From assembly GCF_000621805.1 (NCBI RefSeq), contig NZ_JHXH01000008.1, positions 54,130 through 118,129 on the forward strand: a DNA stretch of 64,000 nt, read 5' to 3'. The DNA is from Ruminococcus sp. FC2018. Lineage in GTDB: Bacteria > Bacillota > Clostridia > Oscillospirales > Ruminococcaceae. How positions within the stretch are numbered: position 1 is the stretch's first letter; the number at the start of each line of letters is the position of its first letter. The translations under genes and the position numbers were made by a program. The notes below the pieces were generated by a model. It searched no databases, was not told the DNA's origin, and saw nothing but the letters and a program-made list of their open reading frames with translations. Positions 1 to 64,000 of this stretch are shown here, in pieces.

Positions 1-379
1 TATCATAGTCACTTTTCATCGAATCATAGCCGTCATCGACAGCTATGAACCTTACGCCTTTGTCCTTGAACTCCTCCACATACATTCCCACCTCGATGTA
101 AGAGCGCCCGAACCTCGACTGGTCTTTAACAATGACTGTGTCTATACGGCCGTTTTCGATGTCCTCACGCATTCGCTCAAACGCAGGTCGTTCAAAGTTG
201 GTTCCGCTGTAACCGTCATCATCGTATACCTCGTAGTCGGTTATCCCGTGGCCCTTACAGTACTGCTTGAGCAGTATCTTCTGCGACTCGATGCTGATGC
301 TCTCACCGCTGCGTCCATCATCTACAGACAGTCGGCAGTACAGTGCAGCTTTTTTAGGCTGATCGATCGTCTTTTCCAT
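1..379 (-). CDS. Serine site-specific recombinase, N-terminal part (cut by window edge)
   Basis: The reverse strand from ATG at 379 reads open to the left edge, giving about 126 residues; the 3' part lies outside the window. The protein begins MEKTIDQPKKAALYCRLS. The YCRLS stretch carries the catalytic serine of serine recombinases, and it is followed by DGYSGTNFERPAF and VKDQSRFGRSYIEVG, which match the resolvase/invertase catalytic core. Such proteins cut and rejoin DNA through a 5'-phosphoserine link and often move integrative elements. The mobilization genes to the right suggest that this is an integrase or resolvase of the same element. Whether it is a large serine recombinase cannot be told because the C-terminus is missing. 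Confidence 0.9.
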   Translation of the reverse strand, partial: MEKTIDQPKKAALYCRLSVDDGRSGESISIESQKILLKQYCKGHGITDYEVYDDDGYSGTNFERPAFERMREDIENGRIDTVIVKDQSRFGRSYIEVGMYVEEFKDKGVRFIAVDDGYDSMKSDYD

Positions 380-516
380 AAATGCTCTCCTTTCTGCGCC
401 TGTGTGGCTGACCTTTTCTTTCAAACGGACAGTATACCACAGCCGCCTGCACATATCCAGACCACACAGTACATTTTGGAGGAGTGCATAAAAACATCGG
501 CAAGCATTGCAGCAAA

Positions 517-960
517 CTACATATCCATTTTGATATCGAGTTCTTCCTCCTCATCGGGCAGCTTCATTTCGTATGGGTCGGTCATTTTCCTATACTTCAT
601 CAGCTCATTTTCTCTCTGCTCAAGGAACGGGTCGGGCTTTGGTCTGCATCTTTCGGGCATAGCCTCGATAGTCTCACGAAGTATCCTTTTCTCCTCTTTC
701 TGCTGCCAGCTGACCTGCTCCCCCACTTCCTCGCCTGACTCAGCACTTCGCACCATAAGATTCTGAAGCCTTTCCTGCGGTGACATATCATCGTTGCTTG
801 CCGACCACACACGGTAGGTCACGCCGTCGTTCATAGGGTAGTCGGAGTAACCGAGCACAGCCGAGTCACCCTTTTGGCACTCGGGTATTTCAAGCCCCTG
901 CTCGTCCTTTGGAAGTATCTTCTGACTGATGTTTTCGTTCCCTTGTTCTTTCATTTGCAT
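517..960 (-). CDS. Hypothetical acidic protein of the mobilizable element
   Basis: A 147-residue, charged, glutamate-rich soluble protein with no signal peptide, membrane segment or domain that I recognise. The start is ATG 960 or ATG 954; the second has AGGAAAG about 9 nt upstream. It lies between the recombinase and the mob genes on the same strand, so it is probably an accessory gene of the element. The hairpin array at 981-1420 separates it from mobA. Codon use and the lack of internal stops support a real gene. No function can be assigned. Confidence 0.6.
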   Translation of the reverse strand: MQMKEQGNENISQKILPKDEQGLEIPECQKGDSAVLGYSDYPMNDGVTYRVWSASNDDMSPQERLQNLMVRSAESGEEVGEQVSWQQKEEKRILRETIEAMPERCRPKPDPFLEQRENELMKYRKMTDPYEMKLPDEEEELDIKMDM

Positions 961-980
961 CTTTCCTTTCGTCTTTATTC

Positions 981-1420
981 AAAGGGTGTCATGATTCGTG
1001 ATACCCTTTTCACCTGCCCTGTTCTGAGGCGGGTGGTGTACCTTGTTTCAGGGTATACCACGGTGGACGATTTGTTCACCGTTAAGGTGTTTCCGTTTTG
1101 GAAACACCTTTGAGTTTTCACAAGGGGTGGGCGTTTTGTCCACCCCTTTGTTTTTATAAGGACTGAACGATTCGTTCACCCCTTTGCCGAGGTGGTGATT
1201 TGCCACCCCATAGTTACCCGCACAGTTTCGTGCCGGTTATGATGGGGTACCGTATGCGTACTCCACGATGACGGGATGTTTTGTCCCGTCACAGAGACGC
1301 TGTCCTGTATTGGGACTGCGTCGATACCAAAAGTCCATTTTGGGCACTCGGTCCTGTTTTGGGACTGAATTCTATGGGGTAACGATTCGTTACTCCACGG
1401 CTCAGTACCGTTTCGGTATC
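981..1420 (+). repeat. Array of about 16 consecutive hairpins sharing a GNTTY pentaloop
   Basis: About sixteen imperfect inverted repeats stand side by side, each with a 6-12 bp stem around a 5-nt loop. Loop starts are near 993, 1021, 1045, 1069, 1095, 1133, 1169, 1197, 1225, 1252, 1278, 1307, 1337, 1356, 1384 and 1410. Loop sequences include GATTC, GTTTC, GTTTT, GATTT, GTTCT and GTATT. Stems differ from one another, while loop, size and spacing (mostly 24-30 nt) are kept. The 1084-1110 hairpin is a perfect 11-bp stem around GTTTT; 1269-1291 is nearly perfect. Read on the + strand, imperfect pairs are mostly G-T wobbles and rarely A-C, which suggests that the + strand is the folded one. No ORF of note covers the array. 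The function is unknown. Confidence 0.85.
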
Positions 1421-1425
1421 CGGAA

Positions 1426-2889
1426 TTACATCATCTGCATCTCGTCCGTCTGCTCCTCGTCCTGTTCCTCCCTTTGCTCTTGCTCATCAAAACGCTCTTG
1501 CTGCTCTGCCTTTTCCTGGTTATCCTCTTTCAGCAAAGCTATTACAATGCCTATGATGAACCCAAGGTTCTGACCTGCAAGCTGAGCCTCTATGCGTTTG
1601 CGTATCTCCTCGGGATCATCGCTCTCGCTCATTTCAGCAAGTGAGATAACAGCACCCAGACCAGTGCCGACAGCACCACCGATATTGACAGCACTGCTAT
1701 TGAGAAGATCCTCAGCCTCTTGTTCAGAGTATCTATTGTTTTGAGCATCTCTTGTCTGCTCTCGGACAGCTGCGATGACAGCCTCGAAGTAAACTCTTCT
1801 CGACTCCTCCCAACCTGTTGGAGCAGCTCTTTCACCTCCGAAGTCTGCCTTGATATCGTCTGCTCCGAATCCAGCATAGTCGAACTTATGCAGTTCACCA
1901 TTCCCTGCGCCGTTGGCATTCGCTTCATTACCTGGTACAGCTTTTCCTGAAATTCTGTCTGCTGCCCAAGCTGTGAAAGCATCAGCTCCCAGTGATCCTT
2001 GGGTATCGCATAGACTGTCGGCTGGTACGGTATCTCTTGAATTTCCTCCGCCGCCCTCTTTTGCGAGCCGAGCAATCTGTTCAAGGTATTGTTCTCTGAT
2101 TCTGAACTCACGCTGCATTGCCTCCTTTAAAAATCTTGTATCGTGCAGTTTGTTGTCCCTGACCTTTCGCCCGTTGGGACAGGTGTAGGTCATAGTTTTT
2201 TGCTGCTCCTCCCACCTGACATCGTAGCCTTTCTCACGCAGGCGGTGGATAAACTCTTTCCTGCTGCCGCAGGTCTTCATCAGATTTGTTATCTCATACA
2301 GCAAGTCAAACTTCCAGCTGCTGCCCCTTTGCTGTGCTCGGTATTCTCTCTGTCCGAGGTTGATGCTCGGCTTTCTTGGATCGTAAGGCTCGAGCACTTT
2401 AAGTCCGTGAGCAGCGCATATCTCGTCATTGAGCTGACGCATCTTCGCAAGTGTGAACTTGTTCATGTGAAGCTTTTGACCATCTGCAAAACTCGTTGCA
2501 TTGATAACAAAATGATTGTGGTACTGTCCGTTGTCAAGGTGAGTCGCCACCAGCACCTCGTGCTTTGGAAAGAACTCCTTGACGAACTGCATACCGATGT
2601 CGTGCGCCTGCTCGGGTGAGATGTTATCCTTCGGACTGAACGACTGGACGTACTGATAAAACCTTACGTTGTTCTTCCCCTTGCCGAGTCTCATCTCCTG
2701 CTCGGCGGCATAGAGCGCCTGGGTTGCAAGAAAAGATTTCTGTGCAAGCTCGGGCACACAATTATGTCCGCTGACCAGCTTGACCTGCTCGTTGAGCTGC
2801 GTCTTGTCAGGTCTGATGCAGTAGCTTATGAGCCTGCCCTGCGCCGAGGGAGTCTGTTTGCTCTCGGGGATATTCTGAATGATAGCTAT
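1426..2889 (-). CDS. mobA: MobA-type relaxase (MOBP-like), apparent ATA start codon
   Basis: A relaxase that nicks oriT and stays bound to the transferred strand. Upstream of a GTG at 2757 the frame stays open for 44 more codons with clear homology, beginning AIIQNIPESKQTPSAQG. This extension holds RLISYCIRPDKT, where the Tyr is the likely nicking residue. The metal-binding His motif HLDNGQYHNHFVINA follows. No ATG, GTG or TTG exists between the upstream stop and 2757. The expected start position is the codon ATA at 2889, which overlaps the mobC stop by 4 bp (ATAG), as expected for translational coupling. The C-terminal third is Gly/Ala-rich and Glu/Gln-rich and overlaps mobB in another frame. 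The family is well supported; the ATA start is inference. Confidence 0.9.
   Translation of the reverse strand: MAIIQNIPESKQTPSAQGRLISYCIRPDKTQLNEQVKLVSGHNCVPELAQKSFLATQALYAAEQEMRLGKGKNNVRFYQYVQSFSPKDNISPEQAHDIGMQFVKEFFPKHEVLVATHLDNGQYHNHFVINATSFADGQKLHMNKFTLAKMRQLNDEICAAHGLKVLEPYDPRKPSINLGQREYRAQQRGSSWKFDLLYEITNLMKTCGSRKEFIHRLREKGYDVRWEEQQKTMTYTCPNGRKVRDNKLHDTRFLKEAMQREFRIREQYLEQIARLAKEGGGGNSRDTVPADSLCDTQGSLGADAFTAWAADRISGKAVPGNEANANGAGNGELHKFDYAGFGADDIKADFGGERAAPTGWEESRRVYFEAVIAAVREQTRDAQNNRYSEQEAEDLLNSSAVNIGGAVGTGLGAVISLAEMSESDDPEEIRKRIEAQLAGQNLGFIIGIVIALLKEDNQEKAEQQERFDEQEQREEQDEEQTDEMQMM
1629..2111 (-). CDS. MobB-like membrane-anchored protein nested inside mobA in another frame
   Basis: A 160-residue ORF lying wholly inside mobA. 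It starts at GTG 2111, preceded by a perfect AAAGGAGG with 9-nt spacing. The protein has a charged N-terminus, a long predicted coiled-coil-like middle (SEVKELLQQVGRSREEF) and a C-terminal hydrophobic helix (FSIAVLSISVVLSALVWVLL), ending a few residues later. Plasmids such as ColE1 and RSF1010 carry mobB nested within mobA in an alternative frame, and their MobB proteins are membrane-associated relaxosome helpers, so position and topology both fit. I infer that it anchors the relaxosome to the membrane or coupling protein. The strong internal ribosome site makes a chance ORF unlikely. Confidence 0.75.
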   Translation of the reverse strand: MSSESENNTLNRLLGSQKRAAEEIQEIPYQPTVYAIPKDHWELMLSQLGQQTEFQEKLYQVMKRMPTAQGMVNCISSTMLDSEQTISRQTSEVKELLQQVGRSREEFTSRLSSQLSESRQEMLKTIDTLNKRLRIFSIAVLSISVVLSALVWVLLSHLLK

Positions 2890-3200
2890 GACTTTTCACT
2901 CTCCTTTGCGATTGTTTCCAGCAGCTTTTCGTATGTCGCAAGCAGTTTTGACAGGTCGATGACCTTTATCTCACCGAGGTGAGCCAGCCTTGTGAGCTGG
3001 TTAAGATTGTTGCCCTGGTAGTGAAGCTCTTTATTTATCTCTTTGAGCGCATCGTTTGAAACTATTTTCCCTTCCGAACACATTTTCACAACGAATCGGT
3101 TGATGGACGGGCAGCCTGCCTGGATGACTCTCTCAAAAATCATTTTCTTTTCCTCGGGAGTCATACGAAGATTCATTCGCTCGGTCTGTTTTCTCGCCAT
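2886..3200 (-). CDS. mobC: MobC-type relaxosome accessory protein
   Basis: A 104-residue protein beginning MARKQTERMNLRMTPEEKK, then a conserved AGCPSINRFVVKMCSEGK segment and a C-terminal LHYQGNNLNQLTRLAHLGE stretch. This is the layout of MobC proteins, which bind oriT through a ribbon-helix-helix-like fold and help open the strand for MobA. The ATG at 3200 is preceded by GAAAGGAG; an upstream in-frame extension to 3356 has no support. The stop overlaps the inferred mobA start by 4 bp. The phased repeats at 3464-3591 and the oriT candidate at 3337-3372 lie upstream and are plausible binding targets. Confidence 0.85.
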   Translation of the reverse strand: MARKQTERMNLRMTPEEKKMIFERVIQAGCPSINRFVVKMCSEGKIVSNDALKEINKELHYQGNNLNQLTRLAHLGEIKVIDLSKLLATYEKLLETIAKESEKS

Positions 3201-3336
3201 GAGTTTTCTCCTTTCGCTGATAGAATAAGGGGTGCGGGTTCGCCCGCATTTGTGCAAAGGCTGCGCCCGCAAAGTGCGGGTGGGTGCCACAGCGCTATGC
3301 TTGCCACGCCGACCGAGGTCGGCAAAAGAGACAAGG

Positions 3337-3372
3337 CTCTGCACATAAGGGTACACTTTGTGAGCAAAGATA
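3337..3372 (-). other. Candidate origin of transfer (oriT) with nic region
   Basis: On the minus strand an inverted repeat, CTTTG-CTCA-CAAAG, is followed directly by TGTACCCTTATG. This resembles the R1162/pSC101-type arrangement, where an inverted repeat precedes a nic core of the form AARTGCG/CCCT. Here AAAGTGTACCCT shares AAGTG and CCCT with it. The location, 140 bp upstream of mobC, is normal for oriT. The comparison is from memory and the exact nic position is not shown. Confidence 0.5.
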
Positions 3373-3463
3373 TTGGCAGAAAGGGAAAAAGCATCTGCTA
3401 CTAAACTGCTGCGAACAGTTTTTCATTTTAACTTTCAGGTACGATAAAACTGCACCGATTTTT

Positions 3464-3591
3464 ATCGTCACTATCGTCACTGCCATGCCATTTTTTTCGA
3501 TGACGGTTGTGACAGTTATGACAGTTGTGACACTTGAACTGCACACATATATATCCCCATATTCAAGTGTCATCGTGTCACAGGTGTCATT
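3464..3591. repeat. Phased 9-bp repeats containing TGAC/GTCA half sites
   Basis: Three groups of 9-bp units occur in phase: two ATCGTCACT units (3464-3481), four units of form RTGACRGTT (3500-3535), and three units of form NGTGTCAYN on the opposite strand sense (3565-3591). Together nine half sites share the core GTGAC/GTCAC. A 9-bp pitch is not helical phasing of a classical dimer operator, but it fits cooperative side-by-side binding, as known for ribbon-helix-helix proteins. Candidate binders are MobC or the S24 repressor at 4222-4824, whose promoter carries similar half sites. Confidence 0.7.
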
Positions 3592-3756
3592 TCAAAAAAC
3601 AAAAAGAGCCGGGATCATACGCACAGAGCAATGCTCTGATATTGTAATGATCCCGACCCATTGTTCCCGAATTCACCGCCGGGTGGATGGTTAGACTACA
3701 ACTGTTTTGTTGTGGTGTATTTGAGCATGTGCAAAAATTGCACAAGTTGAACTATA

Positions 3757-3969
3757 CTACAATCCGAATTCTTTTCGTAAATCTGCAAACACTTCTTCGG
3801 CAGGTCTTCCACCTTTGTCAAAGTTTCCGTCCTTATAGCTTTCTTCCAACTCAGCGTTGATCTCATCGAAACTGTGTATGATCAGATCAGAAGGAGCAGT
3901 TGGCAGACCTTTTATTGAATCTGATTCTGATGATTTCATTAATAATATGTTCGGTATCCTTGCCCTCAA
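3757..3969 (-). CDS. Antitoxin-like small protein, possibly frameshifted at its 5' end
   Basis: About 60-70 residues ending GRPAEEVFADLRKEFGL, which resembles the C-terminal tails of RelB/Phd-type antitoxins that wrap around a toxin. No toxin gene is adjacent. The 5' end is doubtful. The only good ribosome site (AGGAG before ATG 3979) opens a different frame that stops after 30 codons. The frame with the antitoxin-like end has only TTG 3969 or ATG 3939, without a clear ribosome site. A one-base frameshift near 3925-3945 would join them. It could therefore be a decaying orphan antitoxin. Confidence 0.4.
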   Translation of the reverse strand: MRARIPNILLMKSSESDSIKGLPTAPSDLIIHSFDEINAELEESYKDGNFDKGGRPAEEVFADLRKEFGL

Positions 3970-4002
3970 TCATTGTCATAACAGTTCTCCTATTGTTCAA
4001 AA

Positions 4003-4206
4003 TCACGCACTGTGCAGCAGCTTGATGTACAGCCCGAACAACTTGTGGCATCTCGGACACTCTATCATAAAGTCCGCAGGTTCACTTTCTGTCTTTGTCA
4101 GCACGCTTTGGTTTTTCAGTTTTGCATCTGCCACGTCTGCACACCGTCCGCCGCAATGGGGGCACTTCAGCTTGGGCATCTTTCGTCTGTTGTCACTGGT
4201 CTGCAA
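4003..4206 (-). CDS. Small zinc-ribbon protein
   Basis: 67 residues with two Cys pairs, CPHCGGRC and ECPRCHKLFG, typical of a zinc ribbon. The TTG at 4206 has AGGAG six bases upstream and is preferred over the internal ATG before PKLKCPHCGG. The gene starts 15 bp after the repressor stop, so the two are probably co-transcribed. No enzymatic domain is present. The role may be DNA or protein binding within the element's control unit, but this is inference only. Confidence 0.65.
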   Translation of the reverse strand: MQTSDNRRKMPKLKCPHCGGRCADVADAKLKNQSVLTKTESEPADFMIECPRCHKLFGLYIKLLHSA

Positions 4207-4221
4207 TTTCTTCTCCTGTTC

Positions 4222-4824
4222 TTACAGCAGATCCTTGATAACTTTCACCGCCACTCCCTGTATCACTATCTGCTGTGGGCATATATCTTTGTACCGCTTG
4301 TTCTCGGCGTGGAGAACAGGTCTTTCCTTTTTCGCATCGAACACAAGTCTTTTGAGTGTGCTCTGATTGTTCTCGTCAAGGGCAGCGACTATCTGACCGA
4401 GCTCTGCTTTCTTTGTCATCTTGACAAGCACAAGGTCACCGTCGTCAATACCTGCATCTATCATAGAATCACCGCTGGCTTTGAGGATATAGTGCTTGCC
4501 CGAGCGCACCCACGACTTTGGTATCGACAGATACTTTCCTCTCGTCTGCTCCTCGCTTGTCGGCACTCCACACGGGATAGAACCGACCACCGGAACACGG
4601 ACTGTATCGTCTGTGGTGAGCTGCGCTATCCTCTGTGTGATGATAGTTTTGCCGTCATATTTCAGAACACCCTGGTCGTCAAGCTCCTGCAGATACCGAA
4701 GTGCAGTCTGTCTTGAAAAGCCGAGCTCTGCCTCGATATCACGCAAAGACGGCGTGTACTTATGTTTCATATAGTGCTTGTCGATGTACTCGATCATATC
4801 CTTTATTGCCTGCTGCTTATTCAT
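4222..4824 (-). CDS. LexA-like repressor with S24 self-cleavage domain
   Basis: A 200-residue protein. Residues 1-65 form a winged-helix domain like LexA (SLRDIEAELGFSRQTALRYL). Residues 78-200 form the S24 domain with nucleophile Ser120 in ASGDSM and general base Lys158 in STLKRL. The cleavage-type bond would be Cys85-Gly86 (SIPCGVP) rather than the usual Ala-Gly. Such proteins repress target genes until RecA on single-stranded DNA triggers self-cleavage. It may be the host lexA homologue or, more likely here, a copy that times the element's transfer genes to DNA damage. TGTCAC-type half sites surround its own promoter, implying autoregulation. Confidence 0.85.
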   Translation of the reverse strand: MNKQQAIKDMIEYIDKHYMKHKYTPSLRDIEAELGFSRQTALRYLQELDDQGVLKYDGKTIITQRIAQLTTDDTVRVPVVGSIPCGVPTSEEQTRGKYLSIPKSWVRSGKHYILKASGDSMIDAGIDDGDLVLVKMTKKAELGQIVAALDENNQSTLKRLVFDAKKERPVLHAENKRYKDICPQQIVIQGVAVKVIKDLL

Positions 4825-4850
4825 ATCAATTCCTCCGTGTCAAACATATA

Positions 4851-4920
4851 TGACCACTGTCACAAGTATAATATATCACAGTCAAGTCAATGTGTCAATA
4901 GTCACAATGACCTTTGTCAC
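4851..4920 (-). promoter_or_regulatory. Repressor promoter with flanking TGTCAC/GTGACA sites
   Basis: Read leftward, -35 TTGACA (complement of 4893-4898), a 17-bp spacer and -10 TATATT (4870-4875) form a near-consensus promoter for the S24 repressor. A palindrome TGACCACTGTCA (4851-4862) covers the start-site side, and GTCACAATGACC with TTTGTCAC (4901-4920) lies upstream of the -35. These are likely operators for autorepression. The rest of 4825-5108 holds more scattered GTGACA and TGTCAC motifs and no gene. Confidence 0.7.
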
Positions 4921-5049
4921 AAATTTCAGCACTTTAACAACAAAACCGAACATTGAAAAGTGACACCGTGTTCATTATCTGTCACATTATCGGATTCTAA
5001 ACGCTGTGAGACATTCGTCATTTTGACGGGAACTTGTTTGATTTATGAC

Positions 5050-5086
5050 AGAAAGAAATAGCACCTGCTCGGATGGGCAAGTGCGT
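5050..5086 (-). terminator. Terminator after the 5109-5720 gene
   Basis: The leftward strand shows a GCACTTGCCC...GAGCAGGTGC hairpin followed by TATTTCTTTC. A nearly identical sequence ends kptA at 6068-6100, so the two terminators look like duplicates of one another. Confidence 0.6.
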
Positions 5087-5108
5087 AGTGAGTATTATGT
5101 TTCAGTGT

Positions 5109-5720
5109 TCATACAGACCAATGCCTTTGCATCACTGCATTACGTATCATTTCAACCTCTGCCTGAGCATTCAGCATATGCACCCTGCAAAGCGGAAATG
5201 ACATCTTGCCGTTCTCATCGTTAACAGCAGCGCTCAAACCAACATATGTGGGAACCGCACGGTAATGACCTACTATCGTTACTATATCTACAATGCTGTC
5301 GATCCTGAGAATGGCTCCGTTTTTGATAAACAGATAATATCTGCCAAGCCTGAACTGATCATTCGCAAATGGCTGTGCATAGGCAAAGTCGATGTACATG
5401 CTGCGCCCGCCGTCTGCGGCAAGGTAGGAGTTGAACCTTTTTGATGCTCCTTTTCGATATCTGATAACGAGCCAGCAAAGAAAAGCAAACACAGCACTTA
5501 CTGAGGCGCCTATTATCACACCAGTCAAGAGACTCTCCCCTAGGGCTGTAATGACAAGAGTTAGTACCAAACCCTCAAGTACAGTCACCACAACGGGGGC
5601 TGCTCCCAGCTTGGGCACACGCATTACTTTGCAGTAGCTATATAAAGCGTTACTTAACTGATTAAGCTGTTGCTCGTTCATCATCCCAGCAAAATTGGGA
5701 TCTTGGTTAAATTGTGACAT
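5109..5720 (-). CDS. Hypothetical two-helix membrane protein
   Basis: 203 residues. A short hydrophilic N-terminus (MSQFNQDPNFAGMMNEQQLN) is followed by two hydrophobic helices around residues 42-90 (VVVTVLEGLVLTLVITALG and VIIGASVSAVFAFLCWLVI). A roughly 110-residue soluble domain follows. This topology suggests a membrane-anchored cytoplasmic domain. No family is recognised. GGAGG lies a suitable distance upstream of ATG 5720. It stands alone between the repressor and kptA and ends at its own terminator. A role in the element's transfer or defence functions is possible but not shown. Confidence 0.65.
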   Translation of the reverse strand: MSQFNQDPNFAGMMNEQQLNQLSNALYSYCKVMRVPKLGAAPVVVTVLEGLVLTLVITALGESLLTGVIIGASVSAVFAFLCWLVIRYRKGASKRFNSYLAADGGRSMYIDFAYAQPFANDQFRLGRYYLFIKNGAILRIDSIVDIVTIVGHYRAVPTYVGLSAAVNDENGKMSFPLCRVHMLNAQAEVEMIRNAVMQRHWSV

Positions 5721-6106
5721 TGGCGTTTAAACCTCCTGTAGTAGCGAATTGGGCTTGGTGCGCGTGGAGAATTTGAATTTTCCTTTTCAGAAAATCGGTT
5801 ACGTCTTTGTTATGCCAGTTTCTCGTCTGTTTCCAACAGTTCATCCATATTATATCACACTTTTTCAATTCTGCCTCGGATTTTTGCTCATTTTCTTTAT
5901 TTTTTCATTAAATGCTTGAGTAGCCAAACGCAACCTCTTCTACTGACATGCGAAATCTTTCGCAACTGCCACCTAATATAACAGGTGGATAATTTTGTCT
6001 GGTGGATTCGCTGCAAACTTATTGACATTCATCATCATATCTAAGTGTTTGTTCAATTTGATATCAGAAAGAAAAAGCACCTGCTCGGGTGAACAGGTGC
6101 GAGGTT
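5721..6106. other. Intergenic region with kptA terminator
   Basis: AT-rich, 386 bp, no convincing gene. The only clear element is the terminator of kptA at 6068-6100 (GCACCTG...CAGGTGC followed leftward by TTTTTCTTTC). The promoter for the 5109-5720 gene should lie near 5740-5900, but no strong -35/-10 pair could be fixed. Confidence 0.5.
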
Positions 6107-6646
6107 TCACATTGAAATATACTCTGGCGGAATATAGTCGGCAAGCACAACTTTGTCGTTGCCTTTATAAAACTTAACCCCGTCGCTGTGTGCTTTGGCT
6201 GCGTCTATCTTCAGAATGACAGGATCGCTGTCCCTGCGCTTGCCGACCTGCACAGCCGTATCGGTATCGACAGAAAGATGAACATACTGCCGCTTCATCG
6301 GTTTCAAACCATCTTTCAGAATGATCTGCGCCGCCTTGTGCGTAGTGCCGTGATAAAGTATCGCAGGCGGAACGATCGGCTCTTTCGAGATGTGCATTGG
6401 TATCGTGTGCCCGTACAGTGCACGCACCTTATCACCCTTTATCTCGAATCGAGTCTTGTCCGAATTTGCGATTATGTATTCGATGTCACTCACGGTTATC
6501 ACTCTGCCGTGCTTGCCATTTTCATTTATTGCCTCAAGCAGCTGCGATGTGGGAACAAAGCCCTCGCTGTCAAGCTCCAGCTCATACTCCCACGGAGCGT
6601 GACGGAGAGCGTATGATATTTCTTTGCTTAGTCTGACGTAATTCAT
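6107..6646 (-). CDS. kptA: RNA 2'-phosphotransferase, KptA/Tpt1 family
   Basis: Transfers an internal 2'-phosphate from RNA to NAD+, releasing ADP-ribose 1'',2''-cyclic phosphate. The protein shows the two family halves: an N-terminal winged-helix part (LSKEISYALRHAPW, GFVPTSQLLEAI) and an ADP-ribosyltransferase fold with LYHGTTHKAAQIILKDG and QYVHLSVDTDTAVQVGKRR. Start ATG 6646 is chosen over 6670 because AGGAG precedes it by 5 nt. Bacteria lack the tRNA splicing that makes this phosphate, so the bacterial role is uncertain; repair of damaged RNA or a defence-related role has been considered. Its place next to GmrSD and type I restriction genes favours a defence link here. Confidence 0.88.
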   Translation of the reverse strand: MNYVRLSKEISYALRHAPWEYELELDSEGFVPTSQLLEAINENGKHGRVITVSDIEYIIANSDKTRFEIKGDKVRALYGHTIPMHISKEPIVPPAILYHGTTHKAAQIILKDGLKPMKRQYVHLSVDTDTAVQVGKRRDSDPVILKIDAAKAHSDGVKFYKGNDKVVLADYIPPEYISM

Positions 6647-6747
6647 AGGGACTCCTAATTGTTTTTTCATTCAATAGTGTTGTCAATCAAGATACTCTTC
6701 TCAATTAGCAAATCTATTATTACCTTCTCCAGCTAGTTCTGTTTGTG

Positions 6748-8439
6748 CTATTCAAGCAAAGCACGAATCTTCTTTGCAAGCAATTCTTTTCTCTTTTCAT
6801 AAAAATCTCCAAATGAGCAAAACTCCATAGATATTCCTTCCGGAATAATAGCTTGTTTTATGAAGTCTTCTTTCTGGCTTTCGTTTTTATCATTATAGTA
6901 ATCAATAAGTGGCATATCATTCTTACTTCCATTACTACTACCTTCAAGCAGCTGAAGATTTGGCAGACGATTTCTATTGCCTCTCCATTTTCTCCAATCC
7001 TCCATAGAAATAGAAATTGGTTTGTTTCCATCAAATCTATCATATGGATGAAGGTGATCTTGCTCGTACTTATAATTCCTATTAACCCAATCAAGGCTCA
7101 AATAATACAAAGCCTCCCCTGCAACTCTGCTTCCTTTTTCAGAGTTCAGAATATCTTCAATCTTTCCATCAGTAACTTTGAGTTCAGAAATTTGATCCAG
7201 CATATCTATTGTGATTTCATAGTCGTAGCTATTAATATTGCTTTTCATCTGCTGAAGCTTACTTGTCGTACCTGAACGGAAATAAGCAAATAGAATAGCC
7301 CTCATCAAATATGCTCTAATATCATCCAAGTTCTTTTCATAATCCTGATTATAGTATATCGAGTACAGAATTGGCAAAAGAACATTCCAACTACTTGAAA
7401 ATCTACTTACCTCTATTTTAAGATGCTTTAATACTGTTTCCAAACATTTCATTGCTTTTTTAAAACAATTCCAATTGTTCTTAAGCTCTTCTGCAATTTG
7501 TTTATTAATATTTGATTTTACAACATCGCCATAAAGCATAAGTGCTGAACGAATTATAAAATCCGAACCAAATCCATTATATGAATCCACAAGCAGTTTA
7601 CCAAATTCGGTCTTAGCGCTTGGCCAGTATACTTCAAGTACAGACATAGTTATCTCTGATTTTCTCAATGCCTTTCCACCGCTGTTGAATCTAACAAACA
7701 TTTCGAGTGCATCATCCTGGTTCATATTACGAATCTCAGTATATCTAATTAGTTTTTCCTTGTAAATCTTATTATATAATTTCAGCAGAATATTCCGAGC
7801 ATATTCCTTGCTGTCAGCTGGAACATTGATGATGGCAGTCTCTATTGCTTTCTCACGGGTTTCTTCGGACTGGTACTTTTCATCCAGTATATTTCTTATC
7901 TCAAATTGCGTCGGACTCAGTTTTCCTATCTTTTCACTAAATCTGATGTCATATTTTTTACTATTATATTCTTCTTCATCGACATCTATCTTATTCTTAT
8001 TCAATTCAATCAATAGTTTCGAGACAAGACCGCCAACAGTCTTTTTCCTCGCGTATTTTTGCCTGATATATGTATCTCCATATAACGAAAGATATAGTGA
8101 TGTCAGCCTTTGCTGACCGTCAAGTATAGCTGTGTCAGTATATTTAGTATCTATACTGGAAAGCTCATAATTAACGCTATCAGCCTGCTTTCTATTATCA
8201 AAAGTAACACTAGAAAGGAAATTACAGAAATAAGTATCCCATGTTACATTATTATCGTCGATATGCCAAAAAAGAAATGTAGATATTGGATAATCTAAAA
8301 GAATGGAATCCCAGAGTTTTTCAATCTGTTCCATGCTCCAAACATATTGTCTTTGAAAAGCCGGCATAACATATTTCCCACACTTTACATTTTGTAACGC
8401 TTCAAATATAGTTATGTTTTCATCGTTCAAATTACTCAT
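6748..8439 (-). CDS. GmrSD-type DUF262/DUF1524 nuclease
   Basis: 563 residues. The N-terminal DUF262 half contains MPAFQRQYVWSMEQIEKLWD and the ILDGQQRLTSLYLSLYG motif; the ParB/Srx-like fold uses NTP to recognise DNA. The C-terminal DUF1524 half contains YEQDHLHPYDRF and RNRLPNLQLLEG, an HNH-like nuclease with the DH..P and N residues in place. GmrSD enzymes cut phage DNA carrying modified cytosines; other family members act on other invader DNA. The gene is markedly AT-rich compared with its neighbours, which suggests separate transfer. The target modification cannot be predicted. Confidence 0.88.
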   Translation of the reverse strand: MSNLNDENITIFEALQNVKCGKYVMPAFQRQYVWSMEQIEKLWDSILLDYPISTFLFWHIDDNNVTWDTYFCNFLSSVTFDNRKQADSVNYELSSIDTKYTDTAILDGQQRLTSLYLSLYGDTYIRQKYARKKTVGGLVSKLLIELNKNKIDVDEEEYNSKKYDIRFSEKIGKLSPTQFEIRNILDEKYQSEETREKAIETAIINVPADSKEYARNILLKLYNKIYKEKLIRYTEIRNMNQDDALEMFVRFNSGGKALRKSEITMSVLEVYWPSAKTEFGKLLVDSYNGFGSDFIIRSALMLYGDVVKSNINKQIAEELKNNWNCFKKAMKCLETVLKHLKIEVSRFSSSWNVLLPILYSIYYNQDYEKNLDDIRAYLMRAILFAYFRSGTTSKLQQMKSNINSYDYEITIDMLDQISELKVTDGKIEDILNSEKGSRVAGEALYYLSLDWVNRNYKYEQDHLHPYDRFDGNKPISISMEDWRKWRGNRNRLPNLQLLEGSSNGSKNDMPLIDYYNDKNESQKEDFIKQAIIPEGISMEFCSFGDFYEKRKELLAKKIRALLE

Positions 8440-8522
8440 AGAATCCCCTCATTTCTTTAACATCTTTTTAGAGAATAGAATCAGTTCGTTTTATTAGTTC
8501 AGCGTCAATATTAATGATTATT

Positions 8523-11500
8523 TCAAGCAGTTACTTCATTATCTGCCCACAGTTCGCACTGCAGCATAACTGTTGTTACAGCATCGTCCATGCCCTCCGG
8601 CGGGTAGCGGTGATCCTTCAGTAACTTGCGTATCATCATACGCATTTTTGCTCTTGCACTGTCTCGCTTCTGCCAGTCGATAGTACGGTTTTTACGCAGC
8701 TTGTCAGCAAGTTCTTTGGTTATAGCTATAAGTTCTTCATTCTCATAAAAGTCCTTGATAGCCTGCGGTTTTGTCAGAGCATCGTAGAATGCAAGCTCAT
8801 CTGCGGACAGACCGAGTTCTTCGCCTGCTTCTTTAGCTTCTCTGATCTGCTTTGCAAGATTAAGCATCTCCTGAATAACTTCTTCATTGGTCAGCATGCC
8901 ATTGAGATAGCGATTCATGGCGTTCTGCATTATCTCGCTGAACTTCTCGGACTTAACAAGATTTGTGCGTTTATATATATGCACCTGTTCTGCAATCAAC
9001 CGTTTCAACAGTTCCACAGCGAGGTTCTTTTCCTTCATTTTGGAGATCTCCTCCAGAAATTTAGGATCAAACAATGAAAAATCGTGTGCTTTATCAGAAA
9101 ACAAATTGATAACACCATCGCTCTTTATGCTCTGCTTCAAAAGCTCATTGATCTTTGCATTAATTTCAGGCAGCGACAGCTTCTTACCGTTGCCTTGGTT
9201 AAGAATACGCATAAGCAAAACACGGACTGCTTCAAAGAAAGCGGCTTCTTCACGCTCATCTTCCTCAGTGATAGAGGAACAAAGTGAAAGTGCCTGTTTC
9301 AGTAGCAGTGCTTCTTTGGTGTAGCTTTCTCTGTCATCTGTTCTTTGCCTGTCCATAAGGAAGTTGACTGCACCGGTAATTATTCTTCCTGCTGTTAATT
9401 CATTACCGCCAAAGAATTTTGAATAATCATATCCGTGCAAAAGATCACGGCATACTGTCAGTTTCTCCTGGAATTTTGGATAAGCGACTTTTGCGATATC
9501 TGTGTTGCCGTAATTCTTCTTATCACGGACAGTATAATCATTCATTGCCTGCTTCAATGCACCTGCTATACCGACATAATCAACGACCAGTCCGCCCTCT
9601 TTGTCACGGAACACTCTGTTTACACGGGCGATAGCCTGCATCAGATTATATCCCATCATGGGCTTGTACACATACATTGTTGCAAGGGACGGCACATCAA
9701 ATCCCGTAAGCCACATATCGACCACGATTGCAATTTTCAGCGGACTGTCATTGTCCTTGAATTTCTTTGCGAGTTTCTCCTTGTGGCGTTTGTTGCCTAT
9801 GATTCCATGCCATTCTTCTGGATCTTTATTTGAAGCCGTCATTACCACAGCTACCTTTTCAGTCCATCCAGGACGCACTTCAAGAATACGCTTGTAAATT
9901 TTCATAGCAATGGCTCTTGAATACGCAACTATCATCGCTTTACCTGTAAGGAGATTCTCACGGTAATTCTCATAATGGTCAAGAATATCATCTACGAGAG
10001 ATTTGATAGTATCTTCGTGACCGAGGATAGCTTCCATTTGTCCAAGCTCACGCTTGCTTTTCTCTATTACATCAGCATCGGCATTTTGCGCCATAATATC
10101 ATATTCAGTATCAATAAGTCTGAGTGTTGTATCATCTAGTTTCAGCTTCATGACACGGCTTTCATAATAAACAGGACGAGTAGCACCGTCCTCTACAGCC
10201 TGTGTCATATCATAGATATCAATATAGTCACCGAACACCTCACGGGTATTTCTATCTTCCATAGCGATAGGCGTTCCCGTAAATCCGATATATGTAGCAT
10301 TCGGCAGAGTGTCACGGATAACACGAGCCGTGCCGATGACCTTACGGGCAACAAGTTCGCCGTCCTCATTCTTAGTCATCTTGATCTTTTCGGTAAGACC
10401 ATACTGACCTCTATGAGCTTCATCTGCCATAACAACAATGTTTCGCCGCTCCGAAAGAGCCTCGCCCGACTCTTCAAACTTCTGCATCGTTGTGAAGATG
10501 ATACCATTTGCTTTTCTTCCGTCGAGAAGCGTTTTCAGATGTTCACGACTCTCTGCATGGACAGGCTCTTGCCTAAGGAAATCCTTACACTTTGCGAATT
10601 GCGAATACAACTGATCATCAAGATCATTTCTATCAGTTATAACAACGATAGTTGGGCTTTCAAGTTCAAACTGCAGCAAGTGGGCATAGAACACCATTGA
10701 CAGCGACTTACCACTGCCCTGGGTGTGCCAGAACACACCGCCCTTACCATCGGTTACAGTTGCTTTCTTGGTTGACTCTATAGCCTTGCGGACAGCAAAA
10801 TACTGATGATAGCCTGCAAGTATCTTATAGCTTGTCAAGCCTTCATTTGAAAACAGAATAAAGTTTTTCAGTATGTCAAGCAGACGGTCTTTCGTAAAGA
10901 TACCCTCAAAGAAAGTATCAAACTGCGCATACTGCGTGTTCTCATAACTGCCGTCCTTGGTTTTCCATTCCATATAGCGATCTTCGCCTGAAGTTATCGT
11001 GCCAGCACGGCTTTCAGACAAATCGCTCATAACACATATAGCATTGTAAATAAACATGGACGGAATAGCGTGCATATAGTTTCTGATCTGAGTATATGCT
11101 TCCGAAGCGTCAGTCTCCTCACGGGACGGAGATTTCAGCTCCATAAGTACTACAGGCAGACCATTGATGAACAGCAAAACATCAGGGCGCTTCTCGTCGT
11201 TCTCAACGAAAGTCCACTGATTCGCCACAATAAAAGAATTGTTGTCCGTGTTTGCATAGTCCACAAGATAGCAAAGCGCAGAACGCTCCTCGCCTTTCTC
11301 GGTATATCTAACCTCAATGCCATTCTGGAGATAATCCATGAATACAGCGTTCTTCTGCACAAGCTCGCCGTTTTCAAAGCTCTGGAGCTTAAATAGTGCA
11401 TCGCTAATCGCATCATCGGGGAGCGCGGGATTTAGCCGATAAAGTGCCGCCGTAAGCTCGTCCATATACAGCGGTGTCTTATAGTCACGGTCAATCGCCG

Positions 11501-11579
11501 GACCGTAGGCGTGGGTGTAGCCCATTTCCTCGAATAGCTGTATGATTGCGTTTTCATAACTCGCTTCGGTATATGACAT
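8523..11579 (-). CDS. hsdR: Type I restriction enzyme, motor and nuclease subunit HsdR
   Basis: 1018 residues. An N-terminal nuclease domain has the PD-ExK-type segment GLPVVLMELKSPSREETD. A superfamily 2 helicase core follows, with Walker A TQGSGKSLSMVF, DEAH box VMADEAHRGQYG, FTGTPI and a later VDMWLTGFD and ARVNRVFRDK motif, then a long helical C-terminus. HsdR translocates DNA from unmethylated HsdS sites and cuts at a distance. It is the last gene of the leftward operon hsdM-hsdS-X-Y-hsdR and starts 12 bp after gene Y. Length and motifs are normal, so it is probably active. Confidence 0.95.
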   Translation of the reverse strand: MSYTEASYENAIIQLFEEMGYTHAYGPAIDRDYKTPLYMDELTAALYRLNPALPDDAISDALFKLQSFENGELVQKNAVFMDYLQNGIEVRYTEKGEERSALCYLVDYANTDNNSFIVANQWTFVENDEKRPDVLLFINGLPVVLMELKSPSREETDASEAYTQIRNYMHAIPSMFIYNAICVMSDLSESRAGTITSGEDRYMEWKTKDGSYENTQYAQFDTFFEGIFTKDRLLDILKNFILFSNEGLTSYKILAGYHQYFAVRKAIESTKKATVTDGKGGVFWHTQGSGKSLSMVFYAHLLQFELESPTIVVITDRNDLDDQLYSQFAKCKDFLRQEPVHAESREHLKTLLDGRKANGIIFTTMQKFEESGEALSERRNIVVMADEAHRGQYGLTEKIKMTKNEDGELVARKVIGTARVIRDTLPNATYIGFTGTPIAMEDRNTREVFGDYIDIYDMTQAVEDGATRPVYYESRVMKLKLDDTTLRLIDTEYDIMAQNADADVIEKSKRELGQMEAILGHEDTIKSLVDDILDHYENYRENLLTGKAMIVAYSRAIAMKIYKRILEVRPGWTEKVAVVMTASNKDPEEWHGIIGNKRHKEKLAKKFKDNDSPLKIAIVVDMWLTGFDVPSLATMYVYKPMMGYNLMQAIARVNRVFRDKEGGLVVDYVGIAGALKQAMNDYTVRDKKNYGNTDIAKVAYPKFQEKLTVCRDLLHGYDYSKFFGGNELTAGRIITGAVNFLMDRQRTDDRESYTKEALLLKQALSLCSSITEEDEREEAAFFEAVRVLLMRILNQGNGKKLSLPEINAKINELLKQSIKSDGVINLFSDKAHDFSLFDPKFLEEISKMKEKNLAVELLKRLIAEQVHIYKRTNLVKSEKFSEIMQNAMNRYLNGMLTNEEVIQEMLNLAKQIREAKEAGEELGLSADELAFYDALTKPQAIKDFYENEELIAITKELADKLRKNRTIDWQKRDSARAKMRMMIRKLLKDHRYPPEGMDDAVTTVMLQCELWADNEVTA

Positions 11580-11591
11580 ATTATCAGCTCC

Positions 11592-13055
11592 TTATTGTAG
11601 AAAGTAATTATCTATATCAGAAACAGAAGTAAGAATACTGTCCTCCTGTACCCCTACTATTCGTGCAAGCTCTATTGAACCAGAAAAAGCTTCTTTATAA
11701 TCTATTGCAAATGCGTTCTCCATAACAGAGAAGAACTCTTTGTAAAGTTTCATCAATTCGCTAATATGATTAGAAAACTCCTGATTCAGATTATACTCCA
11801 ATTTGCTTATTTCACTTAGGTATTGCAGAATCAAGGTGCTTTGCTCTATATGTATATCCTTGACCGCATTATAAACCATCAAACCGACGGTGTTCCCTAT
11901 TACTGCGCCAATTACAGGGATAGGGATAACAGCCTGTCCTATAGTAGAGGAAATAGTGCACACTGATGCTTCAACACAAAGCAATTCTGCATTTCTGACA
12001 AACTCCTGCTTGGATACTCTTCCAGAGTGCAACATGTAAATCTGTTGAGCTATGCCAAACGAAACAGTAACTAAAGAATTTGCAACTATAGCTGATGACG
12101 GCGTATAATTTGTCAATTCATAAATGCTTATACCACGAACTGCTCCTAATACCGTTCCTTTGGTGGTTGATTTTACGATATCCGCCCAATCATCGCCAGT
12201 GAAGTCTCTTATGGATTTACCCGATTTTATCCTTTTTGCAATTTCTGAAACAAGCGATGTTCCACCTTCAATTGCTGCTGAAACTGCTCCGACCTTTAGT
12301 CCTTCTTTTAATTTTGGTTTGCTTTTATTGTATTCTTTTTCTCTGATAGTTCTATCAGTTTCTTTTATGGCATTTTTCTCTTTTTCAATGGTCTTATTGA
12401 TTTGATTGGCTTGCACCTCATCATACGATAAAACCGATGGTTCTATATCAGACAGCTTGATTTTTCCGCTGTCAAAGAAATCATGGACTTCTTTCCACTG
12501 TCTCAAAGAAAAATCTCCTGTAGATGTAGATAGTTTATTCGCCTGTTCTTTGGGGACAGATAAGAGGTACTTGATCTTTTCGTAATGATCTTTAGGGATC
12601 TGATACTTACCGCCTTCATTCAGGAAGAACGGATATGTATCATAGTGCTTTTTTATTGCTTGAAGAGATAAATGGTTTCCCGAGTTTACGAATTTTTGTT
12701 GGATCGGTATCCCATCGCGCAAAATATCAGCCGGGCCATTATCATTTATCCATTTACATGACGGATTATTGCCCACAATTTCGTTTCGTGCATTTTCAAC
12801 ACCACATTCGGCAACCTCAGCAATAAAACCATGTTGTCCTTTAATGCCGCCACGATTAGTTATTATTATTTTCTTATTAATAGTTGAAATAGTATCTTCT
12901 AATGATTTTATGGCATTCTCCAGATTAGTATCCTGCATAGCAACACTGCAAAGATATCCGTTGATTCTTTGTTGGTTCAAATAGTTTATCCATGAAGCCT
13001 CTGCTACCGCTTGGCTACTGCCAATAAATCTGTGGTTTTCGTTTCCTTTTTTCAT
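11592..13055 (-). CDS. Gene Y of the restriction operon: possible nuclease fold plus hydrophobic domain
   Basis: 487 residues from ATG 13055, with AAGGTG upstream. The N-terminal region has GPADILRDGIPIQQKFVNSG (about residues 108-127), in which Asp110, Asp114 and QQK121 resemble a PD-(D/E)XK active site; this is a weak inference. A charged linker (about 225-265) is followed by a mostly hydrophobic Gly/Ala/Ser-rich stretch (about 265-400) that could enter membranes, then a helical C-terminus. Its 5' end overlaps gene X by about 10 bp. It is not a known HsdRMS subunit. I infer that X and Y form a two-gene defence module carried inside the restriction operon. Confidence 0.75.
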   Translation of the reverse strand: MKKGNENHRFIGSSQAVAEASWINYLNQQRINGYLCSVAMQDTNLENAIKSLEDTISTINKKIIITNRGGIKGQHGFIAEVAECGVENARNEIVGNNPSCKWINDNGPADILRDGIPIQQKFVNSGNHLSLQAIKKHYDTYPFFLNEGGKYQIPKDHYEKIKYLLSVPKEQANKLSTSTGDFSLRQWKEVHDFFDSGKIKLSDIEPSVLSYDEVQANQINKTIEKEKNAIKETDRTIREKEYNKSKPKLKEGLKVGAVSAAIEGGTSLVSEIAKRIKSGKSIRDFTGDDWADIVKSTTKGTVLGAVRGISIYELTNYTPSSAIVANSLVTVSFGIAQQIYMLHSGRVSKQEFVRNAELLCVEASVCTISSTIGQAVIPIPVIGAVIGNTVGLMVYNAVKDIHIEQSTLILQYLSEISKLEYNLNQEFSNHISELMKLYKEFFSVMENAFAIDYKEAFSGSIELARIVGVQEDSILTSVSDIDNYFLQ

Positions 13056-13066
13056 AACAGAACACC

Positions 13067-14320
13067 TTATTCTGAGAGAATCCTGCAAAGCAAAGCTGAC
13101 AACGACTTTGTATCATTTACTAATGTACCTAATGATATCTTTTGTTCCTCACTCAGCGCGTTGTAATCACATGCAAACAAATTACTATTGTCCGATAGTT
13201 TTTCATTCACAAGCGCATTGAGAGCCTCTGTTTGAGAGTGTAATAACTCCACATCAGATTGCAGCTCTTTCAACGAATGCGTGATGTTAATTATTCTTTC
13301 TATCTCTTGCTTTTTACTCTCTTGAATCTTTTTCTTTTTTCTCCAAAAATGCAGAAGTGCAGATAAACCTGAAATGCCTGCTATTCCAAGTCCGATTGGA
13401 CCTGCCAAAGCCAGCAATGCGTGTCCAGCAGCAACGCCTCCGCCGCCGGCAGCAACAGCTCCACCACCGAGCCAAGCTAGCGCCGCATTAGTTGCCGCAG
13501 CACCACTTAATGTTGATATGGCTGTTCCTGTAGATGCAGTTCCAAAAGTAGTAGCAACCCACATTGCGACAGATGGTGCGGCACCAGCAAATACTGCTCC
13601 AGCTGCAACTCCGGCACCTGCTCCTATAGCAGTGTTCCTCAACTTTTTGTGTTCTTCTGTGGCAAAATCAATTGCGTTTTTAAATAATTCTTTATTCGTA
13701 GATATTTCTATAAAATCAGTATCAAAGTCTTTGGGATGCTCGGCAATGCTATTGATTAATTCCGTCACTTTGTTTATAGTTTCAACTGATGTCTGCCTTA
13801 TTGATAATAACTTTTCACCTGACTGATTAAACGAACTATAAAGCTCATCATATTCATCACTTACTCTTTGGAGCCTCTTATCCAATGCTTTTTCAGGATA
13901 CACCAAATCTTCTACACAATCCAAGTAATTGAGTATTCTTTTTTCTTCTTTTGTTAATTTCAATTGCTTACTATTACAAAAGTCTATATAGCTTTCAATT
14001 TTATATTTGTCTTTTTCAAAATTTCGTTTAATACTCCTCGAATTATAAATCTTAGAAGCCCTTGCTTTAATCTTATCAACTCTTTTCCCGACTCTCTTAA
14101 AGAAAGTATCCTCTTTTTTATGATCATTAAGAATATCTTGCTGTTGCTTAAGGTAATGACCTATTTCATTCAAAGAATCAATCTGCGGCTGGAGCATCTT
14201 TCGTTTAAAGAATCGTATAATGCCCCAAAGCAAGTACATTCTGTTAGTGAGTTTCCAATACAGAATAATCAATAAAGCTATTCCAACTATCACTGATAGT
14301 ATTATAATTGCAATATTCAT
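13067..14320 (-). CDS. Gene X of the restriction operon: TM-anchored protein with Gly/Ala-rich hydrophobic domain
   Basis: 417 residues from ATG 14320, with AGGAGATAAT immediately upstream. An N-terminal membrane helix (residues 2-22) is followed by a long helical, charged region. Residues about 231-325 are extremely Gly/Ala-rich and hydrophobic (GAGAGVAAGAVFAGAAPSVA, LAWLGGGAVAAGGGG). A basic KKKK patch and a final coiled-coil-like helix follow. Glycine-rich hydrophobic domains of this kind are seen in membrane-acting effector proteins, but no family is recognised. It lies 42 bp after hsdS and overlaps gene Y, so it is co-expressed with the restriction enzyme. Confidence 0.75.
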   Translation of the reverse strand: MNIAIIILSVIVGIALLIILYWKLTNRMYLLWGIIRFFKRKMLQPQIDSLNEIGHYLKQQQDILNDHKKEDTFFKRVGKRVDKIKARASKIYNSRSIKRNFEKDKYKIESYIDFCNSKQLKLTKEEKRILNYLDCVEDLVYPEKALDKRLQRVSDEYDELYSSFNQSGEKLLSIRQTSVETINKVTELINSIAEHPKDFDTDFIEISTNKELFKNAIDFATEEHKKLRNTAIGAGAGVAAGAVFAGAAPSVAMWVATTFGTASTGTAISTLSGAAATNAALAWLGGGAVAAGGGGVAAGHALLALAGPIGLGIAGISGLSALLHFWRKKKKIQESKKQEIERIINITHSLKELQSDVELLHSQTEALNALVNEKLSDNSNLFACDYNALSEEQKISLGTLVNDTKSLSALLCRILSE

Positions 14321-14362
14321 ATTATCTCCTAACAAAAATGAAAATTTACGCTTGCAGGCAGC

Positions 14363-15529
14363 TTAAATCCTGACCGCCGACACGTCAATCTCGCCGTTCA
14401 TCAGTTTCGGCAGGAGTGTGTCACGAAGGGCGGCAAGGCGTTGGTTTTCAGCGTTATTTAATCTATACTGAATTTTTATTGGTGTTATTATACTTGAATA
14501 AAGCATAGCATCTTCCCTTGACGGAATTTCAATTTCAAATTTTTGTAGTGAGTCTACAGTTATCTGTGGCTGAGCAGACCCTGTGTTTAGAATTTTCATA
14601 TCAGTATTTTTTAGAAGCCTATATAAATAATCTTCAAATGCTGAATCGTTTGGTGTTATCGCAATTGACAAGTTAGTCAAATAGCAATTTGATGGTGTAT
14701 ATTTAATATCACCACACCCTCCAACGCCTCTTGCGACAACTATGATTTGTGGTTCATCAAACATCTTTTCAGGATAATAGCCTACAATCTGATAGCCACT
14801 AAATAATGGGTATCCTTCTACTGATATTTTATCCTTTTTAGGCATCTTACCATATTTAAAAGTAGCTATATCACCAAACCTTACAGTTTGAAGGTTGTTA
14901 TTCCCGAAATGAGCCTTGAAAAGAGCCTGCGCCTGCTGCTCTAAATTTTCATTTATCGCAGTATTTTGAGCGATTTTTAGCTCAATAGCATCGAGTAACG
15001 AAGCAATCTTATTCTGCACTTCAATGGGTGGAACGGGAACAAGCATATCTTTAAAATTAGTTTTATTGAATTTCGGCTGGGCACTTCCGGTTACAATAGA
15101 TTTAAGCATTTTCTGTCCATAATGCCCTTTAAACCAATGATAATAAAAGCTATCGTTACCATTAAACTGTACCATAATTGCGTTTGGTGCTAAGCTCATC
15201 TTATATTTTAACACGGGGCAACGAAATACAGTACCAACATTTGCTCCAACATTAGAAATAATTATTTCACCGCCAAACAGCTTGCTTTTTGAAAGGAACT
15301 CATATGCGTGTTCGTCTATGAAAACAAAATCTCCTTTGAAATCATTATTATAATCGACCAATCTTATTAACACTGCAATATCTTCTTCCGAACGATATGT
15401 AACATTCTCTGCCAGTGAAGCGAAACTTCCATTAGCAACATAGTCTGTCACAACTTTTGCTATATCCTTAATTTTGGCAATTCCCCATGTATCAGGCATC
15501 TTTCCAAGTGGTGTATCTTTATATGTCAT
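14363..15529 (-). CDS. hsdS: Type I restriction specificity subunit HsdS
   Basis: 388 residues with two target-recognition domains separated by conserved helical spacers. The first spacer holds PPIEVQNKIASLLDAIELKI and the end holds LNNAENQRLAALRDTLLPKL. These spacers set the distance between the two half-sites bound. ATG 15529 overlaps the hsdM stop by 11 bp, which indicates translational coupling; the longer upstream extension lies inside hsdM and is rejected. Target sequences cannot be predicted. No invertible hsdS copies were seen nearby, so phase variation by inversion is unlikely within this window. Confidence 0.93.
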   Translation of the reverse strand: MTYKDTPLGKMPDTWGIAKIKDIAKVVTDYVANGSFASLAENVTYRSEEDIAVLIRLVDYNNDFKGDFVFIDEHAYEFLSKSKLFGGEIIISNVGANVGTVFRCPVLKYKMSLAPNAIMVQFNGNDSFYYHWFKGHYGQKMLKSIVTGSAQPKFNKTNFKDMLVPVPPIEVQNKIASLLDAIELKIAQNTAINENLEQQAQALFKAHFGNNNLQTVRFGDIATFKYGKMPKKDKISVEGYPLFSGYQIVGYYPEKMFDEPQIIVVARGVGGCGDIKYTPSNCYLTNLSIAITPNDSAFEDYLYRLLKNTDMKILNTGSAQPQITVDSLQKFEIEIPSREDAMLYSSIITPIKIQYRLNNAENQRLAALRDTLLPKLMNGEIDVSAVRI

Positions 15530-17024
15530 ACCCAATTGCCCCCAGCTTCTCCCTGATCTCGTTTTCAAGCTCATGGGACTTCTTGAACATATCCGACAGC
15601 TCCGAAGTCAGGCGCTTCATCTTCTCCTCGAACGGCTCGCCGTCATCTTCCTGTTCCTCAATGCCGACATAGCGGCCTGGCGTGAGAATATAGTCCTGTG
15701 CAGCGATAGCCTGAATGTCAGCCACCGCACAGAAGCCCTTGACTTCCTCTAATGTGCCGTCCTGGAATGCCTTGAATGTATCAGCGAGCTTCTGAATGTC
15801 CTCGTCCGTGAAGTCACGGTGCTTGCGGTCAACCATATATCCCATTTTTCGGGCATCAATGAACAGCGTTTTGCCTTTCTGCTTCTTGCCCTTTGTGATG
15901 AACCACAGCGTTACGGGAATCGTAACAGAGTAGAAAAGCTGTGTCGGCATTGCCACAATACCCTCAACAAGGTCGTCTTCAATAATACGCTTTCTTATCT
16001 CTCCCTCACCGCTGGACTGCGTAGACAGCGCACCGTTCGCAAGCACCAGACCGATCTTGCCATTCGGTGCAAGGTGGTGTATCATGTGCTGAATCCACGC
16101 ATAGTTAGCATTTCCGGCAGGCGGTACACCATATTTCCAACGAATATCGTCTTTGAGCTTGTCCTGTCCCCAGTTGGAGAGGTTGAACGGCGGATTTGCC
16201 ATGATAAAGTCGGCTTTCAGCGTCTTGTGCAGATCGTTGAAGAACGTATCAGCGTGATACTGTCCGAAGTCCGCATCAATGCCACGAATAGCCATATTCA
16301 TCTTAGCCATTTTCCAAGTATCGGCATTGGACTCCTGTCCGTAAACAGAGATATTGCCCCTGTTTCCGCTGTGAGCCTGTATAAATTTTGCACTCTGTAC
16401 GAACATACCGCCCGAACCGCAACATGGATCGTATACACGGCAGTTCTCAAACGGACGAAGTATCTCAACAAGGGTACGCACCACGCTTGACGGAGTATAG
16501 AACTCACCGCCCTTTACACCCTCATAGGCGGCGAACTGAGCGATACAGTATTCATAGGTGCGACCGAGCAGATCCTTGCTGTCCTCAGTATCGGTCATAT
16601 CCATGTTAGTAAACAGATCGACCACATCACCGAGAACACGCTTGTCCAAGTCGGGGCTTGCATAGTTTTTCGGCAGGACATTCTTCAAGGTCTTGTTCTC
16701 GTCCTCGATAGCCCTCATTGCATCATCAATGACCGAGCCGATCTCAGGAGTGTGAGCCGCAGCGGACACCACAGACCAACGAGCCTTTTCAGGCACGAAG
16801 AAGATATTATCCATGAGATATGCGTCAGGCTCGTCCTCAAAGCCGTCACCCTCAGCCACAAGCTCGTTATAGCGCTTCTCAAAAGCACTCGATATGTAAC
16901 GCAGGAAGATTAGTCCTACGATAACTTTTCTGTATTCGGCAGCCGGAATATGCCCCCACAACACGCACGCAGCGTCCCAGATCTGCTTTTCAAAACCAAT
17001 ATTGGCGGTATTCTTTTCAGCCAT
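15519..17024 (-). CDS. hsdM: Type I DNA N6-adenine methyltransferase HsdM
   Basis: 501 residues from ATG 17024, preceded by GAGGTAAAAAC. The SAM-binding motif is VYDPCCGSGGMFVQS and the catalytic motif is FIMANPPFNLSNWG, typical of N6-adenine methylases. An N-terminal helical domain (FEKQIWDAACVLWG) and a C-terminal HsdS-contacting helix are present. With HsdS it methylates the host's recognition sites; with HsdR it forms the full restriction complex. It is the first gene of the operon behind the promoter at 17063-17091. Confidence 0.95.
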   Translation of the reverse strand: MAEKNTANIGFEKQIWDAACVLWGHIPAAEYRKVIVGLIFLRYISSAFEKRYNELVAEGDGFEDEPDAYLMDNIFFVPEKARWSVVSAAAHTPEIGSVIDDAMRAIEDENKTLKNVLPKNYASPDLDKRVLGDVVDLFTNMDMTDTEDSKDLLGRTYEYCIAQFAAYEGVKGGEFYTPSSVVRTLVEILRPFENCRVYDPCCGSGGMFVQSAKFIQAHSGNRGNISVYGQESNADTWKMAKMNMAIRGIDADFGQYHADTFFNDLHKTLKADFIMANPPFNLSNWGQDKLKDDIRWKYGVPPAGNANYAWIQHMIHHLAPNGKIGLVLANGALSTQSSGEGEIRKRIIEDDLVEGIVAMPTQLFYSVTIPVTLWFITKGKKQKGKTLFIDARKMGYMVDRKHRDFTDEDIQKLADTFKAFQDGTLEEVKGFCAVADIQAIAAQDYILTPGRYVGIEEQEDDGEPFEEKMKRLTSELSDMFKKSHELENEIREKLGAIGYDI

Positions 17025-17062
17025 GTTTTTACCTCTTTTCAAAAGATATAATAACCCGTTCA

Positions 17063-17109
17063 ATTATACCACATATTTACTTAAAAATCAACACAATTTG
17101 TTCAAATTG
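17063..17109 (-). promoter_or_regulatory. Promoter of the type I restriction operon with adjacent palindrome
   Basis: Read leftward: -35 TTGATT (complement of 17086-17091), 17-bp spacer, -10 TATAAT (17063-17068), about 40 bp before hsdM. Just upstream of the -35 is a perfect palindrome CAATTTG-TT-CAAATTG (17094-17109), which could be an operator. The remainder up to 17223 holds nothing else recognisable. Confidence 0.75.
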
Positions 17110-17223
17110 CCCATTGTATGCTTACCCATAATGCATTATATCACACCGTTTTTCTTTTGTGGTAACTTTAATTGGACAGAAAATCGAACGTGAGTTCCGT
17201 TAAATGTAAAAGTAACCGCAAAG

Positions 17224-17670
17224 CTACACCTGATCCTGTGCCACATTAACTACCTTTTTGCCAAGTTTTATTGCGTACTTCACGGCTGTGTATGCACCGC
17301 CGAAGTTATGCTCGATGCAGCAGATGACCATATCAGAACGCTCGACCATTGCTTTATTCCTTGTTTGTATTGCTGCTTTGAAATGTGAATTTGCCGCCTC
17401 GCTGCACACCTCTACCCTATCGTAGTATTGTTCAAGCTCTGCGATATTTCTCACGTGTCTTTCCGCAACATACACAATCTCGCTGTTGCCGTAGTCAAGC
17501 TCCCGCTTTGCACTGCGAACAGCTGACGCAGCCATCCGGTCAAAATCTCCGTTGCGCCCAACGAGAAATTCCACATATTCTTTCGTCTTTATCAGGTCCG
17601 AAATCTGCCTTAAAAGGCAGGTTTCCGCTGTTTGCCAATCAGCTATCCTTCTGTGTCCGAAAAAGCTCAC
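17224..17670 (-). CDS. SLOG-like (DprA/YpsA-type Rossmann) protein
   Basis: 148 residues starting at GTG 17670 (MSFFGHRRI). The FFGHR motif near the N-terminus and the late VICCIEHNFGGAYTAVKYA segment match small SLOG-superfamily proteins related to YpsA and DprA, which bind nucleotide-like ligands. Some members work in nucleotide-signalling defence systems; this one has no visible effector partner. No strong ribosome site precedes the start. It is transcribed away from the HTH gene at 17785, with an 18-bp palindrome between them. Confidence 0.65.
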   Translation of the reverse strand: MSFFGHRRIADWQTAETCLLRQISDLIKTKEYVEFLVGRNGDFDRMAASAVRSAKRELDYGNSEIVYVAERHVRNIAELEQYYDRVEVCSEAANSHFKAAIQTRNKAMVERSDMVICCIEHNFGGAYTAVKYAIKLGKKVVNVAQDQV

Positions 17671-17703
17671 GGTATAGATCTACACAATCTCACCTTTAAA
17701 ATA

Positions 17704-17721
17704 TTACTATGTACATAGTAA
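17704..17721. promoter_or_regulatory. Perfect 18-bp palindrome between divergent genes
   Basis: TTACTATGT-ACATAGTAA is an exact inverted repeat centred between the SLOG-like gene and the HTH gene. It is a likely operator for the HTH protein encoded at 17785. Confidence 0.65.
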
Positions 17722-17736
17722 CCTTGAATATGAGAA

Positions 17737-17765
17737 TTGTCAAGATGTAACACTGAATATAGAAT
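17737..17765 (+). promoter_or_regulatory. Promoter of the small HTH gene
   Basis: -35 TTGTCA (17737-17742), 17-bp spacer, -10 TAGAAT (17760-17765), about 20 bp before the ATG at 17785. Confidence 0.55.
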
Positions 17766-17784
17766 ATCTATAAGGGGTGATACT

Positions 17785-18030
17785 ATGGCAGCAAAGTCTG
17801 TTGTGACCGTCAACGAGTACGGCAAGATCGAGCTTCGGCTCAAGGAGATAATGGACAAAAAGAAGATGACTCGCAACTATCTTGCCAGGGCAACGAACAC
17901 TCGCTTTGAGGTCATCAACAAGTGGTACAACAACGAGGTCGAGAAGATGGACCTTGACATTCTTGCGAGGATATGCTATGTGCTTGACTGCAAACCGAGC
18001 AGCCTGATAAAATACGAGGATAACAAATAA
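17785..18030 (+). CDS. Small Cro/CI-type HTH regulator
   Basis: 81 residues from ATG 17785, chosen because AAGGGGTG lies 6 nt upstream. The fold is a single helix-turn-helix domain: RLKEIMDKKKMTRNYLARAT, then FEVINKWYNNE, and LARICYVLDCKPSSLIKYE, the usual end of XRE proteins of this size. It has no ligand or oligomerisation domain. It is probably a repressor acting on the palindrome at 17704-17721 and so on itself and the SLOG-like gene. It is followed immediately by a terminator. Confidence 0.85.
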   Translation: MAAKSVVTVNEYGKIELRLKEIMDKKKMTRNYLARATNTRFEVINKWYNNEVEKMDLDILARICYVLDCKPSSLIKYEDNK

Positions 18031-18066
18031 GGAGTTGCTGCTGCGTGCAACAACTCCGTTTATTTT
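18031..18066 (+). terminator. Terminator of the small HTH gene
   Basis: GGAGTTG (18031-18037) pairs with CAACTCC (18051-18057), followed by GTTTATTTT. It begins directly after the stop codon. Confidence 0.8.
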
Positions 18067-18403
18067 GCCCTCACGCGCGCAAGGATGCTCTGTATGGCAT
18101 TTTATCAGCAGAAAAGAGAAATTACCCGTCGCAGATACAAAGTCCCGCACAGGCGATTTATCGGCGCACAGCGAGGCACTCTCTTTTCCTGACTGAACAC
18201 CTGCTCTCTTTAGTAAGAGTTTAGTAAGTATATAGTTAGATATTAAGTAAGATATATTACTCTTTATTCTGTTATATATATTATATATTCTATTGGGTAC
18301 TTCTATGGTATGCCACAGTGACACAGGGGGTATGACACTATTGGTAATTTAAAGCAAAATGTCCCCGTACACTCCACGGGTGGTCATTAACAACAGGGAC
18401 AGC
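18067..18403. other. AT-rich intergenic stretch near the element border
   Basis: No gene found. It contains TTAGTAAG-like repeats and runs of TATATA (about 18210-18295), and a pair of TGACAC motifs at 18319-18340 (GTGACACAG, ATGACACTA) like those near oriT. It may be the remains of a deleted replication or integration module; this is inference. Confidence 0.35.
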
Positions 18404-18437
18404 AAAAAACTCCGCAGATGTCGTATCTACGGAGTTT
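18404..18437 (-). terminator. Terminator downstream of tRNA-Thr
   Basis: On the leftward strand AACTCCGTAGAT pairs with ATCTGCGGAGTT and is followed by TTTTTT. It ends the tRNA transcript. Confidence 0.8.
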
Positions 18438-18445
18438 TCTTATTA

Positions 18446-18518
18446 AGCTGGTAGTCGGACTCGAACCGACGGCCTGCTCATTACGAATGAGCTGCTCTAC
18501 CAACTGAGCCATACCAGC
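18446..18518 (-). tRNA. tRNA-Thr (anticodon CGT)
   Basis: A complete cloverleaf on the leftward strand: acceptor GCTGGTA pairing with TACCAGC, D arm with GCTCAGTTGGTAGAGC, anticodon stem-loop GCTCA-TTCGTAA-TGAGC (CGT, reading ACG codons), T arm GTCGGTTCGAGTCCGAC. The CCA end is not encoded. It lies 50 bp from a truncated second tRNA-Thr of the same anticodon but different stems. Confidence 0.95.
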
Positions 18519-18570
18519 ACTATAGCATATTTGATTTTTTCTGACGCTATGTAATTGTCGCTTTAAATAC

Positions 18571-18625
18571 AACCCACGACCTGCGCATTACGAATGCGCT
18601 GCTCTACCAACTGAGCTATTCCAGC
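18571..18625 (-). pseudogene. 3'-truncated tRNA-Thr (CGT), probable integration scar
   Basis: The leftward strand shows GCTGGAATAGCTCAGTTGG, the anticodon arm with CGT, the variable region and the first half of the T arm (GGTCGTGGGTT). It then switches abruptly to unrelated sequence (GTATTTAAAGC). The expected CGAGTCC loop end, T-arm 3' strand and acceptor 3' strand are missing, so it cannot fold into a functional tRNA. The break coincides with the change from accessory to core genes. I infer that an element inserted here and that the complete tRNA-Thr next to it replaces the lost function. A decayed tandem copy is the alternative. Confidence 0.7.
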
Positions 18626-18692
18626 ATCGTGCGTTTACGGCACCGTGTATCATTATAACCTATCAGTCCCGTTTTGTCAAGCTTTTAACATC

Positions 18693-18719
18693 AAAAAGAG
18701 GTGCGCCCGGCACCTCTTT
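18693..18719 (-). terminator. Terminator of glmM
   Basis: On the leftward strand AAAGAGGTGC-CGGGC-GCACCTCTTTTT forms a strong hairpin with a T tract. Confidence 0.85.
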
Positions 18720-18730
18720 CAAGTCTATTT

Positions 18731-20119
18731 TTACTCTACGCAATGACCTTTGCTCTTTATAACTTCAACCACGCTGTCCACATATTTTCTGCAAAGCTTC
18801 TCGCTCTCCGCTTCAACCATAACTCTTACCAGAGGCTCGGTACCTGACTCTCTCACAAGTATTCGTCCCGAATTACCAAGCTCATCGGCAACAGCCTCAA
18901 CTGCCTTTTTTACATCCGGGTCGTTCTGGGCTTCGGTCTTATCCTTTACCCTTACATTTTCAAGTACCTGTGGATAGATGTGCAGCGGTGCTGCCAGCTC
19001 GCTCATCGGCTTTTCCTTAGCCATCATTACTTCCATCATTTTAAGGCTGGTCAGTATTCCGTCGCCTGTGGAAGCATACTTTGAAAAGATAATATGTCCC
19101 GACTGCTCGCCGCCGATACGGCAGCCGTTTTGCAGCATATATTCGTAAACATATTTATCTCCCACTGCTGTTTTTGCATAGTCTATACCACGCTCGTCAA
19201 AGGCTTTATAAAGCCCGAAATTGGACATGACCGTAGTCACAACAGTATTAGTGAGCAGCTTTCCACGTTCCTTCATGTAGCAACCGTAGATATACAGAAT
19301 ATGGTCGCCGGTGATGACATTTCCCTTTTCGTCAACACAAAGGCATCTGTCTGCGTCACCGTCGTAAGCAAAACCAATATCCAGCTTATTCTCAACAACG
19401 AATTTCTGCAAGCCCTCAATATGTGTAGAGCCTGCATTGTTATTTATATTTGTGCCCGTAGGCTCGGCATTGATAACATATGTCTTTGCACCCAGTGCGT
19501 CGAACACGCTCTTTGCGATATTCCATGCGCTTCCGTTGGCGCAGTCAAGTCCCACCTTAACGTCCTTGAAGGAATAAAGACCCATTGAGATAAGGTATCC
19601 GATGTATCTGTTTCTGCCCGAAACGTAATCCACTGTCCTGCCTATTTCGTCCTTCTTTGCAAAGGGCACCTCAGGATAGCTTACGCCCTCGTAAACCAGC
19701 TTGCCGTCGATATAGTCTTCAATAAGGGAGATAAGTCCCTCGTCCATTTTCTCGCCGCTGCCGTTTATAAGCTTAATACCGTTGTCGTAGTATGGGTTGT
19801 GGCTTGCGGAGATCATAACGCCGCAGTTGAACTTATCGGTCTTTGCGATATACGCCACCGACGGAGTAGTTGTAACGTGCATTATGTAAGCGTCGCTGCC
19901 CGATGCCACGATACCGCTAACGATGGAATACTCAAACATATAGCTTGAACGTCTGGTGTCCTTGCCGATAACTATTCTTGACTTTTCCTTTGAGCCGTTT
20001 TTCTCGCTTTCGTTCTTATAATACCAGCCCAGAAATCTGCCTATCTTGTAAGCGTGGTCAGCAGTAAGGTTCTCGTTTGCCTCGCCTCTGAAACCATCTG
20101 TTCCAAAATATCTTCCCAT
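18731..20119 (-). CDS. glmM: Phosphoglucosamine mutase
   Basis: Interconverts glucosamine-6-phosphate and glucosamine-1-phosphate for UDP-GlcNAc and peptidoglycan synthesis. 462 residues from ATG 20119; AGGAG lies 9 nt upstream, while the ATG at 20128 sits too close to it. Hallmarks are the N-terminal RYFGTDGFRG, the phosphoserine loop MISASHNPYYDNG with Ser106, the metal loop YDGDADRC and the phosphate loop VRESGTEPLVRVM. The length is slightly above the usual 445-450. It is followed by its own terminator and lies 17 bp after the upstream acyltransferase-like gene, forming a sugar-nucleotide pair. Confidence 0.95.
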   Translation of the reverse strand: MGRYFGTDGFRGEANENLTADHAYKIGRFLGWYYKNESEKNGSKEKSRIVIGKDTRRSSYMFEYSIVSGIVASGSDAYIMHVTTTPSVAYIAKTDKFNCGVMISASHNPYYDNGIKLINGSGEKMDEGLISLIEDYIDGKLVYEGVSYPEVPFAKKDEIGRTVDYVSGRNRYIGYLISMGLYSFKDVKVGLDCANGSAWNIAKSVFDALGAKTYVINAEPTGTNINNNAGSTHIEGLQKFVVENKLDIGFAYDGDADRCLCVDEKGNVITGDHILYIYGCYMKERGKLLTNTVVTTVMSNFGLYKAFDERGIDYAKTAVGDKYVYEYMLQNGCRIGGEQSGHIIFSKYASTGDGILTSLKMMEVMMAKEKPMSELAAPLHIYPQVLENVRVKDKTEAQNDPDVKKAVEAVADELGNSGRILVRESGTEPLVRVMVEAESEKLCRKYVDSVVEVIKSKGHCVE

Positions 20120-20136
20120 AAAAAACATCTCCTGTT

Positions 20137-20808
20137 TTATCTTTTTGAAATTATGCTTGCGCCGTCAAGGCAGCCTGTCTTGTAGATGCTGTTCGGAGGA
20201 ACAACGCCTCTAACGCATGACAGCGGATAAACGTTCGTGTGCGAACCGATGACAGTACCCGGGTTGAGCACGCTGTTGCAGCCGACCTCAACGTAGTCTC
20301 CCAGCATTGCGCCAAACTTTTTTAGCCCTGTTTCTATATTCTCGTCACCGTTGTGTACGACCACAGGTGTCTTGTCGCTTTTTACATTGGATGTGATAGA
20401 GCCTGCGCCCATATGTGATCTGTAGCCAAGAATGCTGTCTCCCACATAGTTATAATGGGGTGTCTGTACGTTATCAAATAAAATAACGTTTTTAAGCTCC
20501 ACGGAATTTCCCACAACGCAGCCTGCTCCCACCAGAGCCGAACCTCTTACAAACGCACAGTGTCTCACTTCCGTGCCCGGACCGATAATACACGGTGCAC
20601 CCAGAAAAGCGGTAGGTGCAACATTTGCGGTCTTTGCCACCCAGACATTCTCGCTCACCTCCGTGTACTCCTCCTTATCAAGGCTTTTCCCCAGCCCGAT
20701 AATAAAGCTTTTCAGCCCGCCGAGAGCCTCCCACGGATAGGTAAACTGAGACAGATACTCCTTTGCAAGAGTATGCTCAAGGTCATACATTTCCTTAATA
20801 GTGACCAT
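20137..20808 (-). CDS. Left-handed beta-helix (hexapeptide repeat) protein, GlmU C-domain-like
   Basis: 223 residues. After a short helical N-terminus come repeated hexapeptides from about residue 55: VWVAKTANVAPTAFLGAPCI, GPGTEVRHCAFVRGSALVG, VVGNSVELKNVILFDNV and VIGSHTNVYPLS. The segment TPHYNYVGDSILGYRSHMGA closely matches the acetyltransferase part of GlmU. No nucleotidyltransferase domain is present, so it may acetylate or bind a sugar-phosphate or act as a partner of glmM. Proteins of this type are often annotated as UDP-GlcNAc pyrophosphorylase-like. It is probably co-transcribed with glmM. Confidence 0.8.
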   Translation of the reverse strand: MVTIKEMYDLEHTLAKEYLSQFTYPWEALGGLKSFIIGLGKSLDKEEYTEVSENVWVAKTANVAPTAFLGAPCIIGPGTEVRHCAFVRGSALVGAGCVVGNSVELKNVILFDNVQTPHYNYVGDSILGYRSHMGAGSITSNVKSDKTPVVVHNGDENIETGLKKFGAMLGDYVEVGCNSVLNPGTVIGSHTNVYPLSCVRGVVPPNSIYKTGCLDGASIISKR

Positions 20809-20898
20809 ACTTTCCCTCTTTTCAGATATTATGATTTATAAGCTATAATATTTTACCACAATATTGTGTTATTGTCAACCGCAGACACAACAAATACT

Positions 20899-20918
20899 GG
20901 CAGCCCCGAAGGACTGCC
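20899..20918 (-). terminator. Terminator of the hyd-nitrogenase-like-hyp string
   Basis: GGCAGTCC-TTCG-GGGCTGCC hairpin just beyond the hypE stop. The leftward T tract is weak, so termination may be partial. Confidence 0.5.
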
Positions 20919-20933
20919 CTGTCTTTTAATTGC

Positions 20934-21941
20934 TCAGCATATTCTCGGCAGAAGTTCGCCGCTTGGCTGGGCAAGCATTGTCTGTGCGCCTATCTCGGTT
21001 TCCAGCACGACCTTGCCCGGGTTGTCCTCAGTAACCTCACCGATGACCGCTGCATTCTTTGAATAGGGGCACTGATGCAAAGTGTCCAGCAGTGCCTGTG
21101 CCTTGTCCTTTGGCGCAACAACAACAAGCGTACCCTCACAGGCAAGATACAACGGCTCAAGCCCAAGCATTCCGCAAACGCCTTTTACCTCGTCCGCAAC
21201 GGGGATATCAGGAGCGTTAAGCTTTATCCCCACATTGCTCTGCCCGCTTATTTCGTAAAGGACCGTGCCTACGCCGCCTCGTGTAGCGTCACGGATAACG
21301 TGTATATCATCTGTGGTCTCAAACATCTTCTCGACCGTTCCCCACAGCGGTGCACAGTCGCTTTTCACATCTGCCTCAATGCCGAAATCGTTTCTTTCAA
21401 GCAATATTGTACAGCCATGTCTGCCTATGTCACCTGTGACGATTATCACGTCTCCCGGCTTTGCAAGCGTTCCCGAGGTGTGGGCATTGTCCATAACTCT
21501 GCCAATACCTGTGGTAGTGATGAACACCTTATCTACCTGCCCCTTGCCCGCAACCTTTGTGTCGCCGGCAACTATCTTTACACCCGCCTCTTTAGCCGTC
21601 TTCTCCATTGCAGCTGCTATCTTTTCAAGCTTGTCCAGCTCAAAGCCCTCTTCTATAACAAACGCACAGGTCATGTACAGCGGCTTTGCACCCATGCAGG
21701 ACAGGTCGTTGACCGTTCCGCAGATAGATAGCTTGCCAATGTTTCCGCCGTTGAATTCATACGGCGAAACGATGAATCCGTCCGTCGTAAAAGCAAGCTT
21801 TCCACTCTGCATCTCAAGTACTGCCGCATCGTCAGCAGTAAACTCAGGGTTTGAGAAATGTGCCTTGAATACCTTGTCTATAAGCTCCGCCGTCTGCTTT
21901 CCTCCAGCTCCATGCGCAAGCGTTACTACTTTATCACTCAT
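20934..21941 (-). CDS. hypE: HypE, carbamoyl dehydratase for cyanide ligand synthesis
   Basis: 335 residues of the AIR-synthetase-like fold. HypE takes a carbamoyl group from HypF on its C-terminal Cys, dehydrates it with ATP to a thiocyanate and hands cyanide to the HypC-HypD iron. The conserved starts (LAHGAGGKQT, FTTDGFIVSPYEFNGGNIGK, VAGDTKV, RDATRGGVGTVL) are present. The obligatory end PRIC, with the acceptor cysteine as last residue, is intact. It is separated from hypD by a 368-bp palindromic repeat (21973-22340), unlike the tight junctions elsewhere in the string. No hypA or hypB is found in the window. Confidence 0.96.
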   Translation of the reverse strand: MSDKVVTLAHGAGGKQTAELIDKVFKAHFSNPEFTADDAAVLEMQSGKLAFTTDGFIVSPYEFNGGNIGKLSICGTVNDLSCMGAKPLYMTCAFVIEEGFELDKLEKIAAAMEKTAKEAGVKIVAGDTKVAGKGQVDKVFITTTGIGRVMDNAHTSGTLAKPGDVIIVTGDIGRHGCTILLERNDFGIEADVKSDCAPLWGTVEKMFETTDDIHVIRDATRGGVGTVLYEISGQSNVGIKLNAPDIPVADEVKGVCGMLGLEPLYLACEGTLVVVAPKDKAQALLDTLHQCPYSKNAAVIGEVTEDNPGKVVLETEIGAQTMLAQPSGELLPRIC

Positions 21942-21972
21942 TGTTTTTACTTCCTTTCATCTTATAATATGC

Positions 21973-22340
21973 TAAATCAGAATTTGCCGCCGCGGCGGCA
22001 CGCTTGTCCGTCGCATATCGGTTTGAGCAGGCAGCGGCTTTCGTGCCGCTCCGGGCTTTCACTTTGTGATAACTGTACAAGAGTAGAGCTGTGTTGTGCA
22101 AACCTCGGTAAATCCGCATTTGTTGAGGTATACCTGTCAAGCAACTGTGGGTATTCTCTTGGGAGCGTTTTTTCTCAAACTCTTTTTCTGAACTCTCTAA
22201 CACTTTTCAGTGACGGGAGCTTTGCCTCCCGTTGCTGAAAAGTCATTAAAAGGTTTAGGCAGGGGGTCTGGGGGATAACCCTTCTCCAAAAGGGTTTCCC
22301 CCAGCTGACACGCAGGGATGATGCGGTAAATTCTGATTTA
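21973..22340. repeat. Palindromic MITE-like element between hypD and hypE
   Basis: Ends are near-perfect 18-bp inverted repeats: TAAATCAGAATTTGCCGC (21973) and GCGGTAAATTCTGATTTA (22323-22340). An internal end-like sequence lies at 22107, so the unit looks like one full copy (22107-22340) plus about 134 bp of a second one. It contains a long hairpin (about 22202-22243) and a second hairpin GGGGGATAACCC/GGGTTTCCCCC with loop TTCTCCAAAA. A second copy lies at 63710-63941 in the opposite orientation. It has no coding capacity. Confidence 0.8.
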
Positions 22341-22342
22341 TC

Positions 22343-23389
22343 TTACATACCGTACTGATAATATGCCGAGCAAGCGCCCTCGCCGGAGACCATACAAGCA
22401 CCGACGGGGTGCTGTGGAGTGCAGACCTTACCGAAGACCTTACAGTCGCAGGGTTTACACTTACCCTGGAGAACGTCGCCGCATCGGCAGGCAGGATTTG
22501 GTTTACCTTTTATTTCGGGCAGGCTGTACTTTTTGCGTGCGTCAAAATCTGCATATTCCTCACGGAGCTTCATGCCAGACATTTTTATAACACCAAGTCC
22601 TCTCCACTCGCTGTCGCATGGCTCCATGACCTTTGCCATAAGCTTCTGCGCCGCAGGGCTTCCCTCGTCCTTTACAACTCTGGGGTAGCAGTTCACAAAG
22701 AATGGCTCACCCTTTTGCAAAAGTGTTACCGTAACAGCGAGCGCCGTGAGCAGTTCCTTGGCAGTAAATCCCGCAACAACACCGCTCACGCCCTGCTCGC
22801 TAAGAGCCTTGCAGGTGGCATTGCCGGTTATGGCGTTGACGTGACCCGGAAAAAGGAACGCATCTGCGCTGCCCTTGAGAGCCTGATATGCGTTGGGCAT
22901 TGTCTTGTTTGCGCAGAGAATAGAGAAATTGTCAAGTCCGTCTTTTCTTGCCTTTTCCACGGCGATGCAAGCCGATGGTGTGGTAGTCTCAAAACCTACC
23001 GCAAGAAATACTACCTGCTTGTGGGGATTTTCTTTGGCAAAGTCCACAGCGTCCAGGGGAGAATACACCGTCTTGATCTGCGCACCCTTGCCCCTTGCAT
23101 CTGCAAGGCTCATTTCCGTTCCCGGAACTCTGATAAGATCGCCGAATGTGCAGATCACACAATTCTTTTCCAGCGCAAGAATGCACGCCTCGTCGATATA
23201 ACCCACAGGAGTTACGCACACAGGACACCCCGGACCGGAAATAAGCTCTATGCTTTCGGGCAGTATCTTTCTTATGCCAAGTCGGAAGATCTCATGGGTG
23301 TGTGTCCCGCACACCTCCATTATCCGCAGTTTTCTGCCGTTATAACCCTTGAGTATCTCTTTGGGCGATAGTCCGTTCAGATTGTCCAT
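22343..23389 (-). CDS. hypD: HypD, Fe(CN)2CO assembly scaffold
   Basis: 348 residues. HypD, with HypC, holds the iron while the CN and CO ligands are attached. Visible hallmarks are the redox Cys in MEVCGTHTHEIFR, the GPGCPVC pair, CANKTMPNAYQAL, FLFPGHVNAITG and the C-terminal Cys array CRCGDVLQGKCKPCDC and CTPQHPVGACMVSGEGACSA that binds a [4Fe-4S] cluster. All key cysteines are present. Its start overlaps the hypC stop by one base, and it is separated from hypE by the repeat element. Confidence 0.97.
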   Translation of the reverse strand: MDNLNGLSPKEILKGYNGRKLRIMEVCGTHTHEIFRLGIRKILPESIELISGPGCPVCVTPVGYIDEACILALEKNCVICTFGDLIRVPGTEMSLADARGKGAQIKTVYSPLDAVDFAKENPHKQVVFLAVGFETTTPSACIAVEKARKDGLDNFSILCANKTMPNAYQALKGSADAFLFPGHVNAITGNATCKALSEQGVSGVVAGFTAKELLTALAVTVTLLQKGEPFFVNCYPRVVKDEGSPAAQKLMAKVMEPCDSEWRGLGVIKMSGMKLREEYADFDARKKYSLPEIKGKPNPACRCGDVLQGKCKPCDCKVFGKVCTPQHPVGACMVSGEGACSAYYQYGM

Positions 23390-23595
23390 TACAGCTCCTC
23401 CATGATCTTGTTGGTCTCATTTTCGTCATCGTCGGTGATCTTTGCAATAGCCACTCCGGCGTGGACCATTACATAATCCCCCACCTCCAGGTCATCAAGA
23501 AGCTCTGCGCTGACACTTCTTTTTGCCCCGCTTGCGTCAATCACTGCCGTACCGTCCTTAAGGTCTACAACCTTTGCTGATAAACCTACACACAT
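23389..23595 (-). CDS. hypC: HypC, hydrogenase maturation chaperone
   Basis: 68 residues beginning MCVGLSAKV, where Cys2 is the essential residue that binds the Fe(CN)2CO unit together with HypD. The small beta-barrel core (VIDASGAKRSVSAELL, VGDYVMVHAGVAIAKI) is typical. It lies 17 bp after hypF and overlaps hypD by one base. In [NiFe] systems HypC also docks on the large-subunit precursor. No such subunit is encoded here, so the acceptor is unknown. Confidence 0.95.
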   Translation of the reverse strand: MCVGLSAKVVDLKDGTAVIDASGAKRSVSAELLDDLEVGDYVMVHAGVAIAKITDDDENETNKIMEEL

Positions 23596-23612
23596 AATCT
23601 ATACCTCCATTA

Positions 23613-25895
23613 TTATTTTTCAATATTGCAAAGCGCATAATAAGCCTGCCCAAGGGCGATACCTCCGTCGTTTGCAGGGACAAGTGAATGTATCAGCACC
23701 TCAGATCCCAGTGCCTCAAGACTCTGTTTTGTAAGCTTTAAAAGCAGCTTGTTCTGGAACACTCCGCCGCTCAATGCGCATTTTTTTACACCTGTTTTTC
23801 TGCTGATATTCTCGCAGCATTTTACTATTGCATCTGCAAGGGAAAGGTGAAAAGCGTACGCAAGTTTTTCTGCGTCCTCTCCCTTAAGATAACGCTGTGC
23901 GATCTCCCCTGCAAGGGCTGTGGTGTCAAGCGTCACAAATCCGTTTTCCTCTCGTTCCTCAACACTTATAGTGTCGCACATAGCTTTTTTCTTTTCAAAC
24001 CTCTCTGCCGCAAATTCAAGGCACATTGAGCTTTCGCCCTCAAATGTGGAGCGGTTTCTGATACCCAGGATCGCACTCACTGCGTCAAACAGCCTGCCTG
24101 CACTGGTGGAGACCACCGTGTTAACCTCTTTGTCCGCCATGACAGACTGGAGCTTGAACGTCTTTTCATCGCACAATCCCAGCTTACTGCAAACCTGCCA
24201 CGCATTTTCACCCAGGCTGTCACGGATAAGCTGTACAGCTATCCGCCAGCCTTCTTTTGAAGAAACGTCGCCGCCCACCTGTCTGAACGGCTTTATGCTG
24301 CCTGCTCTTTCAAAGCCATGGGTATCACACAAAAGGATCTCGCCGCCCCATATAGTTCCGTCGGTGCCGTAACCCGTTCCGTCAAAGGATACTCCGATGA
24401 CTTTTTCATCAACGTCGTTCTCCGCCATGCAGGAAAGGATATGAGCATAGTGGTGCTGCAGTTTCACAAGGGGCAGACCTGTTTCCTCTGCCGCCGCAAC
24501 GGTGTTGTATCGTGGGTGCATATCGCTCACGCAAATCCGGGGCTGAGCCTCAAGCAGCTCCTGCATTCGCCCCACCGATTCTTTCAGAGCGTTCACCGTT
24601 CTTATGTCCGCCATATCTCCCACATAGGACGACAGATAAAGCAGTCTGTTTTTGCCTATGCAGAAAGTATTTTTCAGCTCTCCTCCTATGGCAAGGGAGG
24701 TTACCTCTCCATCTTTGCTCACCATGACAGGAAGCGGCGCAAAGCCACGTGAACGGCGTATCATATACGGTTTTCCTTCAAACCAATCCATTACCGAATC
24801 GTCGGCACGGATAAGTATTTTTCTGTTGTGGGATAATATCAGATCGCAGTATGAGCCGATCTCTTTTTTTGCGTCCTCATCGCTGCGGCATATTGGTGCA
24901 CCTGATACATTTCCGCTTGTCATCACCAGACAGTCTGTCATTTCCATACCGTCGGGGTAATCAAAAAGCAGCATCTGAAGCGGCGCATAAGGCAGCATAA
25001 CTCCCACCGTGGGATTGTCGGGGGAAATTGTTTGGCAAAGCTCTCCCCTTTTCTTTTCAAGCAGCAGTATCGGTTTTTGGTAACCAGTCAGAAACTCCCT
25101 CTGCCCTTCAAGCACACGGCACTCACGCTCCACCGTATCCATGTCCTTCATCATAACTGCGAAAGGCTTTGCAGGACGGTTTTTAAGCTTTCTCAGCCTG
25201 TCCACTGCCCGGCGGTTTTTTGCATCACAGCAAAGGTGAAAGCCGCCTATGCCCTTAACAGCGATTATCTTTCCCTCCATAATACTTTTGCGTGCATAGG
25301 TTATGGCAGCTCCGCCCTCTATGTCCTTGTCAACAATATACACCTTCGGTCCGCAGTCATTGCAGCACACAGGCTGTGCATCGTACCGCCGTGTGTGGGG
25401 GTGGGTATATTCGTAATCGCATTTTTCACACATGGGAAAATCCTTCATGGTGGTGCGCTCCCTGTCATAGGGCATTGCTTCAAGTATGGTCAGCCGTGGT
25501 CCGCACTGTGTGCAGTTTATAAACGGGTGAAGATAACGTCTGTCATTTTTGTCAAAAAGCTCGCTTCGGCATTTGTCACAGGTTGCTATGTCCGGAGAAA
25601 CAAAAATATCCCCGGTCTCCTTTTCGCTTTCAATTATCTCAAAGGAAGTAAAGTCCATATCCTGCGCCTGTCTTACATCGGCAGAGATAACCGTTGCCCT
25701 TTCGGGAGTGTGGTTTTTTATGGTGTGCACAAAACGGTCCAGCACATGGCTTTCCCCCTGTGCAAACACCTCCACGTACGAGCCTTTATTTGCAACAGTT
25801 CCAAGCACGCCCATAGAGCGTGCGGTCCGGGAAACAAAGGGTCTGAAGCCCACGCCCTGAACAATTCCGTAAAGTCTTATCATCAAGCAAGGCAT
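23613..25895 (-). CDS. hypF: HypF, carbamoyltransferase
   Basis: 760 residues. It uses carbamoyl phosphate and ATP to make carbamoyl-adenylate and transfers the carbamoyl group to HypE. Domains in order are acylphosphatase (GIVQGVGFRPFVSRTARSM), two zinc fingers (CDKCRSEL...CTQCGP and CEKCDYEY...CCNDCGP), a YrdC-like domain (IMEGKIIAVKGIGGFHLCCD) and a Kae1-like domain (VKLQHHYAHILSCMAEN, VSFDGTGYGTDGTIWGGE, CALSGGVFQNKLL). It is full length. ATG 25895 has GGAGG six bases upstream; ATG 25883 is an alternative. It overlaps the last nitrogenase-like gene, so HypF is part of that string. Confidence 0.97.
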   Translation of the reverse strand: MPCLMIRLYGIVQGVGFRPFVSRTARSMGVLGTVANKGSYVEVFAQGESHVLDRFVHTIKNHTPERATVISADVRQAQDMDFTSFEIIESEKETGDIFVSPDIATCDKCRSELFDKNDRRYLHPFINCTQCGPRLTILEAMPYDRERTTMKDFPMCEKCDYEYTHPHTRRYDAQPVCCNDCGPKVYIVDKDIEGGAAITYARKSIMEGKIIAVKGIGGFHLCCDAKNRRAVDRLRKLKNRPAKPFAVMMKDMDTVERECRVLEGQREFLTGYQKPILLLEKKRGELCQTISPDNPTVGVMLPYAPLQMLLFDYPDGMEMTDCLVMTSGNVSGAPICRSDEDAKKEIGSYCDLILSHNRKILIRADDSVMDWFEGKPYMIRRSRGFAPLPVMVSKDGEVTSLAIGGELKNTFCIGKNRLLYLSSYVGDMADIRTVNALKESVGRMQELLEAQPRICVSDMHPRYNTVAAAEETGLPLVKLQHHYAHILSCMAENDVDEKVIGVSFDGTGYGTDGTIWGGEILLCDTHGFERAGSIKPFRQVGGDVSSKEGWRIAVQLIRDSLGENAWQVCSKLGLCDEKTFKLQSVMADKEVNTVVSTSAGRLFDAVSAILGIRNRSTFEGESSMCLEFAAERFEKKKAMCDTISVEEREENGFVTLDTTALAGEIAQRYLKGEDAEKLAYAFHLSLADAIVKCCENISRKTGVKKCALSGGVFQNKLLLKLTKQSLEALGSEVLIHSLVPANDGGIALGQAYYALCNIEK

Positions 25896-26938
25896 ACCTG
25901 TCCTCCGTTTTCGTCAAGTCTGCCTGACACAGCAAAGTGCGGCAGGTCGATCAGCCGGCAGCCGCAGTCTTTTAGTGCACGGTCGCAGATATTGTCTATG
26001 ATGACCACATCGTAACCGCCGCAGGTGACCGTTTCCACAAGCTCCTGTTCGTCTGCAATGAACTTGTCACCCTGCTGTTTATACTCATCAAACAGCTTGA
26101 AAAATGTGCCCACATCAACATCACAGTCGTACTTTTCTTTCAGCAGCTTTCTCATTTTGTTTGCCGCAAACTGCTGATGCACAACAAGGATCTTTTTGCC
26201 CGAAAGATCATTTTCAAGCACCTTTTCCATAGCCGGTGTCACAGGAAAATCCGTTTCGTACTCGATCCCGAATTGTTGTTTCAAATATTCCGCAGCCTTA
26301 ATTGCACCTGTGGAAATAACAATATTGCGCTCACAATCCGATGCCCTTGCTATCTCCTCGGTGCCGCTGCCCATTCCAAAGCAAACAGCGTTATTTCCGT
26401 AAGTCCCTTTAAACAGCTCATTGCTCATATATCCCGTGGCAAGGGGTGTGCAGCCGATAATTCCCACCTTGCCTGTTACAGTTTCATATTTTTCCTTTGC
26501 AAAGGTCCGCAGCAGCTCCAGGTAAGCCCTTTCCTCGCCGTCATCGTAAAGCCTTGTGCCTGTGCAGTCAACGCATATCCCGGGCAGTCCGGTCTTGTTT
26601 TCAGCCATACGTTTCAGTGCCTTGTAATCAGTAGCTATCACCGCCGGGACAGGTGTGCCCACCACTGCCGTGAACTTTACATCGGTCTGCCCCACAGCCT
26701 TTGCGGTCTTGGCGATAAGCATATCGTCACGACCCAGTATCGCATCCATGTCACGAAGTCCTGCGCTGAAGACTGCACTTTTTTTGAAAAACCACCGTGG
26801 CTCGTCAAAACCGCATATGTTGCCTGCGCAGCCTCCTGCGTCGCATATAACCACAAGTCCGCCCAGCTCGTAAAGCACCCCTACCGCACCCGACTGGTCG
26901 GGAGCAAAGGGGGAAAGAAGTTTCAGAAGTTTTTTCAT
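25883..26938 (-). CDS. Nitrogenase component-1-like small subunit, module 2
   Basis: 351 residues of the nitrogenase component-1 superfamily (NifD/K, BchN/B). The N-terminus VLYELGGLVVICDAGGCAGN gives one cluster-ligand-like Cys at 37 (with Cys32 and Cys42 nearby), followed by DEPRW. The next superfamily position, usually a Cys before GLIGDD, reads VVGTPVPAVIATDY with no Cys. It is a paralogue of 28986-30125. I infer that it pairs with the large subunit 26935-28230 to hold an Fe-S cluster, as BchB/BchN do. It overlaps both neighbours by a few bases. There is no evidence of a FeMo-cofactor pocket, so N2 fixation is not suggested. The substrate is unknown. Confidence 0.85.
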   Translation of the reverse strand: MKKLLKLLSPFAPDQSGAVGVLYELGGLVVICDAGGCAGNICGFDEPRWFFKKSAVFSAGLRDMDAILGRDDMLIAKTAKAVGQTDVKFTAVVGTPVPAVIATDYKALKRMAENKTGLPGICVDCTGTRLYDDGEERAYLELLRTFAKEKYETVTGKVGIIGCTPLATGYMSNELFKGTYGNNAVCFGMGSGTEEIARASDCERNIVISTGAIKAAEYLKQQFGIEYETDFPVTPAMEKVLENDLSGKKILVVHQQFAANKMRKLLKEKYDCDVDVGTFFKLFDEYKQQGDKFIADEQELVETVTCGGYDVVIIDNICDRALKDCGCRLIDLPHFAVSGRLDENGGQVCLA

Positions 26939-28230
26939 TTTTCCGCTCCTTTCAATGCCCGGTCAAGTTTCTCAAAAAGCAGCCTCAGACCTGCGTATCC
27001 AAAAGGCTGACGCTCCTCGTTCCAATCAACGGTGGGCACGTCTGCGTGATAGTAACCGGCATCGTTTCCGATGCATACATCTATCCTTTTGCCGCTTGGC
27101 TCATAGTCCAGCATGGTAGGCGAGAGGTTTGAAAATATCTTTGTGTCCGGGCTTAGCTTTGCGATGGCTTTAACAAACACAAAATTGCGCTGACCCACTG
27201 TTCCGTATATCTCCGATACCGAAAATCCATAGCTCAGCAAAGCCCAGGCAAGCTCGAATGAATCCGCATTCAGAAATTCCCCTATAGCAAAAATCAGCTC
27301 ACCGTACTGTGCTTTGAAATCATCTATGGCTTTTTTTGTACGGGCATAGTGCTGTGTATCATCAAAGGTCACCCCAATGGCGTTTGCCAGGGACATATAC
27401 TGGTTGTGGATCTTGTCAATATGATACATTCTCATCATTTCGATGTAAGGCAGTCCCAGCGTCTCCTCCATTTGCTGCGCCGCATATCTGGCTTCGGAAT
27501 TGAGCACAAGATTGAAATTTGCCTGGGACATTTTCTCGTACTCCTCAAAGCTTTCGCAGCGTGATATCTCACGGATATGCCTGATACCCGCCTTTGTGAG
27601 CAGCTCGTATATCTCGCTGTCATCATTCAGCGGAGCAAAAAAGCCGAGGATATTCATCGCATCGGGATGTCTTTTCTGCGGCTTGAGAAGCGAATATACC
27701 GCCTTTCTCACCGCCGCCATGGGTGGGAGCTTCTTCTCTCTTGTCAAAGCATACATATAGCAAGGCACAACAGGCACCCCTGCCAGCTCCTCGCACTTTC
27801 GGCTCACCCTTTCCATGTCCGTGCCAAGAAGTGCATCAACGCAGGTTATACATATCATTACCGCACTGGGCTTTTCCTGGCAGAAGTCATAGACCTCCTT
27901 TACAGCCTGTGGTATCTTTGTCAGGTGTCTGCCTGTGACAATGTCCGTGTCGTCCAGCAGAAGATAGAAAAATCTGTCCTGATAGCCGCAAAGCCGTGAC
28001 TGCATGGTTGTGTTTCGTCCGCAGCAGCCCGGAGATACAAGCAGCATAACCGAACCGGGTATGGCAAGCCCTGCTCGCTTGACGCCAAAGCCTTGTGCGC
28101 CGGGAGAGTTGAACGCCAGCGTTGCAGGGGAAGAATAAATCAGGTGCTTTGCACTGAGAAGCTCTTCCGGAATGTTCTCAAACCCCAGCTGCGCAAGCTC
28201 AGCCGCAGTTATATAAAATGCCTTATTCAT
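26935..28230 (-). CDS. Nitrogenase component-1-like large subunit, module 2
   Basis: 431 residues from ATG 28230, which overlaps the NifH-like stop by 8 bp. Component-1 fold with cluster-ligand-like cysteines in [13 protein letters not shown] (Cys69, Cys70) and [15 protein letters not shown] (Cys130). The latter aligns with the NifD motif ECPIGLIGDD that supplies a P-cluster Cys. It is about 15% longer than its partner and related to the 30122-31459 protein. It is much shorter than catalytic NifD or NifK (about 480-520) and nearer to BchN or CfbD sizes. I infer electron transfer from the NifH-like protein through a [4Fe-4S]-type cluster to an unknown substrate or cofactor precursor. Confidence 0.88.
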
Positions 28231-28984
28231 TTTCCTTGTCCTCATCTATCAGCTTTTGTGCCAGCGACAGAAAGCGCTTTGATACCTCCAGCTGCGCATC
28301 GCCCTCTATCACTGTTTTGCCCTGGTCCTCAAACCTGATTATGTCGTTTGAACGGGGTATCTCCGCAACTATTTCAAGTCCGTTTTTTTGTACAAATTCA
28401 TTTACCTTTTCATCTTCGTTAGGTGCGTTGCGTCGGTTGAAAACAATACCTCTGACCTTTGCGTAACCCCTGTCGGCAAAATTGTTCACTGCGCTGTTGA
28501 TATTGTTTGCAGCGTACAAAGCCATTTTCTCACCCGAGGTAACAATTAGTACCTGGGAGGCATAGCCCTCTCTGATCGGTGCCGCAAACCCTCCGCATAC
28601 AACGTCACCAAGCACATCGTAAAGCACCACATCGGGCTTGTATTTTTTGTAAAGCTCAAAGCTTTCAAGAAGATTGAATGTTGTGATTATACCTCTGCCG
28701 GCACAGCCAAGGCCTGGAGTCGGACCGCCTGTTTCGATGCAAAGGATACCCTTGTAGCCCACCTTTGATATCTCCTCGATGCCCGACGGTTCGTCATGCT
28801 CACGCAGGTAGTTCATCACCGGCGTAAGCGGCTCACCTCCCAGAAGATTTATGGTGGAATCCGCCTTGGGGTCACAGCCTATCTGGATCACCCTTTTGCC
28901 AAGGGTCGCAAAAGCTGCCGCAAGGTTAGCCGTAACGGTGGATTTTCCGATACCGCCCTTTCCGTATATCGCTATTTTTATCAT
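28223..28984 (-). CDS. NifH-like ATP-driven iron protein, module 2
   Basis: 253 residues from ATG 28984 ([16 protein letters not shown]); an upstream in-frame extension is rejected. The nucleotide loop GKGGIGKST, Cys94 in GLGCAGRG and Cys130 in [10 protein letters not shown], the two residues that hold the shared [4Fe-4S] cluster between monomers, are all present. Arg97, the regulatory arginine position of NifH, is also kept. Nitrogenase-type iron proteins couple ATP hydrolysis to one-electron transfer to component 1. It starts one base after the previous gene's stop region and overlaps the next, so its partners are surely the adjacent component-1-like subunits. Confidence 0.93.
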
Positions 28985-28985
28985 A

Positions 28986-30125
28986 TCATAACTCCAATCC
29001 AAGTTTTTTATCCACAAGATCCGGGATGTTCTTTCTGAAGCATCTTCCCGAAAAAGCCTCGTGAGGTATAGGTACAAACTTTGCGTTTGCAGGGGCTATT
29101 GGCTTGAAAAGCGGGTCTGCGATAACACAGCTGCACTTTGCAAATTCCTCCTCAAGCTTGTCCTCGTCAGTGATTTTTCTATCCCCGCCGGCGATAAGCT
29201 CCCCGCCGGCATCAAGGGTGTGTATCACTCTGACCGGCTTGCCTGTGTGCATCATGATCCCTCTTGCCAGAGAGCCTGCGTAAACGCTTTCACCCACAAC
29301 TACCGTTTTGCAGTCCGCACAGATTTCACCACGCAGTGCGCAGGAAACGATTTCTGTTTTTCCCTCCACAGCCCTGTGTATATCTTCTCCCAGAGCCACA
29401 GCAAACTCTTCTCCAAGAGGAAGTCCCACAACATACGGCGTACCGAATCTTTCCTGCAGCACTTTTGCTGCCCTGAGACCGCTTGAGGACACAACCAGAT
29501 TGCACCGTGCATCCCCTGCTGTTTTATAGTCATCAAGGCTGCTTCCCATAGCCATGCAGCAGCCTTTTTCAAAGCCGCATTTTTTAAGCCACGCCCATAT
29601 GGAATCCACTATCTCCTGCCTTGAAAGGTCAAGGGGAGTCGCTCCAAGAATGTTGACTGCGTTTTTAACATTGCCTGTGCTGCCGCAGTAACAGCGTGCC
29701 AGCATCTCAAACGCCTCGGATGCACCTGAGACATAGCTTTTCATGCCGTTGGTGTGCATTGGGTGGGTGGGTATTCCGCAGCGGCTTTGTATAACACTTG
29801 CCAGGGCATCAAAATCCGTCCCCGTCATTGCCGGCATCGGCGAACCGCATATAGCTATGAACTTCGGTCCCAGCTTTTCCGCCGATCTGCACACGTCATT
29901 TATAAACCTTTCGTCGTTGCCCATTACAGCATCTATCTCCGTAAGGGCAGAAACATATATCATGCTGTCCATATCGTACCAGCGAGGCTCGTCATGGGTA
30001 GCATAGGTGGAATTGCATCCGGAGGCATCGTGGACAACAACCATCCCCCCCAGCTCGTAAAGCGCCGAGCAGACTCCCGACGTATCTGCCGTGTAGCAGG
30101 ATATTATTCTTGCATAATGTATCAT
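28986..30125 (-). CDS. Nitrogenase component-1-like small subunit, module 1
   Basis: 379 residues from ATG 30125, overlapping the upstream stop by 4 bp (ATGA). The N-terminus [20 protein letters not shown] provides Cys37 and is followed by THDEPRW, exactly as in the module 2 paralogue. The position equivalent to the NifD Cys154 motif reads [16 protein letters not shown], with the Cys shifted or absent. The C-terminal half is a Rossmann-like domain. I infer that it contributes one Cys to an interface cluster whose other three ligands come from the 445-residue partner. Confidence 0.85.
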
Positions 30126-31459
30126 AGGCAGCTCTGACACCCCGCTCCCTTGTGCTGTATAACAGTCCTTCTGTCCTTTGGGTTGCGGGCTGCATCAGCT
30201 ATCTGCTCTGCCATAGCCACAATGCCGTCAAAGCCATAGCAGCCCCTTGCGCCCACCATATCCACAAAGTAATCTGTGCAGCAGAAATATGCTGCTCTCT
30301 GACCTATGGCAAAGTATCGGTTTTCTTCCCCGTCAGCGGACGCAAAAAACCTCATCGAGGAATCCGCCGTGGGGAATATCTCCACGTCGGGATAGTGCTC
30401 CTTGATATGCTCAAAAGCACCCCTGTCCTCCTCACTTATAACATCAACGAAAATGCGTCTTACGCCAATGCCGTTATCAAGCAGCAAGGCGCACAGCTCA
30501 AACGGCTTGTGAGCCGCCGTAAAGTCCACCGCAGCAGGCTCGCCGTCAAGAGCTTTTGCAGCCGCCTCAAGAGCCTTCCTTGCCTTGTTTTCGGCTTCGC
30601 TAAAGTCGGGCATTTCCACTCCCAACTCTCTGCACAGAGCTTTGTAATTGTCCTTTATCTTCTCAAAGTCCCAGCTCACCGGCAGATACAGATGCTTCTG
30701 CCCAAGCCTTTGTTCAAGCTCCTCACCCGCCGCCGAAGCCTCGGGTATAACCGTTATATTAAGCGACGACTTTGCCATTTCAAGATACTGCTGATAGCTT
30801 ACGCAGCCGGGCAGCTGGCGGAGCACTCTTCCCGAGTTTTTTATTATCCTCACAAGCTCGCAGCTTTCCTCAAACGCCCAGTTGTACCCGATAATATTAA
30901 CTCCGCCGTCCTTTGCGGTCTCAGGCAGAGGAACGAACATCTGTCTGTACATTGTCGGCACGGGAGGCAGCCCGCTGAATCGCATGGTGGGAGTCATATA
31001 GCATTTTACAAAATCCACACCTGCAAATCTGCTTTCAAGCTCCTCGATGATAATGTCAAAATCCACACCTGCAAAAAGGTGCATACAGCTTAAAAAAACA
31101 AGTATGCAGGGCGGTCTTTGCTCCATGCGCTTTATGACCTGTGTGACCGAATCTATTATATTCTGCTCCATATTTCCGTCGGCGTAATCCTCATCGCACA
31201 GATATGCCCAGGACAGCCTGTCCATAGCGTCCATTTCCGCCGTTGTCTGTACCACGCCCCGAAGGCAGCCCTGTGCGCAGAAATATATCTGATGTGCCTG
31301 GGGTATGAGCAGCCCTATGTGCACAATGTTCCAATCTCCCCTTGCAGGAGGACTGTATTCAAGACCACCTGCAAACGGGCGGGGGAATTCAGCCTGTGCT
31401 ATCTTTATACCGCACGGCTTTGTAAGCTCGCCGCCTGCCTTTTTCAGCATATCACTCAA
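30122..31459 (-). CDS. Nitrogenase component-1-like large subunit, module 1
   Basis: 445 residues. Cluster-ligand-like cysteines lie at 61 and 65 ([13 protein letters not shown]) and 125 ([15 protein letters not shown]). The last motif matches the CPIGLIGDD position of NifD. A further pair ends the chain (GCQSCL), which module 2 lacks and which could bind metal or pass electrons. The N-terminal 40 residues are Pro-rich and unlike the paralogue. It overlaps both the NifH-like gene (8 bp) and the small subunit (4 bp), indicating coupled translation. The substrate is unknown. Confidence 0.88.
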
Positions 31460-32204
31460 AACCTTTCATTATCCCATCGGCAAGCCTTTCATACTGCCTT
31501 GCCATGTCGCTGTCGGGATACTTTTTCATCACCGTAGTTCCCAGCCTGTCACATTCCTGCACAAGCCTGCTGCGTTCAAGGTCACCAACGATGACCGTAC
31601 CAAAGTCCTTTGCAAGTGTCTGCACGTTTTCAAGCTCGTTTTCAACATTACGTCTGTTGAGAATAAGCCCTCCCAGCTGTGCATAGCCTCTGCCCTTGAA
31701 GTTGTCTATCGCCATAGCGATATTGCCCGCCGCATAACATGACATCTTTTCCCCGGAGGTAACTATAAATACCTTCTGAGCGTAGCCCCTGTGCATGGGC
31801 ATTGAAAAGCCGCCGCACACCACATCGCCCAGCACGTCGTAAAGCACCACATCAGGCTTGTACTTTTCATATGCGCCCTTCTTTTCAAGCCGCTCCAGAG
31901 CAGCGATTATTCCTCTCCCCGCACAGCCAAGCCCGGGTACAGGACCTCCTGCCTCAACGCAGAAAACTCCCTCATCGCCCACCGTGACCATGTCCTCAAG
32001 AGTAAAATCATCCCCTTTTTCACGCACCAGGTCAAGCACCGTCTTTATCCTCCTGCCGCCGTTGAGCAGCGAGGTAGAATCCGCCTTGGGATCGCAGCCT
32101 ATCTGCATCACCCTCAGCCCTTTTTTCACCAGTGCCACAGCTAAATTTGAAACGGTTGTGGACTTACCTATGCCGCCCTTACCGTAAACTGCTATCTTTA
32201 TCAT
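31452..32204 (-). CDS. NifH-like ATP-driven iron protein, module 1
   Basis: 250 residues with [18 protein letters not shown], Cys94 in GLGCAGRG, Cys130 in [10 protein letters not shown] and Arg97. All signatures of a functional nitrogenase-type iron protein are therefore present. It is clearly a paralogue of 28223-28984 but well diverged, so the two modules are not a recent duplication. The start lies 26 bp inside the end of hydE, which ties the nitrogenase-like genes to the hydrogenase maturases in one transcript. Confidence 0.93.
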
Positions 32205-33258
32205 AACTCTTATGGTCTCCTCTTGTAATAATGACCTTGTATCCTATTGACTCCATCCGCCTTTCAAGGCACGCTCTGCACTGTGCAGACTCATCGCCCG
32301 TACATATCTTGCCATCGTACAGAAGATACTTTTTGCGCACGTTCATAGGCGAGAGATTTGGCATTATAACATTTGCACCTGCCATCACGCCATGTTCCCT
32401 GCCGTCGGGACGAATAGTTCCCAGCGCCGTAGTCGCAGGGATAAGACAATCAGGCAGCATAAGTCTGCAAAGGCTTATAAGAAACAGCGTCAGCTCATAA
32501 CTCCCCGCAGGCTTGTCCTTAAAGGGTGTGTCCTTGTGAGGGATAAACGGTCCCATGCCTATCATTTCCGGTTTAAATCTCTCGACAAACATAAGGTCGT
32601 CGGCTATATCCTCAACCGTCTGGTACGGCGCACCCACCATCATTCCGCAGCCTGTCTGATAGCCTATCTCTTTAAGCTGTTTCAGGCAGTCCATTCTCCT
32701 CTGCCAGCTCATATCGCTTGGATGCAGCTTTCTGTAATGCTCCGGGTTTGCGGTCTCGTGGCGCAGCAGATATCTGTCTGCCCCAGCATCAAAGAGCCTC
32801 TTGTAATCTTCATACTCCAGCTCTCCCACCGACAAAGTCACCGCACAGTCGGGGTGAGCTTTTTTTATGCTGCCAACTATATCGCACAGCTTGTCGGTGG
32901 TGAAGCTTTTGTCCTCACCGCTTTGCAGCACAAAGGTGCGAAAGCCGTACTCGTAGCCTGCATCGCAGCAGTCAAGGATCTGCTCTTTGGTAAGGCGGTA
33001 ACGCTCACAGTTTGCATTTGACTTTCTTATCCCGCAGTAATAGCAATCGTTTCTGCACACATTTGAGAACTCAACTATACCACGGATAAATATCTCTTTG
33101 CCGAACACTTTCACAGCTGTCTGAGCTGCCTTGTGCGCCGCATACGCCCTGTCCTCATCGGTATAGCTTTCAAGAAGAGCGATCCACTGCTGCCTGTCCA
33201 GATGCCTTGTTTTTTCCAGCAGATCTATAAGTTCTTTGTTGTTCATATCATCACTCAC
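32179..33258 (-). CDS. hydE: HydE, radical SAM maturase of the [FeFe]-hydrogenase H-cluster
   Basis: About 355-359 residues (starts GTG 33258 or ATG 33246). The radical-SAM motif is [14 protein letters not shown], and a second C-terminal set [16 protein letters not shown] matches the accessory cluster of HydE. The barrel segments [20 protein letters not shown] and [20 protein letters not shown] are typical. HydE normally acts on the Fe(CO)2(CN)-cysteine unit made by HydG. HydG is not in this window, which makes the pairing with hypCDEF remarkable. It overlaps hydF by a few bases and the NifH-like gene by 26. Confidence 0.94.
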
Positions 33259-34451
33259 AATTTATTGTAAAGGTGCGGGAAAATCTCAACGCTGCGTTTG
33301 AGTATCCCCGTCATGTGGGCAATAGCCACTCCGTAATTTGTAAACGGCACATCCTGGTCCGATGCGCACTTCATACGCAAACTCATTTCCCTTGGGGTAA
33401 GCATACAGCCGCCGCAGTGTATCACCAGTGAATATTGCGAAAGGTCGTCGGGGAACTCTCTGCCGGAGGTGGTTGAAATATCGATCTCCATGCCCGTGTG
33501 CTTTTTCAGCCAGCCGGGTATCTTCACCGTTCCTATGTCACCGCACTGTCTGTGGTGTGTACAGCCCTCTGAGATAAGCACCCTGTCACCGCTTTTCAGC
33601 CTGTCGATAGCTGCCGCACCCTCCACAGCCGTGTCAAGAAAGCCCTTGTACCTTGCCATAAGGATAGAAAACGATGTTAGCATTATACCGGGCGGTGTCT
33701 GTCTGTTTGCCGAGGCAAAAGCCTGGCTGTCGGTTATGACCAGCCTCGGCTTTTTACCAAGAGTCTTTAAAGTGTCCCCCAGCTCTGTGTCCTTGACCAC
33801 TACAGCACAGGCATCTGCATCGAGGATATCCCTTATAGTCTGCTGCTGTGGCAGAATAAGTCTGCCCTTTGGTGCGCTTTCGTCGATAGGCACAACAAGC
33901 ACCACAAGGTCGTTCCTTTCCAGCTTGTCACCGATTATTCTCGCTGCCCGTCCGGGCTTATCTGCCAAAGCACCCAGTTTTTCTTTCAGCTCCTCAATAC
34001 CGTCGCCCGTCTTTGCGCTTACATATGCACAGTTTTCCCCCTGAACCTTACCGCTTACAATATCCGTCTTGTTCACGGCGATTAAAAATGGTATCTGCTT
34101 TTTTTCAAAAAGCTCAACAAGCTCCCTTTCCCATTGACCGATACCCACCTGTGCGTCTGTTACGAGCACAGCTATATCTGTCCGGTTAAGAGCTTTTCTC
34201 GTGCTCTGAACACGCATCTGTCCAAGCTCTCCCTCGTCGTCAAAGCCTGCCGTGTCAATTATGACCACCGGACCCAGCGGCAAAAGCTCCATTGCCTTGT
34301 ACACAGGGTCGGTGGTAGTCCCCGCCACATCCGACACAAGACTAAGCCCCTGGTTTGTCACAGCATTGACAATGCTTGACTTGCCGGCATTTCTTCTGCC
34401 GAAGAAACCGATATGCAAACGCTCCGAAGAAGGAATATCGTTAAGTCCCAT
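33255..34451 (-). CDS. hydF: HydF, GTPase scaffold of [FeFe]-hydrogenase maturation
   Basis: 398 residues from ATG 34451. The GTPase domain has the P-loop FGRRNAGKSS, GTTTDPV, DTAGFDDEG and NKTD. A dimerisation domain follows, then the cluster-binding domain with CTHHRQCGD and HCGGCMLTPREM, the three-Cys signature of HydF. HydF carries the [2Fe] subcluster precursor and delivers it to the hydrogenase. All signatures are intact. It follows the TM1266-type gene by about 190 bp on the same strand and overlaps hydE. Confidence 0.95.
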   Translation of the reverse strand: MGLNDIPSSERLHIGFFGRRNAGKSSIVNAVTNQGLSLVSDVAGTTTDPVYKAMELLPLGPVVIIDTAGFDDEGELGQMRVQSTRKALNRTDIAVLVTDAQVGIGQWERELVELFEKKQIPFLIAVNKTDIVSGKVQGENCAYVSAKTGDGIEELKEKLGALADKPGRAARIIGDKLERNDLVVLVVPIDESAPKGRLILPQQQTIRDILDADACAVVVKDTELGDTLKTLGKKPRLVITDSQAFASANRQTPPGIMLTSFSILMARYKGFLDTAVEGAAAIDRLKSGDRVLISEGCTHHRQCGDIGTVKIPGWLKKHTGMEIDISTTSGREFPDDLSQYSLVIHCGGCMLTPREMSLRMKCASDQDVPFTNYGVAIAHMTGILKRSVEIFPHLYNKL

Positions 34452-34639
34452 ACATCTGCGCTCCCTTTCTTTTGATTTTTCTCTGTCCGTCACGCAATAA
34501 AAAAACAGCTCACCCCGACGGATAAACTGCACACAAAAACCATATGTCCCTACAATGAACATACCCTGTTTTTTTTACATCTATCAAGCTTTCGCCTCAA
34601 TAATTATTTCAGCGTCAGGAGATAATATTTATTCTGTTT

Positions 34640-34888
34640 TTACTGCTTGCCCGAATAGAGAGTCTTTGCCGTCACTCCGCTGATCCTGCCTATCCTGCCT
34701 GCAAGGGTGTTGATCTTATCCTGCGGTGCATCTATCGCCACGCTTATGATGTTGATCCCCTTGTTCCGATAAGGCACTCCCATCCTGCCGATTATAAACT
34801 CACCGTACTCATGCAGCACAGCGTTTATCTGCCCGGCAGCATCATAGTCCTCAGCGATCACGGCTATAACAGCAACTCTCGTTTCCAC
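34640..34888 (-). CDS. TM1266-type iron-only hydrogenase system regulator
   Basis: 82 residues from GTG 34888, chosen because GGAGG precedes it by 6 nt. It is a small ferredoxin-like (ACT/NikR C-domain-like) protein: TRVAVIAVIAEDYDAAGQIN, GEFIIGRMGVPYR, INIISVAIDAPQDKINTLAG. The family (TM1266, putative iron-only hydrogenase system regulator) is regularly found beside hydE, hydF and hydG. It has no DNA-binding domain, so it probably senses a small ligand and acts through a partner. It is the first gene of the string, directly behind the consensus promoter at 34933-34961. Confidence 0.85.
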   Translation of the reverse strand: METRVAVIAVIAEDYDAAGQINAVLHEYGEFIIGRMGVPYRNKGINIISVAIDAPQDKINTLAGRIGRISGVTAKTLYSGKQ

Positions 34889-34932
34889 TATAAACCTCCA
34901 TTCCCGAAAAAGGACCATATTACTACAATTTC

Positions 34933-34961
34933 AATATACCATATTACCGACCCTTTGTCAA
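34933..34961 (-). promoter_or_regulatory. Consensus promoter of the hyd-nitrogenase-like-hyp string
   Basis: Read leftward: -35 TTGACA (complement of 34956-34961), a 17-bp spacer, -10 TATATT (34933-34938), about 40 bp before the GTG at 34888. This is close to the housekeeping sigma consensus and suggests substantial expression. No clear operator was seen. Confidence 0.8.
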
Positions 34962-35008
34962 CAGCATCTGCGCCTTTTAACATATTGTTCTCAGCTTTTC
35001 CTTTTTTA

Positions 35009-35038
35009 TGAATAATGCGTCCGTAAAGGGAAATAATA
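35009..35038 (+). promoter_or_regulatory. Possible sporulation-type promoter of sigG
   Basis: TGAATAA (35009-35015), 16-bp spacer, AATAATA (35032-35038). This resembles sigma-F/sigma-G promoters (about TGNATAA and CATNNTA). It lies about 65 bp before the sigG ATG. Confidence 0.4.
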
Positions 35039-35102
35039 CACATAAGCACCTGCCCTTTTACATAACCAAAGCCGTCAACGGCAGAATAAAAAGGGTGATG
35101 AT

Positions 35103-35873
35103 ATGCAGTTCAACAAAGTGGAGATAAGCGGAGTTGATACAAACTCTCTCAAGGTGCTCACCGAGGAGGAGAAGCTTGAGCTTCTGGAAAGGACCAGAAA
35201 CGGCGACAAAAAAGCCAGAGAGGAGCTTATAAACGGCAATCTGCGCCTTGTGCTCAGCGTTTTGCAAAGGTTCACCGGCAGGAGCGATTGCGCCGACGAC
35301 CTTTTTCAGGTAGGCGTTGTGGGACTTATCAAGGCTATCGACAATTTCGACCCCAAGTTTGCCGTCAAGTTCTCATCCTATGCCCACCCCATGATAGCAG
35401 GGGAAGTAAGGCGGTACCTGCGTGACTTCCAGCCCGTAAGAGTCAGCCGCTCCCTGCGTGACCTTGCGTACAAATCCATGCTTGCCAAGGAAAAGCTCAC
35501 CGAGAAGCTGCGCCGTGAGCCTACTCCCACCGAGATAGCGATCGAGACCGGTGAACAGCGCAGCGATATTGTTACCGCCATGGAATCGGTAAGCGAGCCG
35601 CTGTCTCTTTACGACCCGGTGTATTCCGATTCCGGAGACACCCTGTATGTCCTTGACCAGATAAAGGACAGCTGCGACGATAAGACCTGGCTGGACGAGC
35701 TTTCCGTAAAGGAGACCATCGCCGCCCTTAAACCCCGTGAAAAACAAATTCTCTATCTGAGATTTTTCAAAGGCGCCACCCAGATGGAGGTCGCAAAGAC
35801 GATAGGTATCTCCCAGGCGCAGGTCTCCAGACTTGAAAAAGGAGCACTGGACAGGATAAAGGAGCAGTTTTAA
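35103..35873 (+). CDS. sigG: Sporulation sigma factor SigG
   Basis: 256 residues closely matching sigma-G. The start FNKVEISGVDTNSLKVL contains the diagnostic NKVEICGVDT-like element. Region 2 follows (NGNLRLVLSVLQRFTGR, DDLFQVGVVGLIKAIDNFD, KFSSYAHPMIAGEVRRYLRD), then region 3 (PVRVSRSLRDLAYKSM) and region 4 (ETIAALKPREKQILYLRFFK, QMEVAKTIGISQAQVSRLEK). SigG drives late forespore genes, so the organism likely has a sporulation programme. It is transcribed away from the hydrogenase-related string. Confidence 0.93.
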   Translation: MQFNKVEISGVDTNSLKVLTEEEKLELLERTRNGDKKAREELINGNLRLVLSVLQRFTGRSDCADDLFQVGVVGLIKAIDNFDPKFAVKFSSYAHPMIAGEVRRYLRDFQPVRVSRSLRDLAYKSMLAKEKLTEKLRREPTPTEIAIETGEQRSDIVTAMESVSEPLSLYDPVYSDSGDTLYVLDQIKDSCDDKTWLDELSVKETIAALKPREKQILYLRFFKGATQMEVAKTIGISQAQVSRLEKGALDRIKEQF

Positions 35874-35894
35874 AGCTGCTCTTTCTTTATTTTT
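35862..35894 (+). terminator. Terminator overlapping the end of sigG
   Basis: GAGCAG...CTGCTC around the stop codon, followed by TTTCTTTATTTTT. The remaining bases to 36079 are AT-rich and should hold the promoter of the next gene. Confidence 0.7.
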
Positions 35895-36079
35895 CGACTT
35901 GTTTTTTTGTAATTTTTAACAAACTGTAAATTTTCTTTGCTTATATGGCAACTTTATCCGTCGTTGCTCCCTAAAATTTGATTTTCAAGGCAAAATATTG
36001 TATAATTACAAAATATATTGGACGAACCGTAACCATACCCAGCCATACAATACTCATATAAGCAAGGAAAGATATACCG

Positions 36080-36850
36080 ATGAAAACTATCCTTATCGCA
36101 GAAGACTATACAGGGCAGCACTCACGGCTAATAAAAGCTGTCAGTGAGTTTGACTACCAATGCAAGATCTGTAAAAACAGTCCTATTGAGCTAAGTATAA
36201 TACTTGCGGATCTCGTGCCCGACCTTATCATTCTAAATGTGAGCAGGATAGGACTTGACGACCTGCGTGAAATTGTTATGGCTGCAAACGTCAAAGGGGT
36301 GAAATATCCCATAATAAATATAGGCACGTATGAGGATCCCTGGCTGGAGCCGGGAATAAATCTGAAGGAGATAAAAGGCAGCTTTCACCACCCATATGAC
36401 ATACCCACCGTGGTAAAAAGCATAAACAGATTGCTGTTTAACGAGCAGGACGAAAGCACTCGGGGAGAAATGCTGAACAACAAGCTTTACAGCTTGATAC
36501 TCAAGCTCAACCCCTCCAAAAAGCAGCGTGGCAACACCTATATCTGCGACAGCGTAGCAGCGCTGCTCTCCGACCACAGCGGAAAAGTCAGGCTCCACGG
36601 CTACCTGTATGATTACATAGCAAAGAAATACGATACCACCGTAAAAAGCGTGGAGCACTCCATCAGGATTTCCGTAAACAGCTGCTGGAATACCACCAAC
36701 ACAGAGCTTTTGTCCCTTTGCATGAAGGACCTGTATCTGCGTGGAAAGCGACCCACAAACCTTGAATTCATAAACGCCCTTGTCCAATGTTTCTCCGGGG
36801 ATACCACCGCCATTTTTAAGAATAGCCCAAGCCATAAGCTGCATATATAG
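36080..36850 (+). CDS. Spo0A-like protein with degenerate receiver domain
   Basis: 256 residues. The C-terminal half matches the Spo0A DNA-binding domain: GNTYICDSVAALLSDHSGKV, LYDYIAKKYDTTVKSVEHSI, RISVNSCW. The N-terminal half has a receiver-like fold with the acidic pair Glu8-Asp9. The phosphorylation Asp is Asn53 (LIILNVSRIG), and the usual Lys before Pro is His104 (FHHPYD), so normal phosphoryl transfer should not occur. It may be a phosphorylation-independent or ligand-sensing relative of Spo0A rather than the master regulator itself. It lies between sigG and ymxH. Confidence 0.8.
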   Translation: MKTILIAEDYTGQHSRLIKAVSEFDYQCKICKNSPIELSIILADLVPDLIILNVSRIGLDDLREIVMAANVKGVKYPIINIGTYEDPWLEPGINLKEIKGSFHHPYDIPTVVKSINRLLFNEQDESTRGEMLNNKLYSLILKLNPSKKQRGNTYICDSVAALLSDHSGKVRLHGYLYDYIAKKYDTTVKSVEHSIRISVNSCWNTTNTELLSLCMKDLYLRGKRPTNLEFINALVQCFSGDTTAIFKNSPSHKLHI

Positions 36851-36867
36851 TTTCTGAGGTGAAAACT

Positions 36868-37158
36868 ATGATATGCAGCTTTTCCGGTCTCAGAAACAAA
36901 GAAGTTGTGGACCTTCGCTCGGGTATGAAGCTTGGCTTTGTGGACGATGCGGAGCTTGACACTGTGTCGGGTAAAATAGTCTCTCTTGTGGTCTATGGTA
37001 AACCCAGAGCCTTTGGAATAATGGGCAGAGATGACGATATTGTAATAAAATGCACCGACATACAGCTTATCGGCGAAGATATAATCCTTGTGGATTTTGA
37101 GCAAAAGACAATATCCACAAAAACAAAAAGCTTTCTTGTTGAAAATTTGTTAAAATGA
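36868..37158 (+). CDS. YlmC/YmxH-family sporulation protein (PRC-barrel)
   Basis: 96 residues from ATG 36868, with GAGGTG 6 nt upstream. The core FSGLRNKEVVDLRSGMKLGF and VDDAELDTVSGKIVSLVVYG matches YlmC/YmxH, a small PRC-barrel family common in spore formers. Its biochemical role is not known. It begins 17 bp after the Spo0A-like gene and probably shares its transcript. Confidence 0.85.
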   Translation: MICSFSGLRNKEVVDLRSGMKLGFVDDAELDTVSGKIVSLVVYGKPRAFGIMGRDDDIVIKCTDIQLIGEDIILVDFEQKTISTKTKSFLVENLLK

Positions 37159-37172
37159 CGGAGCGATAAAAC

Positions 37173-37201
37173 TTGCAATAAGGTGAAAAATATGGTATAA
37201 T
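37173..37201 (+). promoter_or_regulatory. Promoter of rpsB-tsf
   Basis: -35 TTGCAA (37173-37178), 17-bp spacer, -10 TATAAT (37196-37201). Predicted transcription start near 37208. Confidence 0.8.
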
Positions 37202-37207
37202 ATCAGA

Positions 37208-37334
37208 GCAATTCGCACGGATGCGTTTGTTGCCGTTGGTCCCATTGTAAAATGGGTTGAGGCAAGTGTGACGCTCCGGAGGAAATAAGCACGCCGCAAG
37301 GCGGAAATCAAAAACCAAACAGGAGGTTACTACA
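37208..37334 (+). promoter_or_regulatory. Structured leader upstream of rpsB
   Basis: An untranslated leader of about 125 nt containing CCCATT-GTAA-AATGGG, a CCGCAAGGCGG hairpin and the ribosome site AGGAGG. Ribosomal protein operons are often controlled by binding of one product to such leaders, so S2 autoregulation is possible. I cannot match it to a named RNA family. Confidence 0.4.
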
Positions 37335-38084
37335 ATGGGAGTAGTATCAATGAAGCAGCTTCTTGAGGCTGGTGTACACTTTGGTCACCAGACAAGAAGA
37401 TGGAACCCGAAAATGGCACCGTACATTTTCACAGAAAGGAACGGCATCTACATCATCGACCTGCAGAAGACAGTTAAGAAGCTGGAAGAGGCTTATATGT
37501 TTGTCCGTGATGTAGCAGCACAGGGCGGCGAGGTACTTTTTGTAGGTACAAAGAAGCAGGCTGGCGATTCCATTAAGGAAGAGGCTACCAGAGCTGACGC
37601 TCACTACGTAAACGCAAGATGGCTCGGCGGAATGATGACAAACTTCAAGACCATCCAGCAGCGTATCAAGAGACTTGAGCAGCTCAACAAGATGGAAGAG
37701 GACGGCACATTTGATCTTCTGCCAAAGAAGGAAGTTACAAAGCTCAAGCTGGAGATCGAAAAGCTGGAGAAGTTCCTTGGCGGTATCAAGAACATGAAGA
37801 AGCTCCCCGGAGCACTTTTCGTTGTTGACCCAAGAAAGGAAAAGATAGCTGTTGCAGAGGCTAAGAAGCTGGGTATCCCGGTAGTCGCTATCGTAGATAC
37901 AAACTGCGATCCGGACGACGTTGATTACGTTATCCCCGGAAACGACGACGCTATCAGAGCTGTAAAGCTTATTGCAGGCTGCATGGCTAACGCTATCATC
38001 GAGGGCAGACAGGGTGAAGACGCTGTGGCAAGCGATGAGGAGACCGAAAAGGTAGAGGAAGCAGAGGAAGAGACTGCTGAATAA
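37335..38084 (+). CDS. rpsB: 30S ribosomal protein S2
   Basis: 249 residues: [65 protein letters not shown], and the late [13 protein letters not shown] and [13 protein letters not shown]. These are all conserved S2 segments. The C-terminus is acidic, as usual. AGGAGG precedes the ATG. tsf follows after about 90 bp. Confidence 0.98.
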
Positions 38085-38173
38085 TCAATGACAAAGCGCA
38101 GGGCAGATAAGTTTTATAATTTGTCTGCCTTGTTTTGACGAATAAAGGATCTAATCGAATGGAGGAAATATAA

Positions 38174-39094
38174 ATGGGAAAGGTATCTGTACAGGAGATC
38201 AAAGAGCTTATGACAGCAACAGGCGTTGGCATGATGGACTGCAAGAAGGCTCTTGTTGAAACAGACGGCGATATGGAAAAGGCAATCCTTGTTCTTCGTG
38301 AAAAGGGACTTGCTACCCAGGCTAAGAAGAGCGGCAGAGTTGCTGCAGAGGGTATCTGCACAGCTGTTGTCGAGGGTAACGTTGGCTGCGTACTCGAGGT
38401 TAATATCGAGACAGACTTCGCTGCAAATAACCAGGAGTTCAAGGATTTCGTAGCTGCAACCGCAAAGACAGTTATCGAGCAGAATCCTGCCGATGTTGAG
38501 GCTCTCAAGGCTTGCAAGATCGCAGGCGGCGACACAACAGTTGAGGAAGCTCTGCAGAATCTGTTTATCAAGATCAGAGAGAACATGGTCATCAGACGTT
38601 TCAAGAGATTTGAGGGTATCCTCGTTCCTTACGTTCACGGCGGCGGAAGCATCGCTGTTATCGTAAAGCTTGAGTCCGATATCGCTGCTGACAACGCTGA
38701 TCTGCTTGCAGCAGGTAAGGACTGCGCACTCCAGGTAGCAGCTATGAACCCATCTTACCTCAACAGAGCAGCTGTTCCTGCTGATGCACTTGAGGAAGAG
38801 AAGAAGATCCAGCTGGCACAGATGGCTGACGATCCTAAGATGGCTAACAAGCCTGAGCAGGTAAAGATCAAGATCATCGAGGGCAAGCTCGGCAAGTTCT
38901 ATTCCGAGAACTGCCTGCTTGAACAGGCTTTCGTTAAGGACGATAAGCAGACTGTCGGCGCATATGTTGACAGCGTAGCAAAGAAGCTCGGCGGCAAGAT
39001 CGACGTTGTAGAGTACGTTCGTTTTGAGCGTGGCGAGGGCGTTGAGAAGAAGGAAGACAATTTCGCAGACGAAGTTGCTTCAATGATCAAGTAA
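38174..39094 (+). CDS. tsf: Elongation factor Ts
   Basis: 306 residues. An N-terminal UBA-like domain (LMTATGVGMMDCKKALVETD) contains the EF-Tu-contacting helix, followed by the ETDFAANNQEFKDFV core and GKLGKFYSENCLLEQAFVKD. EF-Ts exchanges GDP for GTP on EF-Tu. It is in the standard rpsB-tsf order; GGAGG precedes the ATG. Confidence 0.97.
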   Translation: MGKVSVQEIKELMTATGVGMMDCKKALVETDGDMEKAILVLREKGLATQAKKSGRVAAEGICTAVVEGNVGCVLEVNIETDFAANNQEFKDFVAATAKTVIEQNPADVEALKACKIAGGDTTVEEALQNLFIKIRENMVIRRFKRFEGILVPYVHGGGSIAVIVKLESDIAADNADLLAAGKDCALQVAAMNPSYLNRAAVPADALEEEKKIQLAQMADDPKMANKPEQVKIKIIEGKLGKFYSENCLLEQAFVKDDKQTVGAYVDSVAKKLGGKIDVVEYVRFERGEGVEKKEDNFADEVASMIK

Positions 39095-39109
39095 TATAAA
39101 ACTTATCAT

Positions 39110-39143
39110 AAAGGCTGGCGCAAAAATGCACCAGTCTTTTTTT
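39110..39143 (+). terminator. Terminator of rpsB-tsf
   Basis: AAGGCTGGCGCA-AAAA-TGCACCAGTCTTTTTTT: strong stem and T tract just after the tsf stop. The bases from here to 39315 hold no gene. Confidence 0.85.
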
Positions 39144-39315
39144 ATCACTATTTATGGTCATACACGGTTTCATATCGGATAGTATACAAACATTACACCG
39201 AAGCAACAAATTTAAGCTCCCTTTACCGAAACGGCAGAGGGAGCTTTGTAAGGGTAGTATTATGGAGATCTCATTATTTTTGAGTTACTTGAGCTTTGTT
39301 ACTGTAAGCACCACA

Positions 39316-39606
39316 CTATAAGCTTGCACTTATTGAGATAATAAGACCAAATACTGTTGATGCTATCAATCCTGCGGCAAGTAGTGTTGAACCCGCTTTT
39401 TTCTTACCGGAAGCATAGTAAGCAATGCCCAGAATAATTCCGATTATTGGAATTAGAATGGATCCGGCAATTTCAATACCGGTCGCTTTTCTGTTGTCCT
39501 CAGCCGGCTTTGCCGCTTGCTGTAAATCTTGCTGCGGTACTCCGCAATGAGGGCATATCACCGCCTCATCGTCGATCTCTTTTCCGCACTTTCTGCAAAA
39601 TGCCAT
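39316..39606 (-). CDS. Zinc-ribbon small membrane protein
   Basis: 96 residues. The N-terminal ribbon has CRKCGKEID and CPHCGVPQQ, followed by a short charged linker and two hydrophobic helices (IAGSILIPIIGIILGIAYYA and a C-terminal LLAAGLIASTVFGLIISIS). Such zinc-ribbon membrane proteins are common in Clostridia and mostly of unknown role. GGAGG lies upstream of the ATG. It stands alone. Confidence 0.8.
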   Translation of the reverse strand: MAFCRKCGKEIDDEAVICPHCGVPQQDLQQAAKPAEDNRKATGIEIAGSILIPIIGIILGIAYYASGKKKAGSTLLAAGLIASTVFGLIISISASL

Positions 39607-39738
39607 AAAAATGACCTCCTTTTTATTTTGTTGTCGCCAAACAGTAGGTATCGGCTAGGTGTCATTCTACTATATAATTGTGAACATGTATACTATCTTA
39701 AGATTCAGCCATTGCCTTGTCGTAAATTTGTTTTTTTC

Positions 39739-40356
39739 TTAGGTGAAGATAAATTTAAATACATCCACGTTGTCCATTGTTTTGCTGTGATGTGAAAAAA
39801 AACCGCCAAACTTTGTATTGTCATTTTTGTTAATTGTTACAGCAATAAAAAATGTAAGTTCATTGCCAGAAGGATCAGTTGTAGTTCCTTTAAAAGTATA
39901 ATCATATGCGCTGGAACTATCGGGTGTTTTTGTCCATTTTCCATTGCTCCCAAACCTTTTATCCAGAGACTCCATGAAATCATTACCTGTATAAAATTTT
40001 GTCACTAGATATTTTTCAGAAGATGACATATTACATCCTATTGCAGCTTCCTTATAACGGGTCTTTTTTTCCGTCAATACATACAAATTTGCTTTTCCTT
40101 TAAGTGTAGGTCTGTCGCCCGTTGCCTTGCCTGCAACAGCTTCTGTCTGGCTTGTAGTAGTCGTAGTTGTCTGCTTAGCTGTAGTGGTAGTTGTTGTTGT
40201 AGTTTCAGATGTCGTTTGACTTGTTGTGGTCGTAGTGGTTGTTTCAGTATTTGAACTTGATGAAGATTTTGTCGCTTCGGAGCTTGAATCGTCGCAGGCT
40301 GTCATCATTCCGACAGTAAGTACAGTGGCTAATACCAACGATAAAAACTTTTTCAT
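39739..40356 (-). CDS. Thr-rich secreted lipoprotein
   Basis: 205 residues. A signal peptide MKKFLSLVLATVLTVGMM leads to a lipobox ending TAC, so the chain is probably anchored to the membrane by Cys21. A Ser/Thr-rich linker with long Thr runs (about residues 25-70) follows and may be glycosylated. The C-terminal domain of about 120 residues has no recognised family. The Thr repeats are prone to length change. It is transcribed leftward as a single gene. Confidence 0.75.
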   Translation of the reverse strand: MKKFLSLVLATVLTVGMMTACDDSSSEATKSSSSSNTETTTTTTTSQTTSETTTTTTTTAKQTTTTTTSQTEAVAGKATGDRPTLKGKANLYVLTEKKTRYKEAAIGCNMSSSEKYLVTKFYTGNDFMESLDKRFGSNGKWTKTPDSSSAYDYTFKGTTTDPSGNELTFFIAVTINKNDNTKFGGFFSHHSKTMDNVDVFKFIFT

Positions 40357-40451
40357 AAAATTTTCCTCCTCAAACTATTTTGTTGTCATCTTTCAACAAA
40401 TTTATTATACCACCGCCTGTTCTGTTTGTCAATATTATGACATACAGTATA

Positions 40452-40481
40452 TTTACAAATTATTTGTTCACAATGTATAAT
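40452..40481 (+). promoter_or_regulatory. Promoter placing the start site at the HTH start codon
   Basis: -35 TTTACA (40452-40457), 18-bp spacer, -10 TATAAT (40476-40481). Transcription should begin near 40488, within a few bases of the start codons at 40489-40498, so the message may have no leader. Confidence 0.6.
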
Positions 40482-40488
40482 AAAAACG

Positions 40489-40851
40489 GTGATGCAAATG
40501 AATAACGGCAGAATAATCCCCGATTATAACGCCATTGGCGAAAAGATACGAAGCCGCAGGGCAAAGCTGGGAATGAGCCAGGAGCAGCTTGCAGACCTTT
40601 GCGGCATAACTTCCTCGTATATTGGGCATATCGAACGTGGCTCACGGCAGCTGTCCCTGAATACGGCTATAAGTATTTCGACCGTGCTGGAAATAAGCCT
40701 TGATTATCTTCTGCTTGATGCAAAGGATCAGAACAGTGATGCAAATGTTCTCCAAAGCATTTCGGCAGAGCTTAAAAACCATTCACCCGAGCAGGTGAGC
40801 AAATTCCTCAGCACGATCAAAATTTTAGCGGAGAATATCGACGAAATGTAA
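40489..40851 (+). CDS. XRE-family HTH regulator
   Basis: About 117-120 residues. The HTH is IGEKIRSRRAKLGMSQEQLA, DLCGITSSYIGHIERGSRQL, then SLNTAISISTVLEISLDYLL. The C-terminal helix (SPEQVSKFLSTIKILAENID) may serve dimerisation. Start codons GTG 40489, ATG 40492 and ATG 40498 compete; none has a ribosome site, and the promoter suggests a leaderless message. The target is unknown. It ends at a terminator at 40857-40893. Confidence 0.85.
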   Translation: MMQMNNGRIIPDYNAIGEKIRSRRAKLGMSQEQLADLCGITSSYIGHIERGSRQLSLNTAISISTVLEISLDYLLLDAKDQNSDANVLQSISAELKNHSPEQVSKFLSTIKILAENIDEM

Positions 40852-40856
40852 AAAAA

Positions 40857-40893
40857 TCCTCCTACGGTGATTATACCATAGGAGGTCTTTTTT
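40857..40893 (+). terminator. Terminator after the XRE gene
   Basis: CCTCCTA...TAGGAGG stem followed by TCTTTTTT. It may also act on the convergent kinase gene. Confidence 0.75.
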
Positions 40894-40922
40894 GTCTTAT
40901 GCTGTCGGCATAATTATAATAT

Positions 40923-41666
40923 CTAACCAAAGTGTGAAAGCACATCTTCGGCGGAATCAAAGCGTTTTTCGGGGCTTATATTTGTTGCCTTTGCTATAAA
41001 TCTGCCAAGTCTGCCCTTTGTAAACAGCTTTACCGATGGGTGCTCGCCTGTGACAAGCTTATTTGCAAGAATTCCAAGAGCATAAATATCGCTTCTGCTG
41101 TCGGTTTGTGCAAGTCCGAACTGTTCGGGAGGAGCATAGGTCGCTGTACCAAGAAGCACTGTATCACGGCTTTTTCCCTGCGTGTATATTTTGGATATAT
41201 CAAAATCGGTCAGCTTCACAGTGCCGTTTTCGGTCAGGATAACGTTATCCTCTTTGATATCACGGTGGACTATGCCAAGCGAATGCAGCACATAAAGTGC
41301 CTTTGCAAGCTGGACAATTACCTGCTGTGCACCCTGCTGCTTCATGGGAACAAGCTGCGAAAGACAGATGCCCTCGATATATTCTTCGAGAATATATGCA
41401 AAGTCCTGCTGCGTGACAACATCAAATATCTGCACAAGGTTTTTCTGGCTTATGCCCGATAGCCTGCGGTAAACCTCGGTGTTAGTTCCGCTTTTTAGCT
41501 TCCGCACCACCATATCCCTGCCAAGCTTATTGTTGCGATAGCGTATCAGCTCGCTGCCCTGCTTGCTGCCAAGCACAGATACAAGAGTGTATTCGGTTTT
41601 CAGTATTTCCGAAAAGTTTATACTACCGCCCCCTTGTAAAATCGAATTAAGCGTGTTATAATCCAA
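40923..41666 (-). CDS. Soluble Ser/Thr protein kinase
   Basis: 247 residues of eukaryotic-like kinase fold. It has a Gly-rich loop VLGSKQGSEL, ATP-binding Lys56 (VVRKLK), catalytic loop HRDIKEDN (Asp136), and metal motif DFD (Asp154) in place of DFG. The activation end is YAPPEQ. All catalytic residues are present, so activity is likely. There is no membrane helix or PASTA domain, unlike PrkC. The start is TTG 41666 with no ribosome site, and the promoter of the divergent gene 41701 lies inside its first codons. It stands next to an HTH gene and a zinc-ribbon membrane gene that may form one signalling unit. Confidence 0.88.
   Translation of the reverse strand: MDYNTLNSILQGGGSINFSEILKTEYTLVSVLGSKQGSELIRYRNNKLGRDMVVRKLKSGTNTEVYRRLSGISQKNLVQIFDVVTQQDFAYILEEYIEGICLSQLVPMKQQGAQQVIVQLAKALYVLHSLGIVHRDIKEDNVILTENGTVKLTDFDISKIYTQGKSRDTVLLGTATYAPPEQFGLAQTDSRSDIYALGILANKLVTGEHPSVKLFTKGRLGRFIAKATNISPEKRFDSAEDVLSHFG
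41634..41662 (+). promoter_or_regulatory. Promoter of the 41701 gene, inside the kinase 5' end
   Basis: -35 TTGTAA (41634-41639), 17-bp spacer, -10 TATAAT (41657-41662). The promoter overlaps kinase codons on the other strand, so expression of the two genes may interfere. Confidence 0.65.
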
Positions 41667-41700
41667 GTGTGATGTAAATACTTTAAAAGGAGTAAACTAT

Positions 41701-42123
41701 ATGAACAAATCCACCGACGAGTTGCTTGACGAGATAAAGTCTGCCAACACTATCGACGAGTATCTCGACGAAAACTCCGGGAGCATTTCAGCAAAAAAAG
41801 TCTCGGAAATGCTTGAGGCACTGCTTGAAGAAAAAGGTCTTTCCAAATCAGATGTAATAGCAAAGTCTGAGATAAGCCAGGTATATGCCTATCAGATATT
41901 TTCAGGCGTTAAGGAAGCCCCGAGCCGTGATAAGATACTTTCCCTGCTTATTGCAATGTCGCTTTCGCTTGATGAGGTGCAGAGTTTTTTAAAGCTGTCT
42001 GGCTATCCGTTTTTGTATGCCAAACACAAACGTGACAGCATTATCATTTTCTGCATACAAAACCACAAAACTGTCGTTGAAACAAACAATGAGCTTTATT
42101 CTCACGGCGAAGCAACACTATGA
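41701..42123 (+). CDS. HTH-like protein divergent from the kinase
   Basis: 140 residues. The segment VSEMLEALLEEKGLSKSDVI, then AKSEISQVYAYQIFSGVKEA, is a lambda-repressor-like HTH, and the rest (SLDEVQSFLKLSGYPFLYAK) resembles helical ends of XRE proteins. AAAGGAG lies before the ATG. It is a possible substrate or partner of the kinase encoded 34 bp away. Its 3' end overlaps the convergent gene at 42118 by 6 bp. Confidence 0.7.
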   Translation: MNKSTDELLDEIKSANTIDEYLDENSGSISAKKVSEMLEALLEEKGLSKSDVIAKSEISQVYAYQIFSGVKEAPSRDKILSLLIAMSLSLDEVQSFLKLSGYPFLYAKHKRDSIIIFCIQNHKTVVETNNELYSHGEATL

Positions 42124-42939
42124 CTTTTTTGCGTCGATACTGTATTCACTGAAACCAAGCTCAGGCATATTTCTGCTCAATATCTCAAATGAATAACCGT
42201 TCTCGGTAAATGTGCTGTTCCTGCCATTGAGGTCACAGCCAAAAAATACCTCTCCCAGTGCGGAAAGTATCTCTTTGGTGTGAGGATCATTTGCGGCGTA
42301 GGAAACGTGACTGATACGAATATAGATACTGATGTTTCCGTTTTTATTAGTCCCGATATTTATAAAAGCACCACTTTTGTCGGTAAAAGACAGCGTTGTT
42401 GCGTCTGCGTCCTGTTCGGATTTAATGTCTTGTGCACTATTAATTCCGAAATATTTGCTGCTGTGAGCTGAACACCAGTTGTTTATCCCGGCTGCAAGAG
42501 TTTCGGGGTCTATCGTGCTGTTAAGCGTCTGCTTATTCTGGGGACTCAGCGAAGTGGTCTGCGTTTCAAACGTGATCTGCTGGGACGTTGTAGTTTCGGC
42601 TGGTGCTGCGGAAGTTGTTGTGCTTGCAGCGGTTTCCCTGCTTTTCAGGCTTTCGGTAGAACTCTGCGTTTGTGAAACATCGGCACTTACAGAAGTGTCG
42701 GTGTTTTTATTTTGTGCTGAACTATCATCGCCGCTGCTTCGGGCAAAAATGAAATAACCGCACACCGCCATAACAGCGCTCGCACACGCTGCTATAGCAA
42801 TGACATATCGCTTCTTTTTATTCCCCGGCTGTTTTACTTCAACATTTTCGGTCTGCACGAGCGTTGTCATGCAATGCGGACAAAACCGCATACCCTGCGG
42901 GACATCACCTCCACAGTGAGGGCAGCTGAAGGTATCCAT
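42118..42939 (-). CDS. Zinc-ribbon protein with one membrane helix and extracytoplasmic domain
   Basis: 273 residues. The N-terminal ribbon has CPHCGGDV and CPHCMTTL, followed by a basic linker KKKR and a single membrane helix (YVIAIAACASAVMAVCGYFI). A Ser/Thr-rich spacer and a C-terminal domain of about 130 residues with no recognised family complete it. The topology predicts a cytoplasmic ribbon and an external domain. Its closeness to a kinase and an HTH gene suggests a sensing role, but this is only inference. Confidence 0.75.
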   Translation of the reverse strand: MDTFSCPHCGGDVPQGMRFCPHCMTTLVQTENVEVKQPGNKKKRYVIAIAACASAVMAVCGYFIFARSSGDDSSAQNKNTDTSVSADVSQTQSSTESLKSRETAASTTTSAAPAETTTSQQITFETQTTSLSPQNKQTLNSTIDPETLAAGINNWCSAHSSKYFGINSAQDIKSEQDADATTLSFTDKSGAFINIGTNKNGNISIYIRISHVSYAANDPHTKEILSALGEVFFGCDLNGRNSTFTENGYSFEILSRNMPELGFSEYSIDAKKS

Positions 42940-43089
42940 AGCATTTCCCCTTTGATGTTTATCGACTATATTTTACTTTGACCAAAATCCGTTTTATTTT
43001 TACAAGGCATCGGCTGCGACAAGAAGATCTCACCCCAGCATCGGCAATTAGATTATACTACACATCAACAGATATTTCAAGATGCAAAA

Positions 43090-43200
43090 ACTCCGCCGGT
43101 GAATTACCAGCGGAGGTGTTGTCCTATTCGGTTTTTGGTTTCACTACCCTAAGGGTATCATGCAGGTTTGTGGAAAACTCTTCTCCAAAAGGGTTTCCCC
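43090..43200. repeat. Tandem hairpins, one sharing the TTCTCCAAAA loop of the MITE-like repeats
   Basis: CTCCGCCGGT...ACCAGCGGAG (about 43091-43115) is terminator-like. It is followed by GTTTGTGGAAAACTC/GGGTTTCCCCAAAC around the loop TTCTCCAAAA (about 43164-43203). The same loop and half-stem occur in the repeats at 21973-22340 and 63710-63941. Confidence 0.55.
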
Positions 43201-43218
43201 AAACAACTCGACTGCCTG

Positions 43219-43878
43219 TTATACTTGCAGGTATTCTTTCACTTCAAGCAGATCTGCAAACTTCTTGTGCGCAAGCTTTAGCATTTCCTCGTCAGGCTGG
43301 ATAATATCCGGCACAAGCAGCGGATACATTCCTGCCCTGCTCGCCGAGATTATACCATTGCGTGAGTCCTCCACCGCCGCCGACTTTTTCGGGTCAGCAC
43401 CCAGCTTCTCGCAGGCAAGCAGATATATCTCCGGCTCGGGCTTTGAGTGCTCTATCATGTCACCGCCTACAATTACGCTGAAATACTCCAGCAGACCTGC
43501 ATCTTTAAGCTCGCTGACCACAACGTCGTATTGTGTCGACGACGCAAGTGCGACCTTTGCACCGCTTTCTTTGAGGTATTCCAGCAGCTCCCTCGCACCT
43601 TTTTTTACCGGGATCCCCTCGGTCTGAATTATCTCCTTGAAGCGCTCTATGCACTCAATGTGCATCTGCTCAATACTCACCTTGTCACCGTAAGCATCCT
43701 CAAAAATCTTCAGAGTGTCCGCAGTGCTTCTGCCCACGCACTTCATTGCAGTCTCGCTTATGTCGCCCAGCCCATGTGCGTCAGCAGCGTCCTGCCAGCT
43801 GCGCAGAGCGATCACCTCAGTGTCGAAAATTATTCCGTCCATATCAAAAACCACAGCATCAAGTTCACTGAGTTTCAT
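43219..43878 (-). CDS. HAD-family hydrolase, beta-phosphoglucomutase-like
   Basis: 219 residues with the nucleophile motif VVFDMDGIIFDTE, a helical cap, then VALASSTQYDVV (motif II), the KPEPEIYLLACEKLG Lys (motif III) and VEDSRNGIISASRAGM (motif IV). This is a typical subfamily I HAD phosphatase or phosphomutase. The natural substrate is probably a small phosphosugar but cannot be told. It lies 12 bp after the upstream methyltransferase gene. Confidence 0.9.
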   Translation of the reverse strand: MKLSELDAVVFDMDGIIFDTEVIALRSWQDAADAHGLGDISETAMKCVGRSTADTLKIFEDAYGDKVSIEQMHIECIERFKEIIQTEGIPVKKGARELLEYLKESGAKVALASSTQYDVVVSELKDAGLLEYFSVIVGGDMIEHSKPEPEIYLLACEKLGADPKKSAAVEDSRNGIISASRAGMYPLLVPDIIQPDEEMLKLAHKKFADLLEVKEYLQV

Positions 43879-43890
43879 TTTGCCTCTCCC

Positions 43891-45006
43891 CTATCTGAAA
43901 TACATATATAAGTCGCACTTTATCATTCCGTTGTAAAGCTTGCGCTTTTTGTCCGCCTTTTTTCCGAAAAACTTTTCAAATTCCTCGTGCGGCGAAATAA
44001 TATAACAAGGATTGTCCCGTGACGGACTCAGCACATGCCCCATTTTCTTGTAAAGCTCCTCCGCAGCCCTTATGTCAAGCAGCCTTTCTCCATATGGCGG
44101 ATTGCAGAAAACCGTGCAGTTACCGGGCAGCTCCAGTTTGGAAATGTCCTGCTGTCTGACCTGTATCCTGCTGCCCACACCGGCTTTTTTAGCGTTTGCG
44201 CTTGAAAGATCCACCGCAAGCTCATCAATATCAAAGCCGTAACCCTTAAATCCGCAGTCACGCTTAATAAGGTCCATAGCCTCCGCCCGTGCGTTCTGCC
44301 ATACGGTTTGTGGTATCTGCTCCCACTGCTGTGCTGCAAAATTTCTCCTAAGCCCGCAGGCGATATTCATAGCCTTGTAAGCCGACTCGATAAGAAAAGT
44401 CCCCGAGCCGCACATGGGGTCACACACTACCGTGTTTTCTCTGACTCTCGCCAGGTCGATAATGCCTGCCGCAAGTGTCTCCTTTATTGGCGCATCGTTG
44501 GAATTGCGCCGGTATCCTCGCTTGTGCAGTCCCTCTCCCGAGGTGTCAAGATAAACGCTCGCCCTGTCCTTGAGTATAATAAACTGTATCTGGTGCTTTG
44601 CCCCTGTCTCCTCGAAACGGCTTATGCCGTAAACGCTTTCAAGCCTTTTAACGCAGGCTTTTTTGATTATCCTCTGGCAGTCCGGAACGGAGTGAAGCTT
44701 TGAATTGAGGCAGCTGCCCTTTACAGGAAATGCGTCCTTGCTTCCCACAAAGTCCTCAAGGTGAATCGCCCTTACGCCCTCAAAAAGCTCCTCAAAGCTC
44801 CTTGCCTCGAAGCTTGCCAGCTCAATAAGCACTCTTTCTCCCGAGGATATCCAAAGGTTTGCCTTTGCAAGAGTTTCAAGATCCCCCTCAAAGCTTACCT
44901 TTCCGTCGGTGGTCACAAGATTTTCTCCACCAGCCTTTTTCACTTCAAAAGCAACAACGCTCTCCAGCCCGAAATGGCATGGCACGCACAGTTTTATCTT
45001 ATCCAT
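43891..45006 (-). CDS. THUMP-domain 23S rRNA N2-guanine methyltransferase (RlmL/YpsC-like)
   Basis: 371 residues. The N-terminal ferredoxin-like and THUMP part is followed by GLHKRGYRRNSNDAPIKETL and the methylase core with DPMCGSGTFLIESA and the catalytic FCNPPYGERL. This layout matches RlmL's methylase half and the YpsC family, which modify 23S rRNA guanine. It probably methylates G2445-like positions. ATG 45006 follows the PBP terminator. Confidence 0.92.
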   Translation of the reverse strand: MDKIKLCVPCHFGLESVVAFEVKKAGGENLVTTDGKVSFEGDLETLAKANLWISSGERVLIELASFEARSFEELFEGVRAIHLEDFVGSKDAFPVKGSCLNSKLHSVPDCQRIIKKACVKRLESVYGISRFEETGAKHQIQFIILKDRASVYLDTSGEGLHKRGYRRNSNDAPIKETLAAGIIDLARVRENTVVCDPMCGSGTFLIESAYKAMNIACGLRRNFAAQQWEQIPQTVWQNARAEAMDLIKRDCGFKGYGFDIDELAVDLSSANAKKAGVGSRIQVRQQDISKLELPGNCTVFCNPPYGERLLDIRAAEELYKKMGHVLSPSRDNPCYIISPHEEFEKFFGKKADKKRKLYNGMIKCDLYMYFR

Positions 45007-45019
45007 ACTTATCCTTTCT

Positions 45020-45056
45020 AAAAAAATACCCCCAGATCAACCTGATATGGGGGTAT
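45020..45056 (-). terminator. Terminator of the PBP1A gene
   Basis: On the leftward strand TACCCCCATATC pairs with GATCTGGGGGTA and is followed by TTTTTTT. Confidence 0.85.
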
Positions 45057-45069
45057 AGCTTATTATCTG

Positions 45070-47289
45070 TCAGTGGTTGCAGACCTTGGACAGCTCCGAC
45101 TTCTTGAAGTAGCCCTCTGCGGTATTTCCGCAGGTCTTTGAAGCCACAAGTCCTGTGGTTCTGCAATACTTTGTCTTGACCACCGAGTCAGGCATGGTGA
45201 ATGTCTTATCCGGTTCGCTTTCAAAGTATTCTCCAAACAGGTTTTTCCACAGCTGGTCGCTGTTATAATAGCTTTGGGTAGGTATCTGCTTGTGATTGTC
45301 GTAACCGATCCATACGCCCGATACATAGTCCGGAGTACATCCCACAAAAGTAAGGTCCTTCCATTCGGTCGATGTACCTGTCTTAGCCACCAGATCGGTG
45401 GTGATAAGCTTAGCGTTTCTTCCGGTACCTGTGGAATCGTTTACAACGTTCTGCATCATTCTGTTCATGATATAAGCGGTGGATTCTGAGATAGCCTGCT
45501 TATATCCATCCGGCTTCTCATAAATGACCTTACCGGATGCGTCTTCGATGCTGGAAATGTAGGATACCTCGTACTTTCTTCCGCCGTTGCCGAAGATCAT
45601 ATATGCGCCAACCAGCTCTTCAAGGTGGGTTCCGTTTGTAAGGCCTCCGACAGTAACACCGGAATAGATGTGTGCATCTGTCTCTTCAAGAGTAGTTATA
45701 TCCAGCTTTTCCTTCAGGAAGTTATACGAATACTCAGGTGTGAGCTTTTGTATCAGCTGTGCAGGAGCAGTATTCTTTGACTGCGCCAGCATCTGCCAGG
45801 TGTACATATTCTGGTTGCTCCAGTTGTGTCCTCCGGTCTCGGAGTAGTTGTCCGGCCACTGAATATCCTTACCCTTGTCATCTTTAACAACAATAGGTGA
45901 ATCTTTAAAAATAGTTGACCATGTTATAAGGTTCTGCTCAAGTGCAGGAGCATATGAAGCGATAGGCTTTATTGTTGAACCCGGAGATCTTACGCCCTGT
46001 GTTGCGGTGTTGAACACACGCATTTCCTTTTTAGCATTTCTGCTTCCGACCACAGCCTTAACATTTCCTGTATAATCCATAGCTATGGAAGCGGACATCA
46101 GATTGTCCTCTGCAAGTGAATAAGCGGTAAAGTTAGCAGGGTTCTGCATTCCCTTTTCCAGCTTCTTCTGCAGATTGTAATCAACGGTGGTGTAGATATT
46201 GAATCCGCCGTTGAAAAGCCTCTGGGAGGCTTCCTCTATGGTGATGCCGTAGTACTTGGATATCCTGTTTTCAGCCTCTGTAAGAGCTTCATCCATAAAG
46301 TAATCGGTAACGCCCTGATCCTTGGTCTCGTCATCGTAAACCGTAGCACTTGAAAAATCGAAATTGCCAACGATCTTGATCTTTTCGTTAAGTGCCTGGT
46401 CGTGCTCATCTTCAGATATAGCGCCGTTTTCAAGCATCTTGTCCAGACAGACCTTACGTCTGATATAGTTTTCCTTGCCGCCCTCCAGCGGGTTATAAGC
46501 TGCCGGTGCGGTGGTCATAGCTGCAAGTGAAGCAGCCTCTGCAAGGTCAACGTCCTTTATATCCTTTCCGTAATAGAAGTTTGCCGCCGCCTGAACTCCG
46601 GCAATATCGTGCTTTGAAGTGCCAAGAGGTATGATATTCAGGTAGCACTGAAGAATATCCTCTTTTCGGTTGGTCTTTTCAACGTTGATCGTTCGGAATA
46701 TCTCTCGTACCTTTCTCTCGATACCCTGGATACCTGCAGCTTCCTTATCTCCCGTAACATTCTTGATGGTCTGCTGTGTGATAGTAGAACCACCCTGTCT
46801 TCCGGGATAAAGTGGGATAAAGATATTAACGAACGCACCGATGGTACGCTTGAAGTCGATACCGTCATGCTGGTAGAAACGCTCGTCCTCACTGTAAACG
46901 AAAGCATCCTGCACATGCTGAGGGATGTTTTCTATATCGGTCCACAGAATGTGTCTGCTCTGGTTTCTCAGAGCGTAATAGAGCTTATACTGCTGTGAAG
47001 CGGGATCCTTCTCGTCGTAGTCCGGATTTTCATATAGAAATCTTGAGATATTGCTGTCCGCAGCCTGATCAAGGCTGACAGTAGATGTAGTATCCGCAAA
47101 ATTCAGCACATATATCGTCAGCACCGTTGCGAAAATACACGATGTGATTATCACGATCAGAAATACTGACAAAACAACTGTTCCCAGGGTCTTGAGCACT
47201 CTTGACACTATGCTCATGGCAGATCTTGCTTTTGTTTTTTTTCTTCTGCCTCTTCGCCTGTTTGGAACATCTCTTCTTCTGTCTTCCAT
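45070..47289 (-). CDS. Class A penicillin-binding protein (PBP1A family)
   Basis: 739 residues. A basic N-terminus (RRRGRRKKTKARS) and one membrane helix (VVLSVFLIVIITSCIFATVL) lead to a glycosyltransferase domain with EDERFYQHDGID and GGSTITQQTIKN. The transpeptidase domain has SPGSTIKP (SxxK), SKN, and KTGTS. It builds and cross-links peptidoglycan outside the membrane. Unlike many homologues it ends soon after the transpeptidase domain (TCGNTAEGYFKKSELSKVC), with no long linker or PASTA repeats. Confidence 0.95.
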   Translation of the reverse strand: MEDRRRDVPNRRRGRRKKTKARSAMSIVSRVLKTLGTVVLSVFLIVIITSCIFATVLTIYVLNFADTTSTVSLDQAADSNISRFLYENPDYDEKDPASQQYKLYYALRNQSRHILWTDIENIPQHVQDAFVYSEDERFYQHDGIDFKRTIGAFVNIFIPLYPGRQGGSTITQQTIKNVTGDKEAAGIQGIERKVREIFRTINVEKTNRKEDILQCYLNIIPLGTSKHDIAGVQAAANFYYGKDIKDVDLAEAASLAAMTTAPAAYNPLEGGKENYIRRKVCLDKMLENGAISEDEHDQALNEKIKIVGNFDFSSATVYDDETKDQGVTDYFMDEALTEAENRISKYYGITIEEASQRLFNGGFNIYTTVDYNLQKKLEKGMQNPANFTAYSLAEDNLMSASIAMDYTGNVKAVVGSRNAKKEMRVFNTATQGVRSPGSTIKPIASYAPALEQNLITWSTIFKDSPIVVKDDKGKDIQWPDNYSETGGHNWSNQNMYTWQMLAQSKNTAPAQLIQKLTPEYSYNFLKEKLDITTLEETDAHIYSGVTVGGLTNGTHLEELVGAYMIFGNGGRKYEVSYISSIEDASGKVIYEKPDGYKQAISESTAYIMNRMMQNVVNDSTGTGRNAKLITTDLVAKTGTSTEWKDLTFVGCTPDYVSGVWIGYDNHKQIPTQSYYNSDQLWKNLFGEYFESEPDKTFTMPDSVVKTKYCRTTGLVASKTCGNTAEGYFKKSELSKVCNH

Positions 47290-47484
47290 AAAAGCAGCCT
47301 TTCTTGTGTTTTTCTTTTAGTATACCACACACAAATGAAAAAGTTAAGTCTTTTTATCTTTTCTTCAGTATTTTTGTCATTTCAAACAATAAAAGCATTG
47401 CAAAAGCGTTTATTTGCCGCATTTTGACACCGTTTTCAACGCAAAATCGGGGACGATACCTCGCCCCCGCATTATCTTGCTTAC

Positions 47485-49548
47485 TTAAGCGTCTGTTGTT
47501 TCATCAGCAGTTGCTTGCTCAGCAGCCTCCTGTGCGGCAGGCTCCTCCTGTGCAGGAGCTTCTTGTGCAGCGGGTGCCTCCTCAACAGCTTCCTGCTCTG
47601 CAGCCTGTACATCTTCCTCTTCAGGGAGCAAAGCTCTGATAGACAAGCTTATGCGCTTCTTATCAGGATCGATCTCGGTGATCTTGCACTCTACCTCTTC
47701 GCCTACTGTGAGTATCTCGTTGACATTGTCAACTCTCTTGTTGGCAATCTGGGAGATGTGGATAAGACCGTCAATGCCCTCAATGATCTGTGCGAACGCA
47801 CCGAAAGCAGTGATAGAAACGATCTTTGCCTTAACTACCTGACCTGCCTCATAATTTGCCTTGAATATCTCCCATGGATTTTCGGAATCCTTCTTGTATA
47901 CCAGAGAGATCTTCTTATTCTCGGTATCGATATCCTTGATCCTTACTGTGATCTTGTCACCCACAGAAACGACCTCGGAAGGATGCTTATCTCTGTTCCA
48001 TGAAAGATCTATTCTTCTCACAAGTCCGTCTACACCGCCAAGATCTACGAATACGCCGTAATCTGTGATAGATTTAACAACGCCCTCAACTTCTTCGCCC
48101 GGCTGGGTGTTCTCAAAGAACTTGGTCTGTGCGGCAGCCTTTGCCTCTCTTGCAACGATCCTGATCGATCCGACCGCTCTCTGCTTAGCCTCGTTGACCT
48201 CAAGGATCTTGAACTCAACTTCCTTCTTCAGCAGCTCGTCAAGGTTGAAATCTCTCTTGGGAGCAGCCTGGGATGCAGGAACAAATACCTTCACACCGTT
48301 GCATGAAACAAGCACGCCGCCCTTGATAACGTTTGTAACAACACCTGTAAGGACCTCGTCAGCCTCTTTTGCGGCAACGATCTTCTCAAAGCCGGCAGCA
48401 GCGTCGACCTTCTTCTTTGAAAGTGTAACAACGCCGTCCTGGTCATTAGTCTTGAGAACGATAAGATCAAGCTCATCCCCAACGCTCACAACGTCCTCAG
48501 GCTTCTTGCTGGGGTCGTCGGTCAGCTCGCTTGCAGGGATCATACCCTGCTGCTTGGTACCAAGGTCAACATAAACTTCGTTATTGTTCACCGACAACAC
48601 AGTACCTGTTACTCTCTTTCCGATATGTATTGGCTTCAGAGATTTCTCCATCTCCTCTTCCCAGTTAAATTCCTCATCAACATTATTCAGTAAATCACTC
48701 ATGGTTTGTTCTACCTCCTTGATTATATAAGCAGGCGTTGAGGCACCTGCGGAAATCCCAACGGATCTAACCCCCGCCAGATCGGGCACGATCTGCGAAA
48801 GTTCTTTTGCGTTCTCCACCAGAACGCTTGTACAATACTGCTGTGCTATCGAATACAGCTTGTGTGTATTCGAGCTGTGTCTGCCCCCCACTATGACCAT
48901 AAGGTCGCTTTGCTTTGCAAGCTCTGCGGTCTCACGCTGTCTTTCGTTAGTGGCGTTGCATATGGTCTGGAAGATCTCCACATTGCTCAGCAGCTTGTTC
49001 GCCGCTGCACTGCAATCCTCCCAGACTGCTCTGTTAAAGGTGGTCTGCGCCAGAAGGACTGTCTTTTTTCCTCCAAGCTCCTTGTCCCTGACCAGCTCCT
49101 CAAGCTCCTCGCAGCTGCCAAAAGCATAGCTTTCTCCCATGCAATGAGCCATAATGCCCATTACCTCCGGGTGCTGTCCGTCACCTGCGATAAGCACCGT
49201 GCAGCCTTCATTTGACTTTTCAAAGGCTATGCTGTGGATCCTTGCCACAAACGGACAGGTTGCATCGACTATCTCCGCACCGGCATTTTCCAGCTTTTTG
49301 TAAACATCAAGCCCCACACCATGGGAGCGGATTATCACAGTCTGTCCTCTTTGGACCTGTTCAAGCTCCACCGGGACCGCACCTTTGCGGCGGAGGTCTT
49401 CCACCACATCGGAATTATGGATGATCGGTCCGAGTGTGACCACATTATTCCGCTTATCCAGTTCATTATACACTATTTTTACGGCATTGTCTACACCAAA
49501 ACAAAATCCTGCTGTTGCTGCGACAGAAATTTTACAATTTGTTAACAT
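47485..49548 (-). CDS. ispH-rpsA: Fused IspH (HMBPP reductase) and ribosomal protein S1
   Basis: 687 residues. Residues 1-285 are IspH: ATAGFCFGVDNAVKIV, IIRSHGVG, DATCPFVARIH and QTICNATNERQRE supply the three cluster cysteines. IspH makes IPP and DMAPP in the MEP pathway. From about 300 on come four S1 RNA-binding repeats (for example GKRVTGTVLSVNNNEVYVDL and VEGVVKSITDYGVFVDLGG). The acidic Ala/Glu/Gln-rich end is low complexity. The same fusion is known in many Clostridia. It lies directly after the CMK-PlsC gene. Confidence 0.95.
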   Translation of the reverse strand: MLTNCKISVAATAGFCFGVDNAVKIVYNELDKRNNVVTLGPIIHNSDVVEDLRRKGAVPVELEQVQRGQTVIIRSHGVGLDVYKKLENAGAEIVDATCPFVARIHSIAFEKSNEGCTVLIAGDGQHPEVMGIMAHCMGESYAFGSCEELEELVRDKELGGKKTVLLAQTTFNRAVWEDCSAAANKLLSNVEIFQTICNATNERQRETAELAKQSDLMVIVGGRHSSNTHKLYSIAQQYCTSVLVENAKELSQIVPDLAGVRSVGISAGASTPAYIIKEVEQTMSDLLNNVDEEFNWEEEMEKSLKPIHIGKRVTGTVLSVNNNEVYVDLGTKQQGMIPASELTDDPSKKPEDVVSVGDELDLIVLKTNDQDGVVTLSKKKVDAAAGFEKIVAAKEADEVLTGVVTNVIKGGVLVSCNGVKVFVPASQAAPKRDFNLDELLKKEVEFKILEVNEAKQRAVGSIRIVAREAKAAAQTKFFENTQPGEEVEGVVKSITDYGVFVDLGGVDGLVRRIDLSWNRDKHPSEVVSVGDKITVRIKDIDTENKKISLVYKKDSENPWEIFKANYEAGQVVKAKIVSITAFGAFAQIIEGIDGLIHISQIANKRVDNVNEILTVGEEVECKITEIDPDKKRISLSIRALLPEEEDVQAAEQEAVEEAPAAQEAPAQEEPAAQEAAEQATADETTDA

Positions 49549-50916
49549 TTAATGCACTAACTCCGTTATGCTTTTCATAATTTCGTTCTTGATAATTTTC
49601 AGATCCTTGGCAGTAGTTCCTGTCACTCCTATTTCCGATGGGATAATAGGCTTACCGTATCTTATGACTACCTTGCTTCTGAATTTGAGCTTTTCGCCTT
49701 TGAAATTGATGCCCACAGGAACGACCTTGGTCTGAGCCACCGCAGCAATAAGAGCCACGCCTGTTTTGCCCTTACCCACCTTGCCGTCCTTTGAGCGTGT
49801 ACCCTCGGGGAATATCTCAAGGTTCCTGCCCTTTTCAAGCTTCTCGATAGAGGTATCGATAACCGTCATATCGCCCTTTCCTCTCTCCACGGGAAATGCG
49901 CCGAACAGCTTGATAAGACCGGTAAAGAAAATGTTTTTATGAAACAGCTCTTCCTTTGCCATATACGAGATGGGGACCCTTGTACCCAATGCAGTAAACA
50001 CGGGGTCCTGGTAGCTTCTGTGGTTTGATGCAAAGATATTTCCGCCGTCCTTTGGAACGTTCTCCTTGCCTTCCCACTTGATATTGTAAAAACAGTGGTA
50101 CAGAAAAATAACGATATACCTGAGAAAATTATAGAAGAACAGATGAAAAAAGTTCAGATGTTTTTTCTTACTTATAGGTCTTGGGGGCATAAGCTCTCTG
50201 CTTGCCTTTGAGGAAACCTTTTCCCCGCCGCTTTTTCCGTTTCCGGACGACTTTGTCTTGTCCTTTATTATGCCCACGATAGTATCTATGACTTCTTCAA
50301 GGCTCATTTTCGTCGAGTCAACCTCAATGGCATCGTCAGCCTTTTTCAGCGGTGCTGTTTCACGGTGGGTGTCGTTATAATCCCTCTGCTTAATGTCCTC
50401 AAGCACCTGCTCATAGGTTGAAGGGTCACCCTTTTCCTGAAGCTCCTTGAAGCGTCTGTTTGCCCTTTCCTCCGCAGTTGCGGTGAGAAATATCTTGACC
50501 TGGGCATTGGGCAGCACCACCGTTCCGATATCACGCCCGTCCATGATTATATTGTTTTTTCTTGCAATATCCTGCTGAAGATCAAAGAGAAATTCTCTTA
50601 CCTTTGGTTTGGCAGAAACTGCCGAGGCTCCCATGGATATCTCCGGGGTCCTTATCTTGTCCGAAACGTCCTCTCCGAAAAGCATAACGTGCTGTGTGCC
50701 GCCGATATATTCAAGGCTAACCTTTATCTTGTCAAGACAGCTCACAACAGCCTCCTCGTCCTGTGGATCTATGCCGTTTGAGATCACATAGTAAGCCACG
50801 GCACGGTAAAGGGCACCTGTGTCCACATACACATATTCAAGTTTTTTCGCCACAGCCTTTGCTATCGTGGATTTTCCCGCACCCGAAGGTCCGTCCAGAG
50901 CAACATTTATATTCAT
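49549..50916 (-). CDS. cmk-plsC: Fused cytidylate kinase and 1-acylglycerol-3-phosphate acyltransferase
   Basis: 455 residues from ATG 50916. Residues 1-225 are cytidylate kinase (ALDGPSGAGKSTIAKAVAKK, DTGALYRAV, MDGRDIGTVVLPNAQVKIFL). A Ser/Lys-rich linker (about 225-255) leads to a PlsC domain with a hydrophobic helix, the catalytic FASNHRSYQDP (HxxxxD) and FPEGTRSKDGK. These domains are separate neighbouring genes in many Clostridia; here one chain carries nucleotide and phospholipid functions. No stop or frame change interrupts the linker. It is followed two bases later by ispH-rpsA. Confidence 0.94.
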   Translation of the reverse strand: MNINVALDGPSGAGKSTIAKAVAKKLEYVYVDTGALYRAVAYYVISNGIDPQDEEAVVSCLDKIKVSLEYIGGTQHVMLFGEDVSDKIRTPEISMGASAVSAKPKVREFLFDLQQDIARKNNIIMDGRDIGTVVLPNAQVKIFLTATAEERANRRFKELQEKGDPSTYEQVLEDIKQRDYNDTHRETAPLKKADDAIEVDSTKMSLEEVIDTIVGIIKDKTKSSGNGKSGGEKVSSKASRELMPPRPISKKKHLNFFHLFFYNFLRYIVIFLYHCFYNIKWEGKENVPKDGGNIFASNHRSYQDPVFTALGTRVPISYMAKEELFHKNIFFTGLIKLFGAFPVERGKGDMTVIDTSIEKLEKGRNLEIFPEGTRSKDGKVGKGKTGVALIAAVAQTKVVPVGINFKGEKLKFRSKVVIRYGKPIIPSEIGVTGTTAKDLKIIKNEIMKSITELVH

Positions 50917-50955
50917 TCTTTCCACATTCCTTTCAGTATATATCAGCACTTCTCC

Positions 50956-52188
50956 CTACGCCATGTGCACAGCGCAGCTGTTTGCGGTGGAGAACGCTAT
51001 CTGTAGATTAAAGCCCCCCGTATATGCGTCAACGTCCAGCACTTCCCCTATAAAATACAGTCCCCTGCAAAGCTTTGAAGCCATCGTCCCCGGGTCTATC
51101 TCCGAGACTCTGACACCCCCACGGGTGATTATCGCCTCGTCCACAGGCCGCAGGCTAAGTATATTGTATTCAAGTGCTTTTAAGCATCTCACAAGTTCCA
51201 GCCTTTCACTCTTTGTGATCTGGTTCACTCTTTTATCCCCGGCGATACCGCTTCGCTTAACGATAATGGGGATCAGCTTTGCAGGCAGAAGCTTTACCAG
51301 GCTGTTTTGGAACTCTCTGTTCTCGAACCCGGAAAAATCACGCAGTATCCGCTCGTCAAGCTGTTTTTCGCTGAGTGCCGGTTTGAGATCTATCTTTACG
51401 GTGTATCTCTTTTTGTTCGTGTCGCCCATGTGGGCACTTGCCGAGAGCACAAGAGGTCCCGAAAGCCCGAAGTGGGTAAAAAGCATCTCCCCCAGCTCGG
51501 AAAACAGCGGCTTTTTCTTGCCCTGCTCGTACAGGGAAAGTGTGCAGTTTTTCAGCGACAGACCCATAGCATCTGCACACTCCTCGTGTTCCCTTGTCAC
51601 CATAGGACAAAGAGAAGCCGTGATAGCAGTCACCGTGTGTCCCGTCTGTTGTGCAAATCTGTAACCGTCTCCCGTGGAGCCTGTCTTGGGATAAGACCTT
51701 CCACCTGTGGCAACCACAACATTGGGTGCATGATACTCTCCGCCTGTGCATTTAACGCCGTTCACTGCGCCGCTTCGGATAATAAGTTTCTCCGCCCGGT
51801 CATAAACTATCTTCACCCCTGCGTCCTCAGCCGCCTTTACCAGTGCACGAACAATATCCCTTGCGCTGTCGCTGCATGGGAAGACCCTGCCTCCCCGCTC
51901 GGTTTTAAGGGGCACTCCGAGTCCCTCAAAAAAGCTCATTGTATCAGCCGGAGCAAAGCCCTGCAAAGCGGAAAACATAAACTTCGGATTACGAGGTATG
52001 TTATTCATGACCGTCAGTGCATCGCAGTTGTTTGTTACGTTGCACCTGCCCTTTCCGGTGATAGCAAGCTTTCTGCCGCAGCTGTCCATATGCTCGATAA
52101 CAGCCGCTTTTTTCCCCCTTTGCGCCAGCTTTACAGCGCAGAACAGTCCCGCTGCACCACCGCCTATAACAACACAGTCAAGGCTCAT
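50956..52188 (-). CDS. HI0933/BaiN-family flavoprotein
   Basis: 410 residues with an FAD-binding start VVIGGGAAGLFCAVKLAQRG, then KLAITGKGRCNVTNNCD, VATGGRSYPKTGSTGDGY and a C-terminal GEVLDVDAYTGGFNLQIAFS. All are signatures of the HI0933 family of NAD(P)/FAD-dependent oxidoreductases. The physiological substrate is usually unknown; some members reduce bile acid intermediates. It overlaps the upstream RpiR gene by 4 bp. Confidence 0.92.
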   Translation of the reverse strand: MSLDCVVIGGGAAGLFCAVKLAQRGKKAAVIEHMDSCGRKLAITGKGRCNVTNNCDALTVMNNIPRNPKFMFSALQGFAPADTMSFFEGLGVPLKTERGGRVFPCSDSARDIVRALVKAAEDAGVKIVYDRAEKLIIRSGAVNGVKCTGGEYHAPNVVVATGGRSYPKTGSTGDGYRFAQQTGHTVTAITASLCPMVTREHEECADAMGLSLKNCTLSLYEQGKKKPLFSELGEMLFTHFGLSGPLVLSASAHMGDTNKKRYTVKIDLKPALSEKQLDERILRDFSGFENREFQNSLVKLLPAKLIPIIVKRSGIAGDKRVNQITKSERLELVRCLKALEYNILSLRPVDEAIITRGGVRVSEIDPGTMASKLCRGLYFIGEVLDVDAYTGGFNLQIAFSTANSCAVHMA

Positions 52189-53057
52189 TGTCCCTCTTCC
52201 TCGCTCTTAGTGTAAACATCATATTCGTCCCAGACCTGTTCAAGTCTCTCAAAGGTCGCCGACACCTTGTCCACGTTCTTTATGGACACCGCAACGATAA
52301 GTGCGTTTATAAGGCTCAAAGGAGCCACCAGAGAGTCCACGAAGGACGCCATATCGCTCCTTGCCAGCAGCAGGCTATCGGCATATTTTGCAATAGGCGA
52401 GGATGCCGAATCGGTAACAGCGATGACCTTTGCGCCGTTGTGCTTTGCAAAGTCAAGAGCCTTCACCGTCTGCTTGGAATACCTGGGGAAGGATATACCT
52501 ATCATAACGTCCTTTTCGTCAATATGCATTATTCTTTCAAAAAGCTCCGATGTGGTTATGGAGGGTACGAGCTTCACCCTGGGAAAAATAAGGGAGAGAT
52601 AATACCCTAAGAATTCAGCCAGCGCAGCGGAGCTTCTGGTTCCCATTATGTAGATGGTGTTACAGGAGATTATCTGGTCCACAGCCCTGTTGAAGTCGGT
52701 CTTTGAGGTTACCTCAAGGGTCCTCCTTATCCTGTCGATATCCAGATTAAGCACCCTGTCAAGAACGTCATCGCCGTTCATCTGATCGGAGGTGACCTCT
52801 ATTCTCTGCACAGCAGTGAGCCTTGAGCGCATAAGGTCCTGAAGTGATCTTTGCAGCGCAGGGTACCCGTCGCAGCCCAGCATTGCGGCAAATCTGACCA
52901 CGGTAGACTCGCTGACACCTACGGTCTTGCCCAGCTTCTGAGCAGTCATAAAGGCTGCCTTGTCATAGTGCGCAAGAATATAATTTGCAATAAGCTTGTG
53001 ACCTTTTGAAAAGGTCGGCAGCTTTTCATTTATAAGCGAAAACAGATCCTTGTTCAT
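52185..53057 (-). CDS. MurR/RpiR-family regulator (HTH plus SIS domain)
   Basis: 290 residues. The N-terminal HTH (KGHKLIANYILAHYDKAAFM, KLGKTVGVSESTVVRFAAML) is followed by a SIS sugar-phosphate-binding domain (TIYIMGTRSSAALAEFLGYY, KDVMIGISFPRYSKQTVKAL). Such regulators respond to phosphosugars. The ligand and targets are unknown. It lies 20 bp after the DUF3006 gene and overlaps the flavoprotein gene. Confidence 0.92.
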   Translation of the reverse strand: MNKDLFSLINEKLPTFSKGHKLIANYILAHYDKAAFMTAQKLGKTVGVSESTVVRFAAMLGCDGYPALQRSLQDLMRSRLTAVQRIEVTSDQMNGDDVLDRVLNLDIDRIRRTLEVTSKTDFNRAVDQIISCNTIYIMGTRSSAALAEFLGYYLSLIFPRVKLVPSITTSELFERIMHIDEKDVMIGISFPRYSKQTVKALDFAKHNGAKVIAVTDSASSPIAKYADSLLLARSDMASFVDSLVAPLSLINALIVAVSIKNVDKVSATFERLEQVWDEYDVYTKSEEEGQ

Positions 53058-53077
53058 CTTAATGCCCTCCCCCGGCT

Positions 53078-53302
53078 TTAGTCAAACAATTCCTTTTGCA
53101 GCGTTAAAACCTGTTCACGGCGCATTTTCGTTTTCTCCGTGAGCACAGTCAGCCTTTGCCCGTCGTACTCAACAATATCTCCCTCTTTTGCGCCGTAAAG
53201 CTTTTTAACCTTTATTTTCACATCCTGCTGCTCACATTCTCCTGCGATAACGTAGCCGCCCTTTGTTTTCTCTATCCTGTCGATAGTCAATTCAAAGCTC
53301 AT
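53078..53302 (-). CDS. DUF3006-family small protein
   Basis: 74 residues: FELTIDRIEKTKGGYVIAGE, then a short beta-rich core with EGDIVEYDGQRLTV. It matches DUF3006, a small beta-barrel-like family often located beside secreted metallo-beta-lactamase-fold proteins, as here (4 bp after it). The function is unknown. Confidence 0.8.
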   Translation of the reverse strand: MSFELTIDRIEKTKGGYVIAGECEQQDVKIKVKKLYGAKEGDIVEYDGQRLTVLTEKTKMRREQVLTLQKELFD

Positions 53303-53306
53303 AAGC

Positions 53307-54356
53307 TCAGCCCCTTTGCTTTGTCACCGTAAGCTCTTTGCCGTCCGTGGAAAATACGATATCTCCGTTATCCTTGGTGATGTAAACATTGCTGATAAAC
53401 TTGTTTATACGTTTAAGGGTGGAGTCGTGGGGGTGACCGTAATCGTTGTTCTTACCGCAGCATATAACCGCATACTGCGCACCCACCGCTTTCAGCAGTT
53501 CATTGGTCGTCCCCTTGTAGCTTCCGTGGTGGGGAACTTTCAAAACGTCAGCCCTGAAGTCAAGTTTCTGCGCCAGAAGGTCTGCCTCCTCTTCCTTTTC
53601 CGTGTCTCCGGTTATAAGGAATTTTTTGCTGCCGCAGGTTATCTTCACCACAGTGGAGTAATCGTTAAGCTCCTCGAACTGCCCCTTGGGAGTGTATGTA
53701 TTTATCACCGCATCTCCCAGACGGAACTCGCTGTTGCTTGACCAGGTCACTTCCAGTCCCTGATTTTTAACCTGCTTGAGCATTTTTTCGTATCTCATAA
53801 TGGTGGGGACCATATTGTCCGGCACCTTTGGCATAATAAATCTGTCTGCCTTGAATGCTTTGAGTATGTCGGGCATCTCACCCATGTGGTCGGTGTGAGG
53901 GTGTGTGACAATGATACAGCTGAGCTTTGTAACACCCTGCTCTTTAAGATACTTGATGACCCTGTCGCTATCGTCACGTTCACCGCTGTCTATAAGCATT
54001 GCCTCGCCTGCGGACATCACAAGGGTACAATCCCCCTGTCCCACGTCGATAAAGTGGACCTTTACCTGTGCAGCACCGCTGCCAGAACCGTCTGTACTGT
54101 CTGCGCTGCCTGAGCTGCTCTGTCCGTTGTGCACAGCCTTGCTGTTATCCTGACTGCTCCCCGCTGAGCTTAAAGAACCGCTGTCGTTTTCCTCTCGGGA
54201 GCTGTCATCGCCGTGCTTTGAAAACAGGAATAAAAGTCCGAAAACTATCAGAGCCAGCACAATAAGCCCCACTCCGATAAATATCAGCGCCCGGCTGTTA
54301 TCCGGTGCAGTCTGCTTCGGGGGCTGACCTCCAAGCTTATTTCTGTTTTGCTGCAT
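53307..54356 (-). CDS. Membrane-anchored ComEC-like metallo-beta-lactamase-fold hydrolase
   Basis: 349 residues. The N-terminal membrane helix (ALIFIGVGLIVLALIVFGLL) and a Ser/Asp-rich linker place the enzyme outside the cell. The hydrolase domain has VHFIDVGQGDCTLV, VTHPHTDHMGEMPDIL (metal-binding HxHxDH), TGDTEKEEEADLL and VPHHGSYKGTTNEL. These match the nuclease-like domain of ComEC/Rec2 but without its channel. It may degrade extracellular DNA. It is probably co-transcribed with the DUF3006 gene. Confidence 0.9.
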   Translation of the reverse strand: MQQNRNKLGGQPPKQTAPDNSRALIFIGVGLIVLALIVFGLLFLFSKHGDDSSREENDSGSLSSAGSSQDNSKAVHNGQSSSGSADSTDGSGSGAAQVKVHFIDVGQGDCTLVMSAGEAMLIDSGERDDSDRVIKYLKEQGVTKLSCIIVTHPHTDHMGEMPDILKAFKADRFIMPKVPDNMVPTIMRYEKMLKQVKNQGLEVTWSSNSEFRLGDAVINTYTPKGQFEELNDYSTVVKITCGSKKFLITGDTEKEEEADLLAQKLDFRADVLKVPHHGSYKGTTNELLKAVGAQYAVICCGKNNDYGHPHDSTLKRINKFISNVYITKDNGDIVFSTDGKELTVTKQRG

Positions 54357-54378
54357 CTCTCAGCGCCCCCTGTCCTGT

Positions 54379-57057
54379 CTATCTTCTTGCTCTCATCTCT
54401 ATCCATTCCTGCTGGCTTATAAGCACATCTCTGGGTTTAGAGCCTTCCTGTGGACCTATGATCCCCATTTCCTCTATCTCGTCCATAATTCGTGAAGCCC
54501 TTGAAAAGCCCAGCTTCAGCTTTCTCTGTAAGAACGAAGTGGAAGCCTGTCCCGTCTGGACTATTATGGAGATAGCCTGGTCTATAAGCTCATCATCTGC
54601 ATTTACCACAACGCTGTCCGAGCCGCCGTCATCCGAAGCGCCCTTGACCTGAGGGATATTCTCCTCAACGCCGTGCATAACTTCCTCGCTGTACTGTGTG
54701 GGATGCTCGCTTTTAAGGAACTCCACAACTGCGCTTATCTCCTCGGTGGAAGCGTAGCCGCTTTGTATTCTTATGGGGTTTTTAACACCCACCGGCTTGT
54801 AAAGCAGATCTCCGTTGCCAAGGAGTTTTTCCGCTCCGCCGTAGTCAAAAATAACACGTGAATCCATAATGCTGGAAACGCTCAATGCGACCCTTGATGG
54901 GATATTTGACTTGATAAGTCCCGTAATAACGTCCTTTCTCGGGGACTGTGTGGCAATTATCATGTGTATGCCTGCGGCTCTTGCGATCTGGGCGATACGG
55001 CATACGGTATCCTCCACCTCGCTCTTTGCCGCCATCATAAGGTCGGCAAACTCGTCGATAACAATAACTATCTGCGGCAGTATATCAAGCTTTGCAATTT
55101 CCTCATTTCGCTCTCCCTCAGGCTTTTTGCGCTCCTGCTTTACCATAGCATTGTACTCGAACAGGCTCTTGACGTGGTTTGCTTCAAGCCTGTTGTAACG
55201 CTTTATAGTCTCGTTAAGTGCCCAGCCCAGCGCACCCGCTGCCTTCAAAGGCTCGGTGACAACAGGGATAAGCAGATGCGGAATATTGTTGTATATAGGA
55301 AATTCCACCTTCTTTGGGTCAATAAGTATAAGCTTGACCTCGTCGGGAGAAGCGTGGTACAAAATGCTGAGGATAATGGAGTTTGTAAACACCGATTTAC
55401 CCGAACCGGTAGTACCTGCAACAAGCAGGTGGGGCATCTTTGCAATGTCTCCGATAACGATATTGCCCTCGATGTCCTTGCCCACGGCAAATGTCAGCTT
55501 GCCCTTTGCGCTGCGGTATTCCTCGCTGTCGATTAGTTCACGCAGCGACACCATTTCCCTGTGTGTGTTGGGGACCTCCACACCGATGCACGGCTTACCC
55601 GGTACAGGCGCAATACGCACGCTTGTAGCCGCAAGGTTAAGGGCAATATCCTCGGAAAGACCTGTTATCTTGTTTACCCTTACGCCGGCAGCCGGCTCTA
55701 TCTCGTATCTTGTTACCGAAGGACCGTGGAAAACTCCCACTATCCTTGCCTTTGCAGCGTAGGTCTCCAACGTGGACACCAGCTTGTCCGCCTTTTCGTT
55801 TATCTCCTCCTGAGTGACCTCACTTGGCACCTTGCTCTTTGCGTATTTAAGAATATCAACAGGCGGATTTACATAAGCAGGCACCTTTTCCTCCTGCTCA
55901 AAAAGGGTGGTCTGTCCGTTCTTTTCCACATGGACCTCCACCTGCTCTTCCTGCTGAGGTGCTTCTTCCTTGTCCTGCTCAGCCTGTTCCTCCTTGGGCT
56001 GACCTGCCCTTTCCACCGCCTTGGCGATTATATCCTGAAGATCCTTTTTATCCTGTTCGTTATCCTTGCTATCTCCCTTTTCCGCCTTAGGCTTTATATC
56101 AAGCTCCGGCAGCTGTTTCGGATCAATATCCATATAGTCGTACTCTATGTAATCGGGTACGCCTTCTCTCTGCTGAAGCTCTCTTTCCTTCTTTTCCTGC
56201 TCAAGATACCTTGCAAAATCCACCTCTGCATCTGTCCTGCCCTTACGCAGACGTCTCCTCGATGCCTTGGGAGCTTTGAAAGGTGACCCCTGCGGCACTC
56301 CCTGTCTTTGCGATGCATAATTATCTGTCCGGCTCTGAGCCTTGTTCTCCGCCCTTTCAGCACGGTTGTATCTTTCCTCATTAACTGCATTGTAACCTTT
56401 TTTGAAAGGCTTTGAGATCGCCCTGAAAAGCTGGGGCAGTGTAATATCTGTAAGAAGCATGATAAACGTGAATATCATCAGAAGAATTATTATCGCCCCG
56501 CCAACACGCTTAAAGAGTGCAAGCAACGGCCAGCCCAGCACTGCGCTTGCAACTCCGCCGCCGCTGAGTTTTTTTCCGTTATCGAAAAGCCATTCCAGCT
56601 TTCTTGCCACCGAGCTTCCCTCGACGCTTCCCACCATGATTATCTGTGCCGCTGCGCTGAAAAGCAGCATGAGCACAGCACCCTCTATGACCTTTGCAAG
56701 AAGGGTGTTTTTGGTATAGTCCGAAGCTATCATCAATGCCACATAAATGAACATCGGCGCAAGCAGGAACACGGATATGCCGAACATACCCCTGTTGAAG
56801 CTGTAAAGTCTGAACCACAGTCCGTCGCCCTTGATAAAAGTCGCAAAAAGCTCGAATATCCCGAAAAAGAACAGGATGAACGACCAGAACCTGCGGTTTT
56901 CCTTTGCTTTGACATTCTTTCTTGCATCTGCCTTTGCGGCAGTCTTTTTAGCACCTGTGCCAGCCTTTGAGGCGGTTTTTTTAGCGGTGCTTTTAGTTCC
57001 TGCGGTCTTTTTAGCGGTATTCTTTTTTGTGGTAGCCGAAGTGTTTTTTGCCGCCAT
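54379..57057 (-). CDS. FtsK/SpoIIIE-family DNA translocase
   Basis: About 892 residues from ATG 57057. An Ala/Lys/Thr-rich N-terminus leads to four membrane helices (about 50-210). A charged Glu/Gln-rich linker follows, then the motor with Walker A AGTTGSGKSVF and Walker B IVIVIDEFADLM. A C-terminal gamma winged helix (FLQRKLKLGFSRASRIMDEI) reads orienting DNA sequences. It moves chromosome DNA through the division or spore septum. In a sigG-bearing organism it may serve as SpoIIIE. It is the only such gene in the window. Confidence 0.95.
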   Translation of the reverse strand: MAAKNTSATTKKNTAKKTAGTKSTAKKTASKAGTGAKKTAAKADARKNVKAKENRRFWSFILFFFGIFELFATFIKGDGLWFRLYSFNRGMFGISVFLLAPMFIYVALMIASDYTKNTLLAKVIEGAVLMLLFSAAAQIIMVGSVEGSSVARKLEWLFDNGKKLSGGGVASAVLGWPLLALFKRVGGAIIILLMIFTFIMLLTDITLPQLFRAISKPFKKGYNAVNEERYNRAERAENKAQSRTDNYASQRQGVPQGSPFKAPKASRRRLRKGRTDAEVDFARYLEQEKKERELQQREGVPDYIEYDYMDIDPKQLPELDIKPKAEKGDSKDNEQDKKDLQDIIAKAVERAGQPKEEQAEQDKEEAPQQEEQVEVHVEKNGQTTLFEQEEKVPAYVNPPVDILKYAKSKVPSEVTQEEINEKADKLVSTLETYAAKARIVGVFHGPSVTRYEIEPAAGVRVNKITGLSEDIALNLAATSVRIAPVPGKPCIGVEVPNTHREMVSLRELIDSEEYRSAKGKLTFAVGKDIEGNIVIGDIAKMPHLLVAGTTGSGKSVFTNSIILSILYHASPDEVKLILIDPKKVEFPIYNNIPHLLIPVVTEPLKAAGALGWALNETIKRYNRLEANHVKSLFEYNAMVKQERKKPEGERNEEIAKLDILPQIVIVIDEFADLMMAAKSEVEDTVCRIAQIARAAGIHMIIATQSPRKDVITGLIKSNIPSRVALSVSSIMDSRVIFDYGGAEKLLGNGDLLYKPVGVKNPIRIQSGYASTEEISAVVEFLKSEHPTQYSEEVMHGVEENIPQVKGASDDGGSDSVVVNADDELIDQAISIIVQTGQASTSFLQRKLKLGFSRASRIMDEIEEMGIIGPQEGSKPRDVLISQQEWIEMRARR

Positions 57058-57098
57058 TTTAAAACATTTTCCTTTCAAAAATAACTGTCAAAAGTCGC

Positions 57099-57132
57099 AA
57101 AAAAGTCTGAAAACCCCTTCCAGACTTTTTTG
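57099..57132 (-). terminator. Terminator of uppP
   Basis: AAAAGTCTGGAAGG.../...TTTTCAGACTTTTTT: a strong stem with T tract on the leftward strand between uppP and ftsK. Confidence 0.8.
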
Positions 57133-57148
57133 ACATATATGCTATGTA

Positions 57149-58012
57149 TTATGCAAAAGTAATGGGTGAACCCTTTATCGCCTCGATTATGGATATAAGA
57201 AGCACAACGCCGCCCAGAGCCAGTGTGTAGATGGCAAATATCTTGAATCTGTCCGACTTGACCAGCCAGTTGATAAGCTTTATAGCTCCCAGACCCACAG
57301 ACGCAGCAACTATAAATCCCACGAAGCAGTGTCCCCACTGGATAGCTGCGCCCTCCTTTATTGCCTTCAGGAGCTCTGACAGGCAGCCTGCGAGTATTGC
57401 GGGTATTCCCAGGATAAAGGAGTACTCCACAGCAGTAGCTCTTGAAAAGCCGCAGAAAAGCCCTGCGCTTATGGTAGAACCGGACCTTGAAACTCCCGGC
57501 AGCAAAGCAACGCCCTGGAAAAGTCCTACCACCACCGAGTCTCTTCCCGTGATATTAGCAGCCTGTTTTCTGCCGTTCATACACTTTGTGGAAAGGAAAA
57601 GGATAGCCGCCGTGTACAAAAAGCAAAGTCCCTCTGCAAAAATGCTTGAATCCTCTGCCACCGACTCGAACCAGCCCTTGAATATTACAAACGGCAAGAG
57701 GCAAAGTGTGGAAACGATGACCATGACCACCATTCTTCTGTCAGCGTTAGCTTCCTTCAGAGAGAACTTCTTGTGGCTTATATCCCCTATCATGGAGAAA
57801 AACTCTTTTATCATATTTATGATCCTTACACGGTACGCAACGAACACCGCAAGCAGAGTACCCAGATGCAGCACCGCCGAAAAGAAAAGTGCACCCTCTC
57901 CGCTGTTTCCGGTAAAATGCTGATAAAGGGAAAGGTGTCCCGAGCTGGAAACCGGAAGGAACTCTGTAAGTCCCTGAATGATAGCCTGGAATATGGCACT
58001 TATCAAACTCAT
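57149..58012 (-). CDS. uppP: Undecaprenyl-diphosphate phosphatase
   Basis: 287 residues from ATG 58012, preceded by GGAGG. The two catalytic motifs are TEFLPVSSSGHLSLY and ALLPGVSRSGSTISAG, in a protein with about eight membrane helices. It recycles the lipid carrier of peptidoglycan synthesis and gives basal bacitracin resistance. Confidence 0.95.
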   Translation of the reverse strand: MSLISAIFQAIIQGLTEFLPVSSSGHLSLYQHFTGNSGEGALFFSAVLHLGTLLAVFVAYRVRIINMIKEFFSMIGDISHKKFSLKEANADRRMVVMVIVSTLCLLPFVIFKGWFESVAEDSSIFAEGLCFLYTAAILFLSTKCMNGRKQAANITGRDSVVVGLFQGVALLPGVSRSGSTISAGLFCGFSRATAVEYSFILGIPAILAGCLSELLKAIKEGAAIQWGHCFVGFIVAASVGLGAIKLINWLVKSDRFKIFAIYTLALGGVVLLISIIEAIKGSPITFA

Positions 58013-58156
58013 TGTTTTTTCCTCCCACAAAATCTATATTATTTTTAAAGATAAAATCCGTCCTTGCTGAGATAATCCCTCGGGCAGGTGCTGAACATTG
58101 TCCTGCGCCGTTGCTCCCTGCACGGAAATATGTCCGTTCTGAACACATCATAAAGG

Positions 58157-58879
58157 TCAATCACCGTGAACATCACAGCTTATCACCTCTTTTTCCGAGC
58201 TGTTCTCTATCATATCGTAAAGGCAGTCTATAACATCGCTCAGTCCGCCCAGCTTATCAATAAGTCCTTCTTTTACCGCCGTTTCACCGTCAATGACCGA
58301 GCCCACGTCCATGACCAGCTGCCCTGTGGCAAGCATAAGCTCCCTGAAACGCTCCGGTGTCATCTTTGAGTTTTGGCACACAAAACGCACTATCCTTTCC
58401 TGCATCTTGTCAAAGTAGGAAAGTGTCTGCGGAACTCCCAGCACCGTTCCGTTCATCCTCACAGGGTGAATAGTCATAGTTGCGCTGGGGACTATGAAAG
58501 ACTTTTTTGCGCTCACCGCTAAAGGAACACCTATGGAGTGTCCTCCCCCCACCACCAGAGAAACTGTGGGAGTCTTCATACTTGCAATAAGCTCGGCAAT
58601 GGCAAGTCCCGCCTCTACGTCACCGCCCACCGTGTTGAGGATTATTACCAGTCCCTCGATGGTCCTGTCCTGCTCGATAGCCACCAGGGCGGGTATTATG
58701 TGCTCATACTTTGTGGTCTTGTTCTGTGCCGGAAGGATATAGTGCCCCTCCACCTGTCCGATGATGTTCAGACAATGGATATTATGCTTTGCATTTGACA
58801 GCATCACGCTGCCGAATTCCAATATTTCGTCCTTCTTCTCGTCCTGCAAACAAGCTTCGTTTTCGCTGCTTTCACACAT
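58157..58879 (-). CDS. ClpP-class serine protease, TepA-like
   Basis: 240 residues of the ClpP/crotonase fold: [20 protein letters not shown], then [20 protein letters not shown] with the Ser of the active-site region, and [14 protein letters not shown]. It matches TepA/YmfB, the translocation-enhancing protease of Bacillus, which lacks a signal peptide. It lies upstream of uppP. The substrates are unknown. Confidence 0.85.
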
Positions 58880-59005
58880 ACGCTCACTCTCCTTCTAACA
58901 AGAGTATTCGCAGCGGTGTGAAAAATATGCAAAAAACGCCGTCATAACCTATTTAAGTATATCACACAACCCCCTCATTGTCAACCGCAAAGCCCCCTGT
59001 TTTTA

Positions 59006-59040
59006 CGAAAAAATGCAGGAACTGTGACACGTTCCTGCAT
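59006..59040 (-). terminator. Terminator of the 59056-60204 gene
   Basis: ATGCAGGAAC...GTTCCTGCAT stem followed leftward by TTTTTTCG. Confidence 0.8.
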
Positions 59041-59055
59041 TATAACTTTCATTTC

Positions 59056-60204
59056 TTATTTCTTTGCCGCATACTCCTTGGAGACCACCTGGTCAACCCA
59101 CTGTACAAGGCTTACAAAGCTGTCCTTGTCGTAGCAGGCAAAGAACTTGTTGTCCGGCTGGTTCACATGTGTGAGATTATCCACAAAGCACCACCCGTCC
59201 GAGGACATGGTCATAGCATACTGGTCTGCGGAATTGATGCCGAAGGTTATCTGAACATAATCAAGCCCCTCGTTGCCGTCGGGCATGGTAGTAGAGCCTG
59301 CCTTGCCGAAGCTTTTGACCATTTTTGAAAGCTCGGTGTAATCGTCAAAGCTCTGAACGTAGCACTCTCCTGTGTCGCTGCCTATCTTCATCCTTATCCT
59401 TGCATATGACGCTTCGTAAACGTAGTAGTTGTAATACTCATCAAAACAGATGTAATAGGACGCACCGCTTCGTGTCGCCTTGTAGTACGCACGGTAGCTT
59501 TTGGCGGTATTTATGCTCTGGGGCTCGCACTTTTCCAGCGTATCCCACAGGCTATTCCCTGCCGGGTACTCCACCGTGGGAGTTCTCACCACACGGGGGT
59601 CAATGTCCAGGGTGAACCTCTGTACAGGTTCAGGTGCTCCCGGCACCTGTTCGGCATGAGCATTAACGGATATGGCAGTTGCCCTGAATCCAACCGTACT
59701 GCTGTCTGCCTTTACCGCCGCACCGCTGCTTGTCATCGTGTAATAATCCGAGGGCTTTTTGTGCTCCCTGTCGGAATAACAAACCAGCAGATCCCCCGAC
59801 ACCGCAGTTATATCGTATATCTTGTCCGCCTTTATTACCACATTCCCATGGGAGTCAAGCAGTCCCACATACTCACCCTCGCCGTATGTGTAAAACATTC
59901 CGCCAATGCACTTTTTGCACTCATGATCCTTAAAAGGCTGCTCTTTTACAGGCACCTCCGCATTGTCCTTGTCAAAGCTCTTATATACCTCTCTGGACAG
60001 CATATCCGGTTCCTTCTGCGCACTCATGAACTCGGGGAATGTATATTTCTTCACCGACACAGTAGACGGGTTTGCAGAGGATTCGGAGACTGACGACGAT
60101 GAGGATTCCTGCTCACCGCTGTCTTTTTTCTTTTCACAGCCTGCAAGAGTAAAGCACAAAGCCGCTGCCGCTGCCAGCAGCAGGACTCTTCCGCCTGACC
60201 TCAT
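59056..60204 (-). CDS. Lipoprotein of unknown function
   Basis: 382 residues from ATG 60204, preceded by GGGAGG. The signal peptide and lipobox are VLLLAAAAALCFTLAGC, and the mature part starts CEKKKDSGEQESSSSS, a flexible linker. The rest (about 330 residues) is mostly beta-rich and has no recognised domain; a WG-repeat-like segment (TYGEGEYVGLLDSHGNVVIK) can be seen near residue 105. It follows the P-type-ATPase-like gene by 23 bp, so the two may act together. Confidence 0.8.
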   Translation of the reverse strand: MRSGGRVLLLAAAAALCFTLAGCEKKKDSGEQESSSSSVSESSANPSTVSVKKYTFPEFMSAQKEPDMLSREVYKSFDKDNAEVPVKEQPFKDHECKKCIGGMFYTYGEGEYVGLLDSHGNVVIKADKIYDITAVSGDLLVCYSDREHKKPSDYYTMTSSGAAVKADSSTVGFRATAISVNAHAEQVPGAPEPVQRFTLDIDPRVVRTPTVEYPAGNSLWDTLEKCEPQSINTAKSYRAYYKATRSGASYYICFDEYYNYYVYEASYARIRMKIGSDTGECYVQSFDDYTELSKMVKSFGKAGSTTMPDGNEGLDYVQITFGINSADQYAMTMSSDGWCFVDNLTHVNQPDNKFFACYDKDSFVSLVQWVDQVVSKEYAAKK

Positions 60205-60227
60205 CTTTTTCGCCTCCCTTTTTATTC

Positions 60228-62753
60228 TTAAATTTTCTTGAACTGCTGAACGATCATTGCAACTATCACCATAAGCAAATTGTACCCCAGCACCGCAGAT
60301 GCGCTTATCTGGGCAAATGCTCCGGTTATGCTCATTATAAGGCACAAAAGTGCCCCCATAGCCATGCCGCCGAACTGGAATGCAACGCCGAGGTCTGCTG
60401 CATTTTTAAGCTTCTTTGCCCCCAGTATAAGCATAGCCAGCGACTGAAAGTGACCGCTGCATACCACCGATGCAGATGTTTTCGGAACATAGTCTGTCTG
60501 CTCGTCGTAATCCTTGTGATACCGAAACGGCAGAAATTTAACAGAATCGGGTTCAACGCCGAATGAATTGCAGATAAAGTCCTTGGTAAGGAAGCTGTCC
60601 ACAGTTCTTATAACCGTAACAACGCCCTCGTTTTCAAGCTCCTGCATCCAGCCGGAGATCGAAGGGCTCGCCATTGCCCTGACCACGAAAAGCGTGGTGA
60701 CAACGCCGGATATTGAAAGGTAGACCGCAACGTTCTCCCCTGCATACTCCATTTCCTTTGCAAGAGGCGGAAGCCCCTCTATGGAGTGATTTTCCATAAG
60801 CTCCCTGGTTCCAAGAAGTATCCTTTTGTTTTCTATCCAGCCGGAAAGACCCTGTCCGTCCTCATATATATAGCTCTCCACAGGGTAAAGCATCTCGGTC
60901 TTTCCCCGGAGCATTTTGTAAAACGCAGATTTTAGTACGCTGTCTGCCTGGCATGAAAGGCTTGCCGCCATAAGTATGCATTCCTCCAGAGAGGTGGTGG
61001 AAAGCATCTTGAGTTTGATAAAGTCCACCATTCCCATGGGGAAAAGCTGCTTTGCCTCAACAAGCACCGAGTTGGTCTGTGAAAATTCGTCTACCGAGTT
61101 ATACCCCATCATTATCGCCGAGTGTTTCAGATATTTCTGAGATGCCCTTGTCATAGGCATATTCACCACGAATATCAGTGCTATGGACGAGCACATACTA
61201 ACCGTACCGGCATATGCCGCCAGAGCCACAAGGATCTTGTCCACAGGCGAAGATGCGCCCTTATCGAATACAAAGGACAAAAGTCCCAGAAGCAGTCCGC
61301 ACAGCAGTATCATAGGACTTACTCTTCTTGAAAGAGCGTCCGCAGCATCTGTGCAGTAGCTGTTTTTCATAAAGTCCTTTACGAACTCGGTTTTTTGCAT
61401 CTTTGCAAGCATGGGGTATTCGTCAACATACCCCTGGGTGAAGTTTGCCGCAACGTCCTCGTTCTCCACTGTTTTTACAGCGTATCTGTCATACTCTCCG
61501 GCGATATATCTGAAATTGTTTTCCGTGCGGTCAACTATCATAATTTTGCCGATAGTGTTACAAACAAGCCCTACTATCCCCACAACTATGTATATGTGAT
61601 AATATCTTCCGCTCACCGAGCCTGTGGAGAAAAGAGCCATAAATCCCGAGAACAGTCCGCTTATCATGCCTATCGCCGCAATGGAGTCGCAATCTGCATT
61701 TGCGTTGATAAGGTTCTTTATTCCCGAGCGGATAACGGTATAGCCCTCAAATACCGCCACACCGCCCAACAGCACGTTCAGCACCGTATAAACAGCCGGG
61801 TGAACAGTCCTGTCGAATACGCTCACAAGTGCTATCCTGAAATCGTTTGCCAATGCCAGCAGCACTCCCACGACCGCCGCAATAACAAGCACAAGGAGTC
61901 TGCGGCGCAAGCTCATTTTCAGCTCAAGAATATCTGACAGCAGTTCCGGTGCCTGCTCAAAGCTCTCAAATTCGTCCCTTGAAGCTGTCTTGCCGCCTGA
62001 TACCCTGTCAAATCCGTCGCTGCCGTCTTCGGTATCCAGCCTGAAATTCTCAACCTTTTTGCGTCTGCGTTTTGAAAGAAACTCCGAACGCTCCTCAAAG
62101 CTGGTGTTGTTGTCGGGTATCTGTGCCTTGTCAAATTCCTCTGTCTTTGGTATTATCTTGCCTGTAAGCCCCAGTTTAAAGTCTTTCAGACTTGCTCTGT
62201 TCTTGGGTGAAACATTCTCTCCCCGCTTCGCCTTCTGTCTTTTCATCTTTGACAGATTGCTGATAACTGCGGCGTTGCGTTCATTTCTCTCTCTGCGCTC
62301 TTCCTGCGCATCCTGAGGTGACTGCTGCTCGTCCTGTTCGTCACCCTCGGCATTGGTCGGGGAATCCTGTTCTCCCTCCGGCTCAGCCTCGCCCATCTGC
62401 TGGATAAGCTCCTGCTCGGCGGGCATATCAAGCGGCAGTGCATCTGCTGCGTTATTGATCTGCTGTGCAAATTCGTCCTGCCGAGTCTGCTGCTCAGCTT
62501 CCTGCTCAGCCTCGCTCTCTGACGGCTGCTCAGCGATAACAGGCTTTATATCCTCCTCGCTCTCCGGCGGGATCCACCTGTCCGGCTGACTGTCAAATTC
62601 CGTCGTAAAGCCTGCCATAGCCTTTGCCTGCTCGGTGCTTTCCTCCGCAGGCTGTTCAGCTTTCTTCTCCGGCTCCTTCTTTTTGCCCCCCAGCCTGTCC
62701 AGCCTTTCGTTATATTCAGATAAAAGTTCATCAATTGAGAAATCCTTATCCAA
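60228..62753 (-). CDS. P-type-ATPase-like membrane pseudoenzyme
   Basis: 841 residues. The first 270 are acidic, Glu/Gln-rich and disordered. Then come about six to eight membrane helices arranged as in heavy-metal P-type ATPases. The cytoplasmic loop after helix NMPMTRASQKYLKHSAIMMG has SQTNSVL (residues 558-564) where P-type ATPases have DKTGTLT, so the phosphorylated Asp is Ser. The later nucleotide-domain-like part (LLGTRELMENHSIEGLPPLA, ENVAVYLSISGVVTTLFVVR) is recognisable, but the TGD and GDGxND signatures are missing. It cannot pump by the usual cycle. A structural or sensory role is inferred. Its neighbours are rlmB and a lipoprotein gene. Confidence 0.75.
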   Translation of the reverse strand: MDKDFSIDELLSEYNERLDRLGGKKKEPEKKAEQPAEESTEQAKAMAGFTTEFDSQPDRWIPPESEEDIKPVIAEQPSESEAEQEAEQQTRQDEFAQQINNAADALPLDMPAEQELIQQMGEAEPEGEQDSPTNAEGDEQDEQQSPQDAQEERRERNERNAAVISNLSKMKRQKAKRGENVSPKNRASLKDFKLGLTGKIIPKTEEFDKAQIPDNNTSFEERSEFLSKRRRKKVENFRLDTEDGSDGFDRVSGGKTASRDEFESFEQAPELLSDILELKMSLRRRLLVLVIAAVVGVLLALANDFRIALVSVFDRTVHPAVYTVLNVLLGGVAVFEGYTVIRSGIKNLINANADCDSIAAIGMISGLFSGFMALFSTGSVSGRYYHIYIVVGIVGLVCNTIGKIMIVDRTENNFRYIAGEYDRYAVKTVENEDVAANFTQGYVDEYPMLAKMQKTEFVKDFMKNSYCTDAADALSRRVSPMILLCGLLLGLLSFVFDKGASSPVDKILVALAAYAGTVSMCSSIALIFVVNMPMTRASQKYLKHSAIMMGYNSVDEFSQTNSVLVEAKQLFPMGMVDFIKLKMLSTTSLEECILMAASLSCQADSVLKSAFYKMLRGKTEMLYPVESYIYEDGQGLSGWIENKRILLGTRELMENHSIEGLPPLAKEMEYAGENVAVYLSISGVVTTLFVVRAMASPSISGWMQELENEGVVTVIRTVDSFLTKDFICNSFGVEPDSVKFLPFRYHKDYDEQTDYVPKTSASVVCSGHFQSLAMLILGAKKLKNAADLGVAFQFGGMAMGALLCLIMSITGAFAQISASAVLGYNLLMVIVAMIVQQFKKI

Positions 62754-62772
62754 GATAAATCAACTCCCGTTT

Positions 62773-63552
62773 TTATTTGTTGCGCTGCCTTACTATCTCA
62801 TACATGAAAATCCCTGCCGCTACCGAAGCATTCAGCGAGTTTATCTTTCCTGCCATGGGAAGACTTAAAAGAAAGTCGCATTTTTCCTTCATCAAACGGC
62901 TCATGCCAAATCCCTCGGAACCTATCACCAGTCCCACCGGACCGTCCATCCTTACGCTGTCATAGCTTTCGCCGCTTCCGTCTGTTCCATATATCCACAC
63001 GCCGTTTTTCTTAAGCATATCAACCGTTGCTGCAAGATTTGCCACCCTTGCCACAGGCAGCCAGCTCGCTGCCCCTGCAGAGGATTTAAAGACTGTGTGA
63101 TTCAGCGTTGCACTCCTGCGCTTGGGAATTATTACACCATGCGCCCCGGCAGCTTCAGCCGTTCTTATTATCGCACCCAGATTGTGAGGATCCTCTATCT
63201 CGTCACAGATTATAATAAACGGATCCTCGCCCCTTTCCGAGGCAATCTCCAGAAGCCTTTGCGGCTCCACATATTCTGCACACGCACCAACGGCAATAAC
63301 TCCCTGGTGTGAAGCACCCTTTGCCATGTTGTTCAGCTTGATCTCGTTTACCCGCTTTACAAGGATGTCCTTTTCCTTTGCCATTTTGCAGATAAGAGTT
63401 ATCGAACCCGTGGCATTGGGATTTACATATATCACATCTATGAGCTTGTCTGCCTTCAACGCCTCGATAACAGGGTTCCGACCTACTATAAGCTGGCTCT
63501 CCCACTGATCGCTATCAGCCCCATGCCCATTGTTTATGTTTTTTTCTCTCAT
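62773..63552 (-). CDS. rlmB: 23S rRNA guanosine-2'-O-methyltransferase, RlmB/TrmH (SpoU) family
   Basis: 259 residues. An N-terminal substrate domain (QLIVGRNPVIEALKADKLID) is followed by the SpoU motifs: CDEIEDPHNLGAIIRTAEAA (motif 1), VGLVIGSEGFGMSRLMKEKC (motif 2) and LPMAGKINSLNASVAAGIFM (motif 3), which builds the trefoil-knot SAM site. It probably methylates G2251 of 23S rRNA. It is upstream of the pseudoenzyme gene and separated by 20 bp. Confidence 0.94.
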   Translation of the reverse strand: MREKNINNGHGADSDQWESQLIVGRNPVIEALKADKLIDVIYVNPNATGSITLICKMAKEKDILVKRVNEIKLNNMAKGASHQGVIAVGACAEYVEPQRLLEIASERGEDPFIIICDEIEDPHNLGAIIRTAEAAGAHGVIIPKRRSATLNHTVFKSSAGAASWLPVARVANLAATVDMLKKNGVWIYGTDGSGESYDSVRMDGPVGLVIGSEGFGMSRLMKEKCDFLLSLPMAGKINSLNASVAAGIFMYEIVRQRNK

Positions 63553-63709
63553 ATCTCTGTCTCTTTCCGATATTTAATAATATACCGATTTATTATAACA
63601 TAAAAAATCTCAAAAGCCAATAGCTTTCGAGAATTTTCGTTATTTTTTATTATTTTGTGCTTTTATTAAATCCCTTATCGTCAATTTTACCAGTCTCCCA
63701 CCCTATTGC

Positions 63710-63941
63710 TAAATCAGAATTTACCGCAGTACCCTTGCGTGGCAGCTGGGGGAAACCCTTTTGGAGAAGGGTTATCCCCCAGACCCCCTTCCTAAACCTT
63801 TTATAGATTTTCGGCAATCGGGAGCCATGCCTCCCGATTGCCGAAAATATGTAGAAGTTCAAAAGGAGAGTTTGAGGAAAACTTTTCCCAAGAGAATATC
63901 TCCAACTGCTATGCAAGGATATTGTGGTAAATCCGAATTAT
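63710..63941. repeat. Second copy of the palindromic MITE-like element
   Basis: Bounded by TAAATCAGAATTTACCGC (63710-63727) and GTGGTAAATCCGAATTAT (about 63924-63941), imperfect inverted repeats. It contains GGGGGAAACCC...GGGTTATCCCCC with the TTGGAGAA-type loop and a long hairpin TTTTCGGCAATCGGGAG / CTCCCGATTGCCGAAAA (about 63808-63848). It matches 22107-22340 in reverse orientation. It has no coding capacity. The rest of 63553-64000 is AT-rich and holds no gene. Confidence 0.8.
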
Positions 63942-64000
63942 CATCGTATGTTTGGTAAATAATTGAGGTGACCTCTTGAAAGTGTTTCCTCTTAATCTCT

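Follow-up and report, generated by a model that had tools for sequence, protein, structure and literature searches.

The thirteen-gene string described here likely replaces HydG in the assembly of the [FeFe]-hydrogenase of Ruminococcus sp. FC2018, and would provide an iron-CO/CN unit, made by other means, to HydE and HydF. This reading rests on a gene order that is conserved among genomes which lack HydG and always have HydE, on the near-exclusion between HydG and the nitrogenase-like protein L1 in HydE-positive genomes, and on the coupling of a second such protein, L2, to HypD. According to the abstract of PMC12752695, H-cluster assembly requires HydG.

All thirteen genes lie on the minus strand, between positions 20934 and 34918 of the window (the whole stretch of 64,000 nucleotides that was analysed), in the order TM1266-type regulator, hydF, hydE, nifH1-L1-S1, nifH2-L2-S2, hypF, hypC, hypD and hypE (Table 1). 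The leftward string of HydEF, two nitrogenase-like modules and HypCDEF announced by the original prediction was thus found, as were the overlaps that it had noted at most junctions: with starts suggested by relatives (L1 from 31450, S1 from 30125, nifH2 from 28987), 8 of the 12 junctions overlap, the exceptions being TM1266-hydF (77 nt), nifH1-L1 (1 nt), hypF-hypC (17 nt) and hypD-hypE (401 nt). A 23-base repeat lies inside the hypD-hypE gap and has a second copy at 63770. The start of hydF is likely nearer to 34451, because most relatives have about 400 amino acids. The single consensus promoter that had been proposed stood only in part: the site is there, but hypE is followed, ahead of the next gene, by a further site that scores 11/12 (20878-20850), and the region holds 28 promoter-like sites vs 13.8 in shuffled sequences, so that little can be concluded from this consensus scan and there may be internal promoters.

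Table 1. Features of the string, in the direction of transcription; the NCBIfam matches listed are above the model cut-off.
Feature	Position	Strand	Basis
Promoter-like site, TTGACA-17-TATATT, TG before the second hexamer	34933..34961	-	11/12, consensus scan only
TM1266-family putative regulator of [FeFe]-hydrogenase genes	34640..34918	-	TIGR03959, 104 bits (cut-off 60.8); PF21699
hydF, H-cluster scaffold GTPase	33255..34562	-	TIGR03918, 555 bits
hydE, radical SAM maturase	32179..33258	-	TIGR03956, 568 bits
nifH1, NifH-like reductase, module 1	31452..32204	-	PF00142
L1, large component-1-like (NifE-like) subunit, module 1, Cys-rich C-terminal tail	30122..31450	-	PF00148
S1, small component-1-like subunit, module 1	28986..30125	-	PF00148
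nifH2, NifH-like reductase, module 2	28223..28987	-	PF00142
L2, large component-1-like subunit, module 2	26935..28245	-	PF00148
S2, small component-1-like subunit, module 2	25883..26938	-	PF00148
hypF, carbamoyltransferase (cyanide ligand synthesis)	23613..25895	-	TIGR00143, 780 bits
hypC, chaperone	23389..23595	-	Read from sequence, without library scan
hypD, scaffold for Fe(CN)2CO	22343..23389	-	TIGR00075, 400 bits
hypE, with C-terminal PRIC cysteine	20934..21941	-	TIGR02124, 429 bits
Terminator-like stem just after hypE	20899..20918	-	Consensus scan only

The string is not unique to this genome. On comparing 80 loci fetched from Clostridia, Lentisphaeria and one Spirochaetaceae, the gene order on one strand was kept in 78, a recurrence beyond chance, and the original prediction was right to treat the three machineries as a single system; hydG was present in none of the 80. 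All thirteen genes occur in the loci of Ruminococcus albus 8 (L054) and R. bicirculans (L012), and two gene fusions were found, NifH1-L1 in P0121 and S2-HypF in L075.

Cysteines and some histidines of the encoded proteins are strongly conserved. HydF C334, H336, H337, C340, H382, C383 and C386 are invariant in 34 sequences, that of the window included. NifH1 and NifH2 share the P-loop GKGGIGKS and both keep the two cysteines for a shared 4Fe-4S cluster (C94 and C130 in NifH1, C95 and C131 in NifH2, with no exception among 78 and 71 sequences, respectively). Among the component-1-like proteins, C61, C65 and C125 of L1 are invariant in 81 sequences, with C441 and C444 at 99-100%; C24, H37, C42 and C98 of S1 are conserved at 91-100%; and C74, C75, C132 and C135 of L2 (68 sequences) and C32, C37 and C42 of S2 (67 sequences) are invariant. 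HypC, a protein of 68 amino acids with the N-terminus MCVGLSAKVVDL, has invariant C2 and H45 (62 sequences), and C335 of HypE is invariant in 47 sequences; the PRIC cysteine at the C-terminus of HypE is presumably the carrier of the cyanide precursor.

The genome to which the window belongs is 99.6% complete, and a profile search of it did not find HydG: the sole match was HydE, whose 64 bits fall short of the cut-off of 312. It does encode one PF02906 HydA (L004), whose motifs TSCCPGW, IPCTAKKFE and MACPGGC contain the intact H-cluster cysteines, and shows no match to the [NiFe] large subunit (PF00374). The same picture emerged from 50 locus-bearing genomes, taken from 50 of the 80 loci and including one reduced variant (L056). 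HydG was above the cut-off in 0/50, while HydE and HydA were each present in 50/50; a [NiFe] large subunit was missing from 45, and the other 5 matched only residues 1-69 of 508. A TSCCP-type HydA was present in at least 37 of the 50 genomes, 6 were undecided, and in 7 this type was not seen among the typed HydA (two of these seven have one untyped match).

The string shares with HydEFG maturation its HydE and HydF with conserved cluster cysteines, a client [FeFe]-hydrogenase with the H-cluster cysteines, and a TM1266-type regulator, which we also found in 16 of 20 fetched HydG-type loci; it differs in missing HydG, which provides CO, CN and the iron synthon, and in carrying ten other genes after hydE. 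With HypABCDEF [NiFe] maturation it shares a complete HypC, HypD, HypE and HypF with conserved cysteines, but the [NiFe] large subunit is lacking in the window's genome and in 45/50 relatives, and the string contains no HypA or HypB.

A survey of 247 genomes of the window's family, Ruminococcaceae, in which HydG was found in 104, L1 in 22 and HydE in 122, revealed that HydG and L1 hardly occur together. Among the 122 HydE-positive genomes, 97 have HydG only, 21 have L1 only, 3 have neither and 1 has both (Fisher p 2e-19, with relatedness ignored), and HydE is present in 22/22 L1 genomes. HydG and L1 are swapped within six genera (g36, g71, g73, g90, g93 and g108), in g73 on the basis of a genome that is 56% complete. 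The single genome with both, G241, was counted as having L1, although its L1 relative, diverged in sequence (30% identity), without the Cys tail and without an adjoining hydE, looks like a member of a different group; A1 matches in G091 and G179 (E-values 4e-8 and 4e-13) were left out of the L1 count. The presence of HydA does not discriminate, since PF02906 is found in 237/247 genomes, and we dropped it as evidence; HydE, HydG and L1 are all missing from 111 HydA-positive genomes.

The HydE of the string is the same as that of Thermotoga maritima at 20 of 24 compared positions, the three radical-SAM cysteines included; the 24 were chosen from what we take to be the sites of the T. maritima enzyme. 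The commonest residue is not the same in operon HydE as in the HydG type at seven alignment positions, among them pocket position 108 (T. maritima numbering), which is Ser in 57/59 operon sequences and Gly (9/15) or Ser (6/15) in the HydG type. This difference could be either chance or the sign of a changed substrate, and we did not build on a changed pocket. In a midpoint-rooted tree the operon HydE form one clade (59/62, support 0.998), which tells little because three HydG-linked HydE sit inside it.

Of the nitrogenase-like proteins, NifH1 and NifH2 reach best scores of 312 and 313 bits, under the cut-offs of NifH, CfbC, BchL and BchX, and the four component-1-like proteins stay far under those of NifD and NifE (at most 80 bits, vs 505 for NifE). 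The best PDB sequence match of L1 is NifE, and the AF2 models of L2 (pLDDT 84) and of P0001 (99% identical to L1; pLDDT 86) match nitrogenase component 1; the fold matches DPOR and NifEN alike, methylthio-alkane reductase is also among the structural matches, and identity is below 20% in the structural matches listed. The models give the component-1 fold only, with no cofactor site readable. Likeness to NifEN comprises this fold in L1 and L2, the NifE match of L1 and a probable metal-cofactor-building task; on the other hand, there is no NifB-type gene within the string, and the cysteine of the NifE motif MMVCSKA, which we take to be the anchor of the L-cluster, is replaced by Asn in the aligned motif of L2 (NLVLNSEA), the one protein aligned. 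CfbCD (F430), DPOR/COR and methylthio-alkane reductase likewise pair a NifH-type ATP-driven reductase with a component-1-like protein; the present system differs from all of these in its two tandem modules tied to hydE and hyp genes, besides its low profile scores. Judged by the Asn of L2, the component-1-like proteins resemble reductases or scaffolds.

Both modules are present in the window; the second is absent from part of the L1 genomes. Among the family genomes with L1, HypD was found in 10/10 of those with L2 and in 0/12 of those without it, L2 being read from a second match of lower score to the L1 profile (checked by tblastn in G177 and G246 only). Nine other genomes are HypD-positive and L1-negative. 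In the resulting reduced variant, module 1 is kept and module 2 and HypCDEF are missing, so that Hyp cannot be the universal ligand source of HydG-less cells; 9 of the 10 readable L1-only loci contain a FecCD-type ABC importer. Together, the L2-HypD coupling and this importer suggest that an Fe-CN/CO precursor is made by module 2 and HypCDEF and taken up by other species, while HydE and HydF are fed by module 1.

In the pathway that we propose, HypF and HypE would convert carbamoyl phosphate to the cyanide ligand on the iron of HypC-HypD, and NifH2-L2-S2 would act with Hyp on this iron unit, probably as an ATP-driven reductase giving CO, for example from CO2. NifH1-L1-S1, common to the HydG-less variants seen, would carry out a reductive conversion of the unit and pass it on to HydE in the form of complex B or a similar species, after which HydE and HydF would work as known; in the reduced variant, the FecCD-type importer and a binding lipoprotein would bring the precursor from outside. 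In [NiFe] maturation HypCD makes Fe(CN)2CO, but the [2Fe] unit has a single CN per iron, and an extra step must therefore be assumed. Taken as a whole, a second H-cluster route of this kind, in which CO and CN would not come from tyrosine and a metabolite assembled by nitrogenase-like reductases and HypCDEF would be imported by other species via a dedicated ABC transporter, is put forward tentatively. The labour may also be split otherwise, module 1 giving CO from CO2 and module 2 removing or converting a cyanide of the HypCD unit, which we consider rather unlikely: only the S2-HypF fusion and the L2-HypD coupling bear on it, both tie module 2 to Hyp either way, and the occurrence of module 1 alone in the import variant is more in keeping with a late, shared step than with the supply of ligands.

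As for the product, a genome without HydG and without a [NiFe] large subunit but with one ordinary [FeFe]-hydrogenase, together with the recurrence of HydE without HydG in many genomes, makes the known H-cluster, reached by a new route, most likely, and not a new cofactor or a cofactor-bearing reductive enzyme. Of the new Fe-CN/CO cofactor pathway foreseen by the original prediction, we would thus retain the pathway and not the novelty of the cofactor. Its alternative, a reductive enzyme bearing such a cofactor, was set aside given the HydE linkage, the absence of HydG and the lack of the NifE cofactor cysteine in L2. A version in which the nitrogenase-like and Hyp genes serve a separate reductive enzyme, while HydA is matured from free CO and CN or is mostly inactive, appears improbable: the string holds hydE in only 60/80 and hydF in only 36/80 loci, HydE being encoded elsewhere in the genome, and part of PMC9431212 tells of about 1% HydA activation in vitro with HydE and HydF without HydG, but the exclusion between HydG and L1 (97 and 21 vs 1 with both), the swaps in six genera and the presence of HydE in all L1 genomes examined (22/22 and 50/50) would be left unexplained, and the conserved string contains no candidate client enzyme.

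Still less probable is that the two modules reduce an organic or tetrapyrrole-type substrate, like DPOR or CfbCD, and that the FecCD importer brings heme or cobamide. FecCD/BtuC-type importers do carry heme, siderophores or B12, and DPOR, whose fold is matched as well as that of NifEN, is also without the NifE cofactor cysteine that L2 lacks; such a role, however, gives no reason for the HydE linkage, the absence of HydG or the L2-HypD coupling. That the work of HydG falls to some other radical SAM enzyme (ThiH-like, or a HydG of atypical kind) and that the operon has a different task is hardly credible: 23 of the 50 genomes do have a second radical SAM match to the HydG model (176-228 bits, presumably ThiH), but 27 have no match above 90 bits, HydE is the sole match in the window's genome, for which a ThiH-like stand-in was rejected, and a typical HydG would not be missed, as it scores above 600 bits in 102 of the 104 HydG-positive family genomes.

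An atypical HydG candidate was named for Clostridium ljungdahlii and other acetogens in a 2022 survey, part of which reports that C. ljungdahlii has HydE and HydF and that a typical HydG was not found there (PMC9431212). This bacterium has an L1 protein, which falls among the import-type sequences in our tree, so that this operon does not account for the hyp genes of C. ljungdahlii, and we dropped the idea that the acetogen puzzle is solved in its Hyp part too. If the operon does the work of HydG, it would explain why the survey found no typical HydG in C. ljungdahlii and perhaps in other acetogens (PMC9431212).

According to parts of two surveys, NifH-like genes of Ruminococcus and its kin are abundant and their function is largely unknown (PMC4995403, PMC8597730). 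NifH1 and NifH2 of the operon are candidates for part of these cluster IV or pseudo-nifH sequences of gut Clostridia. If our reading is true, a large group of nitrogenase-like proteins from gut bacteria, most of them unnamed or called hypothetical protein or nitrogenase, would gain a function, and bacteria such as R. albus 8 and R. bicirculans would possess a second way to iron-CO/CN chemistry; if the import variant is true as well, an organometallic precursor would be a shared good.

All thirteen genes of the single leftward string in the original prediction, which joined HydEF, two nitrogenase-like modules and HypCDEF, were located in the window, in the order TM1266-type regulator, hydF, hydE, nifH1, L1, S1, nifH2, L2, S2, hypF, hypC, hypD and hypE; the predicted overlap at most junctions was found at 8 of 12. 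Here L1/S1 and L2/S2 are the large and small nitrogenase component-1-like proteins of module 1 (nifH1-L1-S1) and module 2 (nifH2-L2-S2). The profile scores of HydF, HydE, HypF, HypD, HypE and the regulator were well over the curated cut-offs, HypC (68 aa) was identified by reading the sequence, and the NifH-like and component-1-like proteins matched Pfam families and no equivalog in the profile scan. The hypD-hypE gap spans 401 bases and contains a repeat; in R. bicirculans (locus L012) the frames of these two genes overlap.

Locations of the gene string, neighboring elements and related loci
Feature	Where	Coordinates	Strand or direction	Content
Thirteen-gene string	window	34918 to 20934	leftward	
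Repeat in the hypD-hypE gap	window	22258-22280		
Further repeat copy in the window	window	63770-63792		one mismatch
Genes divergently upstream	window	35103-38084	+	SigG-like sporulation sigma factor, Spo0A-C-domain protein, YlmC/YmxH family protein, ribosomal protein S2
S2-HypF fusion	L075	14527-17988		one 1153-aa frame
Diverged NifH-L-S set	L208 (genome G241)	7324-13566		same importer type, no adjacent hydE
Reduced-variant loci	L199-L205, L207, L210, L213, L056, L077			FecCD-type ABC importer, PF01497-type lipoprotein, nifH1-L1-S1

HydG was absent from the genome carrying the window (2.4 Mb assembly, 99.57% complete), where its profile matched HydE alone, scoring 64 bits when the cut-off is 312. 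A single [FeFe]-hydrogenase domain protein was found, with the motifs TSCCPGW, IPCTAKKFE and MACPGGC, which supply the full set of H-cluster Cys ligands, and a profile search of this genome found no [NiFe] large subunit. An ordinary [FeFe]-hydrogenase is therefore the sole visible client of HydE, HydF and HypCDEF, with HydG missing.

The distribution of HydG and L1 was analyzed in one set of 247 genomes from the window's family, also searched for HydA, HydE and HypD. HydG exceeded its cut-off in 104 genomes and HydE in 122; HydA was present in 237 and HypD in 19, and the L1 profile gave 24 matches, 22 of them with E <1e-50. All 22 L1 genomes had HydE. The 122 HydE-positive genomes comprised 97 with HydG only, 21 with L1 only, one with both and three with neither; among the latter, G049 and G173 contain cut HydG fragments (247 and 273 bits) and G016 is 55% complete. 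This exclusion gave a value of 2e-19 in Fisher's test, which ignores kinship. HydG and L1 replaced one another inside six genera (g36, g71, g73, g90, g93 and g108), the L1 genome of g73 (G230) being only 56% complete. Six family genomes had HydG but no HydE exceeding the cut-off. HydA did not discriminate, since 111 of the 237 HydA-positive genomes had none of HydE, HydG and L1. In all 14 maturase-less family genomes sampled (L139-L152) the best HydA-like protein showed TSCSPGW, in which Ser replaces the second Cys normally present, and had the other motifs intact; this variant was also the best HydA of one HydG genome (L157) and of several L1 genomes.

Three protein searches with L1 sequences returned 295, 4010 and 4348 proteins at E <=0.001 (about 8000 candidates scored and 120 listed in each), not all of them necessarily L1. 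A scan of named genomes pointed to 407 places. The 80 best loci were fetched; they span Ruminococcus (including R. albus 8 and the complete R. bicirculans 80/3), other Clostridia, Anaerostipes, many Lentisphaeria and a Spirochaetaceae. Gene order, which the original prediction proposed to check, is shared by 78 of these best 80, with the genes that were found all on one strand; L052 (order) and L056 (hydF after S1) are the exceptions. The full set of thirteen was seen in 19 loci, and 70 had both modules. Individual counts were nifH1 80, L1 80, S1 77, nifH2 72, L2 70, S2 70, hypF 66, hypC 61, hypD 61, hypE 50, hydE 60, hydF 36 and TM1266 68, the missing genes being due in part to contig and flank ends; hydG was found in none of these best 80 of 407. 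Where at least 9 kb lay beyond L1, module 2, hypF and hypD occurred together in 54 of 57 loci; L073 and L076 had module 2 and hypF without hypD within reach, and L056 had none of them. Two fusions tie parts of the system together: NifH1-L1 in a 700-aa protein of Clostridiaceae bacterium BL-3 (P0121, locus L014), and S2-HypF in L075.

Fifty genomes, bearing 50 of the 80 loci and including that of L056, were searched whole. None had HydG over the cut-off (in 23 a different radical SAM protein matched its profile with 176-228 bits), and all 50 had HydA and HydE over its cut-off, even those without hydE at the locus. No [NiFe] large subunit was found in 45 of them, and in the other five the match was limited to positions 1-69 of 508. 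A second HydE-like protein (335-340 bits) accompanied a better HydE in G256, G257, G258, G262 and G263, the genomes of L015, L017, L020, L025 and L028.

L2, scored in family genomes as a second match of the L1 profile with a tblastn check in G177 and G246, was present in 10 of the 22 L1 genomes; HypD was found in exactly these 10 and in none of the remaining 12. Loci were fetched for all 12, and ten were compared after setting apart L206 (G022), which stops about 250 bases past L1, and L208, a diverged relative from a HydG-bearing genome that perhaps represents a different nitrogenase-like system. All ten carry, after nifH1-L1-S1, a binding lipoprotein akin to the PF01497 protein of L056, and in nine a FecCD permease and its ATPase accompany them, L204 reaching a contig edge. 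hydE lies in five stretches (L200, L201, L202, L203 and L207) and hydF in five (L201, L202, L204, L205 and L207); neither module 2 nor hyp genes were seen in the ten. L056 and L077 share this make-up. L077 has a TM1266 regulator domain fused with its importer ATPase, and tblastn placed a TM1266 match inside the ATPase frame in six more loci (L199, L202, L205, L207, L210 and L213). The Cys-rich L1 end is retained in this reduced variant (at least two Cys among the last residues, 11 of 11) and is absent in L208.

In the known route, HydG derives CO and CN from tyrosine and produces complex B, Fe(Cys)(CO)2(CN), which is activated by HydE before assembly by HydF (PMC13360658). Since 20 of the 24 residues compared agree between the window's HydE and T. 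maritima HydE, the window's enzyme probably still takes complex B or a closely related compound. Residue 108, however, is Ser in 57 of the 59 HydE proteins from operons and Gly in 9 of 15 of the HydG type. We propose that cyanide would come from carbamoyl phosphate via HypF and HypE, with the iron held by HypCD. Module 2, which co-occurs with Hyp, may supply or adjust the CO side, perhaps by ATP-driven reduction of CO2, a reaction within reach of nitrogenase-type proteins. Module 1, common to both HydG-less variants, would convert the unit and hand it to HydE, and species with the reduced variant might import the product of module 2 and Hyp. Comparison of structure models showed a component-1 fold in L1 and L2. 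By sequence, the solved structures closest to these two are those of NifE and nitrogenase alpha chains; unlike NifE, L2 has Asn in place of the Cys that holds the NifE cluster.

In the literature searched (titles and abstract starts, with few subscription journals or preprints), neither such an operon nor a HydG-independent H-cluster pathway was described. One survey reports HydE and HydF without a typical HydG in five of eight acetogens, and suggests an atypical HydG candidate or HydG-free activation as possible reasons without deciding between them (PMC9431212). An L1 protein under the name C. ljungdahlii (P0260) groups with import-type L1 sequences (clade of 13, support 0.99), so that, judging from the survey and this protein, the species fits the HydG-less, L1-bearing pattern. 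Given this placement, the separate hypFCDE cluster reported for it (PMC9431212) is left unexplained by the operon. Cluster IV NifH genes are described as abundant in the human gut, with functions that are mostly unknown (PMC4995403), and pseudo-nifH as coming chiefly from Clostridia and methanogens (PMC8597730).

In summary, this ordered gene system is real and widespread, and its parts belong to known families in a combination that the literature searched does not describe. The ligand chemistry and the import of a precursor in the reduced variant are put forward as proposals, and genome content strongly supports that the operon replaces HydG in H-cluster assembly.
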